Assembly: GCA_956465555.1 (NCBI GenBank)
Contig: OY101128.1
Coordinates: 496,001-560,000, forward strand
Origin: Nitzschia sp. pyKryTriq1
Lineage: Eukaryota > Bacillariophyta > Bacillariophyceae > Bacillariales > Bacillariaceae
Length of the DNA stretch: 64,000 nt
Direction of reading: 5' to 3'
Part shown: piece by piece, positions 1 through 64,000 of the stretch
How the letters are laid out: the number at the start of each line of letters is the position of its first letter
How positions within the stretch are numbered: the stretch's first letter is position 1
The notes under the pieces: generated by a model
The model's input: the letters and a program-made list of their open reading frames with translations, nothing else
What the model was told of the DNA's origin: nothing
Databases searched by the model: none
Translations under genes and position numbers: made by a program

Positions 1-2156
1 TCATCTACGAATCGAATATTTTTCCTCAAAAGATGCTCATGCCGCTCAATCTTTGGTTTTTCGAATGTGACTTCGTCCTCGTCGTCGTCATCACGCTCAT
101 CGTCCTCATCCTTGATACCAGGGCCCTGAATCAAGATATCCGCTTCGTACTCATACTGTCCATTATGCTGTGGCACTTCCTTTCTACCCACTATATCGCA
201 CGGATACCATGCCTTGCGAGTAGAATCTAGACACTCGATATTAATGTTCTTCGAGTACGGATTGCCCCCTTCTTCTTCTTCGAGGGTCCGAATGGGCCTC
301 GTCAAATCTTGATTCAACTCGGCCGCTCCGACATAGAGTGGATGTTCCGCGGCCAAATAGGGATGCGGTTCCCACAACTCGACGTGGTGATTCCAAGCCT
401 CCTCCCAATCGCTTCCATAGTCCAAGAGAACTTCTTCTCCTGGTGCGATGTCCCGCAAAGCAATATAATCCACTCCCAAGCAGGTGGTAAAATGATAGGC
501 CAATTCGATTGGTGTCTTGGTGAGACATTGTGAATCAAACCAGCTCGTGTTGGTAGCCCAAACGAGTTTTACGTTTGGCTCGTGAGAATGATTAATGTAG
601 GGCGTGGAGGAACCATAGGGGCAAAACAACAAGGGCGATTCCTCGGCGGGTCGTCCAAAACAATAATTGAGCGCTAGTTGGATTCCCTGAAAACGGTCCA
701 GATCGCGTTGATCACGATACCGTCCTGTTTTTTCATTCCGTACACGTTTGGCCCCATACATGTTGAGCATGGATCGATCCGCAACATGAAGCAAGGGTGC
801 ATGAGCCACAATATCGCCCGTGGAAAATGAACGTCGGGCAAAGGCGCCTCTGCCAGCTTGCGGAATCTTGGAGTTTCCGGGAATAATTCCATCCATACAT
901 CGACCGTGTGTTTGCAGCCATTCCTTGGATCGAATACTTTTCTGCAACTCATATTTCTCTAAACCACCGGCTTTCATGGCCTCTTGAGCATCGGCCCACG
1001 ATCTGGGAAGGGCCCGGATGGCGGCCACTTCTAGCTCCAATGCTTCTTCCAATAATACCGAGATCGCTTCTACTGTTTCTTTGGAGATACCATCCTGGGG
1101 AGACTTATTTGAATGAGCTTTCACAAAGTCCTTGAGGGAGTCATCGAAATCGTCAACATGTTCGGACAAGACGACCAAATTCCACAATTCTTCAGCCATT
1201 GTTCGTTGTTCGGTCAAGAAGTGCGATTTATGTGCCTCCCAAAAGAGAGTAAATGCTTTGAAAAACTCCCCAGCCTCCTTCCAGTCCTCTTCCAGTGGTA
1301 CAATTCCAATCGTCTCCTCCCGCTCTTCAAACCACGCATGCCCATAAGATCCGAACAGTTCGGCATACGGTGGAATGGACCGAATGATGGGTGTTTGGTA
1401 TCCATGATACGCCGAAAAAGCTCCAACTCCTGGATCTTTGGATCGATGCATCATCCTCATATTATTATTATTATTATTATTATTTTCATCATCACCATGA
1501 TTCATTGCATTGTCGACCTGCAAATGTCCTGGCTCTTGCACATTGTTCAACGCAAAGTGACTGCAGGGCAACGATCCCGTCCCCGGAATCATCATGTGCG
1601 AGTCGTCGGGAAAGTGCGGGTCCAAATCAAAATCGCCCATCGAAATGAAAAAGTTCATTAAATAGTCTCTCCAATTCTTGCCGTGATGATGCTTCTTATT
1701 TCTTTTGGGTGATGATGGTATCACATCATCGTCGTCGTCGTCGTCCTCGTCGTCGTCGTCCTCGTCGTCCTCGTCGTCATATTTAAACTCTCCATTATGA
1801 AATTCCACATCTATCCAGGGAACAGCTACTTGATCGGCATCCAAACCATGAGTACTGCCTTTGGCTAGCCGATAATCGCCGTTGAACGCTCCTAATCCAG
1901 CATTGGGAATCGTCGAAGGTGCTACCCAAATACTGCAAGTATCATCAGTCGTATCCTGAGCATCTGCATTATCACCATCACCATCACCATCACCAGTGGT
2001 ACTGGCCGCCGCCATTGCCAGCGCGACGAACGATGGTGATGACGATGATGGGAACCTCGTGGTCGTCGTCGTTGTCGTCAGTAGCAGCAACGCGGATGCT
2101 GCAACGACCACGGCGACCACGACATTTGGTCGCTGATGTTGGCGCAGTAGTAGCAT
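1..2156 (-). CDS. Tandem SET-domain protein, 5' part (runs off left edge)
   Basis: One open frame runs from the ATG at 2156-2154 to the window edge (718 codons, no stop). The N-terminus is a hydrophobic leader (about residues 11-26) and a Ser/Thr-rich stretch. A first SET-like region spans about residues 81-275: it opens with STIPNAGLGAF, contains LPCSHFALNN where the NHS motif should be, and ends with PPYAELFGSYGHAWF, resembling the SET closing DYG segment. Acidic and poly-Asn linkers interrupt it. A second, canonical SET domain spans about 421-585: IPQAGRGAFA, then YINHSHEPNV (the NHS cofactor and knot motif), then GEEVLLDYGSDW. SET domains transfer methyl groups from S-adenosylmethionine to lysine. 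The first copy looks degenerate and may be structural. The leader suggests secretory or plastid routing, which is uncertain. The substrate is unknown and the C-terminus lies outside the window. Confidence 0.85.
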   Translation of the reverse strand, partial: MLLLRQHQRPNVVVAVVVAASALLLLTTTTTTTRFPSSSSPSFVALAMAAASTTGDGDGDGDNADAQDTTDDTCSIWVAPSTIPNAGLGAFNGDYRLAKGSTHGLDADQVAVPWIDVEFHNGEFKYDDEDDEDDDDEDDDDDDDVIPSSPKRNKKHHHGKNWRDYLMNFFISMGDFDLDPHFPDDSHMMIPGTGSLPCSHFALNNVQEPGHLQVDNAMNHGDDENNNNNNNNMRMMHRSKDPGVGAFSAYHGYQTPIIRSIPPYAELFGSYGHAWFEEREETIGIVPLEEDWKEAGEFFKAFTLFWEAHKSHFLTEQRTMAEELWNLVVLSEHVDDFDDSLKDFVKAHSNKSPQDGISKETVEAISVLLEEALELEVAAIRALPRSWADAQEAMKAGGLEKYELQKSIRSKEWLQTHGRCMDGIIPGNSKIPQAGRGAFARRSFSTGDIVAHAPLLHVADRSMLNMYGAKRVRNEKTGRYRDQRDLDRFQGIQLALNYCFGRPAEESPLLFCPYGSSTPYINHSHEPNVKLVWATNTSWFDSQCLTKTPIELAYHFTTCLGVDYIALRDIAPGEEVLLDYGSDWEEAWNHHVELWEPHPYLAAEHPLYVGAAELNQDLTRPIRTLEEEEGGNPYSKNINIECLDSTRKAWYPCDIVGRKEVPQHNGQYEYEADILIQGPGIKDEDDERDDDDEDEVTFEKPKIERHEHLLRKNIRFVD

Positions 2157-3903
2157 CCTTTCAATACTACTACTTGTACGCGATGTTCGAATGATGCTGC
2201 TCCAGAGGTATGAGTGGAATGGAATGATATGATATGATATGATATGATACGATGCGAACACGAATAACAACAGAGAAGCAAGTTAGCAAGAATCAATCAT
2301 CATCGTCACATCATGTGCACATCATCGCAATGCCAGTGCAAAAGGAAACTCTACCGGCACAAATGAACCGGTAACTGGTACATACCAGTACAATTACCAG
2401 GGAGCTGGGGGAATCCTCGTTTTAGGGGTCCAAAACAGAGTTCTCGCTCGCTCACCATTTATTATCATAGCAGCTTGACTAATATGACCAAATAGAGTTG
2501 TACGGACAGCGGACGGTTGATACTGTAGTTGACTACGACGATCGACGAGTCGTCCGAGTCATCCTCACTTCCAGTCGTCACGTGTACCGCGTACGTAGAA
2601 CAGTTCGGGGTGCGTTGGGTGTTGGAGCCAGTCACGTACGTAGGACGGACGGTGAGTGGGCATTTTTTGAAGAATCATCGGATAGGTCGAGGTATCGATT
2701 CATGCACCATGCATGCATGGAGCCGCAGTGGTCTTGCACAAAAAAAAAGTAGTAGAGAGCTCTTATTGTCTTCTATCTCTATCATAACTGATACAGGTAC
2801 ACAAGCAACCTCTTTCTCAAGGCCATTACTACCAGGGAAGTGAAGTGCTACCCTCAAGTAATAGTTCGATGACTTCATTTATTTTCAGTGATTGCAACCA
2901 TGCTGGTACAAAAGGGGCTGGACAGTCTGAAGGGGTCGATTGTGTGTGTTGAAAGTACGTAAGATTGGGTCGTTTTTGTTGTCCGAAAACCAGTAAAACA
3001 CTGGTAGTCCAGTACACCCCCCCCCGTCTCTCGTCCGCCTGTGAGTCCCTTATTCGGAGTCGTGCGACTTTGAGGTTCTGTTACGTTTCTACTGAGAGGG
3101 TACGTCACGTAGGCCAGGTACAAAAATGAACTGCTCCGAGCAAAATTTTCTGCCCATAGTCCATACTGTACCGGTACAGTACGAGTACAGCAGATTCCTT
3201 CCCCGAAACGGGTAGAAATTCAAATTTCAGGGGTAGAAAAAAATATTTCCTCCCCCGCTGACCTACTAGATAGAGTAGAGTACCAGTACCGGTACCGGAA
3301 GAGTATCCAGTGGTCTTCCAACGAACGCCAAGACAATGCAAACTACAAAGATCTGCGTCTTGCATTCTCCGACGAACCATAAATACTACCATAATTTCCA
3401 TAATTAATTGCTAGTGAAGATGAGGCATTATTAATATCGAAAGGTACACGTAGTGGTAAGGGCTACATACACATTAAAAATTAATGGGCTGCTTGAAGAA
3501 CATTCGGGCGGGCAAGATTCTGTCGGGTGTGTGCGTGCGTGGTGCGTGGACGAGTTTTTTTCCTTTTCCCTGCATGCATTTTTAGAAGCAGCTGATTACT
3601 ACTTCTTCGTAGAAGGTTCTGAAGGTTTCTAACGAGGAAGATACGCCACCACAATGCAGAACGTCAGATCGAGAACCATACGGAACCGGTACAGTACTGT
3701 TCTCGTACGTTTTGTACTGCGTATCTTCGACTTTTCACAAGAGGCCAGATTTCAGAGAGGTTTTACAATCTTTTCTCTCGTCGTACCCTTCCATTTCGTG
3801 TTCTTGGCCTTCGACATCATTCTGTATGTCATTACGAGCGACTACAAGAACTCTCGTTCCAAGTTCAAAGTGGTACTATCTATTATTTTAAAAGAGTAAC
3901 AAC
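2157..3903. other. Intergenic spacer upstream of two divergent genes
   Basis: No supported gene. It separates the SET gene (minus) from the glycosyltransferase (plus) and should hold both promoters. A tgata/tgatat microsatellite lies near 2221-2250. Words such as ACCGGTAC and GTACCAGTAC recur near 2340-2400, 3160-3200 and 3280-3300. Short open frames here have no recognisable domain. One of 81 codons (3654-3899) ends 4 nt before the glycosyltransferase ATG and could be an upstream ORF. Confidence 0.6.
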
Positions 3904-5619
3904 ATGATGAGCTTGAAAACCAGCCATGCCGGTTCAACGATCACGCTTCTTCTGGCGTGCTGTTCGTTTATGGTTCGTACAAGCATGATACCAGCAGGCG
4001 TTTTTGTGGACGCCTTTCAAGGCCGAGAAATCCCGTCGACGGTCCCCACATCTCCTGGTACGGCTCTCTTTGTGGCTCATTTTCTAGTCAACACAGAGAT
4101 CAACCAAATGTTGGACATGGCGGACGAGTTGTCGGCTTTGGGGCACGAATCTCAGTTTGTGGTTTCCACCATGTACGCCGACAACGTCCGCAAGCGAGGA
4201 TATCCCGTGGTGGCAGAAACCCCCGATATGAGTAAGATGGAACCCTGGTGGTCCAACTGGCAAAATGACAACATGGCCCAGGGAATTCCTGCTCGTTCCT
4301 GGAGCGAATATTTTCGTCGCAGCATTAAGAATGCCTTCCAAGCCTCTTCGGAACTGTACGAGCCATCCCTCGTTATTCTCAAGGATCATCTCGAGGCCCG
4401 CCCAAAGCTGCCCGATGTGATTGTTGCCAGCTTTTTCTCCGACATGGCCTTTGATCTCGCAAGGTATCACGATATTCCCCTGGCCGTCAGTAACGCCTCT
4501 CCCCTGGGGAGCATCTATAATTATGAGGATGTGCCAGCGTGTCCTTCCGGCTTGTACTGGGGATCTTTGCAAGACTATCAATCCTTTTGGTATCGATTCC
4601 AAAAGTTTATTATCTTCGGAAACATCATGTCGATTGCTATTCCCATGAGCTTTCGCCTCAATGCTATTCGTGATAAGCATGGACTCCCTCCGGTCAATGA
4701 TCCCATGGAGGTCTTGAACCGTGCCACTTGGATCGTTGGGTATCCGTTCGGAATTGAATTTGCCAGAAAGCTTCGGCCCTTGACCAAAGTGGTCGGCTTT
4801 ATCACCCAACCCTATCAACCTCCTCGTCTAGAAGGAGCGGAAATGTCCCCTTCAGACCAAAAACTGGAGCAGCTTTTGGATCAACATTCCGATGGGGTTG
4901 TCTATGCTGCCTTTGGAAGTCTAGCATATTTGACTCAAGAGTGGTTCGATGGGATCATTCAAGGAATGTCTCAATGGGCCAACGACCAAACCAGCACCAG
5001 TCCGAACAAAAACAACGCCATGGGAATTATTGCCATTAAAGAAGACAATCGACGCCATTTGAATGTTGCCAAGATTCCCGACAATGTCCAACTCCTTTCG
5101 TGGACCAATCAAAAAATGATCTTGGCGCACGCGCACACCAAGGCCTTTATTACTCATGCTGGACAAGGCTCCCTGGCGGAAGGTGTCCACAATCAAGTTC
5201 CCATGTTGGCATTTCCATTGTTTGCGGATCAATTTACAAATGGACAGAAGATTGTAGAGGCCGGGATTGGAGCCATGATCAACCAACGTGTCGAATCATT
5301 CATATCTGCAGCCAAAGTGGCCGAAAGCCTTGGCAATATCACATCCAATCCTACGATTATGGAAAATCTCAATCGCCACTATCAAATCAGTGCGCGGATG
5401 GGAGGTGCCAAGGCGGCTGCAGCGATTCTGGAAGATATGATAGTCTTTGGGCATTTGGATCACTTGATCCCACTGGAAGAAAAGTCATCCTTTGTCGCCA
5501 ATACAAATGCCGACATATATGGCGCGTTTCTGCTCCTTTTGGCAGTCGGATTCTATGGGGTGAAGACCATGATTAAAAAACTCATGGGCGTGGTGGGGCG
5601 TAAAGTCAAGCAGGCCTAA
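3904..5619 (+). CDS. UDP-glycosyltransferase (GT1 family), membrane-anchored
   Basis: A 571-residue intronless protein. It would transfer a sugar from a UDP-sugar to a small lipophilic acceptor, probably in the ER lumen. The N-terminus has a hydrophobic segment (about 13-25) suited to a signal peptide. A candidate catalytic His is at 59 in LFVAHFLVNTE. The donor-binding GT1 signature starts at His418 (HAGQGSLAEGVHNQVPML, then PLFADQFTNGQ). The C-terminus has a membrane segment (about 538-556) followed by a Lys-rich tail, the layout of animal and insect UGTs. Length is close to the usual 500-550. Two adjacent ATGs (3904 and 3907) are equivalent starts. The acceptor cannot be read from sequence. 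The duplicated SLC4 fragment begins about 18 nt past the stop and reads toward this gene. Confidence 0.9.
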   Translation: MMSLKTSHAGSTITLLLACCSFMVRTSMIPAGVFVDAFQGREIPSTVPTSPGTALFVAHFLVNTEINQMLDMADELSALGHESQFVVSTMYADNVRKRGYPVVAETPDMSKMEPWWSNWQNDNMAQGIPARSWSEYFRRSIKNAFQASSELYEPSLVILKDHLEARPKLPDVIVASFFSDMAFDLARYHDIPLAVSNASPLGSIYNYEDVPACPSGLYWGSLQDYQSFWYRFQKFIIFGNIMSIAIPMSFRLNAIRDKHGLPPVNDPMEVLNRATWIVGYPFGIEFARKLRPLTKVVGFITQPYQPPRLEGAEMSPSDQKLEQLLDQHSDGVVYAAFGSLAYLTQEWFDGIIQGMSQWANDQTSTSPNKNNAMGIIAIKEDNRRHLNVAKIPDNVQLLSWTNQKMILAHAHTKAFITHAGQGSLAEGVHNQVPMLAFPLFADQFTNGQKIVEAGIGAMINQRVESFISAAKVAESLGNITSNPTIMENLNRHYQISARMGGAKAAAAILEDMIVFGHLDHLIPLEEKSSFVANTNADIYGAFLLLLAVGFYGVKTMIKKLMGVVGRKVKQA

Positions 5620-5636
5620 AGAACTACCACTTCGGG

Positions 5637-6056
5637 ATTATGGTCCGGGGTCCAGAATCGTTTTCGACGACGTTCATCCACCCATTCTACACAGATGATT
5701 GATGTACATTTGTATTTTTTTCATATTACGGTACTCGCAGTCTATATCATCAAAACTGATTCTATGTATTTTACTGTACAAACTATAGTAGTCTATACAT
5801 TGTCCTCACCGACGACGTTGTTGTTCATCTCGGTAGGACTGGCGTCAGAGGACGAGTCGTAGTCCTCGCGCAAGGATCCTTCCTTGGCAGCGATCCATTC
5901 TTCGACTTCCTCGTCGTAGCCGTCCAGCAAGCAAAGCTCCCAGCCCTGAAAGAATTTGGGCGCCAAGAACAGACGGGCGGGAATACACAAGAGAGTCATG
6001 AAGGGGAAAATGATGGCAACCGATGGTGTGTTTTGCACAAAAAGGACACCCAAGGA
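5637..6056 (-). pseudogene. Truncated inverted copy of the SLC4 transporter 3' end
   Basis: On the minus strand this matches the last 86 codons, the stop and about 150 nt of 3' flank of the SLC4 gene at about 23,560-23,985. Over the coding part I count 7 differences in about 255 nt (4 amino-acid changes: F to L, E to Q, A to G, T to N). The 3' flank is more diverged, with many substitutions and small indels. The match starts abruptly at about 6056 with no promoter, start or upstream membrane segments, so it is a dead fragment rather than a gene. It is a host duplication. Confidence 0.9.
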
Positions 6057-6879
6057 CTAGTACTCTAGGTAGTCTACGAACAGCTTTATGAGTGGCAACG
6101 GTTTCATTTGGACGATTCGATGCAACACCAGTGGATCTTTTCCAAAAACAAAGTTGTTGTTGTTAAGAAATTCAAGCACCACATTGATTAACAACAAGCT
6201 GAACGAGGGGAGGCATTGACTACGGGTACGATCCACGAAGGAGCACCTCTATATTCTGCTCCTGTTTCGTGGTTTTGGTCGGTACTGCATGCACAGCAAG
6301 TAGTAGGGTGGATAGTAGTTATTGTTCAGAGTGGTGACTGAATATGAGTCAGTGGCATTGTTATTAACCGCTCTCGCACGCTCGCAAGTCGACGTCGACA
6401 CTCGACCGATAGAGACCCAAACATGTTGTTGTATTCAGAGAATGAGCAAGATAGCACTGCTGCGCTTTTGGCTTTTGGCTTTCGGCGCTCGCGCTTGGCC
6501 CACACGCGAAAATGATAATGCTTACCGTTGGGTTGAATTTAATATGGATGTTAAAAAGCGACGTAAGCAAGAGCCTGTCACAGGCCTCTGAAAGGCATAT
6601 CTTTGACTGATCTTTGAGGCCCTGCACTTAGTCGATCGGGTCCATCAAAAAGCTCGCTCGTGGATAAACAACAACTTCTGCTGCCGCGGGAAGAAAGAAG
6701 AAAGATCCATCGATCGTCATCTTCCCTCTTCTTCGGGTCCTTCCTCTTGTTTTTGATGGCTGAGACACGAGACACCCTAAAGACGGCACCACAGGTCATT
6801 GTGCCATTGTGTCATTGCATCTCCATTCCCTCTCTACCGTACGTACCAGTACGAACTGCAGCCACTAGACTAGCAGAGC
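6057..6879. other. Intergenic spacer
   Basis: No supported gene. It lies between the duplicated SLC4 fragment and the aminopeptidase start and should contain the aminopeptidase promoter. Small open frames here lack domains. Confidence 0.6.
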
Positions 6880-8536
6880 ATGGTTTCCAAACTCCCCAAA
6901 GCGTCCCACATTCACATTCCGCTGGCCGAAAAGGCGGCGACCTTTCTGACCCAATCCCCGGACCCCTTTCATGCAGTCCACAACGTCGTCCAACGCCTCC
7001 AAGAGGCCGGCTTTCAAGGCTTGACCTCCTCCAATCCCTTTACCAACCTCCAAGCCGGTGGCAAGTACTATTATACGGTCGAGTCGTCCACTCTGGTCGC
7101 CTTTACGGTCGGCCCCAAGTTTCAAGCCCAACAGCCGTTTGGATTTCACATGATTGGTGGTCACACCGATTCGCCCAATTTGAAAATCAAGCCGCGGAGC
7201 AAAAAGAATGCGAGTGGTTGCACCATGCTGGGAGTCGAATGTTACGGGGGCGGCTTGTGGCATACTTGGTTTGACAGAGACTTGAGTGTGAGCGGCCGTG
7301 TCTTGATTCGCAAGAAGGAGGAGACCGACGATGGAATCATTCAACAGCGATTGGTAAAATTGGAAGATCCGATTGCCCGGATTTCTACCTTGTGCATTCA
7401 TTTGCAATCGGCAGAAGAACGCGCGGGATTTACGGTCAATAAAGAGAACCATACGGCCCCGATTGTCGCTACGGATAAGATTGCAAGTCAAGCGAATGAC
7501 CAAGCCAAGACAGTCCTCGAAGAAGGCGCCGAAGCTCAAGTCAATTCTACTACTAGCAATAGTGCGTGGAAAGAGGGCCACGAGCCTCTCTTGTTGCAAG
7601 CCATTGCGGAACAATTGGATGTGCCAGTCGACGATATTGTCGATTTTGAACTGAATTTGTACGATACGCAACCCGCTGCCTTGGGTGGGATTGCCAAGGA
7701 GTTCTTATATTCGGCTCGATTGGACAACTTGGCAACCGTATTTTGTGCGACAGAAGCCTTGTGTCAATATGCCACGGATACTTCAACTAGCACTACCCAT
7801 GCCGACTCTGCAGATGTCAGTGTTATGGTGGCCTTTGATCACGAAGAAGTCGGAAGTACATCGGCGAACGGAGCCGGATCTCCCGTCATGCAAGAGGCAT
7901 TGCAACGCATCGCTTCAGGATTGCATGGAGGCACCATGATTTCGCCAGATCTCTACTCGGCGTGCCTGCGACGCTCCTTTATTTTGAGCATCGATCAAGC
8001 CCATGCAATTCATCCCAACTACAGTAGCAAACATGAAGCGGCACATGCGCCACAATTGAACGCAGGAGTCGTCATCAAAACCAATTCCAATCAACGCTAC
8101 GCGACGAATGGAATTACGGCATTCGTCATTCGAGAGCTTGGAAGAATGGCAGGAATTCCCATTCAAGAATTTGTTGTCCGCAACGATTGTCCTTGTGGAT
8201 CGACCATTGGGCCGACTGTGAGTGCCTTGACGGGAATTCGAACGGTCGATGCGGGAATGCCACAATTGAGTATGCATTCGTGCCGTGAAGTCATGGGAAT
8301 TGTCGATTGTAAGTCCTTCTGTCGTTGCGAGTATTCATTCTGACGATGACAGTAATTGTGCCAATGTTCACTCACTCACTCACTCGCTCGCTCTCCTTAC
8401 TCAATATGGCGTTGTGTCCTCTCCTTACCGGTATGTCCTTGTACTTGTAGTGTATCACGGCGTGGAACTGTTCAAGACATTCTTTTCCAGGTTCCGAGAA
8501 TTGGACAACAAACTTTCCAAGCAAATCGACCCCTAG
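6880..8536 (+). CDS. M18-family aspartyl aminopeptidase (two exons)
   Basis: A zinc aminopeptidase that removes N-terminal Asp/Glu from peptides, usually a cytosolic or vacuolar oligomer. Exon 1 is 6880-8308, the intron 8309-8450 (GTAAGT to TTGTAG, 142 nt), and exon 2 8451-8536; 504 residues, close to the family's 450-500. Metal and catalytic motifs are present: GGHTDSPNLKIKP (His95, Asp97), SARLDN (Asp282), FDHEEVGS (Glu322, Glu323) and the C-terminal MHS. The intron is needed: read straight through, the protein ends in an unrelated tail, while splicing restores the family ending, YHGVELFKTFF. About 50 residues after His191 (DKIASQANDQAK and on) form a low-conservation insertion typical of the family. 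It converges with the JmjC gene. Confidence 0.93.
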
Positions 8537-8756
8537 TAGCTAGTAGTCGAGAAGATGGGAAACGCGAGAAAAATACCCAAAGGGAGTAGTCATCATGCGT
8601 GCAGGAAAAATTTGTTTGTAGCCTCCGCGGAAAGGGTTATCCTTGTACCGTTATGGGCAAGTCTGAAAGGGAGTTCTCTAGTAGATAGAAGGAAAGACAT
8701 TAGTAGATACCAGTATGCTAGTACTAGGACTACATATTGTTACGATATCATCATCG

Positions 8757-9746
8757 TCATCTCCACCATACATTGACACTCATAGACGTATCGATAGATC
8801 GGACAAAATGCCACCATTTGGAGGGAATGTACAGCATATCTCCTGGGTGAAGGACACACCGCATGGCCGTAGGGCTTTCCTCGTGGACAAACAAGGGATA
8901 CTTTTGGGCATCGACTCTCTCTGGATTGACAGGACTTGTATTCGATTGGAGTCCTTCATGTCCGGCATAGTGCCACATAATCCTAGCACCACTGTCGCTG
9001 CCATCACCTGCCGCAGATGACTTTTGTTTCTTTGGATCGTATAACCACACAGCTTTGCGTCCTACAAATTGCATCAAGATATTATCGAGAGGATCGAAAT
9101 GCAAAGGAGATACGCAGGCACGGGGACCCAGCCACATCATGACACTGTACAAGCGACCGAGTCCCACCCGATACCTTTCTTCGTTTTGACAAAATCCAGG
9201 AATAGAAATGTCTTTGTAGAGAGGTTCTGGAAGATCGTTTTGCGCCATGTACACCAATTCTTCACTGGAGATATTCGTGGGGAGTTCCCACGGATCGGTC
9301 GATCCTTCGTTTCCATGACGATCTTCGAACATTTGTAGATACTGTAGATAATCGTGTATTGGAATTTCGGCACGGCCCGTGTTGGCACTCGAATACGATC
9401 CACCAATTTCCACGGCGCCCATTTGATTCGGTGGCAAATCGTCGGAAAATGTTTTTAGGAGGTTCTTAGTGTTTTGCCAATGATGCACAGCGGGGGCCTC
9501 CAAGCCGGCACCCCGCAAGACGACAGGCGTTTGTTTTTCAAAATAGGGTCGAATAGCATCCGCCAAGGCAGCGTCATGGTTGGTGGTCCGTGTACTTGTA
9601 CTTGTACTTGTAGTGGCGACATTTACTTCGGCCACTGCCGTGTGGTTCCGGTCGGAAGACGACGAAGAAAAGAGGGCAGTTCGAAAGCGGTTGCAATCAG
9701 ACGAGCTTTGTATCGTTCGGAACCGTTGCAACTTTAAACCAACCAT
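8757..9746 (-). CDS. JmjC/cupin_8-type Fe(II)/2-oxoglutarate oxygenase-like protein
   Basis: A 329-residue protein from the ATG at 9746; an upstream in-frame extension begins with GTG and was not used. The N-terminus (MVGLKLQRFRT, then a Ser run) is basic and hydroxylated, so mitochondrial targeting is possible. The cupin core has the iron-binding HFD (His216, Asp218) in SPLHFDPLDN and a distal His313 in YIPSKWWHFVRS, preceded by HPGDMLYIP. This is the FIH/JMJD5/TYW5-like cupin_8 layout, whose members hydroxylate proteins or modified tRNA bases. TPVVLRG near the start of the fold is also typical. The substrate cannot be assigned. It is intronless and ends 220 nt from the aminopeptidase stop. 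Confidence 0.87.
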   Translation of the reverse strand: MVGLKLQRFRTIQSSSDCNRFRTALFSSSSSDRNHTAVAEVNVATTSTSTSTRTTNHDAALADAIRPYFEKQTPVVLRGAGLEAPAVHHWQNTKNLLKTFSDDLPPNQMGAVEIGGSYSSANTGRAEIPIHDYLQYLQMFEDRHGNEGSTDPWELPTNISSEELVYMAQNDLPEPLYKDISIPGFCQNEERYRVGLGRLYSVMMWLGPRACVSPLHFDPLDNILMQFVGRKAVWLYDPKKQKSSAAGDGSDSGARIMWHYAGHEGLQSNTSPVNPERVDAQKYPLFVHEESPTAMRCVLHPGDMLYIPSKWWHFVRSIDTSMSVNVWWR

Positions 9747-10860
9747 TATAGAGTATTGTTTGCTTGTACGTTCGCTCACTGATACTCACTCTTTGGAACT
9801 GGGGGAGTGAGTTGTATGTCGTCTCCCTTCTTGATATTTCCTATTTTGATGAGTATCTTCCAGCGTCCAGCAATGATGATGTTGAAATAGAGCATAGTAA
9901 AACACTTCCACCTCCCACCGACCGAGCGGCCATTCAGAGCAGGTTCAGAGGCCTGAGATAGGCTCTTTTTGACGTCGATCATACTGTACACAAAGGCACT
10001 CTTGCGCCACGACAGTTCCTGTAGAGTTCTGTACTGGAGCGACATTACCAACCCTCAAGATCAGAATCTGCGCACAATTATTTGCGCACACTTTTGAGGC
10101 TCTTTTTGACGTCTCGATCGGGGAGGGGTTACATGTCAGCGCTCCTTGTCCGTACGTCAACCGTACACACGTCTGTCCGTCGTCCGGAGAGAACCTTCGC
10201 TCGCTCTCTCGGTTCTCCCTCCCTCCGACCAGGAACAAAACACAAGACAGCAGAAACACAAGAGAGCAGTGACGAGAAGATTACTTGGTTCATTTGTTTC
10301 TCCTTGTCTCTTTTTCCTATCTTCACCTCCTTGCTGCCGTAGGTTTTGGTAGTCCAGAAAGGGGGTCTTCAGACCAGCAGGAACAAAAATAAGTGGTGCT
10401 TTGATTGGTAATATAGTAGAAGAACAATATCAATGTTTGTAGTGAGAGATTGGACATGTTCACTTGAAGAGCGAACGAAGTTGAGAGATTTTCGCCCTAT
10501 TTACTCCCGAGTCCAACCCATGACTCGATGATGACGTCAAATCAGATGACCGTTACTTTGTTCAAATTCCAACCATCGACGAAATCCTATCCGTTCCACT
10601 ACTACTGTTTTCCTCAATAACCCTTTCACTATAACTTCTTTTAGTTGTCAACTACTACATCATCTTCTCAGCTTTTTTTTTTTTTGATAACCCTGAGAAG
10701 ATGTGTTAGCCTTGTGGTTTTTTCTTGTGTTTCTGCTGTCTTGTGTTTTATTTCTGGTCGTAGGGTGCAAAATCGAAACCAGGACACGCAATAAGCAACA
10801 ACACCCAACCCAACACACAAAAAGCAACAACACACAACCCACCATCACGATCCGTGGACA
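9747..10860. other. Intergenic spacer
   Basis: No supported gene. The phrase GGCTCTTTTTGACGTC occurs twice (near 9960 and 10,098), a short direct repeat. An A/T tract (poly-T near 10,671-10,685) precedes the next gene. It should carry divergent promoters for the genes at 9746 (minus) and 10,861 (plus). Confidence 0.55.
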
Positions 10861-11457
10861 ATGATTCCGAAAATGCTTTACCGCGATCACGTCTTGATGA
10901 AAGGCGCTTACTTCGTACCCGTAGCCGAACTTTTTGACGGTCTTTCGGTGGAGTATTGTGAATCGTTTAAAGGCGTGGTCTTTAACGAACTGACCACTGT
11001 TTGTAAACGGTTTCTCCAAGACCTTTCTTCCTTTACTATCATGGCGGGCGGAAGAGCTTGGAATTATGCTAATCTATTTGAACGCTTCCGAAACTACTAT
11101 CCTCAAAAAAGGGACTATCGATACCCTCAGCCACTCATCGACGAGGAGGTCCTGCCGTGGGAACAATTTCCTTGGGAGAGATTCCCCACGGCAGAGAGGA
11201 TCGTAGAGGAACTGGCAATGGTGTTTTGGTTGGAGTTCATTCGACGTGAATGCCCAGAACTGGAGGAATCAATTACGCTTTCGAAGTATGAAGAAAGTAA
11301 GCGATTCCCACCCAGTGTTGACCATGAGTGGCAGACCAACATTCGCCGAAGTCTCTACAAGCTGTGGCGTTTTGCTCGCTACATGGGAGTGCCTAGGCCT
11401 CCTCTTGTACGTGATAAAAAGAGGTATAAACAAATGCCTATCAAACATTACTTCTAG
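10861..11457 (+). CDS. Uncharacterised 198-residue protein
   Basis: An open frame of 198 codons starting at ATG in a favourable context (gacaATGatt). The composition looks coding: regular amphipathic helices, many Trp/Tyr/Phe/Arg, and no low complexity. No signal peptide, membrane span or known motif is visible. It is rich in aromatic and basic residues toward the C-terminus (RRSLYKLWRFARYMGV). I do not recognise the family. It lies tail-to-tail with the large ORF at 11,593-14,934, 135 nt away, so both could belong to one inserted segment, but nothing proves this. Confidence 0.55.
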   Translation: MIPKMLYRDHVLMKGAYFVPVAELFDGLSVEYCESFKGVVFNELTTVCKRFLQDLSSFTIMAGGRAWNYANLFERFRNYYPQKRDYRYPQPLIDEEVLPWEQFPWERFPTAERIVEELAMVFWLEFIRRECPELEESITLSKYEESKRFPPSVDHEWQTNIRRSLYKLWRFARYMGVPRPPLVRDKKRYKQMPIKHYF

Positions 11458-11592
11458 TATATATAGTACATCGTTATTATCGGAACTTCTACTTCTACAG
11501 TACTTGTAGTATATAGTATCGGAACTACTACTTCTACTGCTCGTACATAGAGTACTCGATCGCAACTTGTACTTCTAAAAAGTTGAAATCGT

Positions 11593-14500
11593 CTACACAC
11601 GATGCAAGTTGGGTAATTCGAACTTGCATCCGGTCCACCATTTTTGATCTGCGTGAAGAATCGTGACGATCAGATGATGGTCAGGGTTTCGAGAGTCCTG
11701 GAGAGGCAAGCATGGACAAGCCTCCGCACTCTTGTAATCTGTCAACAGCGAAGTCTCATCGATATATGTCTTGGCGGTAGGGAGAAAAGAGAATGTGAAA
11801 AAGGGAACGGAACGAATCCATGTGGGTGAGTTAACAATGATCATGGGTACCAGAGTCAGGTCACGACTCCTTTGACCGTGAAGACGGAAAGGTACGAAGA
11901 ACCTTCCTTCTTGATGTAGGACATTGAACGGTCTATTTCCAAATTGATCTAGATCTGCCGGTAGTAACGGAAGACGAAACAATCGGAAGCGTCGTTTCTC
12001 TTCGGGATTATCGTAGTCATCATCAGTCAGTGAAAAGTCGACGGATACCATCTGTAGCGCTTGTCTTTTTGTGACTTGTTCTAGTATGGCTGAGAGCCAG
12101 CTGTCAGATGTCATGTTCAGATTTGAAAGTTGGCCTTTGATTTTCTGCACAGCCTTTTCGTCGATCAGGTCCCAGAAGAATCTCATGGACCCGTATCTCT
12201 CGAGAATGCCCGGGATGTTCAAGAGACTGGTGACATTTCCTGTTGCTAAATAGGAAGGAGGGGTACCGCATCGCATTTCTAGGTTCGTCAAATTGCAAAT
12301 GAAGTGCTTCGCGTATTCATTGCATTCAAACACAACCTGCTCGCATACTTCCAAAGTTAGAAATCTGCTAACAAAACAAAAGAGTGAGATAACAGTTTCG
12401 CATGCAAGATCGAACAGCTCGCTAGTACCCGGGACGGCAGCCATCAAGTACGGTAGCACGCGTAGCAATCCGACCTTGTGGGTGCCGATCCACCCTGTCG
12501 TTTTGAAATATTCAGAGTCTTCTGTTCTCATGCCGAACTGGAGGACTTGGAGGTAATCCTGCTGTAAATCTTTGACACCAAGAAGCAAGTCGTTCCACAG
12601 GGAAGACACTTCGCTTCTGATTCCCATTTCACGAAACACCAATTCAAGCACATCTTTAGTGTTCATTGTCACCCCGTGGTGTACACAATGAAAGACCGCT
12701 TCAAGTTCCATCGGGAGATCATGGCCAATGTCGGTGCGATGCCACAGCGTGGGCATGATGCTGGAAGACGAATCGGCAACCTCCGAGGCAGGCCTACCAG
12801 ACATAGAGCGTGAGAGCTCAAACAAAGACTCGGTAACAGCGTTGTTGACAGCCATTGTTTTAAGATACGTTCGAGTTTCGGTCTTATTCCAAGACCTACT
12901 GTGGTAGTTGTATACAGCGACACGGAATGCTTGTTTCAGGAGATCATAACGCAGCTCCATGGGTTCAATCATGGAGACCATCGGTCCTACTGGCCTGTGA
13001 GCAGGGGTTGGGGGCGACCCAACCGCGAGGCGCGTTGGGTACTGCCACTTTTCGTTATAATGAATGGGCACAGCGAGAGAAGGAGAGTATGCGCGATACA
13101 CGAGAGACGCGACCGGTGACTTATCATCCGAGAAGTCGAGGGGGACAAATACAGTTGTTCCATCAATAGCATTCTCCTCATCAGAAGCAACCACAGCACC
13201 GTCCAACATGAGAATTTGAGAGGCGTCATGTTCGCGGACATATTCCAGATCCATGCAGCGTGAACAAAACGCGTTGAACTTGAGAAGAGACAGAGACCAC
13301 TTGTCCCGACCAAGGCTAGGATGTCGGTTGAGGTACTTGCGCCGGGCAAGATAGCAGTACTTGCAGGATAGGAAACCATCTGTATGCGAGTCAAGCAATG
13401 CTGCGAATCGCATCCTCTTGCCGAAAGTGGAATTTTGGGCACCTAGTCCAGTAGCTTCCCCAGTGGCGGGCCGATCTCGGACGCCAGCAACGAGGTGGAC
13501 GGTGCCACGAAACCAACGCTGGTGGTGGCCTGAGAAGTAGACGTGTGGTTGGCGTAGTTCGCGTAGTTCATCGTGGAGGATCTTCTCGACTTCCGAATGA
13601 TCCTGACCTTTTAGGCTCAAGGAGAGCACGAAAGTGTAAAGTCGTGGATCGCCGTTCTTTCCCGGTGTTAGGAAGGTTATCGTCCTCAAATTAAATGAAA
13701 GCAAGTTGTTGCTGCGCTGCCCATGATTCTTTTGGGCGTCATCCGACCACTCCTTGATAAAAATAGTAAGGGTAGATGAACGTGTATCAGTCCCAAGGCC
13801 TTGAAGGATCTCGTAGGCCTTGGGACTCTGATGAAAGGAAGGGATCTTCTTAGACTGGATGGATTCGGTGACTATATCGTAAGAGGGGGCAATGAGCGAC
13901 TCGAACCTGCAGGCAAAAAAGAAAGAACAAATCTCTTTGGCGTGGACATAAGCATGGCTGCGGTCGGCAGTCATGTGCACGGAAGGTGCGGGAATGTTCC
14001 CATATATGGACTTCGTGGATCGAAGATAATAAGTCTGGACTTGGGCAACTGAAATAGCGGGATTGGTGATCTGGAAAATGGACGGGTGTGACTCTGAGGA
14101 TTGCTGGGGTACCGGGAGCGAACCATGAAAGACATTATTGGAGGATCTTCGGAGGATAGAGCCAATCCTAACTGACTCGGAGGACGTCAGAGATGCAGAG
14201 GCATCAGCCAGGATAAGATCGAGGACAGAGTTCAAATATTGACGACGAGTCTCCATCGTCTCAGAATAATGAGGGGGAATCGCTGACAGAATTTCTCCAA
14301 AGGTATTCTGCATGGATCGCGTTAGGGATATGCAGAATAGTGTAGTTTGCAGGTGGTGGTGGATCTCGGGGCGTTGCAGCCTGTCCTGAAGGATGGCCGG
14401 GGAGAGATCGTCAAGGTCAAAGGCTTTGGCAACAAGGAACCGTATCCCCGAATTGGGGGAATACCTTTCTCGTTCGAAGAAATTGGCCATTGGCGCAGTC

Positions 14501-14934
14501 ATACCAAAAGTTTCAGGAAAGGAGGAGCGGATAAAGGGTAGTCCTTCGTCCTCGGAATCATCATTGAAGTTAGTGTCGTCTTCTGCGTCTGGGGCGTTAC
14601 GCCTCCTGACATGCACGTCCTCCGTGACATGTTTCTTGAGCCATGTAAAAACTTGCAGGTGTTTATTAGTCATAAAATTGCCCCGTTTGGACCGACGATG
14701 ACAAAGAGTGCAGATAAGGATGGGTAAGCTTTTGCTGCAATGAGTGCAGATCGCAACTACAAAATTCTGTATAAGAGAATTGGGTGGTTCGTTGATTTGG
14801 TCCAACGATGATATCTGAAGGATATCGGGATCAGTTTGTTTATCGAATTTTCGTAGTGGTACCCGATTGGGGCAGCAGAAACAAAAAAGAGTATCGGGTG
14901 GGACCAGGGATATCAGGTGATCGTCGTCCATCAT
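11593..14934 (-). CDS. Large intronless uncharacterised protein, possibly mobile-element derived
   Basis: An uninterrupted 1113-residue frame from the ATG at 14934. The N-terminus has Cys pairs in zinc-ribbon spacing (CFCC, then CTHC and CTLCHRR, about residues 17-80). A second Cys cluster (SCKYCYLARRKY, then FCSRCMDLEY) lies near 520-560. The segment around FIKEWSDD, SLKGQDHSEVEKIL and the following 100 residues reminds me of a large repeated diatom protein family (EWSDDF, then GPKGEDHE-like). That is from memory, not a search. I could not identify a convincing DDE triad or helicase motif, so I do not call it a transposase. The length, lack of introns and the perfect palindrome 134 nt upstream of its start suggest it is or was part of a mobile unit. 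Confidence 0.6.
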   Translation of the reverse strand: MMDDDHLISLVPPDTLFCFCCPNRVPLRKFDKQTDPDILQISSLDQINEPPNSLIQNFVVAICTHCSKSLPILICTLCHRRSKRGNFMTNKHLQVFTWLKKHVTEDVHVRRRNAPDAEDDTNFNDDSEDEGLPFIRSSFPETFGMTAPMANFFERERYSPNSGIRFLVAKAFDLDDLSPAILQDRLQRPEIHHHLQTTLFCISLTRSMQNTFGEILSAIPPHYSETMETRRQYLNSVLDLILADASASLTSSESVRIGSILRRSSNNVFHGSLPVPQQSSESHPSIFQITNPAISVAQVQTYYLRSTKSIYGNIPAPSVHMTADRSHAYVHAKEICSFFFACRFESLIAPSYDIVTESIQSKKIPSFHQSPKAYEILQGLGTDTRSSTLTIFIKEWSDDAQKNHGQRSNNLLSFNLRTITFLTPGKNGDPRLYTFVLSLSLKGQDHSEVEKILHDELRELRQPHVYFSGHHQRWFRGTVHLVAGVRDRPATGEATGLGAQNSTFGKRMRFAALLDSHTDGFLSCKYCYLARRKYLNRHPSLGRDKWSLSLLKFNAFCSRCMDLEYVREHDASQILMLDGAVVASDEENAIDGTTVFVPLDFSDDKSPVASLVYRAYSPSLAVPIHYNEKWQYPTRLAVGSPPTPAHRPVGPMVSMIEPMELRYDLLKQAFRVAVYNYHSRSWNKTETRTYLKTMAVNNAVTESLFELSRSMSGRPASEVADSSSSIMPTLWHRTDIGHDLPMELEAVFHCVHHGVTMNTKDVLELVFREMGIRSEVSSLWNDLLLGVKDLQQDYLQVLQFGMRTEDSEYFKTTGWIGTHKVGLLRVLPYLMAAVPGTSELFDLACETVISLFCFVSRFLTLEVCEQVVFECNEYAKHFICNLTNLEMRCGTPPSYLATGNVTSLLNIPGILERYGSMRFFWDLIDEKAVQKIKGQLSNLNMTSDSWLSAILEQVTKRQALQMVSVDFSLTDDDYDNPEEKRRFRLFRLPLLPADLDQFGNRPFNVLHQEGRFFVPFRLHGQRSRDLTLVPMIIVNSPTWIRSVPFFTFSFLPTAKTYIDETSLLTDYKSAEACPCLPLQDSRNPDHHLIVTILHADQKWWTGCKFELPNLHRV

Positions 14935-15067
14935 GATGATGGAATGACAATACTGATCGTAATACGCACGTGCGGTGGGATATGTTTTCGGTCAGGAAAT
15001 AGGTTGATTGTATTAGTATAGTTTGTTATTGTTGTTGGTTGTGAAAATATAATATCCAGGAGCGCTG

Positions 15068-15143
15068 TAGGATTCAACACAATTCCCAACGTAGGGTAAA
15101 TTTTGCAGAATTTACCCTACGTTGGGAATTGTGTTGAATCCTA
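15068..15143. repeat. Perfect palindrome, 35-bp arms with 6-nt loop
   Basis: The left arm 15,068-15,102 begins TAGGATTCAACACAATTC. The right arm 15,109-15,143 is its exact reverse complement. The loop is TTGCAG. Thirty-five matched pairs without a mismatch cannot be chance and imply recent origin or maintenance. It lies 134 nt 5' of the 1113-residue ORF. It could be a MITE-like remnant, a fold-back end of the element carrying that ORF, or a hairpin RNA source. Confidence 0.9.
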
Positions 15144-15311
15144 TTATATGCGACCGGGGGCGCCAAAGATTGAGAGCGCGCTGCGTTCCCGTACGGGAAT
15201 ACAGTAGGATTGTACATTGTTCTGTCCTCTAAGAGACATCATCACTTACAGTTAAAAATAGGGTTATATTTGATAAGCCCTGAGGAACAAAATTTTGGAT
15301 AACGGTAATTT

Positions 15312-15601
15312 GCGGGAATGGGCGGAATAAGGGCGGGACAACAGGTTGTTTGTACCGCCCAATTTCCGCCCCGGGAAGCGGGAGGCCTTTTGTTTCCAAA
15401 AAAGGTACTGAAATAGATCTCAAAAAAGAAGGGCGGAATAGGGGCGGGACGAGGGCGGGACAAGGGCGGGACAACGGGTGACACGTCATGTACGACATGG
15501 AAAAATATCAAAACGTCAGCACTGTCCCGCCGGCGGGACAAGGGCGGGACGGGGGGCGGGACAACGCTGCCTTGTCCCGCCCTTATTCCGTAACCTTCCC
15601 G
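15312..15601. repeat. G-rich element with inverted ends (MITE-like)
   Basis: The left end contains CGGAATAAGGGCGGGACAA (15,323-15,341). Its exact reverse complement is at 15,572-15,590. Outside these, GCGGGAA (15,312) faces TTCCCGC (15,595-15,601), giving imperfect inverted ends of about 30 bp on an element of about 290 bp. The interior repeats GGGCGGGACAA-type units near 15,435-15,475 and 15,530-15,565 on one strand. The G-runs are also compatible with G-quadruplexes. No clear target-site duplication was seen. It codes for nothing recognisable. Confidence 0.6.
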
Positions 15602-16166
15602 CTGTGGATGACTGATGACGGCACAAAAGCAAACAGCAAACACAAAACACAACAAGCCTCGCTAATTTACAGTATTTTCCTGCACCTCTCTCTATTCGTA
15701 TCTACATCGGCATACGAGTACTGCACTATAGAGTCGTCAACAGACAGTCCAAAGAGTAGACGAGCTAAAGACGTCTTTCGCACTTTCTGAAGTAGTATGA
15801 TGATCTGGTGGAGGTAGTGGGATCTGGTGGAGGTAGTGGGAGGTACCATCATCCGCAGCGCATCCTTAATCATCAATGTCGGTCACTGACTGATAGACTA
15901 TTCCTCGTCCGTACAGTGATGATTGATCTCAAGGTCCCAAAAGCACATACATACAGTACATACAGTCTCATGATCATGAGCAACCCACCAACCAACCAAC
16001 ATGATATCCGTCACAAGTTTTAGTCGGCACCCGGATGAGCATCAATCATCGTCCACATCTGAAAACCATTCTCCTGAATGCATGGATCATACTCATGAAG
16101 ATATGTACGATATGCATCTCTTATGGACGTACGGAGTCGAGTTTCTCTACCGTTCATATCGTCTGT

Positions 16167-16807
16167 TCAGAGGTACGGGTTGTTGAGACGAGCATGCTGC
16201 TGCTGCTTCTGCTGAGGCGGGCGACGATTGGGAAAGATGATCCCTGGATGGCCGTGGTTCGGACGCTGCACCATTGGTTGATGATGCAATGGTGGTGCAA
16301 AGTAAGACGATGGTTGATGTGGTTGCGGCGGCGGGGGACGTGAAGCATCATGTCCCAAGAACCGAGGGTGTGAAACATGATTCATCGTCATCGATTGGTC
16401 ACGACCTTGTGGAAATCGACTTGCAATATTGTTCCAGGCGGGTGCACCACCGTGAAGGGCTGGTCTTGTTTCGTTTGGATCCCAAGTTTCTGCCTGGTGG
16501 TGCGGCGCGTTGCTAACAGCAGCAGGATACATCGCAGCACTCATCACATGTTGTTGCTTCGCTACAGTGGGTGGTGGAAAGTGCGGTGGCCCTCCTCCTC
16601 CTGGGGCGATCCCAAGGCTCGGCATTGGCATTTGTTGGTACGGCGGAGAAAGTTCGGCCACCATTCTTGGAGGAAGGTGCAAAGGGGGGCGTTCTTGTGC
16701 GCAAGTAGTACTGCTATTAGCATCGTTGCATGTGCTGCCCCCGAAAAAGGCCCGCAGTAGTCGTTTGGTCCGATCTTCAATGGGAATGCTTTCCAAAAGT
16801 TGCTGCT

Positions 16808-16839
<32 letters not shown>

Positions 16840-17992
16840 CCGTCCTGTGAAGCAGCAGTAGCAATCGCTCCTAAACTCCCGAGTGTACTCATCAAGACAT
16901 TGATTTCTCCCGGTGGCATGTCGAATCGATCCGCCCAGTTTCGCAAGGCGTCGGCGATGTGTTCGGCCGCTTCGGGTCGACAAGCCTCGGAGATGCTTCG
17001 GCCAACAACCGTTGTTCTTCTTGCTGTCGTTGTCGAATGAGGAGAAACGTTGCCATCGTAGTCGTCCTCGCCTACTGACAAACAATAATGTTTACGTGCT
17101 TGCATCGCAAAGTACTGGAATGCAAGTGCTCGCTTGGAGATTGCCTCGACGATCGAAAACACAGTATTCAGTGCCAACTCGGCACTCGAGACCATACAAA
17201 CGCGAGCCATTTTGTCCTGTACGTACAAGCAAGCAAACAAGCAAGCAACAAAGTCATCCATGCGGTGAGCGAGAGAGAGAGAGAGAGAATGATGAGAGAC
17301 CACGTTCATCGTGATGTTGCGGACGACGAGCGACGACTAATCACGATTCCACGACCGTACTTGCCTGTGCATGTGGCTGTTGATGCTTCTCCTTGTGATC
17401 AGTACTACTACTACCACCACCACCACTACTCGGACGAATCTCCATCGTCAACTGTTGAGCAGAGTGAAAGAGCGAATTCGGATCGTCCAGTTGTTGTTGC
17501 CGCTGTTCTGCCTTGGGAAGAATGAAAAAGACGACTGCCATTTGAAAGGATTGAAAAAAGGAATCCATAGTGTTCTTCTTGTTGATCATCATCGTGGCCG
17601 TGCTTGTACTACTCAAATCTTCTTCGTCGTACAATCGAATCGCCAAACTGCTAGTCGTGTCCGCGACTTTGGGAATCAGCAAATGCGCTTGTCCCACGAG
17701 TCGCTCCACCACACGAAGCTTGTGACAGTGGGATCGCAAGAGGAATTCCAAGTCTGAGGGGGGAAAGCAAGCAAGAATGAATCGTAAACACAGTACATTT
17801 TAGTATGATACATGTGAGAATACAGTATGTATCGTACATCATAATGTTCGCAGTCGTGCTGCCTTACGTACCAGACGGGCGTCCATCGTTCCCGCGTGCC
17901 GCAAGAACGGTAGAGAATCTCGGGCCAACAACCGTAGTACCCGCGGTGGTGGTCGTCGTGGTGCTACTAGCACCATCCATCGTCGTCGTCAT
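16167..17992 (-). CDS. Three-exon Gln/His/Pro-rich protein of unknown function
   Basis: My model: exon 1 17992-17872, intron 17754-17871 (GTACGT to CCTCAG), exon 2 17753-17365, intron 17217-17364 (GCAAGT to TACAG), exon 3 17216-16167; 519 residues. Frame is kept at both joins (phase 1, then 0). The N-terminal half (about 40-290) looks globular and helical (DLEFLLRSHCHKLRVVERLVGQAH, given here only by its edges at 17,753 and 17,685; then MARVCMVSSAELALNTVF). The C-terminal half is low-complexity: a His/Gln run near 16,800-16,830, then Pro/His/Gln-rich sequence to the end. Such composition is common in regulatory or RNA-associated proteins, but no domain is recognised. It shares a 605-nt spacer with the divergent HAT-repeat gene. 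Confidence 0.75.
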
Positions 17993-18597
17993 CGAATGTA
18001 TGTATGTACTACTATGTATGTGTACGATCGATACTGAGTCGTCGTCGATGCCAAGAATGATTCAATACTCGTAGATGAATGAATGAATGAATGAATGAGT
18101 GAGTGAGTGAGTGAGTGAGTGTGAAACAATGCGATTGTTGAAGAGTGTCGTATCCGACCGCCGAAATATATAGCAAGAACATCTTGCACACGAGATACTG
18201 TATGTGGGCGTCGTCTCGGCGGCAAATAAGTTGGTTGATGTTGTCATGGAGTGGGCGGGTGGCGGGCCGACGCATGGAATCCCGCCCGCCGGCCAGACGC
18301 CAAACCCCAAATTTGGCAGTCAGATGAGTCAAAATCATCATCTGAAGAATGTGGTGACGAGTGAGTGAATGCGAATGGCAGCGACGAAGAGTCGTCACGG
18401 TCATGTTTCATGTATGTAGTATGTACCTCTATCGAGTAGTCTAGTAGAGATGATGTTGATAAACGCATCACATATACCATTCATACGGTCTAGCTGAACA
18501 AACGCCTTTTCAGCCCTCAGTACACTTAAAAGTCAACCCAACGCAAACGATCCAAAACAAGCCTTCAGTATCCTACAATTGTCAGTCAGCAGTCAGC
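17993..18597. promoter_or_regulatory. Divergent intergenic spacer (likely shared promoter region)
   Basis: It separates two genes that start back to back. It contains a compound microsatellite (tgaa then tgag units) at about 18,073-18,120. GC-rich short inverted words lie near 18,250-18,300 (GGGCGGGTGGCGGG, then CCCGCCCGCC). No TATA box was identified with confidence. Confidence 0.45.
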
Positions 18598-20367
18598 ATG
18601 TCCAGCAGCAGCAACAACAATCCCGCAGCAGTAGCATCCTCCACCGCTGCTGCTGCTGCTGCTGCTAACACTCGAAGTTACGATCCCAACATTATCATTC
18701 GAGCTGCCAATGATAAATTAGCTTCGGGGGATTTGGCCGGCGGTCAAACCTTGTTCCAAAGCGCTCTGTTGAATTGGGTCGATGATGCCAGGGAAGGAGG
18801 AGGAGGAGGAGTTGGAGTTGGAAGTACTATCGGTAATATCGACGCCGATCGATTGCAGGAAGCGATTGCGACGTTGTGGATCGCCTATGCTCACTTTCTC
18901 ATGAGTGCCAAACAATTCAAGTCAGCGACGGAAGCCTTTGAGCAAGCCGTGGAATGTCCCGTGGGAGGAACAGTGGGACGGGTGTGGTTGGAATATGCGC
19001 GATTTTTACAAGAACGAAACAAATTGCGGACCGCACAACAAGTCTTTTTGAGGGCATTGGTTGGAACCAATAATACTGGTGGAGCGGTACATGATGAACA
19101 GGATCGAAACTTGTTGTGGGGCGAGTTTCTAGAACTGTCCAGGACTACTACGGAGAATCCGGATCTCAAATTGAGTGAATTGAAGCAAGCCATTCAAGAG
19201 GAACATGCTGGTTCGGACGACAACCAAGACGAATACTATGGACAAGGTCCACCAGCAACGAAACGTCCTCGTTTGGGAGGAGCATCTTCCGTGAAACAAG
19301 AAATGTTGAACGGCGACGGTGATGATGATGATGATGATGAAGATGATGGACCGACGATTCGAACTCATGTCGTGACACCGACGGACGTGGAATTGGAGAT
19401 TCAAACGCTCACCGAAGCCGTTCAAAATGTTCCAAACGATCCTACCTTCATGGCCGCTTGGTTGGTGCGAGATGGGGATGCTCCACCACAAGCGCCCAAT
19501 CCACTGCTCTTTGAAGCAGCTCCCCCAAAATTGTCCGATCCTACCGGAAAAGATTTGTTGGGAGAAGAACTAGCCTTGGCGGTCGTGTCGCGACTGCTGG
19601 AGCCGTCGGGGGGTGTTGTGCTACAAGTCTGTCGGGGATTATGGATGTGGACCTTGTTGAAGGAACAACAATCTCAAAAGGCAAGACAGCGAATGGATGA
19701 ATCCATTATGGAAGAGTATCGTCAACTACAAGCTCGACTCGATGAACGATTGAGTGTGGCCGGACCAGCCGAAGCGGCGGTACGAACCATGAACGAACAA
19801 GAGCTGCAAGCCTTTGAAACCAAGGCACAAGAGGAGCGACGCGAGTTGTGGAATACACTCGCGTGGGAAGCACGGCAGCTACAGTGGGCATCGCAACAAG
19901 TACTCAACAAGATGCAAATGCCAGGATTCGTCGATCAACACAACGCGGCTGGGACTACCGTGGATGACAACGAAGTGCAAGGCCAGGCTTGTGTCTGCTC
20001 CTATTTGCATTCAGCCTTCTTTTTGAGAAAACGGATAGGAGAAAAGGCGCACAATACCATGCTTCGGAGCCAACAGGAACGACTCAAACAATATGTAGCA
20101 CAAGCTGCCGAGTCGCGATCGTCGCTCTCTTCGTATCCTCCTCAGCACCAGCTACAACAGCACCAGCTTCATCATCATTTACCCCCACCACCGCTTCCCT
20201 ACGGAGGAGGTATGCTTCCACCACCTGCTCCGCCCCAACAAGCCATGTATCCTGGCTATCCACCAGCCCCACCACAGCAACCAATGGTCGGAGCCTATCC
20301 CCCACAGGTACCGCAATATCATCCACCACCGCCCAACTATGGAAACAACCATCAACAAAGGTGGTAA
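18598..20367 (+). CDS. HAT/TPR-like repeat protein with Pro-rich tail
   Basis: A 589-residue intronless protein. After a Ser/Ala-rich start, residues about 25-185 form helical repeats with HAT/TPR spacing: IATLWIAYAHFLMSAKQF, then VGRVWLEYARFLQERNK, then DRNLLWGEFLELSRTT. The Trp/Tyr-Ala pattern fits half-a-TPR repeats as found in RNA-processing factors. An Asp-rich run (about 241-250) follows KRPRL, a possible basic nuclear signal. A second helical part (about 300-510) has no clear homology to me. The C-terminus (about 515-589) is Pro/Gln/Tyr-rich (PPPPLPYGGG, YPGYPPAPP), typical of spliceosomal or RNA-binding tails. A role in RNA processing is inference. The start is the first ATG after a stop-rich leader. 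Confidence 0.75.
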   Translation: MSSSSNNNPAAVASSTAAAAAAANTRSYDPNIIIRAANDKLASGDLAGGQTLFQSALLNWVDDAREGGGGGVGVGSTIGNIDADRLQEAIATLWIAYAHFLMSAKQFKSATEAFEQAVECPVGGTVGRVWLEYARFLQERNKLRTAQQVFLRALVGTNNTGGAVHDEQDRNLLWGEFLELSRTTTENPDLKLSELKQAIQEEHAGSDDNQDEYYGQGPPATKRPRLGGASSVKQEMLNGDGDDDDDDEDDGPTIRTHVVTPTDVELEIQTLTEAVQNVPNDPTFMAAWLVRDGDAPPQAPNPLLFEAAPPKLSDPTGKDLLGEELALAVVSRLLEPSGGVVLQVCRGLWMWTLLKEQQSQKARQRMDESIMEEYRQLQARLDERLSVAGPAEAAVRTMNEQELQAFETKAQEERRELWNTLAWEARQLQWASQQVLNKMQMPGFVDQHNAAGTTVDDNEVQGQACVCSYLHSAFFLRKRIGEKAHNTMLRSQQERLKQYVAQAAESRSSLSSYPPQHQLQQHQLHHHLPPPPLPYGGGMLPPPAPPQQAMYPGYPPAPPQQPMVGAYPPQVPQYHPPPPNYGNNHQQRW

Positions 20368-21898
20368 AGGTCTGAAGGTGTGTTACTGTAGATGGGTAAC
20401 GCTACGAGAAGCAACTGCTGCAATCCTTTCGCTCTATCTGGCGCAAGAAACGAGATTCATTGCTCTCGACCGTCATGGCAGTATACCTAAATTAGACAAC
20501 GCACTTTTTCGCTGCTTTACGATACATAGTATCGGTACGGTACCACCATAGTACCGGTAGTGTCATAGTCTCTATTCCGTCCTACACTCGTACCTGCTGG
20601 TGCTGGTACCAGGTAGTCTACTGTCAACAAATCTGCAGGGTACCTGGTATCCATACGCCCCCTCACACCCTCCCTCCTCCATGAACTTACCACTATCATC
20701 TACTGTACCTGTACGGTAGCCTACATACAATTCAGAATTCATGATATCGGTTGAAACGACGAAGACGCTACCGGTATTTTCTAGTAGACTACTGCGTGGA
20801 AGGGGTCCACAACGCGTACACCACGCTCTTTGCGCGCTCAGAATACAGTATGGACCCCTGCTCTGTGGTTTTCTTCAATAACACGACGATGACAAGTACC
20901 GACCACGAACCAAGCATATATGCGTGAAGCTACATCACTTTTCAATCCATCCTATCAGCACAACGGACCAACCGGCAGATATGTTGACGAAACCTCTGAG
21001 TATCGACCTATTGGCAATCCATAGAAAGAGCGTGATGGGATGGTAGTAAGTTATAATCTTGACGGATGGTAGGTTCCTCATTAAGTAGAGTACCGGTAGA
21101 GTAGAGAGAGAGTAGTAGAGCTACTAGTAGAGAGAGTAGCAAACATAGGGACGCTACCAGTACAGGTACCACGTACTGGGGGGGGGGGGGGGGGGTTGTA
21201 GGTATCATACCGGTGGATCGCATACCCCCCGGCCTAGTCTAGACTTGGAGATGAGCCGCGGCCCACCGCCACCAGATAGAGGATGGGGCATCTGCTGTAG
21301 TAACTTCTTCGTAAACTATTTTGAAAAGTATGGTACCTTGCTTGCTTGCAACTTGCAACCACTGCTTTTGGAAAAGACCCGCTGGTGTTGCATCGAATCG
21401 TCCAATTGAAACCTTGCTTTGCCACTCTTTCGAAGCTGGAAGCTGCGGTTCGTAGAACAAGAAGAAGTGAATTCTTTCTTTCTTGATTTGGACGACTCTA
21501 GTAGTCGAGACTAGGTACGGACGTAGTAGTGTACTTCGAATACCATTACGAGAGAAGACGGCGACGCAGAAAGGAATGACGAGGCTTTGGAGGGCATATC
21601 AACGCTTTCCAACAATCGTTTCTTTCTTCGCGAACTTTCAGACTTTCCAGATTTATTATTATTGCCCCAAACAAGAAACTTCAACCCAATCTCGAGAAAA
21701 CGTGGCGACATCTCCCAAATCAGATGAGAAAATGTGACGATAGCTTGAAACTTGAAACGAAAACGTGAACCCCAAACCTCGTCGGACAACCGAACGAGCG
21801 GGTAACTCATCTCACAATTTCCAACTAGTGCCAACTGAAAACCCAAATTACTCAGCTGCACATTGTTTTTTTGAAGAAGATCAATCCAAATCGCCAAG
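20368..21898. other. Intergenic spacer with GTAC-rich stretch
   Basis: No supported gene. GGTACCGG/TACCGGTA words cluster at 20,520-20,800 and 21,085-21,215. A (ct/ag)-rich, partly self-complementary stretch lies at 21,090-21,140. An 18-nt G homopolymer is listed separately. The last few hundred bases should hold the SLC4 promoter. Confidence 0.6.
21178..21195 (+). repeat. Poly-G homopolymer (18 nt)
   Basis: Eighteen consecutive G on the plus strand in intergenic DNA. Run length may vary or be misread by sequencing; it could also fold as a quadruplex. Confidence 0.85.
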
Positions 21899-23815
21899 AT
21901 GGAACCTACCAAGAAAGCTTCCAAGAGCAACGCCGACTTGGTTCCGAATGCCGGAAAAGTCTTCATCGGTAAGTGATGATGAGGATCTTGATCATCATGA
22001 TGATGATGGAACAACCCAATCCATTGAAGACGACTAAGACTATGTTGATTTCTGATTTTCATAATATTTACTTTCATTTTTTCTACACCAGAGCCCGGCA
22101 AGCCATGGGGTCGCGGTCTCATGGAGGATCTCCGAACAACTGTCGGAACCCATTGGGTCTCTGAAATGACCAACTTCAACCAGAAGACTGTCGCTGTGTC
22201 CCTTCTCATGTTCATCACCGTGATTGCTCCTACATTGACCTTCGGCGCCGTCTACAGTCGAAACACCGAAAACAACATCGGTGCCATCGAGACTATCCTT
22301 GCCACTTGCTGGGTCGGTCTCTTCATGTCTCTATTCAGTGGTATGCCCACCGTCATCATTGGATCTACTGGACCTGTCTTGATTATGAGTACCGTGATTT
22401 ACGACATGTCCAAGAATCTTGATATTCCCTTCCTACCCTTTTATGCCTGGGTCTCGATCTGGACCTTCGGATACACGTCGTTTACCGCCTTTTTCGACCT
22501 TACTCGATACGTCCGATACGCTACGCGATTCACCGACGACATCTTCGCGTTGTTGATTGTTTCGATTTTCATCTTGAACGCTATCGGAAGTCCGTTCGGA
22601 CCTGGTGGTCTCCTTCGGTACTTGGACCCCGATAACCTTTTCCATGAAAGCAACGCGGACAATGAAGACTACAGCAAGCAAGAGACTGCCCTGTTGAGTA
22701 TCATTTTGGGTCTCGGAACTACTGCCACCATCTTTTTCTTCCGTGGCTTCAAGAACTCGGGTTTCTTCTGCAACCAAGATATCCGTGACTCCGTTCACGA
22801 CTTTGGTGTCACTGTCGCTGTCATCATTTGGGCCGTTGTTGCCAACGTTGGCTTCCCCGACATCGAGGTCCCTGGATTGAATGTTCCCGACAGCTTCGAA
22901 CCCACCTACGCCTGCTGCACTTCTGACTGTACAACTTTCTGGCCCGATGATTGTGAGGACCAAGCTGCTCCTGTCGGAACACGACCTTGGTTTGCTAACA
23001 TGGGTGATGTGAACGGCAAGAGCTGGGTCCCATTCATGGCCGCTGGACCCGCCCTCCTTTCTTACATCTTGTTTTACCTTGACAACGGTATCACGTGGCA
23101 CCTGATCTACAACCCTGGTAACAACCTGAAGCACGGAGAATCCTACAACTGGGATCTTTTCCTGAATGGTTTTACCAACATGATCAATGGTTTCCTCGGA
23201 CTTCCTTGGCTCGTGGCCACCACCGTTCCTTGCATTGTTCACTTGAACAACCTTGCCGAGAAGGATAAGGACGGTAAAATCGTCCGTGTTCAAGAGACCC
23301 GGCTGACCTACTTCTTCTCGCACTTGTTGGTCGGTCTTTCGCTTCTTTTCTTGACCGCCCTCAAGCAGATCCCTCTCCCCGTCTTGCTGGGTGTGTTCCT
23401 GTTCATGGGTCTCTCCTCCTTGCCCGGAATTCAATTCTGGAACCGTTTCCTCCTCTTCTTCCAACAACCGAGCCAGTTCGCAGAGAAGCCCTTCACCAAG
23501 TACATGACGACCAAGCGCATCCACATGTTCACCCTCTTCCAGATTGTGTTCTTCTTGGGTGTCTTTTTTGTGCAGAACACACCATCGGTTGCCATCATTT
23601 TCCCCTTCATGACTCTCTTGTGTATTCCCGCCCGTCTGTTCTTGGCGCCCAAGTTCTTTGAGGGCTGGGAGCTTTGCTTGTTGGACGGCTACGACGAGGA
23701 AGTCGAAGAATGGATCGCTGCCAAGGAAGCATCCTTGCGCGAGGACTACGACTCGTCCTCTGACGCCAGTCCTACCGAGATGAACACCAACGTCGTCGGT
23801 GAGGACAATGTATAG
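21899..23815 (+). CDS. SLC4-family anion (bicarbonate) transporter
   Basis: Exon 1 21899-21968, intron 21969-22091 (GTAAGT to ACCAG, 123 nt), exon 2 22092-23815; 597 residues. The fold is the SLC4 membrane domain with a short N-terminal tail: RGLMEDLRTTVGTHWVSEM, then a first membrane pair, then PTVIIGSTGPVLIM, which is the conserved TM3 substrate-site region. Then come many hydrophobic segments, KQIPLPVLLGVFLFMG near 410-425, and an acidic cytosolic tail (GYDEEVEEW to GEDNV). In diatoms such proteins bring in bicarbonate for the carbon-concentrating mechanism; borate transport (Bor1-like) is the main alternative. The animal-type N-terminal cytosolic domain is absent. Codon use is visibly biased toward C-ending codons, suggesting strong expression. 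A truncated inverted copy of its 3' end lies at 5637-6056. Confidence 0.92.
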
Positions 23816-24039
23816 ACTACTATAGTTTGTACAGTAAAATGCATAGAATCAGTTTTGATGGTGCATAGACTGCGAGTACAAGTACGCACAGTATAATGAA
23901 AAAGACAACTGTACATGAATCACCCTGGTAGAATGGGTGGATGAACGTCGTCGAAAACGGTTCCGGACTCCCGTGCCATAACACTCGCAGTACCGTTGTT
24001 TTTAGCACTCCTTGGCAGTACTTGTACACTGTACTAGTG

Positions 24040-26265
24040 CTACAAGAGCCCAAAGACAGTGGAATGGATTTCGTGGACGCAGTCTTCGTGCTGTTTCCCA
24101 ATTTCTCGTAGTCGGTTCTTCATCTCGGAATGACTGATTCGGAATTGCATAAGCTCCGCCTCCATCTGATCCTTTTCCAATTCCGTCTTGGTCTTGGATA
24201 GAAGTGCAGACGACAACTGCTCGTGCATTTGGAGCTGGGCAGATTCCAACTCGGCGATTCGTCGCTGGGACTCTTCTGCTGACGTTTGCAAATTTTGACG
24301 GTCGATCATGAGCTGATCATTCGAGCGCTCAAGACAATCCATGGCGGCCTTGGTGATTTTAAGACGATATTCCAGCGATATGTAGCGTTTCTCGGCTGCT
24401 TCCGATTGCACATGTTTTAGATGCTGGAGCTCCTCCAGCTGGGCTTCCAGCTGAACGTTTGAAATTGAACGCTGTTCCAACTCACTGAGAAGCTGGGACT
24501 GACTGGCCACATGTTGGGCCGCAACTAGGATACCTTCTGCCCGGTGCTCTTCGAGCTGGTCTCTCAATCGAGTTGTTTCTTCTTCCAATAGTTCACAGGT
24601 GCTTTCGGCCTCCCAAGTGCCCTGTTTGGCCACTCGGGCATTTACGGTTTCTTCTTCCAGCTTCTCGAGCAGATTGGATTTTTCAAGAGCAAGGGTGGTG
24701 ATCTTGGCATCGTACTTTTGCATCATGGATTCTTTCATCTGCTTCTCTTGTTCAACCAGCTGCTTCTTCTCGGTCATCAGCTGCTCTATCTGGGTTAGTG
24801 CGCTGGCATGCTTCGTTTCTAGAGAACGGTACTGTAGTCTTTGAAATGCCAGCCTGGATTCGTAGTCTTGCAAACGTCGTTCGGTTTCCTGTTGTCCTGT
24901 TTCCTGCGCGACAAGAAGACTCTCGACTTGTTGTCGAAGATGCTCATTGCTACTTGACAGTCGATCGACATTTTGGGCATGAAATTGCTCCTGCAGGGTT
25001 CGTGTCGTCGTCCTTTCTTGATGGTTGGCGGTCGATCCTCCCACTTTGGAGAATTCATCTTCGAGTCGACTTCGAAGGCTGGCATTTTTCGATCGAAGCT
25101 TGGAAATGGTCGACTCCTTCTCCTTGGACGACGATGACTCTTCAACAACTATTGGTAGTGGTTCTTGTCTAGAAGAAGGATCAGTGGACTGGAGGGAAAA
25201 CGTGGGCGCTGCTGCTACCACCGGAAGATTGATCGATGTCAGTAGGCGAGGGGATGGTTGCTCTTTGGAGGACCAAAATTGTGGTGCTGCTGTGGTGGTA
25301 GTAGAAATCCTGGGCGGACTCATGGTCGTCGTCACTGCTTGTAATTCTTGTGCTTGCACCTTTTGGCGTAGTTGGGCATTCTCTAGTTTGTAGGATTCCA
25401 ACTGAGCCTGAATTTGCAAAAATTGGTCGCCCAAGATATCGATATCCAAATGAGGAGTGCTGCGCTCCTCGTTCCACGCAAATTGAAATACTTCAATCTG
25501 TCTCTTGGCTTCATTTAACTCGCGTCGCAAATCGCCAACTGTTTTCGATGAATCTTCTTCCAGTTGTTGAAGACGCTTTTGATAATGATAATGATAGTGA
25601 CCATCATCTCGTTCTTGCTGTTGATAGTGACCATCATCTCGTTCTTGATGTGACAAGGAGAAGACAGCTTGTTTTCTTGGATCATCATTAACATCATCAA
25701 GGTTTTGTTGCGACTGCTGGGAGTTCCTTGCGGGTGGATGACGACAAGAACATGCTGATATTCTTCTATTTTCATCTTGATCCTCATAAAAATATGACGA
25801 TCTTGCTTCTTGTAGTTTGAGTTGTGGTTGTTCGTTGTCATCTTCCATCTTGTTGTTGATGTTGTTGGTATTGATGTTTGGAGTTGGTGCTGCCACAAGT
25901 GAAAGCGGCGACGACGACGAGGTGTTTAGTAGGAAACGGCTCGAGCTGCTGCTGCTGGTGATCCGTCTAATTACGAAGGGACTTTCCCACTCTCCTGTTG
26001 CGGATCCTCCTCCTCCTTGATAGGAAGCATCCATTCCAGATGTGGATGTACTAACAGTTGTGTCAGTTGTATCTTCGTCGCCCATCATCACCGTCATTAA
26101 TGGCGTAGTAGGAGTACAAAAAGAAGTGTGCTTTGATGATAGTGGTGGTGGTGGCTTCCAAAGTTGTGGAAACGGGAGCGGCGATGAGGAGCGGAGTGGA
26201 CTTTTGGGCCACTGAGAAAGCACGATGGAATCATCGTCATCATCATCCATCAGGTGGTGTTGCAT
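24040..26265 (-). CDS. Coiled-coil protein, 741 residues
   Basis: An intronless frame from the ATG at 26265 (a second ATG at residue 6). Residues about 1-190 are Ser/Asp/Gln-rich and disordered. From about 210 to 730 the protein is nearly continuous heptad-like sequence rich in Glu, Gln, Leu, Lys and Arg (SKTVGDLRRELNEAKRQIEV and on). No enzymatic motif was seen. A cytoskeletal, centrosomal or scaffold role is plausible but unproven. It converges on the SLC4 gene with 224 nt between stops. It is one of five long coiled-coil genes in this window. Confidence 0.75.
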   Translation of the reverse strand: MQHHLMDDDDDDSIVLSQWPKSPLRSSSPLPFPQLWKPPPPLSSKHTSFCTPTTPLMTVMMGDEDTTDTTVSTSTSGMDASYQGGGGSATGEWESPFVIRRITSSSSSSRFLLNTSSSSPLSLVAAPTPNINTNNINNKMEDDNEQPQLKLQEARSSYFYEDQDENRRISACSCRHPPARNSQQSQQNLDDVNDDPRKQAVFSLSHQERDDGHYQQQERDDGHYHYHYQKRLQQLEEDSSKTVGDLRRELNEAKRQIEVFQFAWNEERSTPHLDIDILGDQFLQIQAQLESYKLENAQLRQKVQAQELQAVTTTMSPPRISTTTTAAPQFWSSKEQPSPRLLTSINLPVVAAAPTFSLQSTDPSSRQEPLPIVVEESSSSKEKESTISKLRSKNASLRSRLEDEFSKVGGSTANHQERTTTRTLQEQFHAQNVDRLSSSNEHLRQQVESLLVAQETGQQETERRLQDYESRLAFQRLQYRSLETKHASALTQIEQLMTEKKQLVEQEKQMKESMMQKYDAKITTLALEKSNLLEKLEEETVNARVAKQGTWEAESTCELLEEETTRLRDQLEEHRAEGILVAAQHVASQSQLLSELEQRSISNVQLEAQLEELQHLKHVQSEAAEKRYISLEYRLKITKAAMDCLERSNDQLMIDRQNLQTSAEESQRRIAELESAQLQMHEQLSSALLSKTKTELEKDQMEAELMQFRISHSEMKNRLREIGKQHEDCVHEIHSTVFGLL

Positions 26266-26814
26266 TGTGGTGATATTTCGTTGCTACTTATGAATCGTTT
26301 GATGCTTGGTTGGGGTGGAACGAACAAGCAAGGGTGAGATGAGATGATTGAACTATGTATGATTGAATTATGACGATGGTTCTTACTTTTATTTTCGCGA
26401 TTTCAAATTCCAGCCACCTGCCGAAAGACATCGCCGATGAAGCTTTCATTCAAATGTATACAGAACTGATTAAGAGCATAAACTTTTCAGACGTGGATAT
26501 GACTTTCGACTGGATCGAATCATTCGATGACTGTGACGTGTGAAGTGTGAAGTCTGGCCTGCGCCGGAGCGATCTTTTCTGGCATCGCGCGTGATCCGTC
26601 GTGGACAAAAAACAGCAGGGTTCACGCCGCCGGTCTCGCTGAGAAAAAGAAAAAAGATCTCGAAGAGACGTTCGGGAAGCAAGCGAGCGACATAGCCGAC
26701 GGCAAACAGCAAGTCTTTTTCATTCCTCCATCCATTGAAAATCCGTCGGTGTCTTTTATTCATAAGTGTCATTACTACAGTTAGTACTGTACCTGTACCT
26801 GTACCTGTGCAACA
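26266..26814. other. Divergent intergenic spacer
   Basis: No supported gene. It lies between two divergent starts, so it should contain both promoters. Just before the MYND-protein ATG there are three copies of the 6-mer CTGTAC/ACCTGT (near 26,787-26,808). Confidence 0.5.
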
Positions 26815-27405
26815 ATGTCGAATGTCAACGAGGTCATGTCCCAGCTGATGCGCGAGGGAAAACTGCAGCAGCTGGGATTTGGCAAGGCGATCAAATCGGT
26901 AGCCTTTGTGGACGGTCGCAAGTACGAAAAGGACGTGGCGTTGCGCCAGAATTCGACGCTCTACGAGTACCGTCTCAGTATTAATCAGCAGCTTCCCGTG
27001 TTGAAAAAGAGATTCGAGTACACGTTTTTGCATGTTCCAGATTGTGCCTTTGCGTAGTGTATCTTCCTCGAGCGCGTCGCCGGCGTCAGTGCATCTCATC
27101 CCCTCGCGTTCGAAAAATGTCTCGTTTGTACCAGAAAGACAAAGCTTTTCAACTGTTCCAAGTGCAATCATGTCGCTTATTGTGGTAGAGACTGTCAAGC
27201 TCGACACTGGAAGGGGATTTCTACTGGTGAGGAGCAAAAGAATCCCGACTGGGCGCATAAGCGAGCCTGCAAAAAGATGCAAACAGGCAGTGGACCCTAT
27301 GGGGGCACCTGGCTTCATACATTGCCGGAAACGACGAGTATCGTGGAACTAGATCTTGAGAATGGAATGATTCTCATTGACAAAGTGGCTGTGAGCAAGA
27401 AGTAA
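26815..27405 (+). CDS. MYND zinc-finger protein (two exons)
   Basis: Exon 1 26815-27017, intron 27018-27089 (GTACAC to GTCAG, 72 nt), exon 2 27090-27405; 172 residues. Both exons lie in one frame, but an in-frame TAG at 27055-27057 separates them. The 72-nt intron (a multiple of 3) removes it and joins LKKRFD to ASHPLAFEKC. The C-terminal half has a MYND finger: CLVC, CSKC, CGRDC, then HKRAC. MYND fingers bind short proline-rich peptides and often sit in transcriptional or chaperone adaptor proteins. The first 68 residues are helical without a known domain. If the intron is not real, this is a gene broken by one stop codon; conservation of the finger argues for splicing. Confidence 0.72.
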
Positions 27406-27715
27406 AAGAATGATGGGGGCGGGAAGCGGGGGTAGTGCATTGTCGGCTGCACTTGACAACAGCAGATCAATGAGACGATTAATCAAGAGTCGTCGGCGGG
27501 GGTGCGGATGTGGTGATTAGATTCTTGAAGCCAAGGGAAGGGATGTTACTAGAAAAGAGTTTGACGAGATAATACTAGTGTTGCAGGCTTTGGAGTGACC
27601 ACCACGACGGACGTATGGCTCAGTGGCTGCACCCTTTATCTTCAGTGTCGTCGTCTCGTCGGTGGCCCTGGAAACCAGCACAGAGAAATTCACAAATCGA
27701 TACACTCCTTTCTCG
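27406..27715. other. Short convergent spacer
   Basis: Nothing recognised; 3' flanks of two convergent genes. Confidence 0.6.
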
Positions 27716-28936
27716 CTATAGCTTCTTGTGACTTCTCCCTTTCTTTTTCATCATCTTCTCATCCTTGGGATGAACACAGTAGCGGCCGCTGACATTCAGA
27801 TTTGAATACGAGGGAAACGGCGTTGGCTCGAGGACAACACCGCCTGTGCTGCTTTCATCGGAGGGGGAAGAAGAGGGGAGAGGCGCGGCCATGAGCCGTA
27901 TCAAGTCATCGTCTCGTTGTCGATGTTGGGGGGCTGCCAAGGAACTGAGAACTGGTGCGGCAGGATACGCTTTTTGCTGCTGATGGCGCTGAGACGGCTG
28001 TACGATTTTCACAGCCAGAGGCGATGGCATATCCCCCCAGTTAGGATGCAGAGGTCTACTAGTCACGGGTGTGCCCGGTTGAAATATATCCGAGGCTAGG
28101 GCCGATGGGACAGCGTCGGAGGGGATGGACGACGCCGGGTTGTAGCCTTCCTGCCGTTGATGTTGAGCCACCTGTTGTTGCTCTTCTTCGTCCACGCGAA
28201 GTTTTTTCTCCCTGCGAATGCTTGATTTCGATTTGGAGCTTGATCGGTAGCGATCATGCAGGAGGTCTCGAATGATATACCCGATCTTTTCTCGAGCTAC
28301 TTGATCCCCAACTTCCCACCATGTACCATCCTTTTCTTTCTTGACAAAGGAACCAATGGGGGAGGCCTCCCGCACGGTCATGATGAGCTGTGAAATCACC
28401 TCGGTTTTCTCCTTTCGACTGCTGGCCTCCAAGTACTTCGGAAGCGAAGCAGTTGCCAAGACACGAAGTCTCTGGTTCCCAACAGAATTGTTTGGGATTC
28501 GACCTTTCCCCACAATAACTGAATAAGGAGTTGGTTCGAAATCCGCCGGAAGGCGTGTCTGTTCTTTAGTCTGGTGGGTTTTGCTGGCTGCGGCGACGAC
28601 GGCGGGGCAATCATCAGACTCATTTGTAGACGCGTCGTCGTCTAGTTTACTACCAGCAGAAGGAAGCAAAGCAATCCCCGAGTTGCCATGTTCCACACTT
28701 GAATAGCTGTGGAGATAATCTTTGACGAACGAGGATTGTTTTGACGAGGACCCATCGTTAGTATAAGTAATATTAGGGTTTCGTCCGAGGTCAGCATTGT
28801 CGTCCCGAGTGTCGTTGTATGATTCGTCGTCACCGTTACTCCATGTTGCGCTGTACATTCTTGACTCGGATGGTGCTTGGTGCTGAAGGAACGAATTACA
28901 AAAAGTGATTGGGAAGAACACGACAGATTCATTCAT
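27716..28936 (-). CDS. DUF6824-type domain protein
   Basis: A 406-residue frame. Residues about 136-232 match the conserved diatom domain annotated as DUF6824: PTPYSVIVGKGRIPNNSVGN, then LPKYLEASSRKEKTEVI, then DGTWWEVGDQVAREKIGYI. The flanks are Ser/Gln/Pro-rich and disordered. A basic RREKKLR stretch follows the domain and could be a nuclear signal. A DNA-binding or regulatory role is only a guess. The first 26 residues are doubtful: a GTGAGG to CTTCAG intron (about 28,883-28,956 on the minus strand) may remove them, in which case translation starts at MYSATWSNG (ATG at 28858) and the intron is in the 5' UTR. Confidence 0.78.
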   Translation of the reverse strand: MNESVVFFPITFCNSFLQHQAPSESRMYSATWSNGDDESYNDTRDDNADLGRNPNITYTNDGSSSKQSSFVKDYLHSYSSVEHGNSGIALLPSAGSKLDDDASTNESDDCPAVVAAASKTHQTKEQTRLPADFEPTPYSVIVGKGRIPNNSVGNQRLRVLATASLPKYLEASSRKEKTEVISQLIMTVREASPIGSFVKKEKDGTWWEVGDQVAREKIGYIIRDLLHDRYRSSSKSKSSIRREKKLRVDEEEQQQVAQHQRQEGYNPASSIPSDAVPSALASDIFQPGTPVTSRPLHPNWGDMPSPLAVKIVQPSQRHQQQKAYPAAPVLSSLAAPQHRQRDDDLIRLMAAPLPSSSPSDESSTGGVVLEPTPFPSYSNLNVSGRYCVHPKDEKMMKKKGRSHKKL

Positions 28937-29770
28937 TTATTCTTGTTTCCTCACCAATGTTGGACGAGAGGAATGGTAGTACCACTACTCGTAGTATGAT
29001 GTAAGTTCAAGAATGCTCGTCAGATTCCTTGTGCTGTGAGTAGTGGTGACAATTGTTTTCTCCTCGTCGTTCCGAGACATTTCATACCGGAACAGTTGCA
29101 TTTTGGTGGAAAATCAAGTTTAAAGGTGTGCTGTTTTCCAGCGTAAAAATAATACTACCCCAGCACCATAGTCGCAGTCGTCATCTTGAATTATTTTTTG
29201 TGGTCGCTACCGTAGCGTAGCATTCGCATTCTCAGAGGAGGAGTCCTCAATGGATCAGATTCAGTGCATGCAGTTTGTAATCCGGTATTAAAGTTCCTTA
29301 TGTTTGGATTTTTATTATGGCCTTTAATAAATCCAAATTTCTAGTTGCTCGTGCTAGCTGATTTCAATAATTGGCATGGCATTAATGGCTAAGTTTTGGT
29401 GCAAATATTATATTGTTATTGAGCTCGCCGGCCGGACGGATGATGTAGTCTCGTTACTGTAGTACGAGTAGTAGTTTCACCAGATATAAAATAATTATTG
29501 TTCTGACGACTTCGGCCGCCACCAGATACACGAGCGGTACAAGTACCGGTAGCAAACAATAATAAATATGAAGAAGAACACCGCTGGACTTCAAGTTGTC
29601 CTCACTATACCCTTTGGTACAACAGGCTCTTCCTCATCCTCGTATTAGCGCATGGCAGACCCCTTTTCCGAATCAATAGTAGACTAGACTATGTACCGGT
29701 AGTACCAGGCGCAGCTTTTATTTTTTGGAGGCTAAAACTCGAAGGATTTCATGTTGTACTCTTCACGGAC

Positions 29771-30083
29771 CAACTGAATTCATTCAGTCAAATCGACTGA
29801 ATTCAGTTAGTACCTCTCATGAGGGTCCACAAATACGAAAACTCCTCATTTGGAAGCAAACGTCATATCAAAATAGAATAGAGAATATGGCAAGTTTGCA
29901 TATTGAAATGCAAGGTCTAAGAATAGAGTTTTGGTTTTGGTTGTTTGACAATTTTGTGTATGTGTGGGATGAATATTTTCACAATTCACACAACAACATT
30001 TGTTTGGATAGTATTCTCAGAATTTATTTTTATTGATTCTTCACATTGTAGTAATTAATAATAAATTGACTGAATTCAGTCAG
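29771..30083. repeat. AT-rich block bounded by palindromic ACTGAATTCAGT words
   Basis: ACTGAATTCA occurs at 29,773 and in a palindromic form at 29,796-29,807. GACTGAATTCAGTC recurs at 30,068-30,081. The interior is AT-rich and lacks a gene. The boundaries could be inverted ends of a small non-autonomous element, but because the words are self-palindromic they could also be chance repeats. Confidence 0.35.
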
Positions 30084-30133
30084 TTTTGCGCGTCATGCGC
30101 CGCGAGAAGAAAAAAAATGCATTTTGTTGCTGC

Positions 30134-30180
30134 TGGTGTTGTTTGTGGTCATTGTCGCTACAATGACCACAACAACACCA
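30134..30180. repeat. Near-perfect hairpin, about 21-bp arms
   Basis: The left arm 30,134-30,155 (TGGTGTTGTTTGTGGTCATT and on) pairs with the right arm 30,160-30,180 with a single one-base bulge; the loop is CGCT. A third, partial copy of the arm (GGGTGTTGTTTGTGTCAT) is near 30,216-30,234. Confidence 0.8.
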
Positions 30181-30866
30181 CAGATGAGTGCCATTGCCCC
30201 TCATCTAACTGTGAGAGCACACTGGGTGTTGTTTGTGTCATCTTTGAAATAATTCCTCCAAGATGTCATAATATTATACTACACCAGTTCCAGCAAAGGG
30301 TCAAATGCAACTGTCCAAGTCACGAGTATGATGTGGCGTCAGGAGTGAGTCGTTTCTGTGTCTGCCGGTCTGCCGGTCGCTGGATCGAGGCTCACGCGGC
30401 AGCGCGAATTATTGCGCAAGGGTCATTCGGCTCTGGGCCCAATTACATCTACACAGTAGGGCCTACCGGTACGTACATACCGGTACATTCAGTACAGTAC
30501 CGTAGTTTCCGCTACGTAAAGTTGTACTGGGTTTCCCTACGGTAAAATGATTCGAGGGTCTTTTTTCCCAAGAAGAATGGAATCATCGGGGCATTTTTTC
30601 GGCGTGAAGTGCGAAAAGACAAAAGACCCCTCTCCATCGGCGACCAGCGCGCGCCTTTTAGTCATTACTGTACTACAGTAGTTGCTTTTATTTCGACTTT
30701 TGGTTGGTTCTTTCCCCCCACTACAACACTCGTTATCATAATATCTAGATGAATCATCTTCCTTTCATTTCAGGTTTGGTGCTAGTAGTAGTAGCGATAG
30801 AAATAAGTTTGTTTGACGGTACATACTGATTCACTCTGAACAAGTTCGATACAGCACCAGAGCACC

Positions 30867-33086
30867 ATGGGATTCATTATTCACAAATATTTTCTCTCAA
30901 AGAGTCTCTCGGCTCCCCCGCCTTCCGACAAAAAGAAGAAAAGCCGCAAAACCCTTCGGCGGAGCAGCCAGCCGGCAGGTGGTGTGGCACAACCGTCGGC
31001 TTCGGATTACTTGAGTGTTCCGGACAATGCATATGCCGGTAGTACTTACGGCGCCGGCGCTCCTTCTCGTCGTCGTCGAAACAGCATGAGCGGCTCGACT
31101 TCGTCATTTCGTCGGGCTAGCATGCCCGCCGGCAGCACTGTGATCATTGAAGAGAGCAGCTACAATAACTTGGATGACTCCATGGGGTCCCTGGGATTAG
31201 GTCTGGGCAAACAAAAGTCATTCCGTCGGGCGTCCTTGCAGTGTGATTCCGCGTATCGACAAGAAGAGATTAATAACAACTATGGCTACGGCTACAATCA
31301 AGACAATAACAACGAGAATTCCTTTTCTGGCTATTATCAGATGGATGACACCAAGGAAGAGACTCCCTATGGCGACTGGGAGGATTCATCAGCGGCCGGA
31401 GGAGGGAATGTCCAGCGTCGTTTCCCCCGACGCTCCTCCACCGGCAGCGCTGCCTCTTTGGATAACACGGAGAATGGTTCGATGGATGGGAACAGCATGA
31501 TGGGCGGCGGTGGCGGTGGCGGTATGATGTCACAGCATCCCATTCGGTTGCAGCAAGAAAATCGTTGGCTGCAGCTTCAGTTGAAACAAGTCAAGCGTCA
31601 CTGTGCCCAGCTGGAGTCCAAGTTGTATGGAGCCCGGGATCAACTGGCGTACACAAACGCCAGTTGGTTGGATCAGTTGTATGATACTCAACACAAGCAC
31701 CAACAAGAAGTCTTTCAATCGCAGCGTCAAGCGGAAAAGGCATCGAATGCCGTATTGGAACAAGAATTCGAAGAGCTCAAAAACACACTGACTCGTGTCG
31801 CACAAGAAGAGGCCAAATTGGAGGAGAAACGGAAGGAACTAAACCTGGACAACAACAGTAACAATGGCGGTGCGCCCAATAAGGAAGAGTACAACGTCAG
31901 GCAACTGCATGCCGAGTTGGTGGAATGGAAAGAACGACATGCTCAGGCTACGGCTAACGGCAAGCGAATCCAAGATATTTTGGAGCAAGAAGCATTGGAA
32001 CGCAATTCGATACTCCGAGAAAGTGAACGACGAGTCAAGTGGCTCGAAGAAGAACTGCATGCAATCATTCCGCCTATAGTAGATGCGGCTACTGCTGGCG
32101 ACGAGGATCGTTACCTAGATCCATCCATCCCGGTCAATGCCCGCCACGTTGCCCTGCTCCAGCAGCATCAATCGGAACTCGAGGAACGAGTCCAAGAGTT
32201 ACTCATCGAAAATGCCCAGTTGCAGAGAGGCCAAGCACAAAGCTACGAGCTGCAAAGTGAAGTCAAGGAGCTCCAAGGAGCCTTGAACGAGTCGCTCAAA
32301 CAACAAGACCTACATCAAGCTTGGCACCTTCGTCAGGTGGAGCATTGGAAACAAGAGGCTGCAAAATGGCAGCTCCAATGTCAACAAGTGGAAACAAACT
32401 TGGCGCATCAAGTGACCTATCGCGAGACTATTCGAGGGGAGTATGCAAACCGCATCGAAACTTTGGAGTCGGAGAATTTCAATCTGAAGCACGAGCTCGA
32501 GAAGAAACAAAAACAATGGACACACCAGTCGAATTTGAAGGAACGGACCATTGAGAGTTTGAAGAATGAGATTGATCGACTGGGTGGAACGCGGCCTCCT
32601 GCCATCGTGGGCGCGGTAGAAGCCCCGAGAAGTGGTCTGGAAAGGGTAATCGAAATTGACTCGGTGCCCCCGGCAAGCAACAAGCCATTGGACCAGACGG
32701 TGGCGACAGAGGACACAGTTTTTGATGGCGCCTCGTCGTCTTCCAGTATTCCTGAGGTGCCCGTGGAGAAGGGCCACCCGGTTGTCGCATCATTCTCCGG
32801 TTTTCCTCCGAAGCAGAGCTCGGCCGTAGTGGACTCGTCCGAACTCCTTCTTCGAGCCCAACAACGAGAAAAGGAACTCTTGCTCCAAATTAGTCGTTTG
32901 TCGGAGAGCGAGACGACTGCGAAAAAGCAAGCTGAGCAACTCAAGCAGCAGGTCCAAATGATGAAAAGCTACCTGGACCAAGGGGAAGGAAGTGCTTCCT
33001 TCGAGCACCATCCAACGACAGGTGGGCGAAAGTCCGTGGTGGCGCCCGATGATTCAGGAATCGACGAGCTGTTGGATACGCTGTAG
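30867..33086 (+). CDS. Coiled-coil protein with possible N-myristoylation
   Basis: A 739-residue intronless protein. It starts MGFIIHKYF, then a Lys/Arg-rich stretch (DKKKKSRKTLRR); Gly2 plus basic residues would suit a myristoyl membrane anchor, although the family rule cannot be checked here. Residues about 30-220 are Ser/Arg/Gly-rich with SFRRAS repeated (twice, near 31,107 and 31,221), possible phosphorylation sites for a basophilic kinase. From about 222 to 560 and again 650-715 the sequence is strong heptad coiled coil. No catalytic motif. A membrane-tethered scaffold is a reasonable guess. It converges with the plastid protein gene. Confidence 0.78.
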   Translation: MGFIIHKYFLSKSLSAPPPSDKKKKSRKTLRRSSQPAGGVAQPSASDYLSVPDNAYAGSTYGAGAPSRRRRNSMSGSTSSFRRASMPAGSTVIIEESSYNNLDDSMGSLGLGLGKQKSFRRASLQCDSAYRQEEINNNYGYGYNQDNNNENSFSGYYQMDDTKEETPYGDWEDSSAAGGGNVQRRFPRRSSTGSAASLDNTENGSMDGNSMMGGGGGGGMMSQHPIRLQQENRWLQLQLKQVKRHCAQLESKLYGARDQLAYTNASWLDQLYDTQHKHQQEVFQSQRQAEKASNAVLEQEFEELKNTLTRVAQEEAKLEEKRKELNLDNNSNNGGAPNKEEYNVRQLHAELVEWKERHAQATANGKRIQDILEQEALERNSILRESERRVKWLEEELHAIIPPIVDAATAGDEDRYLDPSIPVNARHVALLQQHQSELEERVQELLIENAQLQRGQAQSYELQSEVKELQGALNESLKQQDLHQAWHLRQVEHWKQEAAKWQLQCQQVETNLAHQVTYRETIRGEYANRIETLESENFNLKHELEKKQKQWTHQSNLKERTIESLKNEIDRLGGTRPPAIVGAVEAPRSGLERVIEIDSVPPASNKPLDQTVATEDTVFDGASSSSSIPEVPVEKGHPVVASFSGFPPKQSSAVVDSSELLLRAQQREKELLLQISRLSESETTAKKQAEQLKQQVQMMKSYLDQGEGSASFEHHPTTGGRKSVVAPDDSGIDELLDTL

Positions 33087-33390
33087 GAGTCTACGAATTA
33101 CATAATATATTTAAATACACACAATGTATCTCTAAACGTAGCATCTTTATTGCATTTATAGTTGCAGAAGTATATTTAGTGTGGCTGCGGCTGGCTTGTT
33201 TTCTTTGTTGTGTGGCGTCAAAATTGCTAGCGGTGGCTTGTCTATTAGCGTCTATTGGCGTGCGGTTATTCTCATGGACCCATCGCGCCGCATTCTGGTA
33301 ATGTTGCTGCGGTATTGAAAAGGTCGATGTCGCGATGTTCCTCGATCGATAGGGTAGTGGTATTCCACATAAGGAGGCTTGATCTTTCCT
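33087..33390. other. Convergent spacer
   Basis: Nothing recognised beyond two 3' flanks; AT-rich just after the stop at 33,086. Confidence 0.6.
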
Positions 33391-34227
33391 TTACTCCGTC
33401 TTGTTGTTCTTGGCTTCCAAGGTTTCCTTCACGGCTTGGGAAGCACGGGATTTCAAAGCTTTCACTTCATCGGATTGCATGGTCGTCTTGAGAGCATTCC
33501 ATACTGATCCGGAAGCTGACTTGACTTCCTCGGACTCCATGAATCCCTTGAACGCCGAAAAGGCTCGGCCAGGTGCCATCTTCAACTCTGCCTGGAACTC
33601 TTCGCTCTCGAACTTTTCTTTGAGAGCAAGGCTTAGAGTCGACGGTGCCTTCTTCGCATCCTCCTGCCAGTTCTTGGACTTGCTTTGAACTAGTGTCATG
33701 AGCTTCTGGGTCAACTTGGAGAGGTCGACGTCTTCTTCGTCAAGCAGTTCCGTTTTGCCGTACTCAACGGCATTCTGGACCTTGTGGGTGATTTGTGACC
33801 CCAATTCCTCCAGCATTTTTCGGTTCTTCAAACCTTCTTCGCTATCGTCCAAGAGCTTGGAACCGGCCAAGCCCAATGCGGCTCCCAACAACAAGGGGGA
33901 TCCAGCAACCACTCCGAGGGCTGAACCAGCAACGGCAGTAGCTACCATCTTCTTGTCGCCATCCTTTGGGAGGACGAGTGACTGAGGAGCCTTCTTATCT
34001 TCTTGGGCGACTGCTGCCAACTCGTTGTCGAGCGCAGCTTCGACTTCCGCCAGGAAGCTAAGACGATTCTCCTTCTCCGAAAGAAACTCGCTTGGATCCA
34101 TCGCAACATCCAAATGAGTAGAGGGTGAACGATGCGACAAGTGGCTGGGTACAAAGGCCGAGGACGACGATGTCGACGACAGCAAAAGGGCTACTGCAAA
34201 CCAGGCTTGGGAACGGAAAGCCATCAT
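33391..34227 (-). CDS. Plastid-targeted protein of unknown function
   Basis: A 278-residue protein; the first ATG is 34227-34225 (an upstream TTG extension was ignored). The N-terminus is a signal peptide (AWFAVALLLSS) ending in SSSSAFVPSHL with Phe25 at the predicted +1 position. This is the ASAFAP-type bipartite signal that sends diatom and other secondary-plastid proteins through the ER into the plastid. A Ser/Thr/His transit region follows. The mature part has an alanine/glycine-rich hydrophobic segment (about 95-125, ATAVAGSALGVVAGSPLLL), suggesting membrane association, then Lys/Glu-rich amphipathic helices to the end (SEEF, SEEV and SDEV recur, about 30-residue spacing). The function is unknown; structural or stress-related thylakoid association is possible. 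Confidence 0.82.
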   Translation of the reverse strand: MMAFRSQAWFAVALLLSSTSSSSAFVPSHLSHRSPSTHLDVAMDPSEFLSEKENRLSFLAEVEAALDNELAAVAQEDKKAPQSLVLPKDGDKKMVATAVAGSALGVVAGSPLLLGAALGLAGSKLLDDSEEGLKNRKMLEELGSQITHKVQNAVEYGKTELLDEEDVDLSKLTQKLMTLVQSKSKNWQEDAKKAPSTLSLALKEKFESEEFQAELKMAPGRAFSAFKGFMESEEVKSASGSVWNALKTTMQSDEVKALKSRASQAVKETLEAKNNKTE

Positions 34228-34768
34228 GGTCAAGGAAGTTATAGTAATACGTTAAACGTTTGTTTCTGTTGGAGGACGACTCGTTGTAGAGAGATTAATA
34301 TTTGTGTTGTGAGCGTGATGATGCTTCTGGAATTTTGCTGGGGCTGGCAACGATCACTTTTCGAAAAAATCGAAGATACCTTTTCCATCATCGCATCTGT
34401 TCTCTTATGCCGCAAACGGTCCCGCGCCTGCCCGCTGGAAGCCAGCCGATGCACATTCATGTGATTCTGTAAGTAATCGAAATTACCAAGCCTGCCGGTG
34501 AAGCTTTTCGATAGTGTAACTAACTTTCTGCGCAGTTGTATTTATTACATTATATCCATATATTAATATCTTTGTATGCTAACACATCATTACAGATCGG
34601 CAAAATAAACGCCAGAGATGAGCTCTCGCCAATTCCCCATCTTTTGGATACTGTACGTACCGGAAATACCCAATCTTTCTCATCGCGAATTCCGAATTCA
34701 CATCCTCTCCCGTGTGTCTTACCGGGAGAAACATCAGAATACAAAATACAGCAGCAGCAACAAAGACC
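34228..34768. other. Divergent intergenic spacer
   Basis: It lies between the plastid-protein start and the giant coiled-coil ATG. A candidate acceptor-like tract occurs near 34,590, but no upstream coding exon was recognised. Nothing else stands out. Confidence 0.5.
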
Positions 34769-37700
34769 ATGGACTCGTCAACTCTTCAATCGGCGCGGTC
34801 CATGTCGCCAAAGCGAGTAGGCGGTGGACCTTCCGTTTTAATTGATGAGACGGGTATGGAAATCGAGATGGAAATGGATGCGAGTCTCTTTCCTTTGGAT
34901 TTGGCCGCATCTCCTCATAGCATAGCGTCTTCTCGCGCTAGAACCCCGGGCACAGGCACCGGTCGGGGTGGATACTTCTTTGGTGAGGATGACGACAAGG
35001 CTTCCATGTCTCTTCCATCGACTCCAAAAGTCGGTGGGGCCCTTCCTGAGGCACCGAGCCCTGCCTGGAGCGCTTGGAGCCCACGACCTGACGAACTGAA
35101 GCAACAACAACAAGAGGACCGGCAGGCCGAGAACGATAAGGAAGACCAAGCCGATGAGCCACGCAAGGCTGAAGATGAACGAGACAGCGCAGAGGAATCT
35201 CGTGATACTCGCACTACAAACTTGGTGGGATCCTCCGTCGAAGACGCATCTTATTCGTCTGCTCTACTTTCCGTTCTGCAGTCGCGAATTCACGAGCTGG
35301 AGGATGCCCTGGTCGAGAAACAGAAGCAGTCACCAGAAGATTCATCATCAGCCCAAGTATTTGAAGCTGGTCAGCTCTTTTCCTGTGCAGGCTTGGGTGA
35401 GCACATTGCAAACGATGCCACCAAGTGTCTCCCAACTCTGCCCCAGCACCACAGACGTGCCGAATCGGACGAGCGAATGGCTACTATGGAGCTGCAGTTA
35501 CAGGAAAGCAGAAAGTTCAATAAGGATTTGACGAAAGTTTGTGACTCATTGAATGTCGAGCTGCAGTTAGCCAAAGAGCGAGAGCAGACTTTGCTAGAAC
35601 GATTGGATGTCACTACAAGCCGATTGGAATGCATGATTGCTCCTTTGAATGAGCCTACATCTCCTAAGCAACAAAACGCGCCCCGTGGTGGCCGGCGTGG
35701 GAAACGAGAGAAGGCAGGTGTACTTGAAGACAAGGTGGCAAGCCTGGAACTTTCCAAGCAGCAACAAGATACGAATGTCGTGAAATTGCAAAACCAAATC
35801 GTCACATTGGAGACACAATTGCAGTCCGAACGCAACGAGAACAAATCCCTGAAAGCCCAACTAGGCGATCGGCCACTACGAGTACGAGCTCAATTGCACA
35901 GTGTTTCTTCTCAGGCACTTCAATACAAGATGCAAGTCGAATCCCTTCAAGAGCAACTTGAGAGCACTCGCAAGTCAAACCAGACAGAGCGCACCATGAT
36001 TGAAAGGGAGGCAAAATCCCGAATCAACGTTTTGGAAACGAAGGTGCATTTGAAGGATGGTCAGATTCAGTCACTGAAAAAAGATTTGGAGGCCAAGCAA
36101 GTACTCGAAGACCACGTGCGCCAAACTTCTGCAACTGTATTCGCAACAGAACGCGCTATGGCGAACGCCAAATGTACCGCCTTGGAATCGAATATCGAAA
36201 TGTTGAAGAACGAACTAAGCGAAGAAGCTGCCAGGTCCTCCGAGCAACAGGATCGAATCGAAACGCTTGAAAAGGAATTTTACAAGAGTCAGGAGACTAT
36301 TGGTTTCCAGAACACCAAGATCCAGAAAACGAATACTGAGAATGATAAGCTGAGACAAAAGATGCTCCAGTTATCTCAAGTCATTTTGAAGGTGTCCCGA
36401 GATATGCAACGGAATATTGATGCGTTGGAAAAGAAAAACGAAGATCTTCAGGACCGTCTGCAAGCGGAGCAAAGCGAGGAAATGAAATCTCAACGGGACA
36501 TCCAACGTCGATTAAGGCGTAGTCTGCGAGTGATGACTACAACGGAGCGTTCCATGGCTGAGGCACAGTGCTGTATTCTTCGGACGGAAATGGAGAGATC
36601 CGAAGTGGCGCTGGAAATTCTCCGTCTCCACGCTTCGGAACAAACAGCCGAGCTGCAATCATCCAAATTTGAGACGATTTCTCTGAGATATTTGGTTGAT
36701 GGACTTCATGAGCAGTTGCAATGTATGCTGGAGGACAAACTAGAACTCAGCAGTACTGTTGGTATATGGCAGAGTCGGGTGGAATCGCTTCAACGCTTGG
36801 TAAACACCATTTCTGGTGAAAGCAACCCTTCCATGCATTCTGCAGATCAGTCGAAGGAAAGCCAGGATCCCGAAGGGCCGTCTATGTGGCAAATCAAGGA
36901 GGCTGTCTCTCAGATTTCTTCATTGGAGACAGCGAACTACGATTTGCAAACACGTCTGCTAGATACCAAACAGAAACTATCACAGTCGCAGCTCAGGACC
37001 AACAATCTTGAAAAATCTTTGTTAAAAACCCAAAAAGAATTGGCAGCTTATCAATCAGACGAGCTGAAATTGCAGATGCATGCTCTTCAAAAGAATTTGG
37101 AATATGCTGTTAGCCAGGCTACGGAGTATCAAGACCAGATCGAAAGTCTCCGGACGGAGCTCCAAAGCACACGTGAAAGCAAAGAACTTGAGGTTGCCAG
37201 CATCCGCGAATCTCTCGAATCTCGCTTGCACGAAGCAACGTCTCTTTCTGATCAGATGCGCCAGGAAAATAATAGGCTTGGCGATGAAATTGCTCGATTG
37301 TACGAGGAGGTTGCTGGGAAGCAGGAGGTTGAGCAGCAACTTCGTCGAAGCTCTGGCGCCATGGTGGCTACCGAGCGGGCGAGGGCGACCGCGGCAAGCG
37401 CAGCGCTGGAATCCGAGCTAGCGCAAGCAAGGAAAGAGCGTGATGTGGCTCTGGACGAACATGATCTCAGTCAAAAAGAGAACAAAACTTTGAAGTCGAA
37501 AGTCGAGAAAACGCAAATCGAGAGCTACAAGCTGAGAAAAAAGCTACTCGAGCTGTCACAAGTAATCATCAAGATCTCGAGGCAGATGCAGGGCAATATT
37601 GATTCGGTCGAAAGAGAAAATGATGCTCTGCAAGCTGAAATCGAGGACGGTCAACAAGAGCAACGCACTGCAAACACAGAGATCCAAGATAAGTTGAAAC

Positions 37701-40700
37701 GTAGCGCCGCTGCCATGATTGCGACAGAACGCACAGCAGCCGAGGCCAAGTACACTTTGCTACTGTCTGACTACGAAACGCTTCAAGCTGAACTTCTGGA
37801 TCGGCTAGAGGAGAGCGAGAACGAGGTTATCGCCCAAAGATCTCTTGCCGAAGCAAATTATTCTACGCTGCTGGCGGGCTATGAATCGCTACAAGCCGAT
37901 TTTAAATCCGAGATCGATAGACGTGAAAATCTTGAATGCACGATCAACTCGCTGACAACGTCAAACGAAGAATTGAAGAGCCAGCTGGAGAACAGCGAGA
38001 AAGAGATGAGTATACTCAAATCCACGCAGTCCGTCTCTGCTAAGACTGAAGCGCGATTTGCAGCCTTGAAAGCAGAGCTAAGTTCGTTGAAGGATCGATT
38101 AGAGCTTGTTTCAAGTCATTCATCTCAGTACCAGAAGCAAATCGAATTACTCCAATCGGACCTTCGAGAAAGTAAGGACGCGGCCTCAGCATACAATGCC
38201 GTTCTTCATAAGAGAGACCAATTGGAAAAAGAAGTCAAGGCCTTGCAGGAAGAGATAACCTCGAGGAAAACGATAGAGTGTCAAATTACCCGAAGCTCTG
38301 CTACAATGATTTCGACTGAAAGAACCATGGCTGAAGCAAAATGCTCGATGATGGAGTCAGAAATCACGGATCTCCAACAGCAACTCAGTGCACTGAACGC
38401 GAAGGCATTTCAATACCAGAGCACTCTCGAGGCGGCTCTAAAGGATCTATCTTCGACGACAGCCAAGAATGAGGGCCAAAAGCGGAAGATTCACAAGATG
38501 AGCGACGAGAACAAAATCCTGAGAAACAAATTGCTGGAATTATCTCAAGTCATTCAGGTCGAGCTTCAAAACTCCCACACTGAAAACAGGGACCAGCTTA
38601 TGCGTATCGAAGCACTACACAAAGACAAGATTGAAGGAATGTCAGCTAAAAACCGAGCCCTTCGTCGCGAGAAACTCGCACTTGAGAAGGAAGTCTCTTC
38701 ATTGAAGGAAAGTATAGCTGTGGTCAAGGTTGAGTACGAAAACGTGATTGAGAGTCTAAGAGCAGAACTCTCCCAAAGCAAGGATGATAATGACAAGAAA
38801 GTTAATACTTTACATGATCTTGAATCAAAGAATAAGCAGCTCAAGACAAAATTGTCGAATTTATCTGAGGTGGTTTCTCAGCCATCGGGAGACATGCAGC
38901 AATCGGTTGAAGTGGTGATGCGGGGGACAGATGACCTTGCAATGGAGCTCAGTCTCGCACTTGCCGAAGAAAGAAATTCCAAACACGAAATTCAAACGCG
39001 CTTGCAGAGAAGTACGAAGACAATTATCGCAACCCAACGTGCGATGGTAGAGGCTCAATGCACATTTCAGAGGTTTGAAAAGGAATTCCGCGAAGCCAGG
39101 ATTGATCAGAGACAACACGAAGCTGAGATCGAGATAGTTTCACTGCTCGACGCCAAGATTGACCTACAGAACAAACTTCACTATGTTCAGAGTGAGCTCC
39201 ATTCACAGCGTCACATCTTTGAAAACGGTGTACAGGACTTTGAAGCCACAACATGTTCTAAGGAAAATGCTAAAGAAGACGCTCGTTCAACAGAGTTGCA
39301 CGCTGAAGTCAAAAAATACAAGCAACAACTGACGGAATTGTCAAGCAAACATACCAAATCGCTAGAATACCTGCAATCACTTCAACTCAAACTTCAGGAG
39401 GCCCGTGAACGCAGCAATGCTGAACTCGAAAGCATGAAGACATCGTACCAATCGCAGCTCGAAGAGGGAAATACCAAGGTCCAGAACATCCGACTCGAAA
39501 AAGAAGCTCTCGAAAGCCAGTTGAAAGTTTTATTGGATAGCAAGGACTCGTTGCAGGCTACGGAAGAGCAAACACGTCGCAATTTATCTGCTATTGTTGA
39601 TACCGAAAGGGCAGTGGCAGAATCCAAATATTCGGCTTTTGAATCTGAGATCGCTGAGTTACGTATGAAGTTACAAGATGTCACAGAAAGTGAGAGGACC
39701 CATTGCGACGAAAACCAATCTCTCAAGGCTAAGTTGGATACGCTTGAAACGAAATCTTCGCAAAGCATAGAAGAAATCGACAGCTTGAAGCTGCAAATCA
39801 AACTTACGACGCTAGAAAAGGAAGAATTGACGGAAAAGTTGGCTGAGCTTGCAGATAAACTTCGAACTGCTGAAGACCAAGTCGTTGCACTTAAAGATGG
39901 CGCGAATCAGCAGGCCAAGGCTAGCCAAACACGCATTGTTGAACTCGCCGACCAAAATGTGAAGCTCACGGATAACATAAATGATCTTCTTTCGAAGCAG
40001 AAGGATGCAGAGGCCACTATCACCTCCCTGCAGTCAGAGATTGATGCAAAGAAGGGCGACTTGGACCACACTCGTGAAGCCTATACAGCAAAACTGGGCA
40101 ATACATCGTCGCAAGTTGAGCTTTTCCAATGCCAGAAAGTTGAGCTTGAACATCAGGTTGGCACTTTGAGGGAGGAGTTGGCGGTACACGAGGAAGCTGA
40201 GAATCGTCTCCGTCTCGAAACAGAAAAGCTCCAAGAGGCCCTCAGTAGTACTTTGTCGAAGCAGAAGGATGCAGAGGCCACTATCACCTCCTTGCAGTCA
40301 GAGATTGATGCAAAGAACAGTGACTTGGACCACACTCGTGAGGCTTATACCGCTGTGCTGGGCGATGCATCGTCGCAGGTTGAGATCCTACAAGGCCAGA
40401 AAGTTGAGCTTGAACGTCAGGTTGGCACTTTGAGGGAAGAGTTGGCGGTACACGAGGAAGCTGAGAATCGTCTCCGTCTCGAAACAGAAAAGCTCCAAGA
40501 GGATCTCAGTAGTATTTTGTCGAAGCAGAAGGATGCAGAGACCACTATCACCTCCTTGCAGTCAGAGATTGATGCAAAGAACGGTGAGTTGGACCGCACT
40601 ATCACCTCCTTGCAGTCAGAGATTGATGCAAAGAACGGTGAGTTGGACCGCACCCGTGAAGCATATACCGCGCAACTGGGCGATGCATCATCGCAGATTG

Positions 40701-43700
40701 AGCTCTTGCGAGGTCAGAGAGACGAGTTTGAAAGTCTGGTTGGCACTTTGAGGGAAGAATTCGCCGCACACGTGGAAGCCGAGAAACGCCTCCGTGTCGA
40801 GACCAAGGAAAACATCGATAAGGAACGATTGAAGGCGGACGGAAGGTGCTCTGTATTAGAATCTGAAATCGCAGACCTAAGAACCGAACTCGATGGAACT
40901 GTGGCTATGGTTCAAGAACATCAGGAGCGAAATGACAATATTGAGATCGAACTCAAACGCGCGGAAGCTGACAACAAGGAAAAGCGGGGAACGATTCACA
41001 AGTTCCAAGCGCAAAACAAGTCTTTAAAAACGAAGCTCATGGAGTTGTCACAAGTTATCGGCCATCTCTCTCTTGAAATGGAACAGTCTGTTGATGGTCT
41101 GCGACAACAGAAAGACAAAATTCAGGCTGAGTTTGAGCATGACATCGCCAAAGAACGAGTCTCCAGGGCTGACATTCAGAGTCGCTTGATTCACTCAATG
41201 AAGGCAATGGTTGCGACTGACAGAGCGAAGGCTGCGGCAGAATCTACGTTTTTCAGATGCGATTTCGACCAACTTGAAGAGCAACGGAATCTTGAAAGCG
41301 CCCGTGTTACAATATTGCAACGCGAACTGGAAACTTTCAGGGATAGGGCGCAGTATCTTGAAGGCCTGTACGACGCGGTATCAAATCAACTGAAGACGAG
41401 CCATCAGAAGTTCGATGGAAGCAAGAACGCTGCAGAGACGCTATCTCAGAAGTTGCAGGCCCATGTGGACTCGCGGGATGCACAAAACAAGTACCTCAAG
41501 GCGAAGCTTGAATCCCAACACAAGGACTACTTGCAGCTACAAGAAGAATTTCAGAAGCACAACGTCGAACTTGCCCGTAGCGTCGAAGAGGTAGCAGCAA
41601 AACTCGAGCAAAAAGTCGCTGCACTGGAAGAAGCCTCCAAGCGTCAAGCGAAAGCAGATTCTCAAATCCATGCTCTGAACAGCTCCCTCTCGGAAGTTTC
41701 GGCGAAACTGAAGGACACCACGCTTCTTTACTCTGAATTGGAGACTGCCATGAAACAGACGGAACAACAGCTTCAGACGGCAACAGAAGAAGCTTTCAAC
41801 TCCAAATGCGAGCTTGAAACGACCCAAAGCACTCTCAACGAGGCTACTGATGCCAACAAGACACTCATGGATGAGCGTAGCAGTTTGCTAGTGCAGGTCG
41901 AGGAGCTATGCAATTCAGTTCAGCAACTCGAGAAATCAAACCAGCAGCTGCTCGCCGACATTGCAGCTGCGACAACTGAATTGCAGACCCGATCTGTATC
42001 TCATGAATCCTCTTTTACGGTTCTTTCGAACCAAGTCGCCGACGCCACGGCCCAGAATACAGTGTTGCAAGAGAAACTCCAGAAGACTAGTGAGCAACTT
42101 GGAAGTACTAAACGCCAGCTAGCACAAACAAATGAAATCCTCGAAACTGTTACGAACGAGAACAAGCTCTTCCAGCAACAAATCGAGGACATGAGTCAGA
42201 AGCTAGATGCTTCTCAATCTGCAAAGCAGGACCTTGATGAAGTATTGAAGAGACGAAACTTGGAGCTAGAGGAAAGCAAAGACCATGTTCGTGAGCTTAA
42301 AAAGAGACTTTCCGAACTTCAAGATGTGGCTGATGGCACTCTGGTGCAAATGGACGGTTTGAAATCAGCGAACAGAACAGAAATCGATCAGCTTCGATCA
42401 CTACTGGGCAAGCAACAAACGGACCTCGATTCCTCGCGAAAGGAGGCGGCTGATCTTATTGCTAAGATTGCTGCCCTGGAACCTGAACTGCAAACAACGC
42501 GAACCGACAAGGAGAATCTGGAACAGCAAATTGAAGACGCGCGTGGCGAAAATGCTGATTTGCAGCTTCTCCTGGAGAAGCAGGACGATCAAATTCATCA
42601 GTTTGAAGAAGATATTGCGGAACGCGACGAGCAAGAAAGGCTCAATCAAGTCAAATTCGATGGACTCAAGGAATCTCTGGCATCGGTGACTGGTATGCTT
42701 GAAGAGATGACTAAATCCAATTCTTCGCTTGCAGCTCGAGTCGATGAACTTGAAGGCGAGCTTCAATCAGAAAGGCAGTCGAAGTCAGCCGCATCAACCC
42801 AAGTTGATGAAATCCGTGCGCAGAACGCCCGTCTTGAAAACGAAATCACCAAGTTGGAAGTGGAGTTGGATCTTGTGCGTTCTACTGATCACAGCACGAA
42901 GGAAAAACTTGACTCTCTTTACCGACAAGCTGAAGAAAAGGAGCTGGCTTTGGAGAACGAAATCGACGAGTGCCGAAAGGAGCTCTTGGAGGAGAAGTCG
43001 GCAAACGGAATCCTGAAAGAGGTGATCGGAACCCTGAATGCTAAGAATAATGACCTCCAGGCTCAATATGTAAAGCTCAAACAAAAGAGATTTGGCAAGC
43101 TTACACGAGAACGCGATGATCTTATTGCAAATGAGAAGAAGCTCAAGATGAAGATCGATGCCCTGATTGTAGCAAATAAGCAAATCGAGAAAGAGGTGCA
43201 CAAGAAGGAACAGCGAAACCAATTGCTTGATGAAAAGCTATCCGAGACAAGGGCAACCGTCGTTGAATTGACCAAAGCTGTCGACAAAATGGCGAATGAT
43301 AACACTGCCAAGCTAGGAAGTGCCGACTCGCGAGAGGCGAGCTTAGCAAAGGAAGTTGTTGGGCTTCAGTTGGAATTGGAGACAATAAGGAGAAAATTGG
43401 CTCAATCGGAGGAAGGCTACGATGCTCTTGCCGTGGCGACAGAAGAGCTGAGTGTCGAGCTAGAAGCGTTGAAGCGAGCAAATCAAGCTCTTTTGGGCGA
43501 GAGAGATTCGTTGCGCCAAACAGTTGCCCAGGCGAAATCATTGAAACAGCAAATCCAAACTCTGACGGTGGAACGCGATGCTTTGCGTCGAGAGGTTGCC
43601 GATTCGAAGTCAGCAGTAAATGCACCCGGCAATTCAGAAGAGCTGGAAGCTGCAGTGGCTCGCAACAAATTGCTTGATGAGAAACTACGCGAGGCGGAGA

Positions 43701-44668
43701 ATGCGTTTACAGAGTTGTCCAGTGGCACCCATCAGATGCGAGAGACTTTCATCCGAGACTTGGAGCAATCCAACGCTCGGGAATCAAGTCTGGCTAAGGA
43801 AGTGGTTTCTCTTCAACTAGAAATCGAGAGCGCAAAAAGAAAGTTGACTGAATTGAAGTCGAACCCTCCACCAGCTGCCTACTATCAAAAGAAGATCGAG
43901 AAACTTCAAGCCGACGTGACCCACCTATCAAGGGAGAATCATTCATTGATCTCGGAACGTGACTCCTTCAGCATTACTAGCGGAAGGGCCAGCGTCAGTG
44001 AGAGGCAACGTCCTATGACCGCCAGAGACTGCAGAAAACAAGCCCTCGCCAGTATCAACGCGAGTTACAGCGAGTCGATTGCTGCTGATTCGTTCAGTGT
44101 CACAAGTGAAAAGCAACCTGCTCCCAACAACACGAACGCCAGAGGAGGCTACAGAAAACAGTCCCGCCCCAATGTCAACGCGAGTTACAGCGAGTCAAAT
44201 ATGGCTTCTGATTCCTTCAGCGTCGCAAGTGAAAAGCAACCTCCAATGACCGCCAGAGACTGCAGAAAACAAGCCCTCGCCAGTATCAACGCTAGCTACA
44301 GCGAGTCGATGGCAGCTGACTCGTTCAGTGTCACAAGTGAAAAGCAGCCTGCTCCAAACATGAATGCCGGAGGAGGCCACAGAAAGCAGTCGCTCCCCGA
44401 AATCAATGCGATGTACAGTGAGTCCATGGCTGCTGATTCTTTCAGCGTCGCCAGTGAAGTCAGTGAAAGGCAACATCAAGGGCCGATCATGGATGCCAGA
44501 GCCTGTCGAAAACAATCCCGCCCCGATCTTAGCAAGCGCCGTTCTCGTGCTGTCAAGTTCAACCCCAACAACAACAGCAGGCAGCAGCAAGCACGCACGG
44601 AAACCAGACAGGGGACCCGTGACTCCTTTTGGGAGGAGGACGAAATGGGGCCTCTGGACGAACGCTAA
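34769..44668 (+). CDS. Giant coiled-coil protein, about 3299 residues, with internal repeats
   Basis: A single intronless frame of almost 10 kb. The first ATG is 34,769 (MDSSTLQSARSMSP); the open frame extends upstream only from a GTG. Residues 1-150 are disordered and acidic. Most of the rest is Glu/Lys/Gln/Leu-rich coiled coil. A composite module recurs: an LELSQVI helix (near 36,370, 37,550, 38,535, 38,865 and 41,045) and a segment of form R-S-x3-M-x-x-T-E-R-x-M-A-E-A-K-C (nine copies between 36,125 and 41,250). At 39,989-40,780 there are 264-nt tandem copies. The C-terminal 180 residues are about 40-residue Ser-rich repeats (NASYSES, DSFSV). The length and repeats resemble golgin, centrosomal or cytoskeletal linker proteins; no motor or calponin domain is visible. 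Function unknown. Confidence 0.85.
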   Translation: MDSSTLQSARSMSPKRVGGGPSVLIDETGMEIEMEMDASLFPLDLAASPHSIASSRARTPGTGTGRGGYFFGEDDDKASMSLPSTPKVGGALPEAPSPAWSAWSPRPDELKQQQQEDRQAENDKEDQADEPRKAEDERDSAEESRDTRTTNLVGSSVEDASYSSALLSVLQSRIHELEDALVEKQKQSPEDSSSAQVFEAGQLFSCAGLGEHIANDATKCLPTLPQHHRRAESDERMATMELQLQESRKFNKDLTKVCDSLNVELQLAKEREQTLLERLDVTTSRLECMIAPLNEPTSPKQQNAPRGGRRGKREKAGVLEDKVASLELSKQQQDTNVVKLQNQIVTLETQLQSERNENKSLKAQLGDRPLRVRAQLHSVSSQALQYKMQVESLQEQLESTRKSNQTERTMIEREAKSRINVLETKVHLKDGQIQSLKKDLEAKQVLEDHVRQTSATVFATERAMANAKCTALESNIEMLKNELSEEAARSSEQQDRIETLEKEFYKSQETIGFQNTKIQKTNTENDKLRQKMLQLSQVILKVSRDMQRNIDALEKKNEDLQDRLQAEQSEEMKSQRDIQRRLRRSLRVMTTTERSMAEAQCCILRTEMERSEVALEILRLHASEQTAELQSSKFETISLRYLVDGLHEQLQCMLEDKLELSSTVGIWQSRVESLQRLVNTISGESNPSMHSADQSKESQDPEGPSMWQIKEAVSQISSLETANYDLQTRLLDTKQKLSQSQLRTNNLEKSLLKTQKELAAYQSDELKLQMHALQKNLEYAVSQATEYQDQIESLRTELQSTRESKELEVASIRESLESRLHEATSLSDQMRQENNRLGDEIARLYEEVAGKQEVEQQLRRSSGAMVATERARATAASAALESELAQARKERDVALDEHDLSQKENKTLKSKVEKTQIESYKLRKKLLELSQVIIKISRQMQGNIDSVERENDALQAEIEDGQQEQRTANTEIQDKLKRSAAAMIATERTAAEAKYTLLLSDYETLQAELLDRLEESENEVIAQRSLAEANYSTLLAGYESLQADFKSEIDRRENLECTINSLTTSNEELKSQLENSEKEMSILKSTQSVSAKTEARFAALKAELSSLKDRLELVSSHSSQYQKQIELLQSDLRESKDAASAYNAVLHKRDQLEKEVKALQEEITSRKTIECQITRSSATMISTERTMAEAKCSMMESEITDLQQQLSALNAKAFQYQSTLEAALKDLSSTTAKNEGQKRKIHKMSDENKILRNKLLELSQVIQVELQNSHTENRDQLMRIEALHKDKIEGMSAKNRALRREKLALEKEVSSLKESIAVVKVEYENVIESLRAELSQSKDDNDKKVNTLHDLESKNKQLKTKLSNLSEVVSQPSGDMQQSVEVVMRGTDDLAMELSLALAEERNSKHEIQTRLQRSTKTIIATQRAMVEAQCTFQRFEKEFREARIDQRQHEAEIEIVSLLDAKIDLQNKLHYVQSELHSQRHIFENGVQDFEATTCSKENAKEDARSTELHAEVKKYKQQLTELSSKHTKSLEYLQSLQLKLQEARERSNAELESMKTSYQSQLEEGNTKVQNIRLEKEALESQLKVLLDSKDSLQATEEQTRRNLSAIVDTERAVAESKYSAFESEIAELRMKLQDVTESERTHCDENQSLKAKLDTLETKSSQSIEEIDSLKLQIKLTTLEKEELTEKLAELADKLRTAEDQVVALKDGANQQAKASQTRIVELADQNVKLTDNINDLLSKQKDAEATITSLQSEIDAKKGDLDHTREAYTAKLGNTSSQVELFQCQKVELEHQVGTLREELAVHEEAENRLRLETEKLQEALSSTLSKQKDAEATITSLQSEIDAKNSDLDHTREAYTAVLGDASSQVEILQGQKVELERQVGTLREELAVHEEAENRLRLETEKLQEDLSSILSKQKDAETTITSLQSEIDAKNGELDRTITSLQSEIDAKNGELDRTREAYTAQLGDASSQIELLRGQRDEFESLVGTLREEFAAHVEAEKRLRVETKENIDKERLKADGRCSVLESEIADLRTELDGTVAMVQEHQERNDNIEIELKRAEADNKEKRGTIHKFQAQNKSLKTKLMELSQVIGHLSLEMEQSVDGLRQQKDKIQAEFEHDIAKERVSRADIQSRLIHSMKAMVATDRAKAAAESTFFRCDFDQLEEQRNLESARVTILQRELETFRDRAQYLEGLYDAVSNQLKTSHQKFDGSKNAAETLSQKLQAHVDSRDAQNKYLKAKLESQHKDYLQLQEEFQKHNVELARSVEEVAAKLEQKVAALEEASKRQAKADSQIHALNSSLSEVSAKLKDTTLLYSELETAMKQTEQQLQTATEEAFNSKCELETTQSTLNEATDANKTLMDERSSLLVQVEELCNSVQQLEKSNQQLLADIAAATTELQTRSVSHESSFTVLSNQVADATAQNTVLQEKLQKTSEQLGSTKRQLAQTNEILETVTNENKLFQQQIEDMSQKLDASQSAKQDLDEVLKRRNLELEESKDHVRELKKRLSELQDVADGTLVQMDGLKSANRTEIDQLRSLLGKQQTDLDSSRKEAADLIAKIAALEPELQTTRTDKENLEQQIEDARGENADLQLLLEKQDDQIHQFEEDIAERDEQERLNQVKFDGLKESLASVTGMLEEMTKSNSSLAARVDELEGELQSERQSKSAASTQVDEIRAQNARLENEITKLEVELDLVRSTDHSTKEKLDSLYRQAEEKELALENEIDECRKELLEEKSANGILKEVIGTLNAKNNDLQAQYVKLKQKRFGKLTRERDDLIANEKKLKMKIDALIVANKQIEKEVHKKEQRNQLLDEKLSETRATVVELTKAVDKMANDNTAKLGSADSREASLAKEVVGLQLELETIRRKLAQSEEGYDALAVATEELSVELEALKRANQALLGERDSLRQTVAQAKSLKQQIQTLTVERDALRREVADSKSAVNAPGNSEELEAAVARNKLLDEKLREAENAFTELSSGTHQMRETFIRDLEQSNARESSLAKEVVSLQLEIESAKRKLTELKSNPPPAAYYQKKIEKLQADVTHLSRENHSLISERDSFSITSGRASVSERQRPMTARDCRKQALASINASYSESIAADSFSVTSEKQPAPNNTNARGGYRKQSRPNVNASYSESNMASDSFSVASEKQPPMTARDCRKQALASINASYSESMAADSFSVTSEKQPAPNMNAGGGHRKQSLPEINAMYSESMAADSFSVASEVSERQHQGPIMDARACRKQSRPDLSKRRSRAVKFNPNNNSRQQQARTETRQGTRDSFWEEDEMGPLDER
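39989..40780 (+). repeat. 264-nt tandem repeat inside giant coiled-coil gene
   Basis: The phrase TCGAAGCAGAAGGATGCAGA begins near 39,992, 40,256 and 40,520, an exact 264-nt (88-codon) period. Copies 1-2 and 2-3 are mostly identical; the third is diverged beyond about 40,650. Inside copy 3, a 54-nt unit is doubled exactly (40,544-40,597 and 40,598-40,651). All periods are multiples of 3, so the frame is kept. Confidence 0.9.
43963..44530 (+). repeat. C-terminal 120-nt-class coding repeats of giant protein
   Basis: Five units carry RKQ-x-N-A-S-Y-S-E-S and D-S-F-S-V-x-S-E. They alternate in two types: type A has MTARDCRKQALASINASYSE (near 44,016 and 44,247), type B has GGYRKQSRP or GGHRKQSLP (near 44,146 and 44,373). 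The two A copies are almost identical at DNA level, so the last duplication was of an A+B pair. Confidence 0.85.
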
Positions 44669-45964
44669 GTGATGTATGTGGTCAGTGCATGCAATGACTA
44701 CACGTACATTTTTTAAACTCTCATTGCAACAGACCTTTACATTATTGCAGAACAAAAAATCCAAACATATTACAAAACATTAGCGACATGTCGTCGCTTC
44801 TTGTATCTTACTAGACTATTCATATTTTATGTACCACAGTTCTGTACTTTATACATCTTACTACTAGACTATACATATGTTATTTACCACAGTTCATACA
44901 TACACAGACTACTCTCTTTCTTTGGCCCACTATATCTCTACTCTCTACGAAATGCTATCATATTCTCTCAAGTATGTACTCGTAGCTACCGGTCCAAACG
45001 CTCTAGTAGTAGTACTAGTAGAGTAGTATAATATCTTCGATGATGATGATGATGATGATGATTATTCTTCGATCGAATCGTCCCAGGTCCTTCACTGCCA
45101 GCGTGCATCGCCCGAATAGCCATATACCCTCTACAGTACAGTACTACTACCGTTACGTAGAACAGCCGACTACTACTGTAGTAGAGGGACAGGGAAGAAG
45201 AATCTTCTTTTCTTTTCGGGGGCTATATAAAAATCGGAACCAAAGAACTCATGAAGTTTCCAAATTTTGATGTGCGAGTACATTCAGAAGCGTAGGATTC
45301 TACGCAAACTGGTAGTCGATCACTTGTGTCAAGTTCCAATCTGAAGTTCGGAACTGCTTCTTTGCGCATAAATTGTACCTTCGCGCACCGGGCCGGCATT
45401 CTGACACGGGCTTCAAGCGCACAAGACGAACAACAACTGGGTATAATAGTACCGGTACGCAGTACCAGTACAGTACTCGTATCAACCTCCGAGCAAGATT
45501 TTCAGAACTTCACCTCTCTACCAGTGTACTCGTAGAGAGTCTACTGGTACAGACAGCTGGTACAGTACAGTACTGTACTGAACTAAACTCAACTCCATCA
45601 AGTGAGAAGATACGGCCAGGAACGCCAACTGCCGATTTCTTTTGGGACAGAGTGGTGAATTGAAAACACTCATAGCATCGATCGTTCTTTCTACAGTAGC
45701 CATTTTCCCGGAGACACAGCAGACAGTACTCCTTGTAGAAGAGATACCATCAATCGATCTCGTTGCAGCACCAGCAAAATATACATAGTGTAAAACGTGA
45801 GTTTGTAGGACAGCACACTTATTCGATGCTGTGAGCTGTGCTTCCTTTGGGTTATTCTTTTGAAAACCAAGCTAACTTTCACGTTCTGTTCAGCATCGAC
45901 TTGCGCGGTTTTCTTTCAACTAGTAGCAGCAGTCACCACAAAACGACAACACAACATCATAATC
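44669..45964. other. Intergenic spacer; probable 5' UTR intron of next gene
   Basis: No supported gene. It contains a GAT microsatellite at 45,040-45,062 and an imperfect direct repeat (actagactat to taccacagttc near 44,811-44,845 and 44,868-44,905). GTAC-rich DNA lies at 45,440-45,600. A likely 5' UTR intron of the nucleoside transporter runs from GTGAGT near 45,799 to TTCAG near 45,895. Confidence 0.5.
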
Positions 45965-48156
45965 ATGACGGACGTTGAAAATCCAGATTTGGAGCCCAAG
46001 ACGGAAGGGCAAGAAGTTAGTAGAGAGGAATTGGAAGAGGGCACCGGTGGAGAAGAACCCAGCAAGAAAGATGTTATTGCGGCTCATCGATTGGATTCGG
46101 CGGATATCCGCGATCCCCACGCTGTCATTCACGGCGACGTCATCAAAGCGGATCCTGTGAACCCAGACGATCCGGACGCCCTCCCGTGGTTGAACAAGAT
46201 GATGAGTATGTTGTGGCTATTTGTGAAGGTTTCTTCGGCCCTTCTCCTTGTGGCATATCTTCTTGCGGCGTTCATCATCGACTTTAAGAGAGCTACTGCG
46301 CTCTTTGTGATCACTGTCACTGTGATCGTCTACAATATGTATGCGTACTGGGCCAAGCACAACGAAGAGAAGATGGACAAGGCCGAAGACGCAATCATCG
46401 AGTTCATGAAGAAGACAGACGCGGAGTGGAAGGCATCCGCTATGTTTTCGGGTGTCCTCATCCTCATCATGGTCATCATGATGGCAGTCACTGTTCGCGA
46501 TGGACGCAACATGGTTTCTCTGTTTGGAATGTTGGTCTTCCTCGCCCTCACCTGGCTCTTTTCGTGGAAACCTCACAAGGTCCAAATCCGTCCTGTCATT
46601 GGATCTACCTTTATCCAATTTATTTTTGGATACATTGTCATCCGTACCACGTGGGGTCTCGCCGCCATGGAATTTCTCGCCGATATTTTCACCACCTTGT
46701 TGGGGTACACGCTTGCAGGATCCAGCTTTGTCTTTGCGTGGTTGACCGATGGTTCATTGTACGGACGACCCTTCCAGCTGGCTCCTAATGCCGATGGAGA
46801 GGACATGGGGAGCTATGTCCTCGGTCCACCGTTTTTCTTCAGCGTTCTTCCTACCGTCATTTTCTTCTCTGCACTCATGTCCGTAGGATACTATATTCGT
46901 GCTCTTCCTTGGTTGGTCCGAAAACTGGGTAAGTCTCTTTCTTAGTACACACTTTCCTTGCTCAAGCCATGCTGAATGTTCTGATTTCCCGCCTCTTTTC
47001 TCAATCTTGACGATTCTTCTTTGCATTCGTAGGATACTTCTTGGGCATCCTTTTGGGTACCTCTGCCTCGGAGTCATTGTCGGCGGCAGGAAACATTTTC
47101 GTTGGACAAACCGAAGCTCCCTTGTTGGTCAAAGTAAGTACTGCATTAGCTACTTTCTGTAGTGTGTCTGAAGCCACACAATCCTCGTCTTGCATTCAAG
47201 AAAATGACACTCCATTCTATTACTGACGCACAATCCTCTTTCTCCATCCTGCTGCTCCAACTCGTCGTCCAGCCGTTTATGCAAGAAATGACCGATAGTG
47301 AGCTCCATGCGGTCATGACTGGTGGTTTCGCTACTATTGCCGGAAGTGTCTTTGGTCTCTACATCAGCTTCGGTAAGTCCAGTAAAGTGGAGTGGAGGCA
47401 AGTCCAGGCATAAAGGACCATCCATACTCCTGATTGATTGATCGTTGTTCCTAGTGCGCCACTCATCATTATTCTTATCATTCAGGTATTGATGGAGTCG
47501 CCATTCTCGCTGCCTCCATCATGTCGGCCCCTGCCGCACTTGCCATTTCCAAGATTGCCTACCCCGAAACAGAAGAAAGTCCCACTGCGACCGGAAAGAA
47601 GGGATCCTACCACATTCCTGACTCGGGAGATACCAATGTAGTCCACGCCGCCACCCAAGGAGCCGTGATCGGTACTCAACTGATGTTGAACATTGCTGGA
47701 AACCTTATTGCATTCTTGGCCATTATTGAAATGTTGGATCAGCTCATTATGTACTTGGGCGAACGTGTCGACATTGAAATCAGCTTTACGATTATCTGCA
47801 GCATCGTTTTCTACCCCGTGGCGTGGTTGATGGGCATCGACTCGGCGGACTGCCGTCAAATCGCCGAAGTGTTGGGTCTCAAACTCTTTGCCAATGAATT
47901 CGTAGCCTACGGCGTCCTGGCGTCCATCCAGTCCGAAATCAGTCCCCGATCGTACTACATTGCCTCGTATGCTCTCTGCGGATTTTCGAACTTTGGAAGT
48001 ATTGGAATCCAGCTGGGTGGACTCACTCCCTTGGCACCCAACAAAGGTGGATCTCTGGCCAAGCTTGTATTCAGTGCCATGATTGCCGGGAATACAGCCT
48101 GTCTCATGACTGCTTGTATCGCTGGTATTTTTTACGAGGAGAATTCTTCTCGTTAA
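45965..48156 (+). CDS. Concentrative nucleoside transporter (CNT/SLC28 family), four exons
   Basis: A sodium- or proton-coupled importer of nucleosides. Exons: 45965-46928, 47033-47133, 47273-47372, 47486-48156. The introns of 104, 139 and 113 nt all begin GTAAGT and end AG, and all joins keep frame; 611 residues, near the animal CNT length. The family hallmarks span the splice sites: [10 protein letters not shown] in exon 2, [20 protein letters not shown] in exon 3, and [20 protein letters not shown] in exon 4. The N-terminal 80 residues are acidic and cytosolic ([11 protein letters not shown]); about 10-13 membrane segments follow. The start at 45965 was chosen as the first ATG after the likely 5' UTR intron. 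Substrate range (purine, pyrimidine or both) cannot be read by eye. The next gene, on the same strand, handles a modified nucleoside base. Confidence 0.93.
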
Positions 48157-49145
48157 AAGGGAAAATTGGTCGTAGTCTCCGCTGCTCGGCGGGGGACTCC
48201 CGACAATGGTTGTTGATTTAGAAAAGTGGTTGGTTGATTCTTGGTTGGCTGGTATTTTTTATACAGCAGTGTCCCCAAGGAAAGAATGTGGTTGGAATCA
48301 ATCAACCATTCGTAGTTTTTATATTTATTCCCTATTTCAGTCTATATTATTTCCTTCCCTTGTACATTCATATTCGTACTACATTATTTGCATTAATGCC
48401 ATTCAAGTGCTCCTACTTCCTTACCGCTCGACAAGGACCTTCTTCTCAACTTTCTTGGTCCGAGACAGTATCAGCATACCGGTAGTCGCCTCTACCCCTA
48501 GCACATTACGAGTACTCTTTTATATAGGGGAAAAGTAGTACCGGTAGAGGAGTGTAATACTTCATGAAAAGCAAAAGTAGTAGCACTGTACTCCCCCTGC
48601 CCGCTCTACTAGAGTAGTAGTAGTAGTAGAGAGGAGGGAACGTTTTCTGCTCGCTGCTCTACTCTAGAGTAGCTGCTCTCTCTCTACTACTACTACTAGC
48701 TACTACTAGCTACTCTCTCTAGAGAGAGACTCTACTCTCTACTACTACTACTACTACTCTAGAGTAGAGAGAGAGAGAGAGAGAGTAGAGAGTATAGACG
48801 GACGCATGGCAGATCGTTTCGTTCGGAGTAGTCATGGAATCTACGGTGGCACCGCACCGGTATACGCACCGTATGAGTAGAGTACCAGTACTGCTGTACC
48901 AGTACTGTACCAGTACCTGGTACTGTACGGCACAGACGAGTACTGTTCGCAAAAAGCAAGACGAGAGTGATGATGGAGGGCCATACCCCGGTAATACGGT
49001 ACATAGAGCGGAGCGTGGCGGTAGAACATGTATGATGATGATGGAATATCACGTCTTCACCACAATAGAGTTTATTTATGACAACGGCAATACCTTGCGA
49101 CTCATACCATTAGATTCCTTTTAGTACTTATTCGCTATCAAGTCA
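48157..49145. other. Intergenic spacer with CTA/GAG low-complexity block
   Basis: No supported gene. 48,590-48,800 is almost wholly tandem CTA, TAG, GAGA and TCTC units with strong self-complementarity. 48,840-48,940 is rich in GTACCAGTACTG-type words. It presumably also contains the 3' end of the transporter transcript and the promoter of the queuosine-salvage gene. Confidence 0.6.
48590..48800. repeat. CTA/TAG and GA/TC self-complementary low-complexity block
   Basis: Runs of CTA or TAG triplets alternate with GAGAGA or CTCTCT runs, so several segments can pair with each other (for example CTACTCTAGAGTAG near 48,659 and ACTCTAGAGTAGAG near 48,755). Confidence 0.7.
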
Positions 49146-50210
49146 ATGGCTGAAAAGAATCATCTTCTTTTCTCAACTCGCGAAGAATATCCGATTATTC
49201 ATCATGCCGACGAAAAAAGATACCGTACCCCGCCGTATGAAATCGTTCGATCGACCTGTCGGCAGTTCCACTCGGATCGTGTCATGGTCGACGTTCAGGC
49301 CGCCCAAGCCTTTGCCCAAGAGTTGGATGTGGAAATGATCCAAAAATCTGGACCTTCTTTGGCCTACAACGCAAATGATGGTATATCCTCTACTGCATTT
49401 GACAGCGTGGACGACGAAGCTGCCTTTGTCGCGTTGTTCCATGCTCTCGATTTTGGTTCCGGCTGGAGACCGGCCCTCCACAGGCACCACGGAAAAGGAG
49501 CATTTTTGACAATACAGCCAGGAGTCGTAGCGTTTTACAGGGCACACCCGAAACTCACTTCCCAAGAGCTAATGGACACTACCAAGGAAGAAGTTGCTAA
49601 AGCCTTCGGCTTGGAAGGGAACGAGGAAGTTGAGGATTTCGTGGAACTTTTGCACAAGGTTATTTTGGAGCTGGGGGAAAACACACAGGAGCATGGCTCG
49701 TTGAGGTCTTTTGTCAGGAAGACACTTGGGAATGTTTCCAAGGCGACACCAGCCGCTGATTTGGTGTGGGGCCTGGTGGAAGCCTTTCCAAATACATTTG
49801 ATGATTTTAACACTGTGAACGGGCATCGGGTGTGTTTCTACAAAAAGGCTCAACTAGTGGTGGGCGAGCTGTATCATCGATTCCGTTCCGAAGATGCCCG
49901 CTTCGATTTTACGGACGGGAACAAATTGACTGCTTACATTGACAATGTAATTTGTGCGGCCTTGCGATATAAGAAGGTTATCGTGCCCTGCCAGGAGTTG
50001 GTGGAACGCATTGAAAACGGGACGGAACTTTCGGTGGGGTCAGAAGATGAGGTTGCTCTACGAGCGGCGGCTTGTGTTGGGATTGAGGAAGTAGTCAGGA
50101 CGGTATCTTTATCAGCGATGGAACTTGACAGCTACCTTTGGGGTGGATTTGGGAAGGTTCCGGAAATTCGCAAGTTCCAACGGCATGCTACAAAAACTAT
50201 TTTCTACTAG
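49146..50210 (+). CDS. Queuosine salvage protein (DUF2419/Qng1-like)
   Basis: A 354-residue intronless protein similar to the eukaryotic queuosine 5'-phosphate N-glycosylase/salvage family (C9orf64/QNG1). This enzyme frees queuine from queuosine nucleotides so that it can be reinserted in tRNA anticodons; eukaryotes cannot make queuine themselves. Recognised family features, in order: FPNTFDDF, then HRVCFYKKAQLVVGELYHRF, then FTDGNKLTAYIDNVICAALRY (an Asp-containing active-site strand), and the C-terminal SYLWGGFGKVPE followed by FQRHATKTIFY. Length is normal for the family (about 340). It follows the nucleoside transporter on the same strand, 989 nt downstream. Confidence 0.88.
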   Translation: MAEKNHLLFSTREEYPIIHHADEKRYRTPPYEIVRSTCRQFHSDRVMVDVQAAQAFAQELDVEMIQKSGPSLAYNANDGISSTAFDSVDDEAAFVALFHALDFGSGWRPALHRHHGKGAFLTIQPGVVAFYRAHPKLTSQELMDTTKEEVAKAFGLEGNEEVEDFVELLHKVILELGENTQEHGSLRSFVRKTLGNVSKATPAADLVWGLVEAFPNTFDDFNTVNGHRVCFYKKAQLVVGELYHRFRSEDARFDFTDGNKLTAYIDNVICAALRYKKVIVPCQELVERIENGTELSVGSEDEVALRAAACVGIEEVVRTVSLSAMELDSYLWGGFGKVPEIRKFQRHATKTIFY

Positions 50211-51370
50211 CGACGACAAGGAGCGAAGCTGCCTGCAGACTAACTACTTGTACATAACATTATCATAAAAATGGAAGGACGCCAACGGTAGTCTACGTAC
50301 TACCGGTACAATGTAGGCCTGCTTGGTACCCCAGAAGAATTATTTCTGGGACATCCGGCGAAAGAGCATCGTGCAAGTTATATTCGGTGTGCCATTGATG
50401 AATCATCATCACACCAGCTCCGTACGAGTACTGCACTGGTATCGTATGAGTACAAGTACAGTACCGGTAGCTACCCCGGGACCCCCAGAGGCATGCCCAT
50501 CTGGGGTCTATTGAGAGAACAGTGGAATCCATCATCAAGGAAAGAATCACTTGTTTGTGTACCGGAAATACCGGTAGTTCTCTTTGCAAGACACAGGCCC
50601 CGCTAAAAAGATGCGAGGCTTCTTGGAACAACGAGATCATCGTCGAAGTCATTTTTGTGAACTACAGTACCGGTACCATTAATCTAGCTAGTAGTATCTG
50701 GTACCATGCGTGCCGTAACGGTACTGTCTACCGGTACTTTTCTCTCAACAACTAAGTTCTCATTCTCAGAAGGGCATATATGATTCATGAACTTCAATGC
50801 GCCAGGTAAGATTCTGGAATTCGTTAGAACGCAACATCAAATTTTCATTCACATTCGCTAGCACCGGGTAAAAGTACCATGTATCGAAATTCCGTCTTGA
50901 AGGGAATGCAGCAAAGAGTTGGTGGCGGAACAATGATCAATCGATCGTCTTCGTTTGAGAATGCCGCGAGCCTGCATGTAGTAGATGGGTCGTCTATTAT
51001 ATGGCGGGGCCTAAATGTTGTCTCCAATTAAGGATTGCAGGCTAGAGCGCATCCAAAACAGAACTTCCCTAATTGTCGTTCTCAATTCCCTTTCTCCGAG
51101 CGAGAGAGACAACTACATTAACCAACGAGATACTGGGTTGTTTTACGCTAGATTTTTAAGTGCGTGTTTCGAGAGATGACGACTACTCCCTCCCTCCTCA
51201 AGAAGAAACATCAATGTGCGTCTAATCCCGCGTTGAAGGCGCCCCACATCCTTCGGGCTTTTCGCACACTTCTTTGTTTCTTCGGCGCCTCACAGAATAA
51301 CTCAGGAGACAAAAAGAGCATTTACGTCGATCGAACCCCCTCTTGAAAGTTTGTGTAGTTTTCAAGAAGC
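50211..51370. other. Intergenic spacer, GTAC/TACCGGTA-rich
   Basis: No supported gene. GTACCGG or CCGGTA words are frequent from 50,285 to 50,745. Nothing else recognised. Confidence 0.6.
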
Positions 51371-52153
51371 ATGATGACTTGTACTCTGATGAATGATAGC
51401 TCCTCCAACAGTTGCGCCTTTGACACCCCAGCATCCAAGCTGAACAGGCGGGCACTATCCTCACCAGCAGTTTCCACCGCCAAGAACTCGCCTTCGGCGC
51501 CGTCTCAAGAAGACTCTATAATGGGTATTATGGGGAACAAAGTCCAATTCTCAAAGAACTGTCGTATGAGATTGTGCAGTCACAACAAGTCTCCTCAACG
51601 CAAAAGCAAAGTGTGGTACAGCGCCGACGATTATCAAGTGATGCGGGGCGAGTGCTCCTTGACCATCAACCTTGCAAAGAAAGCCCTGAGTTTATGTGCC
51701 ACTGATACAGCAAGCCATACGCCACAGGACCAAGAAAACACAGCATGTTACTCCTGCGAAGCACAACTTGCATGCCCGACGTTCGATTTTCGCCCTAGCG
51801 AATACTCCTGCCGTGGTTTGGAGCATCACATCTGCAGCCAGATGCGACATCGTCGGAGAGATCGAAGGATTCAAGCTCTTACGGCTGTGTATCACGAGCA
51901 AGTCCGTCAATATGACACCGATTCTTATAGCCCGGAGCGAATCGCCGAGGTATATCGAGAGATCTCGGAGGCCTGTCAGAGGGAAGCCCATGCAAGAGCC
52001 CTGCAATACTGGAATGAGGAACATCAAGAGCGCGACGAGGACGAGTCGTCTTCCTCAGTGATGGTGGGTGCTCCCAATCCCAACGACAGCTATTTTCTCC
52101 AGCACAGAGAACAAGATACAACCATGCATCTTGGGGAATGTGAGGAGCAATAG
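51371..52153 (+). CDS. Uncharacterised 260-residue protein, probable diatom family
   Basis: An intronless frame from ATGATG at 51371. The first 80 residues are Ser-rich. The core contains KVWYSADDYQVMRGECSL, then YSCRGLEHHICSQMRHRRRD, then RIQALTAVYHEQVRQYD, then PERIAEVYREISEACQREAH. From memory, this order (VWYS-x-x-DY, then RGLE, then basic helix, then ALxAVxxEQ-x-Q) is shared by many uncharacterised diatom proteins. No enzymatic motif is visible. The Arg-rich helix after RGLE could bind nucleic acid or acidic partners. The C-terminus is acidic. The two ATGs at 51,371 and 51,374 are equivalent starts. Confidence 0.65.
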   Translation: MMTCTLMNDSSSNSCAFDTPASKLNRRALSSPAVSTAKNSPSAPSQEDSIMGIMGNKVQFSKNCRMRLCSHNKSPQRKSKVWYSADDYQVMRGECSLTINLAKKALSLCATDTASHTPQDQENTACYSCEAQLACPTFDFRPSEYSCRGLEHHICSQMRHRRRDRRIQALTAVYHEQVRQYDTDSYSPERIAEVYREISEACQREAHARALQYWNEEHQERDEDESSSSVMVGAPNPNDSYFLQHREQDTTMHLGECEEQ

Positions 52154-52548
52154 CTCAAACCGTAACTCGTAGCCTAATACAGCGCATATAAAGAATAGAA
52201 TAATATCTTTAAAGTTGTCAAAGAGTGCTGATAGTAGTACTAATCAAGCCTTTAAGGTACGGTAGTGGGATTCGATTCAATGCAACGCATATAGCAAGTT
52301 GGCAGTGTGGTGACGGGTATTCGAGATACACTTGCAGAACTTCCTTCTTGGTGCGAATAGGGCTGGCACTTCTTCGAGACTGGTGGATTCTTCTTCACTA
52401 CGAACCAGTACGTGCTGGATCGATCGTAACGAATACCAGCATGATGTCATCGAATTCAAAGGGCGAGAGACGGACAGGATTGTATCGTCTTGGACTCTCA
52501 ATCGACTGATAAAAAATACTCCCATGGCTTAGAGATTTCGATGGATCA
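52154..52548. other. Convergent spacer
   Basis: Nothing recognised. A short tandem of (aagaatcatcacat)-like units begins at about 52,541 and overlaps the modelled end of the next gene. Confidence 0.5.
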
Positions 52549-53042
52549 TCACATGATGGGAAGAATCATCACATCATGGGATGAATCATCATCACCGAGG
52601 AGGTTCTCGTATGTCTCGGCAACTTCCGGCCGGCGAGCGCCTGGGTGTGCTGTTGGCGAGCTCAAAAGTAGCACATACATGCCAACAATTCTCCGATTCC
52701 CGACTGTTCCCGTTGATTATCGTTGGCGCGGGTCTTTTGGGGGGTCGGAGGTATGGTCTGTTGCTTACCGGTATAACCGTTAGGAGGAGCCTCGGTCGCG
52801 TAGGCGTTGCGATGGTAATATTCGGGTGGCAGTCCTTGGCTGATCGCGCAGTCGGGACAAAACCACTGGTTTCCCGCCAGAATAAAGAGCTTGTCGCCCT
52901 TGGCCCATTTACCAAAGTCGCAACCTTGGCAATTGCGAGGTTTTCGATCTAGCGTCTTTTCCAACACGGGCGACCCTCCGATGGAAACCATTCCACCCTC
53001 TGGATCGCGCAGAAAGGCGGACGAGGACGAGGACTTTCCCAT
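52549..53042 (-). CDS. Small Cys4 zinc-ribbon-like protein, possibly myristoylated
   Basis: It begins MGKSSSSSAF (Gly2, possible N-myristoylation). Residues about 35-67 hold two Cys pairs, NCQGCDFGKW and WFCPDCA, spaced as a small zinc ribbon. Two endings are possible. Unspliced, it stops at 52,662 (126 residues). With an intron 52,650-52,768 (GTAAGC to AACAG, 119 nt), exon 2 runs 52,649-52,549 and the protein is 124 residues, ending GDDDSSHDVMILPIM. The donor lies inside a good consensus (CCGGTAAGC), but the acceptor tract is not pyrimidine-rich, so the spliced form is only slightly preferred. The family is unknown to me. Confidence 0.6.
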
Positions 53043-53653
53043 GGTGCTAGTGTTTCAAATAATAATTCTTGGAGACGAGACTTTGGGTACCGGTACGTAT
53101 GATAAAAGAAACGAGGAATGACGACTCAAGGTGCCAACGATGATGAGGATGATGAATGATGCGGATGGAGTAGTACTAGTAGTTTGTGCGTTTCTTTTAT
53201 CGTCGGTGGCAGAAGCCAATGTTGGCCCCCATTTTTGTCTAAACAATTTTTGGACTATCTAGTTTATGTTATTCGTTAATGTATACTTTGAATTGATTGA
53301 ATGTCGCTAATCAATAATTCGTTTATTCATGTGCCGAAGCAAGAAGCAAGCAAGCAAGCCTATGACTGACCCGACTGATTATTCGTGTAAACGGGGTTGG
53401 AATGCTTCCAATAAAAAGGGGGAGGTCGCCCCTGTAATTCTTTGCTACGCGGACCGCCGCCGCGCCAGAAGGGTCCCTTGTATGTACTGGGGTACAAAGA
53501 TACTGTACAGTTCGTAGACTACTCTCTACTCTACAGTGGAGACTATTATCCTCTCGGAACCGAGGGGAGATGCTGGCATAGTCTTCTCAATAAATAGAAT
53601 ACCGTAGAGAAAGGATATTTTACAGTATTAATATCACACTCCATCAGTTAGAG
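53043..53653. other. Intergenic spacer
   Basis: No supported gene. A direct repeat of AAGCAAGCAAGC-type units lies at about 53,338-53,360. Nothing else recognised. Confidence 0.55.
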
Positions 53654-55117
53654 CTATATCACCAAGTCAATAGTCGCAGCCAACAAATAATCATCGGTCT
53701 TCTTTCCTTCACGCTGGGTGGTCTTTTTCTTGCCCTTGTTCGCGGAATTGGTAGTAGCGGTGAAAGCATTGTGGTTAACTCTACTAGTAGTCTTTTCAGT
53801 TCCAAAGTGGCCGTCTTTAGATGATTCTCGTCGACTTTGAAAATGCTGCTCCAGTAGATCATCGTCATCGTCGTCCATAATAATCGTCACGGCGCTAGAG
53901 ATCTTCTGGCGATCCCCTGGAAGCCACATTGCCCGTTTGTCGTCGACATTGGTGGATCGCGGTAAAAACGACTCTGCCTTGGTGGAAGAAGCAGAAGAAG
54001 GGAGGATACCAAACCGACCTACCCAACTACTTGATCGTCGTTTCTCCTGAGCTTGCCTTTGTTTTTGTTCAATGGCATTTTGAAGAAATTGAGATTGCGA
54101 CACCCCCTCGCCTTCTCCACCAGCGCCCGTCATACTAAACATGCCGGAGAGATCCTGGTCATTTTTCATCCGATCCCAGGAGGCTCGATCGTCATTCTTC
54201 GTTGGCTCAACTGGCTGCCGACTACTGCTATCACGCAAGAGCATCCTCTCTGTATTTGGCTGGACTGGAGCGACACGTTTATCCATTTGTTGCTCCAATT
54301 CCCACTGAATATCGAAATTCTCCGGCGCCTGCTGGGGCACCAGGTCACCATCGTGGTGTTCGTCTCGACTCGAAGTTCGTGATCGATTGGAGAATATGCT
54401 ACCCATGCTGGTAACAAGACGAGAGCCTTTTGGAGAGGCAGCGACAGGTTTGTCATCGCCAAGCAACCGTTCCAATTTTTGAATTCGAGCTCTTTCCTTC
54501 TCCTCTGCCTTCTCTTTCTTTTTACGAGCCCATGATGTTTCCGATGGAACTAATACTACGGGGGTTTCATCAACGTTAGTTTGCGATTTGGTGGGAACAG
54601 CATCATTTGATGATGCAAATAACTGGTGTTCCAAGTCTTCAATCAAGTCATGCATACTAAGTTTTTCTTGCAATAAAATCATGATTCGTTGTTGCAATTC
54701 TTCCACGGTGACTTGCAACTGCTTGATTGTTTGAGGAGCCGGATCATTCGACGAGTCGTCCTCTTCGTTTTTGTTGGAAACGTCCTCATTGGAGGTCGAG
54801 GTGATTGTCTTCTCGTCCTCTGGGATGATGGGTTGCGTATCATGCTTGATGGCGTCATCATGTGTCCTCTGAGTCGTTGGTCCAGCATTATTATTCTTTC
54901 GACTGGATTGCAGTTGCGAAATTTGTTGCAAATAGGCTGCATTTTGTGTCGAAAGATCTCGATTGTCTTCTCGAAGGGTGGCATTTTGTTGAGTCAACTG
55001 CACCATCACTTCCCGTAGGATTTGTTTTTCTTCCACAAGTCGTTCATTTTCTTCTTTCAGTGAGGATAGCAATACTATTTGAGCGGCATTTGCATCAGCA
55101 GGCGAAGAAGCGGGCAT
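53654..55117 (-). CDS. Coiled-coil protein, about 487 residues
   Basis: The open frame extends to 55,240, but the start MPASSPADANAAQI at 55117 is more plausible because the upstream part (a hydrophobic LLPALLLRSQQ stretch) reads like leader or UTR; if used, that would add a possible signal anchor. Residues about 15-75 form a leucine-heptad coil (LLSSLKEENERLVEEKQIL). A second coil is near 135-180. The rest is Ser/Arg/Asp-rich and disordered, with a poly-Asp run (near 53,862-53,878). No known domain; scaffold-like. Translation ends at TAG/TGA near 53,654. Confidence 0.65.
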   Translation of the reverse strand: MPASSPADANAAQIVLLSSLKEENERLVEEKQILREVMVQLTQQNATLREDNRDLSTQNAAYLQQISQLQSSRKNNNAGPTTQRTHDDAIKHDTQPIIPEDEKTITSTSNEDVSNKNEEDDSSNDPAPQTIKQLQVTVEELQQRIMILLQEKLSMHDLIEDLEHQLFASSNDAVPTKSQTNVDETPVVLVPSETSWARKKKEKAEEKERARIQKLERLLGDDKPVAASPKGSRLVTSMGSIFSNRSRTSSRDEHHDGDLVPQQAPENFDIQWELEQQMDKRVAPVQPNTERMLLRDSSSRQPVEPTKNDDRASWDRMKNDQDLSGMFSMTGAGGEGEGVSQSQFLQNAIEQKQRQAQEKRRSSSWVGRFGILPSSASSTKAESFLPRSTNVDDKRAMWLPGDRQKISSAVTIIMDDDDDDLLEQHFQSRRESSKDGHFGTEKTTSRVNHNAFTATTNSANKGKKKTTQREGKKTDDYLLAATIDLVI

Positions 55118-55533
55118 CGTCTTGGAAACGAGAGTAGTAATGGACGTCGCTTGCTGGCTCCGCAATAATAATGCAGGGAGCAGGGAGGAAGCGAAGAATG
55201 AAAAATAATAATCGAGTATCGAGTCGGCGTCGTCGTTCACTTCTTGTTCTGTACCTGTACCTGGTACTGGGTAGCTGGTAGACTACAGTACTTGCATCGG
55301 TATGCACCGAAGAAGGATACACGAATAAAGATGATCGACTTGTTCGAATCGAATCGGAAGCTACCCCTACAGTACCGGTAGCTACTTGAAAGAAGCGAGT
55401 TCCTTTCTCTTGCTTGCGTACTACCGTACGAGTAGTCTTCCCTCTGTGTATTATCAACGCAAAAGTATAAGTACTCGCAATAATTCTCTAAATAATGTAT
55501 GTGTGTGGTCTGTATGCTATGTGTGTATCTTGT

Positions 55534-57434
55534 CTATCGACTGCCACTACAGACTTCGTCTAGTTGATCCGGAACAGTCATTTCCGTCAGCGAGGAAAGG
55601 CCCAAATTCCGGACATCCGACTCCATTTGGCCCAAATTGGTGGGGTTGCTCAAGTAGCTCATAAAAGCTTCATGGTAATCCCCCACAAAGTCGGGATCGT
55701 CCACACAAAACTCCCATTCATAAACCAATGTGATGCCATATGGATCATTAGGAGCGGTGCTGGGATTTCCAAAGCGAGTTTGAGAAGTCAGAGCCAAGGC
55801 GTAGTAAATCGCATTGGGTTGCAATTCCCTCCCGCCGCTATTGCACGGGCCTCCTCGGAGTGAGCAATCAGCCAAGGCCCGAGTAAAGCCAAAGGGGTCA
55901 AACTCCGGGACCATGGCCTTGAGGATGGCAAGAATGCCAGTCATCTCTGATTGTGACAAGCTGGCCCAATCGGTGGCGCTAGACAGCAATATATCTTGAC
56001 TGTAAAACCGACACTCACAAGTCAAACCATTATCACCTGGATAGAGTGGATTAACGGACGAACCACCGCCGGTGGGAACGGCTACTGGTGTGGTTACTGG
56101 GGCAAGTGTTGGTGCTGGTACTGGGGCAAGGGTTGGTGATGGTACTGGGGCGAACGTTGGTGCTGGTACAGGAGCGAACGTTGGCGCAACTACTGGCGCA
56201 AAGGTTGGCGGCACCACGGGAGCGAATGTTGGCGGAACCACAGGGGCAAAAGTGGGAGGTTCGACTGTACATGAATAGAAAGATGAAACGCAGAGTGTAT
56301 CATGTGAGAGCAATGAATTTGGGAAGAAAAGAAGTTTGGCATCCATCCAAGAGCAGCAAACTTAAAACTGATCAACAGATATGTTCTCACGTACCAGGAG
56401 TGAAAGTGGGTGGTACCACGGGCATGAATGTTGGCGCCGGAACAGGTTGGTATGTCGGTTCTCCCGACTCCACTGGTGCGTAAGTAGGGGGCATTACCGG
56501 TGTGAACGTTGGAGGCACCACTGAAAGCAAAAAAATAAGAGAGTGAGCATTGCAGTGTATTACCAAAAAGTAGTACCAACAAACAAACAGTAACCGAGAC
56601 TATTTTTGACGTACCAGGAGCGAACGTTGGCGCCACAACTGGAGCAAAAGTCGGTGCGTATCCTGGGGGTGGCGTTGTGAGAGCATCCGAAGACGAAGTG
56701 CCGCCGCCGCCTCCCAGGGCCACTCCAAGACCCACCGAGATCGCCACTGCTGCGATGAACATCAGGCATCCTCCAATGACCAACCACTGGAGAGGCACAG
56801 TTCGGTGGCCCTCATCTTTGTGTGCCACAACCACATTATTGGTGGGGTAGTCAAAGACTACTTCTGCCTCAAAGGCGACCGGCAGATTCTTTTCGCCATC
56901 GCCGCCCGCATCGGCGCCATCTGCGATATTATCATTGTCATCAATGGCAGGTACCTTTGCCTTTCCTGCAGCAGCGCCGCCTGCTTGCGACCGACGCAAA
57001 GGGCCTGCCACCGCAAACGATCCCGGCGTTTCATCGTCGACGTCATCATCATCGTCGTCGTCCTCATCGGGATAGGGCATGTTGTTCGCCAGCATGGATG
57101 CTCGAGCTTCGCCGGGAGCCGCCGCCGCAGACGTCCGAGGAACATTGTTGCTCTCAATCGACCCCCGGTGGTATTTCTCCCTAGTTGCCTGTCGCTTACT
57201 GCGGCGGGCTTCTCGGCGCGTTCCATCGGGAGGAGCCCCGGATCCCACCGTTGTCAAGCCACTGACTATAGACCCATTGCTCTCGCGACGGGCGGCGACC
57301 GCTCCAGGTTCTGTAGCTGGGGCTTCTCCTCGATCAGCTGGACGTACCTTGGACATGATGGTGGTTGGAGGACGTGCGACGACGTTGCCGTTGTTGTTGG
57401 CGGTGGGGCCGGCTGCAGGAGTCGTGGACGACAT
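55534..57434 (-). CDS. Single-pass membrane protein with PTFAP-repeat stalk (three exons)
   Basis: Exons: 57434-56615, 56520-56395, 56264-55534; introns of 94 and 130 nt, both GTACGT to CAG and both phase 1; 558 residues. N-terminal 215 residues are disordered, basic then acidic (DEDDDDDDDVDDE), likely cytosolic. One membrane span (about 218-242, WLVIGGCLMFIAAVAISVGLG). Then a stalk of PTFAPV/PTLAPV/PTYAPV units (more than ten) crosses all three exons; such Pro/Thr stalks are typical of diatom surface and wall-associated proteins and are likely glycosylated. The C-terminal 170 residues form a Cys-containing globular part (CECRFYSQDI, CSLRGGPCNSGG, EVCSGSR). Its function is unknown. The middle exon is 126 nt, a symmetric 1-1 exon made entirely of stalk repeats. 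Confidence 0.82.
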
Positions 57435-58386
57435 GTTCGTTTCTGGTTATAGAACTTGGAATGGATTGCTGTAGGGGGTTGCCTGCTTCGGTTCTAGTGT
57501 GTTCAGCCTTGTTGATTAGAGTCTATGGGTTGCTTTGAGAAAGTAGTCTAGCTAGTAGTGCAGTGTAACAAATTGAAAATGAGCGTTCTGTACGATCGAC
57601 GATGAGAACAACTCGCACGATAAAAAAAATTTTGTCGTCGTACAACAACTTCACAAGACCTGTTTCTGTGGTTGGTGCAGAGCAGAGTGGTGTGTGACAT
57701 GGCACGCTCCTCTGGGAACCTGGCGATGTGGTTTGGTTGGCACGACACAAGGCGTCGGGTGCAGAAGATCTAAACGGTCCAAAAATACATGGGTGTATTT
57801 ATAATTCCTTTGTCGTAGTATTGGAGAGGGAATGCAGAGAACTCCTAAATCAGGCATATATCGACTTACCGTACAATAGCCATTTCATGTCGCATACCTC
57901 TGTTGAACGGAAAGCAACACGCCGTTTCGCGCTGGATTTTCGGAGTTGCGCACACAATGCGATTGGACCTTTTAGTTCGCCCGGCTCACACCCACATGCA
58001 TATTGCTGGTACGTACTCGTACGTGACTGTCTGTAGCCCGTAGCCCACACCGGGCCCATACGACTGCGCCCACACCGTACCGGTACTGGTACCCTTGCTG
58101 GTACGAGAACATACGAGTAGCATACTACAGTAATGACGACGTAGACTCATCCGACTCAAAGTCGCATTTCGGTTTGAGAGGAGAAAATCATTATGCAATC
58201 TACATGGTCTAATGTTTCGGAATGATGGTTGCGCCAGGCGGGCATCTCGTTGGCGCTCACGTACTCGAGTATCGGTAGCAACGTCCATCGTGGTGATCTC
58301 TGACTGCGATACCCAGTACATTTCCTCTCATTTTTCTTTTCTACGAGTATTCCTCATCGTACGAATCAACAACTAACTATCGTGCC
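57435..58386. other. Divergent intergenic spacer
   Basis: No supported gene. It should hold promoters for the PTFAP protein (minus) and the RdRP (plus). GTACCGGTACTGGTACC-type words lie at 58,075-58,100. Confidence 0.55.
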
Positions 58387-61300
58387 ATGCCTACGCTTTT
58401 GGGTCGATTGAGACGCTCGTTAACGGGAAATCCCCGTGGACGTCGCTCGGAGCAATATCAGCAGACCGCTAGTAGTACTATCACTAGCCGGCCTCCCAGT
58501 AAAGTGTTGATCCCTACCAAGTCTTCCTCCGTGTCCTCGCACGAAGTCGTTTCACCTGTTAGTGTGTTCGATGTCGAGTATGAAAGCTTTGATAATAACA
58601 AGCAGGAATCGAATTGGATCACTAATCGAGAAGACAAGCAATATACTCAACACTCCCAAGCGAGTACGATTTTCTCCATGGGTGGCGAGGAGGAGCAGCA
58701 GCTGCCTCCATCTCAGCATCAGTTCTCTCAGGGTTCCAGCACCGCCACGACGCGGATCCAATGGGCGTCACCACCGACTGCTACTGCTATGAACAATCAT
58801 GATCCATTGGAGTCTACATTGCAATCAGAAGCGACTACGATCGTTTCAATGGTCGTTTCGCCAACGACGACTACTCGGAGAAACGACAACGAGTCTCGTC
58901 GTATTCCGCTTTTACAGATTAATGAAAACTTGCCTCCACCCAGCGCCAGCAAGTCTAGTAAATCATCAGTGTCGGCTGCGAGGAGTCGTCATCCTGACAG
59001 CACACATGCGTTTCCATCAAAGATCGTAACCCATGACGACAACCAGAACACTACATTCAGCATGACGGAAAGGACTCGTCACGAGGAGGAGGAGACGTCT
59101 TCCGATCATGATACTACGCAAACAACAAGATCGATCCATTTGGTATCTCCCAGTCAAGACATGGTGGCTCCATCGTCCGTCGCTCTGAATTCACAAAAGA
59201 GGGATGTATTGGTTGGCCAAGAGTTGTTTCGTTCTCAAAGAAGAGTGTATATTGAAAAGGGTGGCAACCGGCACAAGATGGGAACGGTACTTGGCACTAA
59301 GGATAGTCGGACATTAGAAGTCCAATTAGATAACGGAGCTGTGGTGGGTGTTCGGATGACAAGTGTTCGATACATTGACGATTCTGAGAAGACTGTGACA
59401 GAAACAAGCGAAGAAGCGTCATCGGCTGTTTCGACGACACTAGTTGTGGAGACGGACGATGAAAATGGTGAACCATCGACAGCGAGCAACGAGGAACAAG
59501 TGAAACCTCAGCCTAACAAGCCGACGAATTTCATCTCCAACGAAATCAACCGCAAGCCAAGCTCTGGTTCGAAAGCTCCTTTATCTGAAAGTTCCCACAT
59601 TGGTCGAAAAGTCCTAATCACCAAAGGCAGAAACAAAAATGCATACGCGGTGATTCTTGGAATGAAAACGAAGGGCATGTATGTTGTTGAATTACTCGCT
59701 AGTGGGAAAGAAGTGAAAGTCCGTGTCTCCAGTGTGGAATGTTGCGATAGTGGTGCGGTTCAGGATGATGCTGAGCCGGCCCGACGAGCACATAAGTCAT
59801 CGACCTCCGATCCTCGTTTGTACGAACCAGCCACCAAAGTTCAGTCGCCTAATGTGGACGCACTTCCTTGTGATGAAACTGTTGTTGCGGAGTCGAAGTG
59901 GCTACCTTCTCCGGTGGTCCAAGGATCCTTGGAATTGCAAAATACTTTGCAGCCTAGAAATATTAGCAGGCCATTCAAAAACTCCAAATCGAGCAACGAG
60001 CGAAGAAATAATCCTTGCAAGGAAAATGGCAAGTTGGTTGAAGTAATGCAGGGCCCCAACACTCGGAAGCGCGGCCGAATCATTGGTAAGAGCAATGCGA
60101 TCACATACAATATTGAGGTAAATGCCGATGAAATCATTGGAGTCAGAACAAGCAATGTCAAGATCCTCGGAAGTCAATACGAAAGTGGCATGGATGAGGA
60201 AGGCGATCAGGACGGCTCTCTATCTCAAAGAAGTAATTTCTCAAGACGAAGTAGGCGCTTCTTTCGAGTGCTCATGCCCAAGGATAGCTCTGGCAACCTG
60301 TTTGCGGGTTACAAAATCAAAAGAGTCCAGGTGGAGGGCTCGGTTAATGGACGCTCCAACAAGGCTGGAACAAACTTTCTGGATTACACAATTGGCGACC
60401 GTCTTCTTTCCCTTGACGTTGCAATGAAAGGTTCAAAACAAAAGAAGTTTTCTACCTCGTTAACACAAAATGGCAAGACCTACGAACTCATTTCTGCCAA
60501 AATCGAAGAGGACAAAGACTCGGGATTTAAATTTGGGAAGCCAAAGGTTGCGAGGTTGCTGTATGTGGATACATCCCACTGCGTCGATGGTAGCAGCTTC
60601 TGCGTGAAGGATTTTCTCTCTCAAATAGGAAATTTTTCGGTTTTGAATCCCCGAAAAATTGCCGCACGGTTGGAGTTGTTTCAAAGTCCCGCTCGGTTTG
60701 GCATTCAAGAAGTCGACTCCAAACATTTCTGTGATATCGAGGAGGAGGGGCACGTTGGCTGTGGTTTTATCGAAGAAGACTTTCTTCGTAGTGTTTGTGA
60801 GAAGGGTGGCCTAGGCAAATCCAAAGCAGCATTGGTGAGCGCAATTCAAGTACGCCTTTTTGTCCCCAGCATGGGCGTTTACAAGGGAATGCTGCAAAGA
60901 AAGCGGATAACTTCAGGTCCCGCGATCCAACTACCGCCGTCCATGAAAAAAGTTCCAGCATCATTGTCTGCGGGTGACAACAAGCGAGCTTTCATCGTTG
61001 TTTGTCAAGCTGGAATCCATCCTTCTCCAGGCAGCGCCAACGAGTTCATCGGAAGAAAGTTAGATTCCGACCGTGGAGATCATCCGCCCCCTGTCAAGTC
61101 CTTCACTGCAAAGATTAGCAAACCATTGTCTGATATGGTTCTTGATCTCTGGAAGAGTCTAGGGGTTCCTGAACGTGATATTCAGAACTATAAGAAAGAG
61201 AGCCTGAAACCAGATCGCCGAAATCATGCCTGGGTCGTCGGAGTGGCCGATTCAACAGGATCTCTGCCGCCTGATCGTATCTTTGTTCCAGGGATGGGCG

Positions 61301-61896
61301 GTACACAGCCTCAGGAGCTTTTTGTGACAAGGTCGCCTTGTTTGAAACATGACCACGGGCGACTTTTGAGAACCGTCAATTCTAAACCGACCAAAATGTC
61401 CAAGGAAGAGTGGGACGAGCTTCAATCGCTCCCGTTTGGTTCGATCATTTTCTCAAGCCCACGCAAAAATAAAATGTCAATGCCCGAACGAATTGCTTGT
61501 GGCGATCTCGATGGTGACTTGTATTTGATATGTTGGGATTCAATCATTCTTTCTCAGATGAAGGATGTAGAGCCGATGCAAGAGATTCCTATGGAAGATG
61601 ATGGCGTGCTTAAGACCGTCGCCCCAGACCCAAACTGGTTGGAAGCTGCTCACGGCATCATGACCGAAGCAGGCCCCACTAACGAATTGGGAGCCCTCGT
61701 TGGGGCTCTCTACAAGCTGTCAGAAAAGACTGCCAAGAAGTCGCCGCTTCACAAGAGAGATCCAGATGCCATTGCATATGCGGATGCCTACAACGAGGCT
61801 CTAGAATACAAAAAGCACGGCCGTCCGATTCAACTACCCGCTCACTTGGAGAAAGATATGCCGAAGAAACTTCGACACCTGATCAATTTTGTGTAG
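58387..61896 (+). CDS. Cellular RNA-dependent RNA polymerase with N-terminal KOW/Tudor-like modules
   Basis: An intronless 1169-residue protein. Eukaryotic RdRPs copy RNA into double-stranded RNA for RNA silencing. The C-terminal half (about 615-1100) has the family hallmarks: MGVYKGMLQRK (Lys833), then LFVTRSPCL (about 979-987), and the catalytic GDLDGDLYLICWD with the metal-binding triad Asp1040, Asp1042, Asp1044. The first 270 residues are disordered and Ser/Thr-rich. Three copies of a KOW/Tudor-like barrel follow at about 287-331 (VYIEKGGNRHKMGTVLG), 404-452 (VLITKGRNKNAYAVILG) and 547-595 (VEVMQGPNTRKRGRIIG), each ending in a V-R-x-S-V/N-V strand. These are unusual in RdRPs and may bind RNA or methylated proteins. 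This is a host gene, not a viral polymerase. Confidence 0.9.
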   Translation: MPTLLGRLRRSLTGNPRGRRSEQYQQTASSTITSRPPSKVLIPTKSSSVSSHEVVSPVSVFDVEYESFDNNKQESNWITNREDKQYTQHSQASTIFSMGGEEEQQLPPSQHQFSQGSSTATTRIQWASPPTATAMNNHDPLESTLQSEATTIVSMVVSPTTTTRRNDNESRRIPLLQINENLPPPSASKSSKSSVSAARSRHPDSTHAFPSKIVTHDDNQNTTFSMTERTRHEEEETSSDHDTTQTTRSIHLVSPSQDMVAPSSVALNSQKRDVLVGQELFRSQRRVYIEKGGNRHKMGTVLGTKDSRTLEVQLDNGAVVGVRMTSVRYIDDSEKTVTETSEEASSAVSTTLVVETDDENGEPSTASNEEQVKPQPNKPTNFISNEINRKPSSGSKAPLSESSHIGRKVLITKGRNKNAYAVILGMKTKGMYVVELLASGKEVKVRVSSVECCDSGAVQDDAEPARRAHKSSTSDPRLYEPATKVQSPNVDALPCDETVVAESKWLPSPVVQGSLELQNTLQPRNISRPFKNSKSSNERRNNPCKENGKLVEVMQGPNTRKRGRIIGKSNAITYNIEVNADEIIGVRTSNVKILGSQYESGMDEEGDQDGSLSQRSNFSRRSRRFFRVLMPKDSSGNLFAGYKIKRVQVEGSVNGRSNKAGTNFLDYTIGDRLLSLDVAMKGSKQKKFSTSLTQNGKTYELISAKIEEDKDSGFKFGKPKVARLLYVDTSHCVDGSSFCVKDFLSQIGNFSVLNPRKIAARLELFQSPARFGIQEVDSKHFCDIEEEGHVGCGFIEEDFLRSVCEKGGLGKSKAALVSAIQVRLFVPSMGVYKGMLQRKRITSGPAIQLPPSMKKVPASLSAGDNKRAFIVVCQAGIHPSPGSANEFIGRKLDSDRGDHPPPVKSFTAKISKPLSDMVLDLWKSLGVPERDIQNYKKESLKPDRRNHAWVVGVADSTGSLPPDRIFVPGMGGTQPQELFVTRSPCLKHDHGRLLRTVNSKPTKMSKEEWDELQSLPFGSIIFSSPRKNKMSMPERIACGDLDGDLYLICWDSIILSQMKDVEPMQEIPMEDDGVLKTVAPDPNWLEAAHGIMTEAGPTNELGALVGALYKLSEKTAKKSPLHKRDPDAIAYADAYNEALEYKKHGRPIQLPAHLEKDMPKKLRHLINFV

Positions 61897-62555
61897 CGTA
61901 CTTCACTTCATACTTGTACACGTGCTGTAGTACCGGTAGTACCTTGATTAGGATTACTTCCCTGTGTAGTTGCTTTTTAAATTGGACAATATGTTTTTTC
62001 ACTGCTTCAGGAATGAATAGATTCTCTACTCTCTACTAGTATTATAGTATTGTACCGGTACGATAAGTACATCAAAAATACAGTTGAGTGAAGGTAGCAG
62101 ACAATCCCCCCTCGTACGCTGGTATATCTGTGGTACTCGTACCAGGTACGAAGTACCATACTTGTAGACTACAGTACCGCTGGTACAGGTACAAGTACCA
62201 GGTACAGTACTGGCAAGGATAACGGTACAGGTACTACTGGTACCTGTACCCGGTACCGGTACTTTTATGATCTCATCGGAGTACAAAAATAGCATTCGTC
62301 GTGCGTGCATGTGTGCGGCGTAGACTCCATGTACGACTACTACGATTCTGTCACCTTCTCACATCACACATCACCCGTACCCGTTATCGCGCACCATGAC
62401 GTCATGCACTTCGAATTTCATGCGTTGGATCCAGGTATATAATATTCATGTCTGTAGGTTGTACAATGGTAGTGTCTGGATGTCACAATTTCAGTTTTGC
62501 AGAAATTTCATTTTGTTGCCCACACTATTTTTGCAAATCTACCTTCGGAACAACC
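61897..62555. other. Intergenic spacer, very GTAC-rich
   Basis: No supported gene. 62,110-62,265 is dense in GTAC (RsaI-type) words (for example GGTACAGGTACAAGTACC and ACCCGGTACCGGTAC). Confidence 0.6.
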
Positions 62556-64000
62556 ATGGCGACCCCCACCGTGGTCGAAGTCGACCCAAATGCACCTCAG
62601 ATCCTGTCCCCCATCAAGGATTACACCTTTGGTGTGATAGATAGGGACTCAAAGAGAGACACCGAGAGTCGAAGGAGCCGAAAGCATGCCGTGGAGATAA
62701 AGAACTACAATGAGATGCGCACCAAATATCAAGAAGCCCAGAAGCGGTTGGATCGCATGAAATTAGAGAGTGCTAATAATAGACGAATGCTCCTCGAGAT
62801 GAGTAGTGTGATTAATAGCCTGAGAAACATATCTATTGATTACGAACGTGACGAATCATCAGATGCCGGGGCACCTATCATCAACGTCCAGAAGAAAATC
62901 CGTGCTATAGACGAGCAGTTGAAGGCGTCAATGATGCAATGCGGTAACTTGGCACAAGAGAAAGAGTCTCAATCATCGACTATCAAAGCCCAGGAAGGCC
63001 AAATCAGAACCATGGAGGAACAAATAAACGTCCTCCAGGGACAGTTGAAAGAGGCCCTGAAAGAGAAACGCATTGAGGATATTGCTTCCGAGAGGGAAAC
63101 TCTCGATAAGATGAATCGAAACGGAGAAATCACGAGCACTATTAAGGCTCAAGAAGAAAAGATTGCTGCATTAGAAGATCAAGTTCGAAAATATGCTCTG
63201 GAAAGAAATAGCACATTCGATAAACAAATTGAAGTGCTGAAAGGGTCCAACGAAGCAAAGTATCTTGAAATCCAGGCCATGGAGAAGAAACTCACGATGC
63301 TGCGAAGTGCTCAAAATGGTCAGACAATTTCCGAACACGATGAGCATCTTCTCAAGCATGTATCGTTCACACCAGATTCAGTCGTTTTGAGCGTTAAGAA
63401 GAGTACAACTAGTAGCGAGAGCAGCAGCCGAAGTCCGTCCTTGGCATCGATTTCGGAGGAGACGTCGACTACCTCGGTCGATCACGGCGATATATATGCG
63501 GACGACAAGGATATTTACTACTCATCTCGCTCGTTCTCGATGGAAGAATCTTACAAGAATAAAGGCGACGAAGGTTCTCATTCGATCAAGATTGCTACCT
63601 CATACGACGACGACAGCGTTGAAATCATGATTGCCGACAGGGTTGGCGGGATAGATGTATCGGATGTATCGTGTACTACAGACGAATCAACAGCGGCCTC
63701 TGTATCGTTTGACTATGTGAAGGAATACAACAATGCAATGAGCCTAGTTCAGGAGCTCAAACGCGAAAACGAAAAGCTTCGCAGGAATCACAGTCAAGCC
63801 TTGTCCAACATGGCCCAAGTATCGGGTGTCACTTCTCAGGCAGAGCAATACAAGAGAGAGTACGAAAAAATTGCCAAGGTACTCGAAGAGCAGAAGCAGT
63901 CTGCGACTTTGGCCAATACCAAGTACGAAAAGCTCCGTCGAGAGCATGCCAAGATGGTGGAAGACCAGAAGGAGGAGCATGCCAAATACACTCAACTAAT
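62556..64000 (+). CDS. Coiled-coil protein, 5' part (runs off right edge)
   Basis: An open frame from the ATG at 62556 to the window end (481 codons, no stop). It starts MATPTVVEVDPNAPQILSP. Residues about 40-265 are coiled coil rich in Lys/Glu/Gln (YNEMRTKYQEAQKRLDRM; TIKAQE occurs twice, near 62,980 and 63,141). A Ser/Asp-rich disordered segment (about 285-380) follows. A second coil begins near 385 (YVKEYNNAMSLVQELK) and continues to the edge (REHAKMVEDQKEEHAKY). No domain is recognised. The C-terminus lies outside the window. Confidence 0.8.
   Translation, partial: MATPTVVEVDPNAPQILSPIKDYTFGVIDRDSKRDTESRRSRKHAVEIKNYNEMRTKYQEAQKRLDRMKLESANNRRMLLEMSSVINSLRNISIDYERDESSDAGAPIINVQKKIRAIDEQLKASMMQCGNLAQEKESQSSTIKAQEGQIRTMEEQINVLQGQLKEALKEKRIEDIASERETLDKMNRNGEITSTIKAQEEKIAALEDQVRKYALERNSTFDKQIEVLKGSNEAKYLEIQAMEKKLTMLRSAQNGQTISEHDEHLLKHVSFTPDSVVLSVKKSTTSSESSSRSPSLASISEETSTTSVDHGDIYADDKDIYYSSRSFSMEESYKNKGDEGSHSIKIATSYDDDSVEIMIADRVGGIDVSDVSCTTDESTAASVSFDYVKEYNNAMSLVQELKRENEKLRRNHSQALSNMAQVSGVTSQAEQYKREYEKIAKVLEEQKQSATLANTKYEKLRREHAKMVEDQKEEHAKYTQL

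Follow-up and report, generated by a model that had tools for sequence, protein, structure and literature searches.

Introduction

The enzymes closest to the one described here are cellular RdRPs of the RNA-silencing type with solved structures. According to the published account of plant RDR2, neck 3 and then the head come after the bridge helix and trigger loop; plant mutants show the head to be needed while its function is described as unclear, and nonsense mutations in the head disrupt silencing even when just the last 51 residues are lost (PMC8713982). In Neurospora QDE-1, residue 1162 marks the start of neck helix 3 and residue 1196 that of the main part of the head (PMC1750930). Plant RDR2 is reported in a stable complex with Pol IV, and the KOW5 domains of KTF1 and SPT5 are reported to dock near the RNA exit of Pol V and Pol II, respectively (PMC10229537).

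RdRPs with added N-terminal modules are already known, either an RRM (PMC8713982) or a helicase, the latter in fusions described from peronosporomycete oomycetes, Dictyostelium, Hydra, and Nematostella (PMC4791657). An earlier note on this DNA had stated that plant, fungal, and nematode RdRPs usually carry RRM-like or no such N-terminal domains, which is incomplete in view of these helicase-RdRP fusions. Diatom RdRPs are also known, with one gene given for Phaeodactylum and two for Thalassiosira (PMC3145265), and several putative diatom enzymes mentioned elsewhere (PMC4247016). No KOW-RdRP fusion was found among the papers listed in searches of an open-licence library, judged by title and start of abstract.

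The locus and its surroundings

We analysed a stretch of 64,000 nucleotides, referred to as the window, which contains one long ORF joining predicted KOW-type modules to an RdRP. Its features are as follows.

58387-61896, + strand: KOW-RdRP gene, an uninterrupted ORF of 1169 aa, with an N-terminal arm bearing three KOW-type modules (by predicted fold and homology), then a cellular RdRP
58387-59235, + strand: N-terminal arm, residues 1-283, S/T/Q/N-rich in composition, without a Pfam match
59236-59382, + strand: module K1, residues 284-332, predicted KOW-type SH3-like barrel (repeat alignment, profile, predicted structure, Foldseek)
59596-59742, + strand: module K2, residues 404-452, from repeat alignment and profile, with weak Pfam KOW5_SPT5 and KOW matches below cut-off
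60025-60174, + strand: module K3, residues 547-596, from repeat alignment and profile, about 20 residues N-terminal to the RdRP domain
60238-60963, + strand: slab-like region and DPBB1 (residues 618-859, matching positions 23-225 of the Pfam profile), with Q821, K833, and K854/855
61228-61866, + strand: region of DPBB2, bridge helix, and trigger loop (residues 948-1160, matching positions 346-544 of 582 in the Pfam profile)
61504-61518, + strand: catalytic aspartate loop DLDGD, residues 1040-1044, sequence motif
61867-61896, + strand: last residues (1161-1169) and stop codon of the ORF, the site where neck helix 3 and the head of QDE-1/RDR2 would start, both absent

The ATG at 58387 is the first start codon downstream of the preceding stop. 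The stop-free stretch around the gene (58297-61896) spans 1199 codons, against a maximum of 240 in 200 mononucleotide shuffles. The N-terminal half of the protein is mostly of low complexity and contains the three modules, which are separated by linkers of about 70 and about 95 residues. Judging from their composition, residues 1-283 are probably disordered.

Four of the 10 neighbouring ORFs scanned match Pfam at E 0.001 or better, namely a HCO3- transporter (PF00955, E 3.6e-117), DUF6824 (E 9e-17), a queuosine salvage protein, and the N-terminus of a nucleoside transporter. DUF6824 is typical of diatoms, and the neighbouring genes fit a eukaryotic alga, probably a diatom. For the nucleoside transporter, the PF01773 match covers residues 222-293 within a 361-aa ORF at 45860-46945 (+), and a following exon presumably encodes the rest. 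Elsewhere in the window, a 3318-codon ORF at 34712-44668 (+) looks, by eye, coiled-coil-like and internally repetitive. Two other regions gave no Pfam match at E 0.001: a 1113-aa ORF at 11593-14934 (-), and two overlapping ORFs at 55534-57434 (-) that contain PTFAPV-type repeats as well as a probable membrane segment and are perhaps one gene with an intron. The palindrome GTAC occurs 11.0 times per kb outside 20 chosen ORF intervals (239 in 21629 bp), four times denser than the 2.6 per kb inside them (111 in 42371 bp), ORF 26470-27318 being left out of the intervals. Clusters of GTAC flank the RdRP gene on both sides (57990-58110 and 61897-62440).

A cellular RdRP core in the C-terminal half

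The C-terminal half of the protein is a cellular RdRP, matching PF05183 in two stretches with an E value of 2.8e-31 and 109.3 bits against a gathering score of 23.8. Taken alone, residues 602-878 match profile positions 23-225 (E 1.3e-12) and residues 879-1169 match positions 346-544 of 582 (E 5e-19). Residues 602-778 alone gave no PF05183 match, and the last 109 residues alone scored below the cut-off. KGML lies at residues 833-836, TRSPCL begins at 981, and DLDGD is at 1040-1044; the family match bears out the earlier identification of an RdRP from these three motifs.

The invariant residues Q736, K743, and K767 of QDE-1 and its catalytic aspartates D1007, D1009, and D1011 (PMC1750930) have counterparts here in Q821, K833, K854 or K855, and D1040, D1042, and D1044. 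In RDR2, the trigger-loop residue K923 has been suggested to match in function a histidine of Pol II in contact with incoming NTPs (PMC8713982), and K1143 aligns with it by manual count on the alignment to solved chains. The spacing differs in places: the Gln-to-Lys distance in DPBB1 is 12 residues here versus 7 in QDE-1 and the maize chain, and the connector between DPBB1 and DPBB2, measured between the motif-3 Lys and the first Asp, is 186 residues here versus 240 in QDE-1 and 220 in the maize chain.

When solved chains were searched, RDR2 from Arabidopsis and others was matched at E values of 2.8e-5 to 8e-5 and QDE-1-type chains weakly at 0.24 to 0.39, with two unrelated chains below them at 0.51 and 1.3. 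We take the RDR2 chains other than those of Arabidopsis, including 7w84, to be maize RDR2. A single-sequence AlphaFold model of residues 270-1169 folded only K1 (mean pLDDT 33). As it is uninformative outside K1, no statement on the DPBB fold or the head is based on it.

Three mutually related modules with a predicted KOW-type fold

K1, K2, and K3 are mutually related modules of about 48 residues each. Local alignment scores were 64 for K1-K2 and 67 for K1-K3, each reached in 0 of 2000 shuffles, and 40 for K2-K3, reached in 7 of 2000. Leave-one-out profiles recovered every module, with iE values of 1.1e-5, 1.3e-3, and 0.02 for K1, K2, and K3 (Z=1000). Against the 952 stop-to-stop ORFs of at least 40 aa in the window, the three-module profile gave its next-best match at E 0.75, and the best of 952 shuffled ORFs reached E 2.8. 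The modules had been proposed as three repeats with a K/Q-G-x-N and a G-V/I-x-G element. The repeats themselves and K/Q-G-x-N stand in all three cases (KGGN, KGRN, and QGPN), while the later glycine of the second element is found in two of the three, module 2 having an alanine instead.

With K2 and K3 supplied as the alignment, AlphaFold predicted for K1 a five-strand SH3-like barrel with a pLDDT of 81 (strands 8-11, 20-26, 31-36, 41-45, and 49-52, the last of them preceded by a short helical turn). In the single-sequence model, strands in the K1 region had block pLDDT values of 57-80 and the rest was unusable. Foldseek against the PDB gave no match for the K1 model at E <= 0.001; the first-ranked structure was SPT5 KOW5 (E 2e-3, prob 1.00, TM-score normalised by target 0.82). 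The best 50 of 1576 matches at E<=10 comprised 13 SPT5/DSIF (9 assigned from the title and 4 from the chain letter in entries for Pol II), 3 NusG, 4 OapB, 29 ribosomal chains, and 1 Sla1 SH3. The ribosomal chains are probably mostly eL14, which we take to be a KOW-fold protein.

Searching the PDB with the module profile aligned eS4 over positions 4-57 of 59 (E 0.026), in a region that we assume to be its KOW domain. The other matches included eS4 and IF-1 alongside unrelated proteins, and the top one, a pilin T-antigen (0.00043), was discarded as two partial stretches with an i-Evalue of 4.9 each. No module reached a Pfam gathering score, KOW scoring 12.7-14.5 bits against 22.3. For K2, KOW gave 12.9 bits against 22.3 and KOW5_SPT5 14.8 against 27. 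KOW was not among the Pfam matches listed for K1 or K3. The sub-threshold Pfam matches of K1 were SH3_KIN17_C and Tudor_3 (E 0.11), both barrels of this kind, and GatD_N, which is not; K3 matched a KH domain, not a barrel of this kind either. NCBIfam returned chance-level matches only (DpdE, Por_Secre_tail, arCOG04150 KH, and PRK13763.1-3).

Since the Pfam KOW matches are below threshold, the KOW assignment rests on the fold; and since the single-sequence run folded K1 alone, the barrel fold of K2 and K3 is assigned by homology to K1. The modules thus appear to be KOW-type by predicted fold rather than members of the Pfam KOW family.

The earlier note had left open whether the barrels are of the KOW or the Tudor kind. 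Readers of methylated histone or Argonaute tails, of Tudor or Agenet type, would share the SH3-like fold generally, and the weak, sub-threshold Tudor_3 match to K1 points the same way. However, Tudor methyl readers have an aromatic cage, and the three modules contain no W and no F, with 2, 2, and 1 Y in K1, K2, and K3, so that such a cage is unlikely; in addition, the nearest folds among the best 50 Foldseek matches of the 1576 are mostly KOW-type proteins. The Tudor reading was accordingly rejected as very improbable. Agenet, for which there was no Pfam match, was also set aside. Of the checks suggested earlier, the profile search thus gave KOW and Tudor_3 below threshold and nothing for Agenet, and structure prediction gave the expected barrel for K1, with nothing usable for K2 and K3 in the single-sequence run. 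What stands of the original reading is a KOW-like barrel, modelled for K1 and extended by homology to the other two.

Apparent absence of the C-terminal head

From the first catalytic aspartate to the C-terminus there are 129 residues here, compared to 395 in QDE-1 (to residue 1402) and 303 in two RDR2 chains, the RDR2 figure being derived from residue numbers and chain lengths given with the alignment. The protein ends 26 residues past the trigger-loop lysine. The ORF has nothing that corresponds to neck helix 3 or the main head in QDE-1/RDR2, and no continuation was seen downstream, so the enzyme seems, from its sequence, to lack the usual head domain, a feature on which the earlier note had not remarked.

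A spliced or displaced 3' exon encoding neck 3 and the head would make this an incomplete gene model. The stop codon is followed by about 550 GTAC-rich bases in which every forward frame is interrupted by stops, and the next ORF (from 62448) reads as coiled-coil-like and has no Pfam match at E 0.001. A single frameshift therefore does not explain the loss of the head, and we consider an incomplete model improbable.

The short C-terminus and the wider Gln-to-Lys spacing in DPBB1 could also mark a degenerating or non-polymerising RdRP that has lost its head and whose N-terminal half reflects drift within a low-complexity arm. Against this, the trigger-loop lysine is retained, as are those invariant catalytic residues that were checked, the frame is open over 1169 codons, and a common pattern is kept in three modules; decay of this kind seems to us about as improbable as a missing exon. 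The absence of the head, whose truncation disrupts silencing in plants, argues against full function. On the sequence evidence, we tentatively regard the protein as a cellular, silencing-type RdRP that is capable of catalysis and whose arm docks on a partner, activity, silencing role, and docking being judged together and falling somewhat short of probable.

Proposed role of the KOW arm

In the account that we favour, with the same reserve, an active RdRP would use a KOW docking arm to deliver nascent RNA. The enzyme would copy single-stranded RNA into double-stranded RNA, and its long, presumably flexible N-terminal arm with three KOW barrels would most likely dock it on an RNA-bearing machine. 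The first candidate for this machine is an elongating RNA polymerase, contacted on its RNA-exit side, and an RNP is the alternative; in either case, the partner is a candidate suggested by analogy. The nascent RNA would then pass to the slab/DPBB cleft, and the arm may partly compensate for the absent head. A tether to transcription elongation, as the earlier note had proposed, is plausible by analogy with KOW5 of SPT5 and KTF1.

KOW domains of this shape either bind RNA, for example in ribosomal proteins, or dock on a polymerase close to the RNA exit. The barrels might instead bind the template RNA themselves, with no polymerase or RNP partner involved, much like the N-terminal RRM of RDR2, which is described as binding single-stranded RNA and as a proposed determinant of the template path (PMC8713982). 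All three modules have an excess of basic residues, with 9, 10, and 8 K+R versus 6, 3, and 4 D+E in K1, K2, and K3, and the near folds among the best 50 of the 1576 Foldseek matches include 29 ribosomal chains and 4 OapB, some with its RNA, both in keeping with direct binding. However, the closest single fold is SPT5 KOW5, a polymerase-docking domain, and the long linkers are as compatible with docking as with a rigid template channel. Docking is favoured over RNA binding alone because of this closest fold and the long linkers between modules. RNA binding alone, possible though somewhat doubtful, is a close rival, and either reading is compatible with an arm delivering RNA to the cleft.

A more specific version of the docking account, which we think unlikely, would have one chain unite the roles of KTF1/SPT5L and RDR2, with a KOW array on the RNA-exit side of an elongating polymerase joined to a headless RdRP, the head having been given up since the polymerase or the KOW arm guides the template. 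If true, dsRNA would be synthesised co-transcriptionally off Pol II in an alga, where Pol IV need not be present.

We regard the finding as real and the KOW reading as mostly right, the functional account being what we infer from them. A KOW front combined with an absent head would point to RNA being supplied to the enzyme in another manner. With KOW barrels built in, an RdRP would be a testable candidate for how RNA gets selected, and a working headless RdRP would test what the head is for.

Comparison with known systems

Searches for relatives in viral contigs (with the RdRP core, the whole protein, and two alignments, one of them of the modules), prokaryotic genome contigs, and phages (tblastn) found none; covering viral, prokaryotic, and phage collections, they say nothing about eukaryotic conservation. 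The RdRPs of Phaeodactylum and Thalassiosira are likewise diatom enzymes, compared here by gene number. Helicase-RdRPs also join an added N-terminal module to an RdRP, but the module is a DEAD-box helicase and not KOW barrels (PMC4791657).

Plant RDR2 shares with the present protein the RdRP core, DLDGD, the bridge-helix and trigger-loop region, and an N-terminal nucleic-acid-binding region before the slab. The two differ at both ends: the front of RDR2 is described as an RRM, a beta-barrel-like domain, and a four-helix bundle, where three KOW-type modules are predicted here, and its rear as neck 3 and head, where no head was found here (PMC8713982). Pfam scans of the protein gave no N-terminal RRM of the plant RDR kind. 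Neurospora QDE-1 has the catalytic invariants Q, K, K, D, D, D in common with it, but its connector between the two DPBBs is longer (240 versus 186 residues) and D1007 is followed by 395 residues with flap, neck, head, and dimer contacts, as against 129 after D1040.

SPT5 and KTF1/SPT5L, whose KOW domains are the nearest folds to the predicted structure of K1, have several KOWs per chain. KTF1 acts in RNA-directed DNA methylation and features a GW/WG Argonaute hook; the 1169 aa of the present protein contain no GW or WG, and an Argonaute-hook role was rejected on that ground. The NGN domain of SPT5/KTF1 was not among the three families listed in the Pfam scan of residues 1-618 at E up to 10. 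Unlike in SPT5/KTF1, the KOW-type modules are here joined to a polymerase. Taken together, an RdRP with KOW-type barrels and no head appears to be a variant of a known enzyme rather than a new kind of system.
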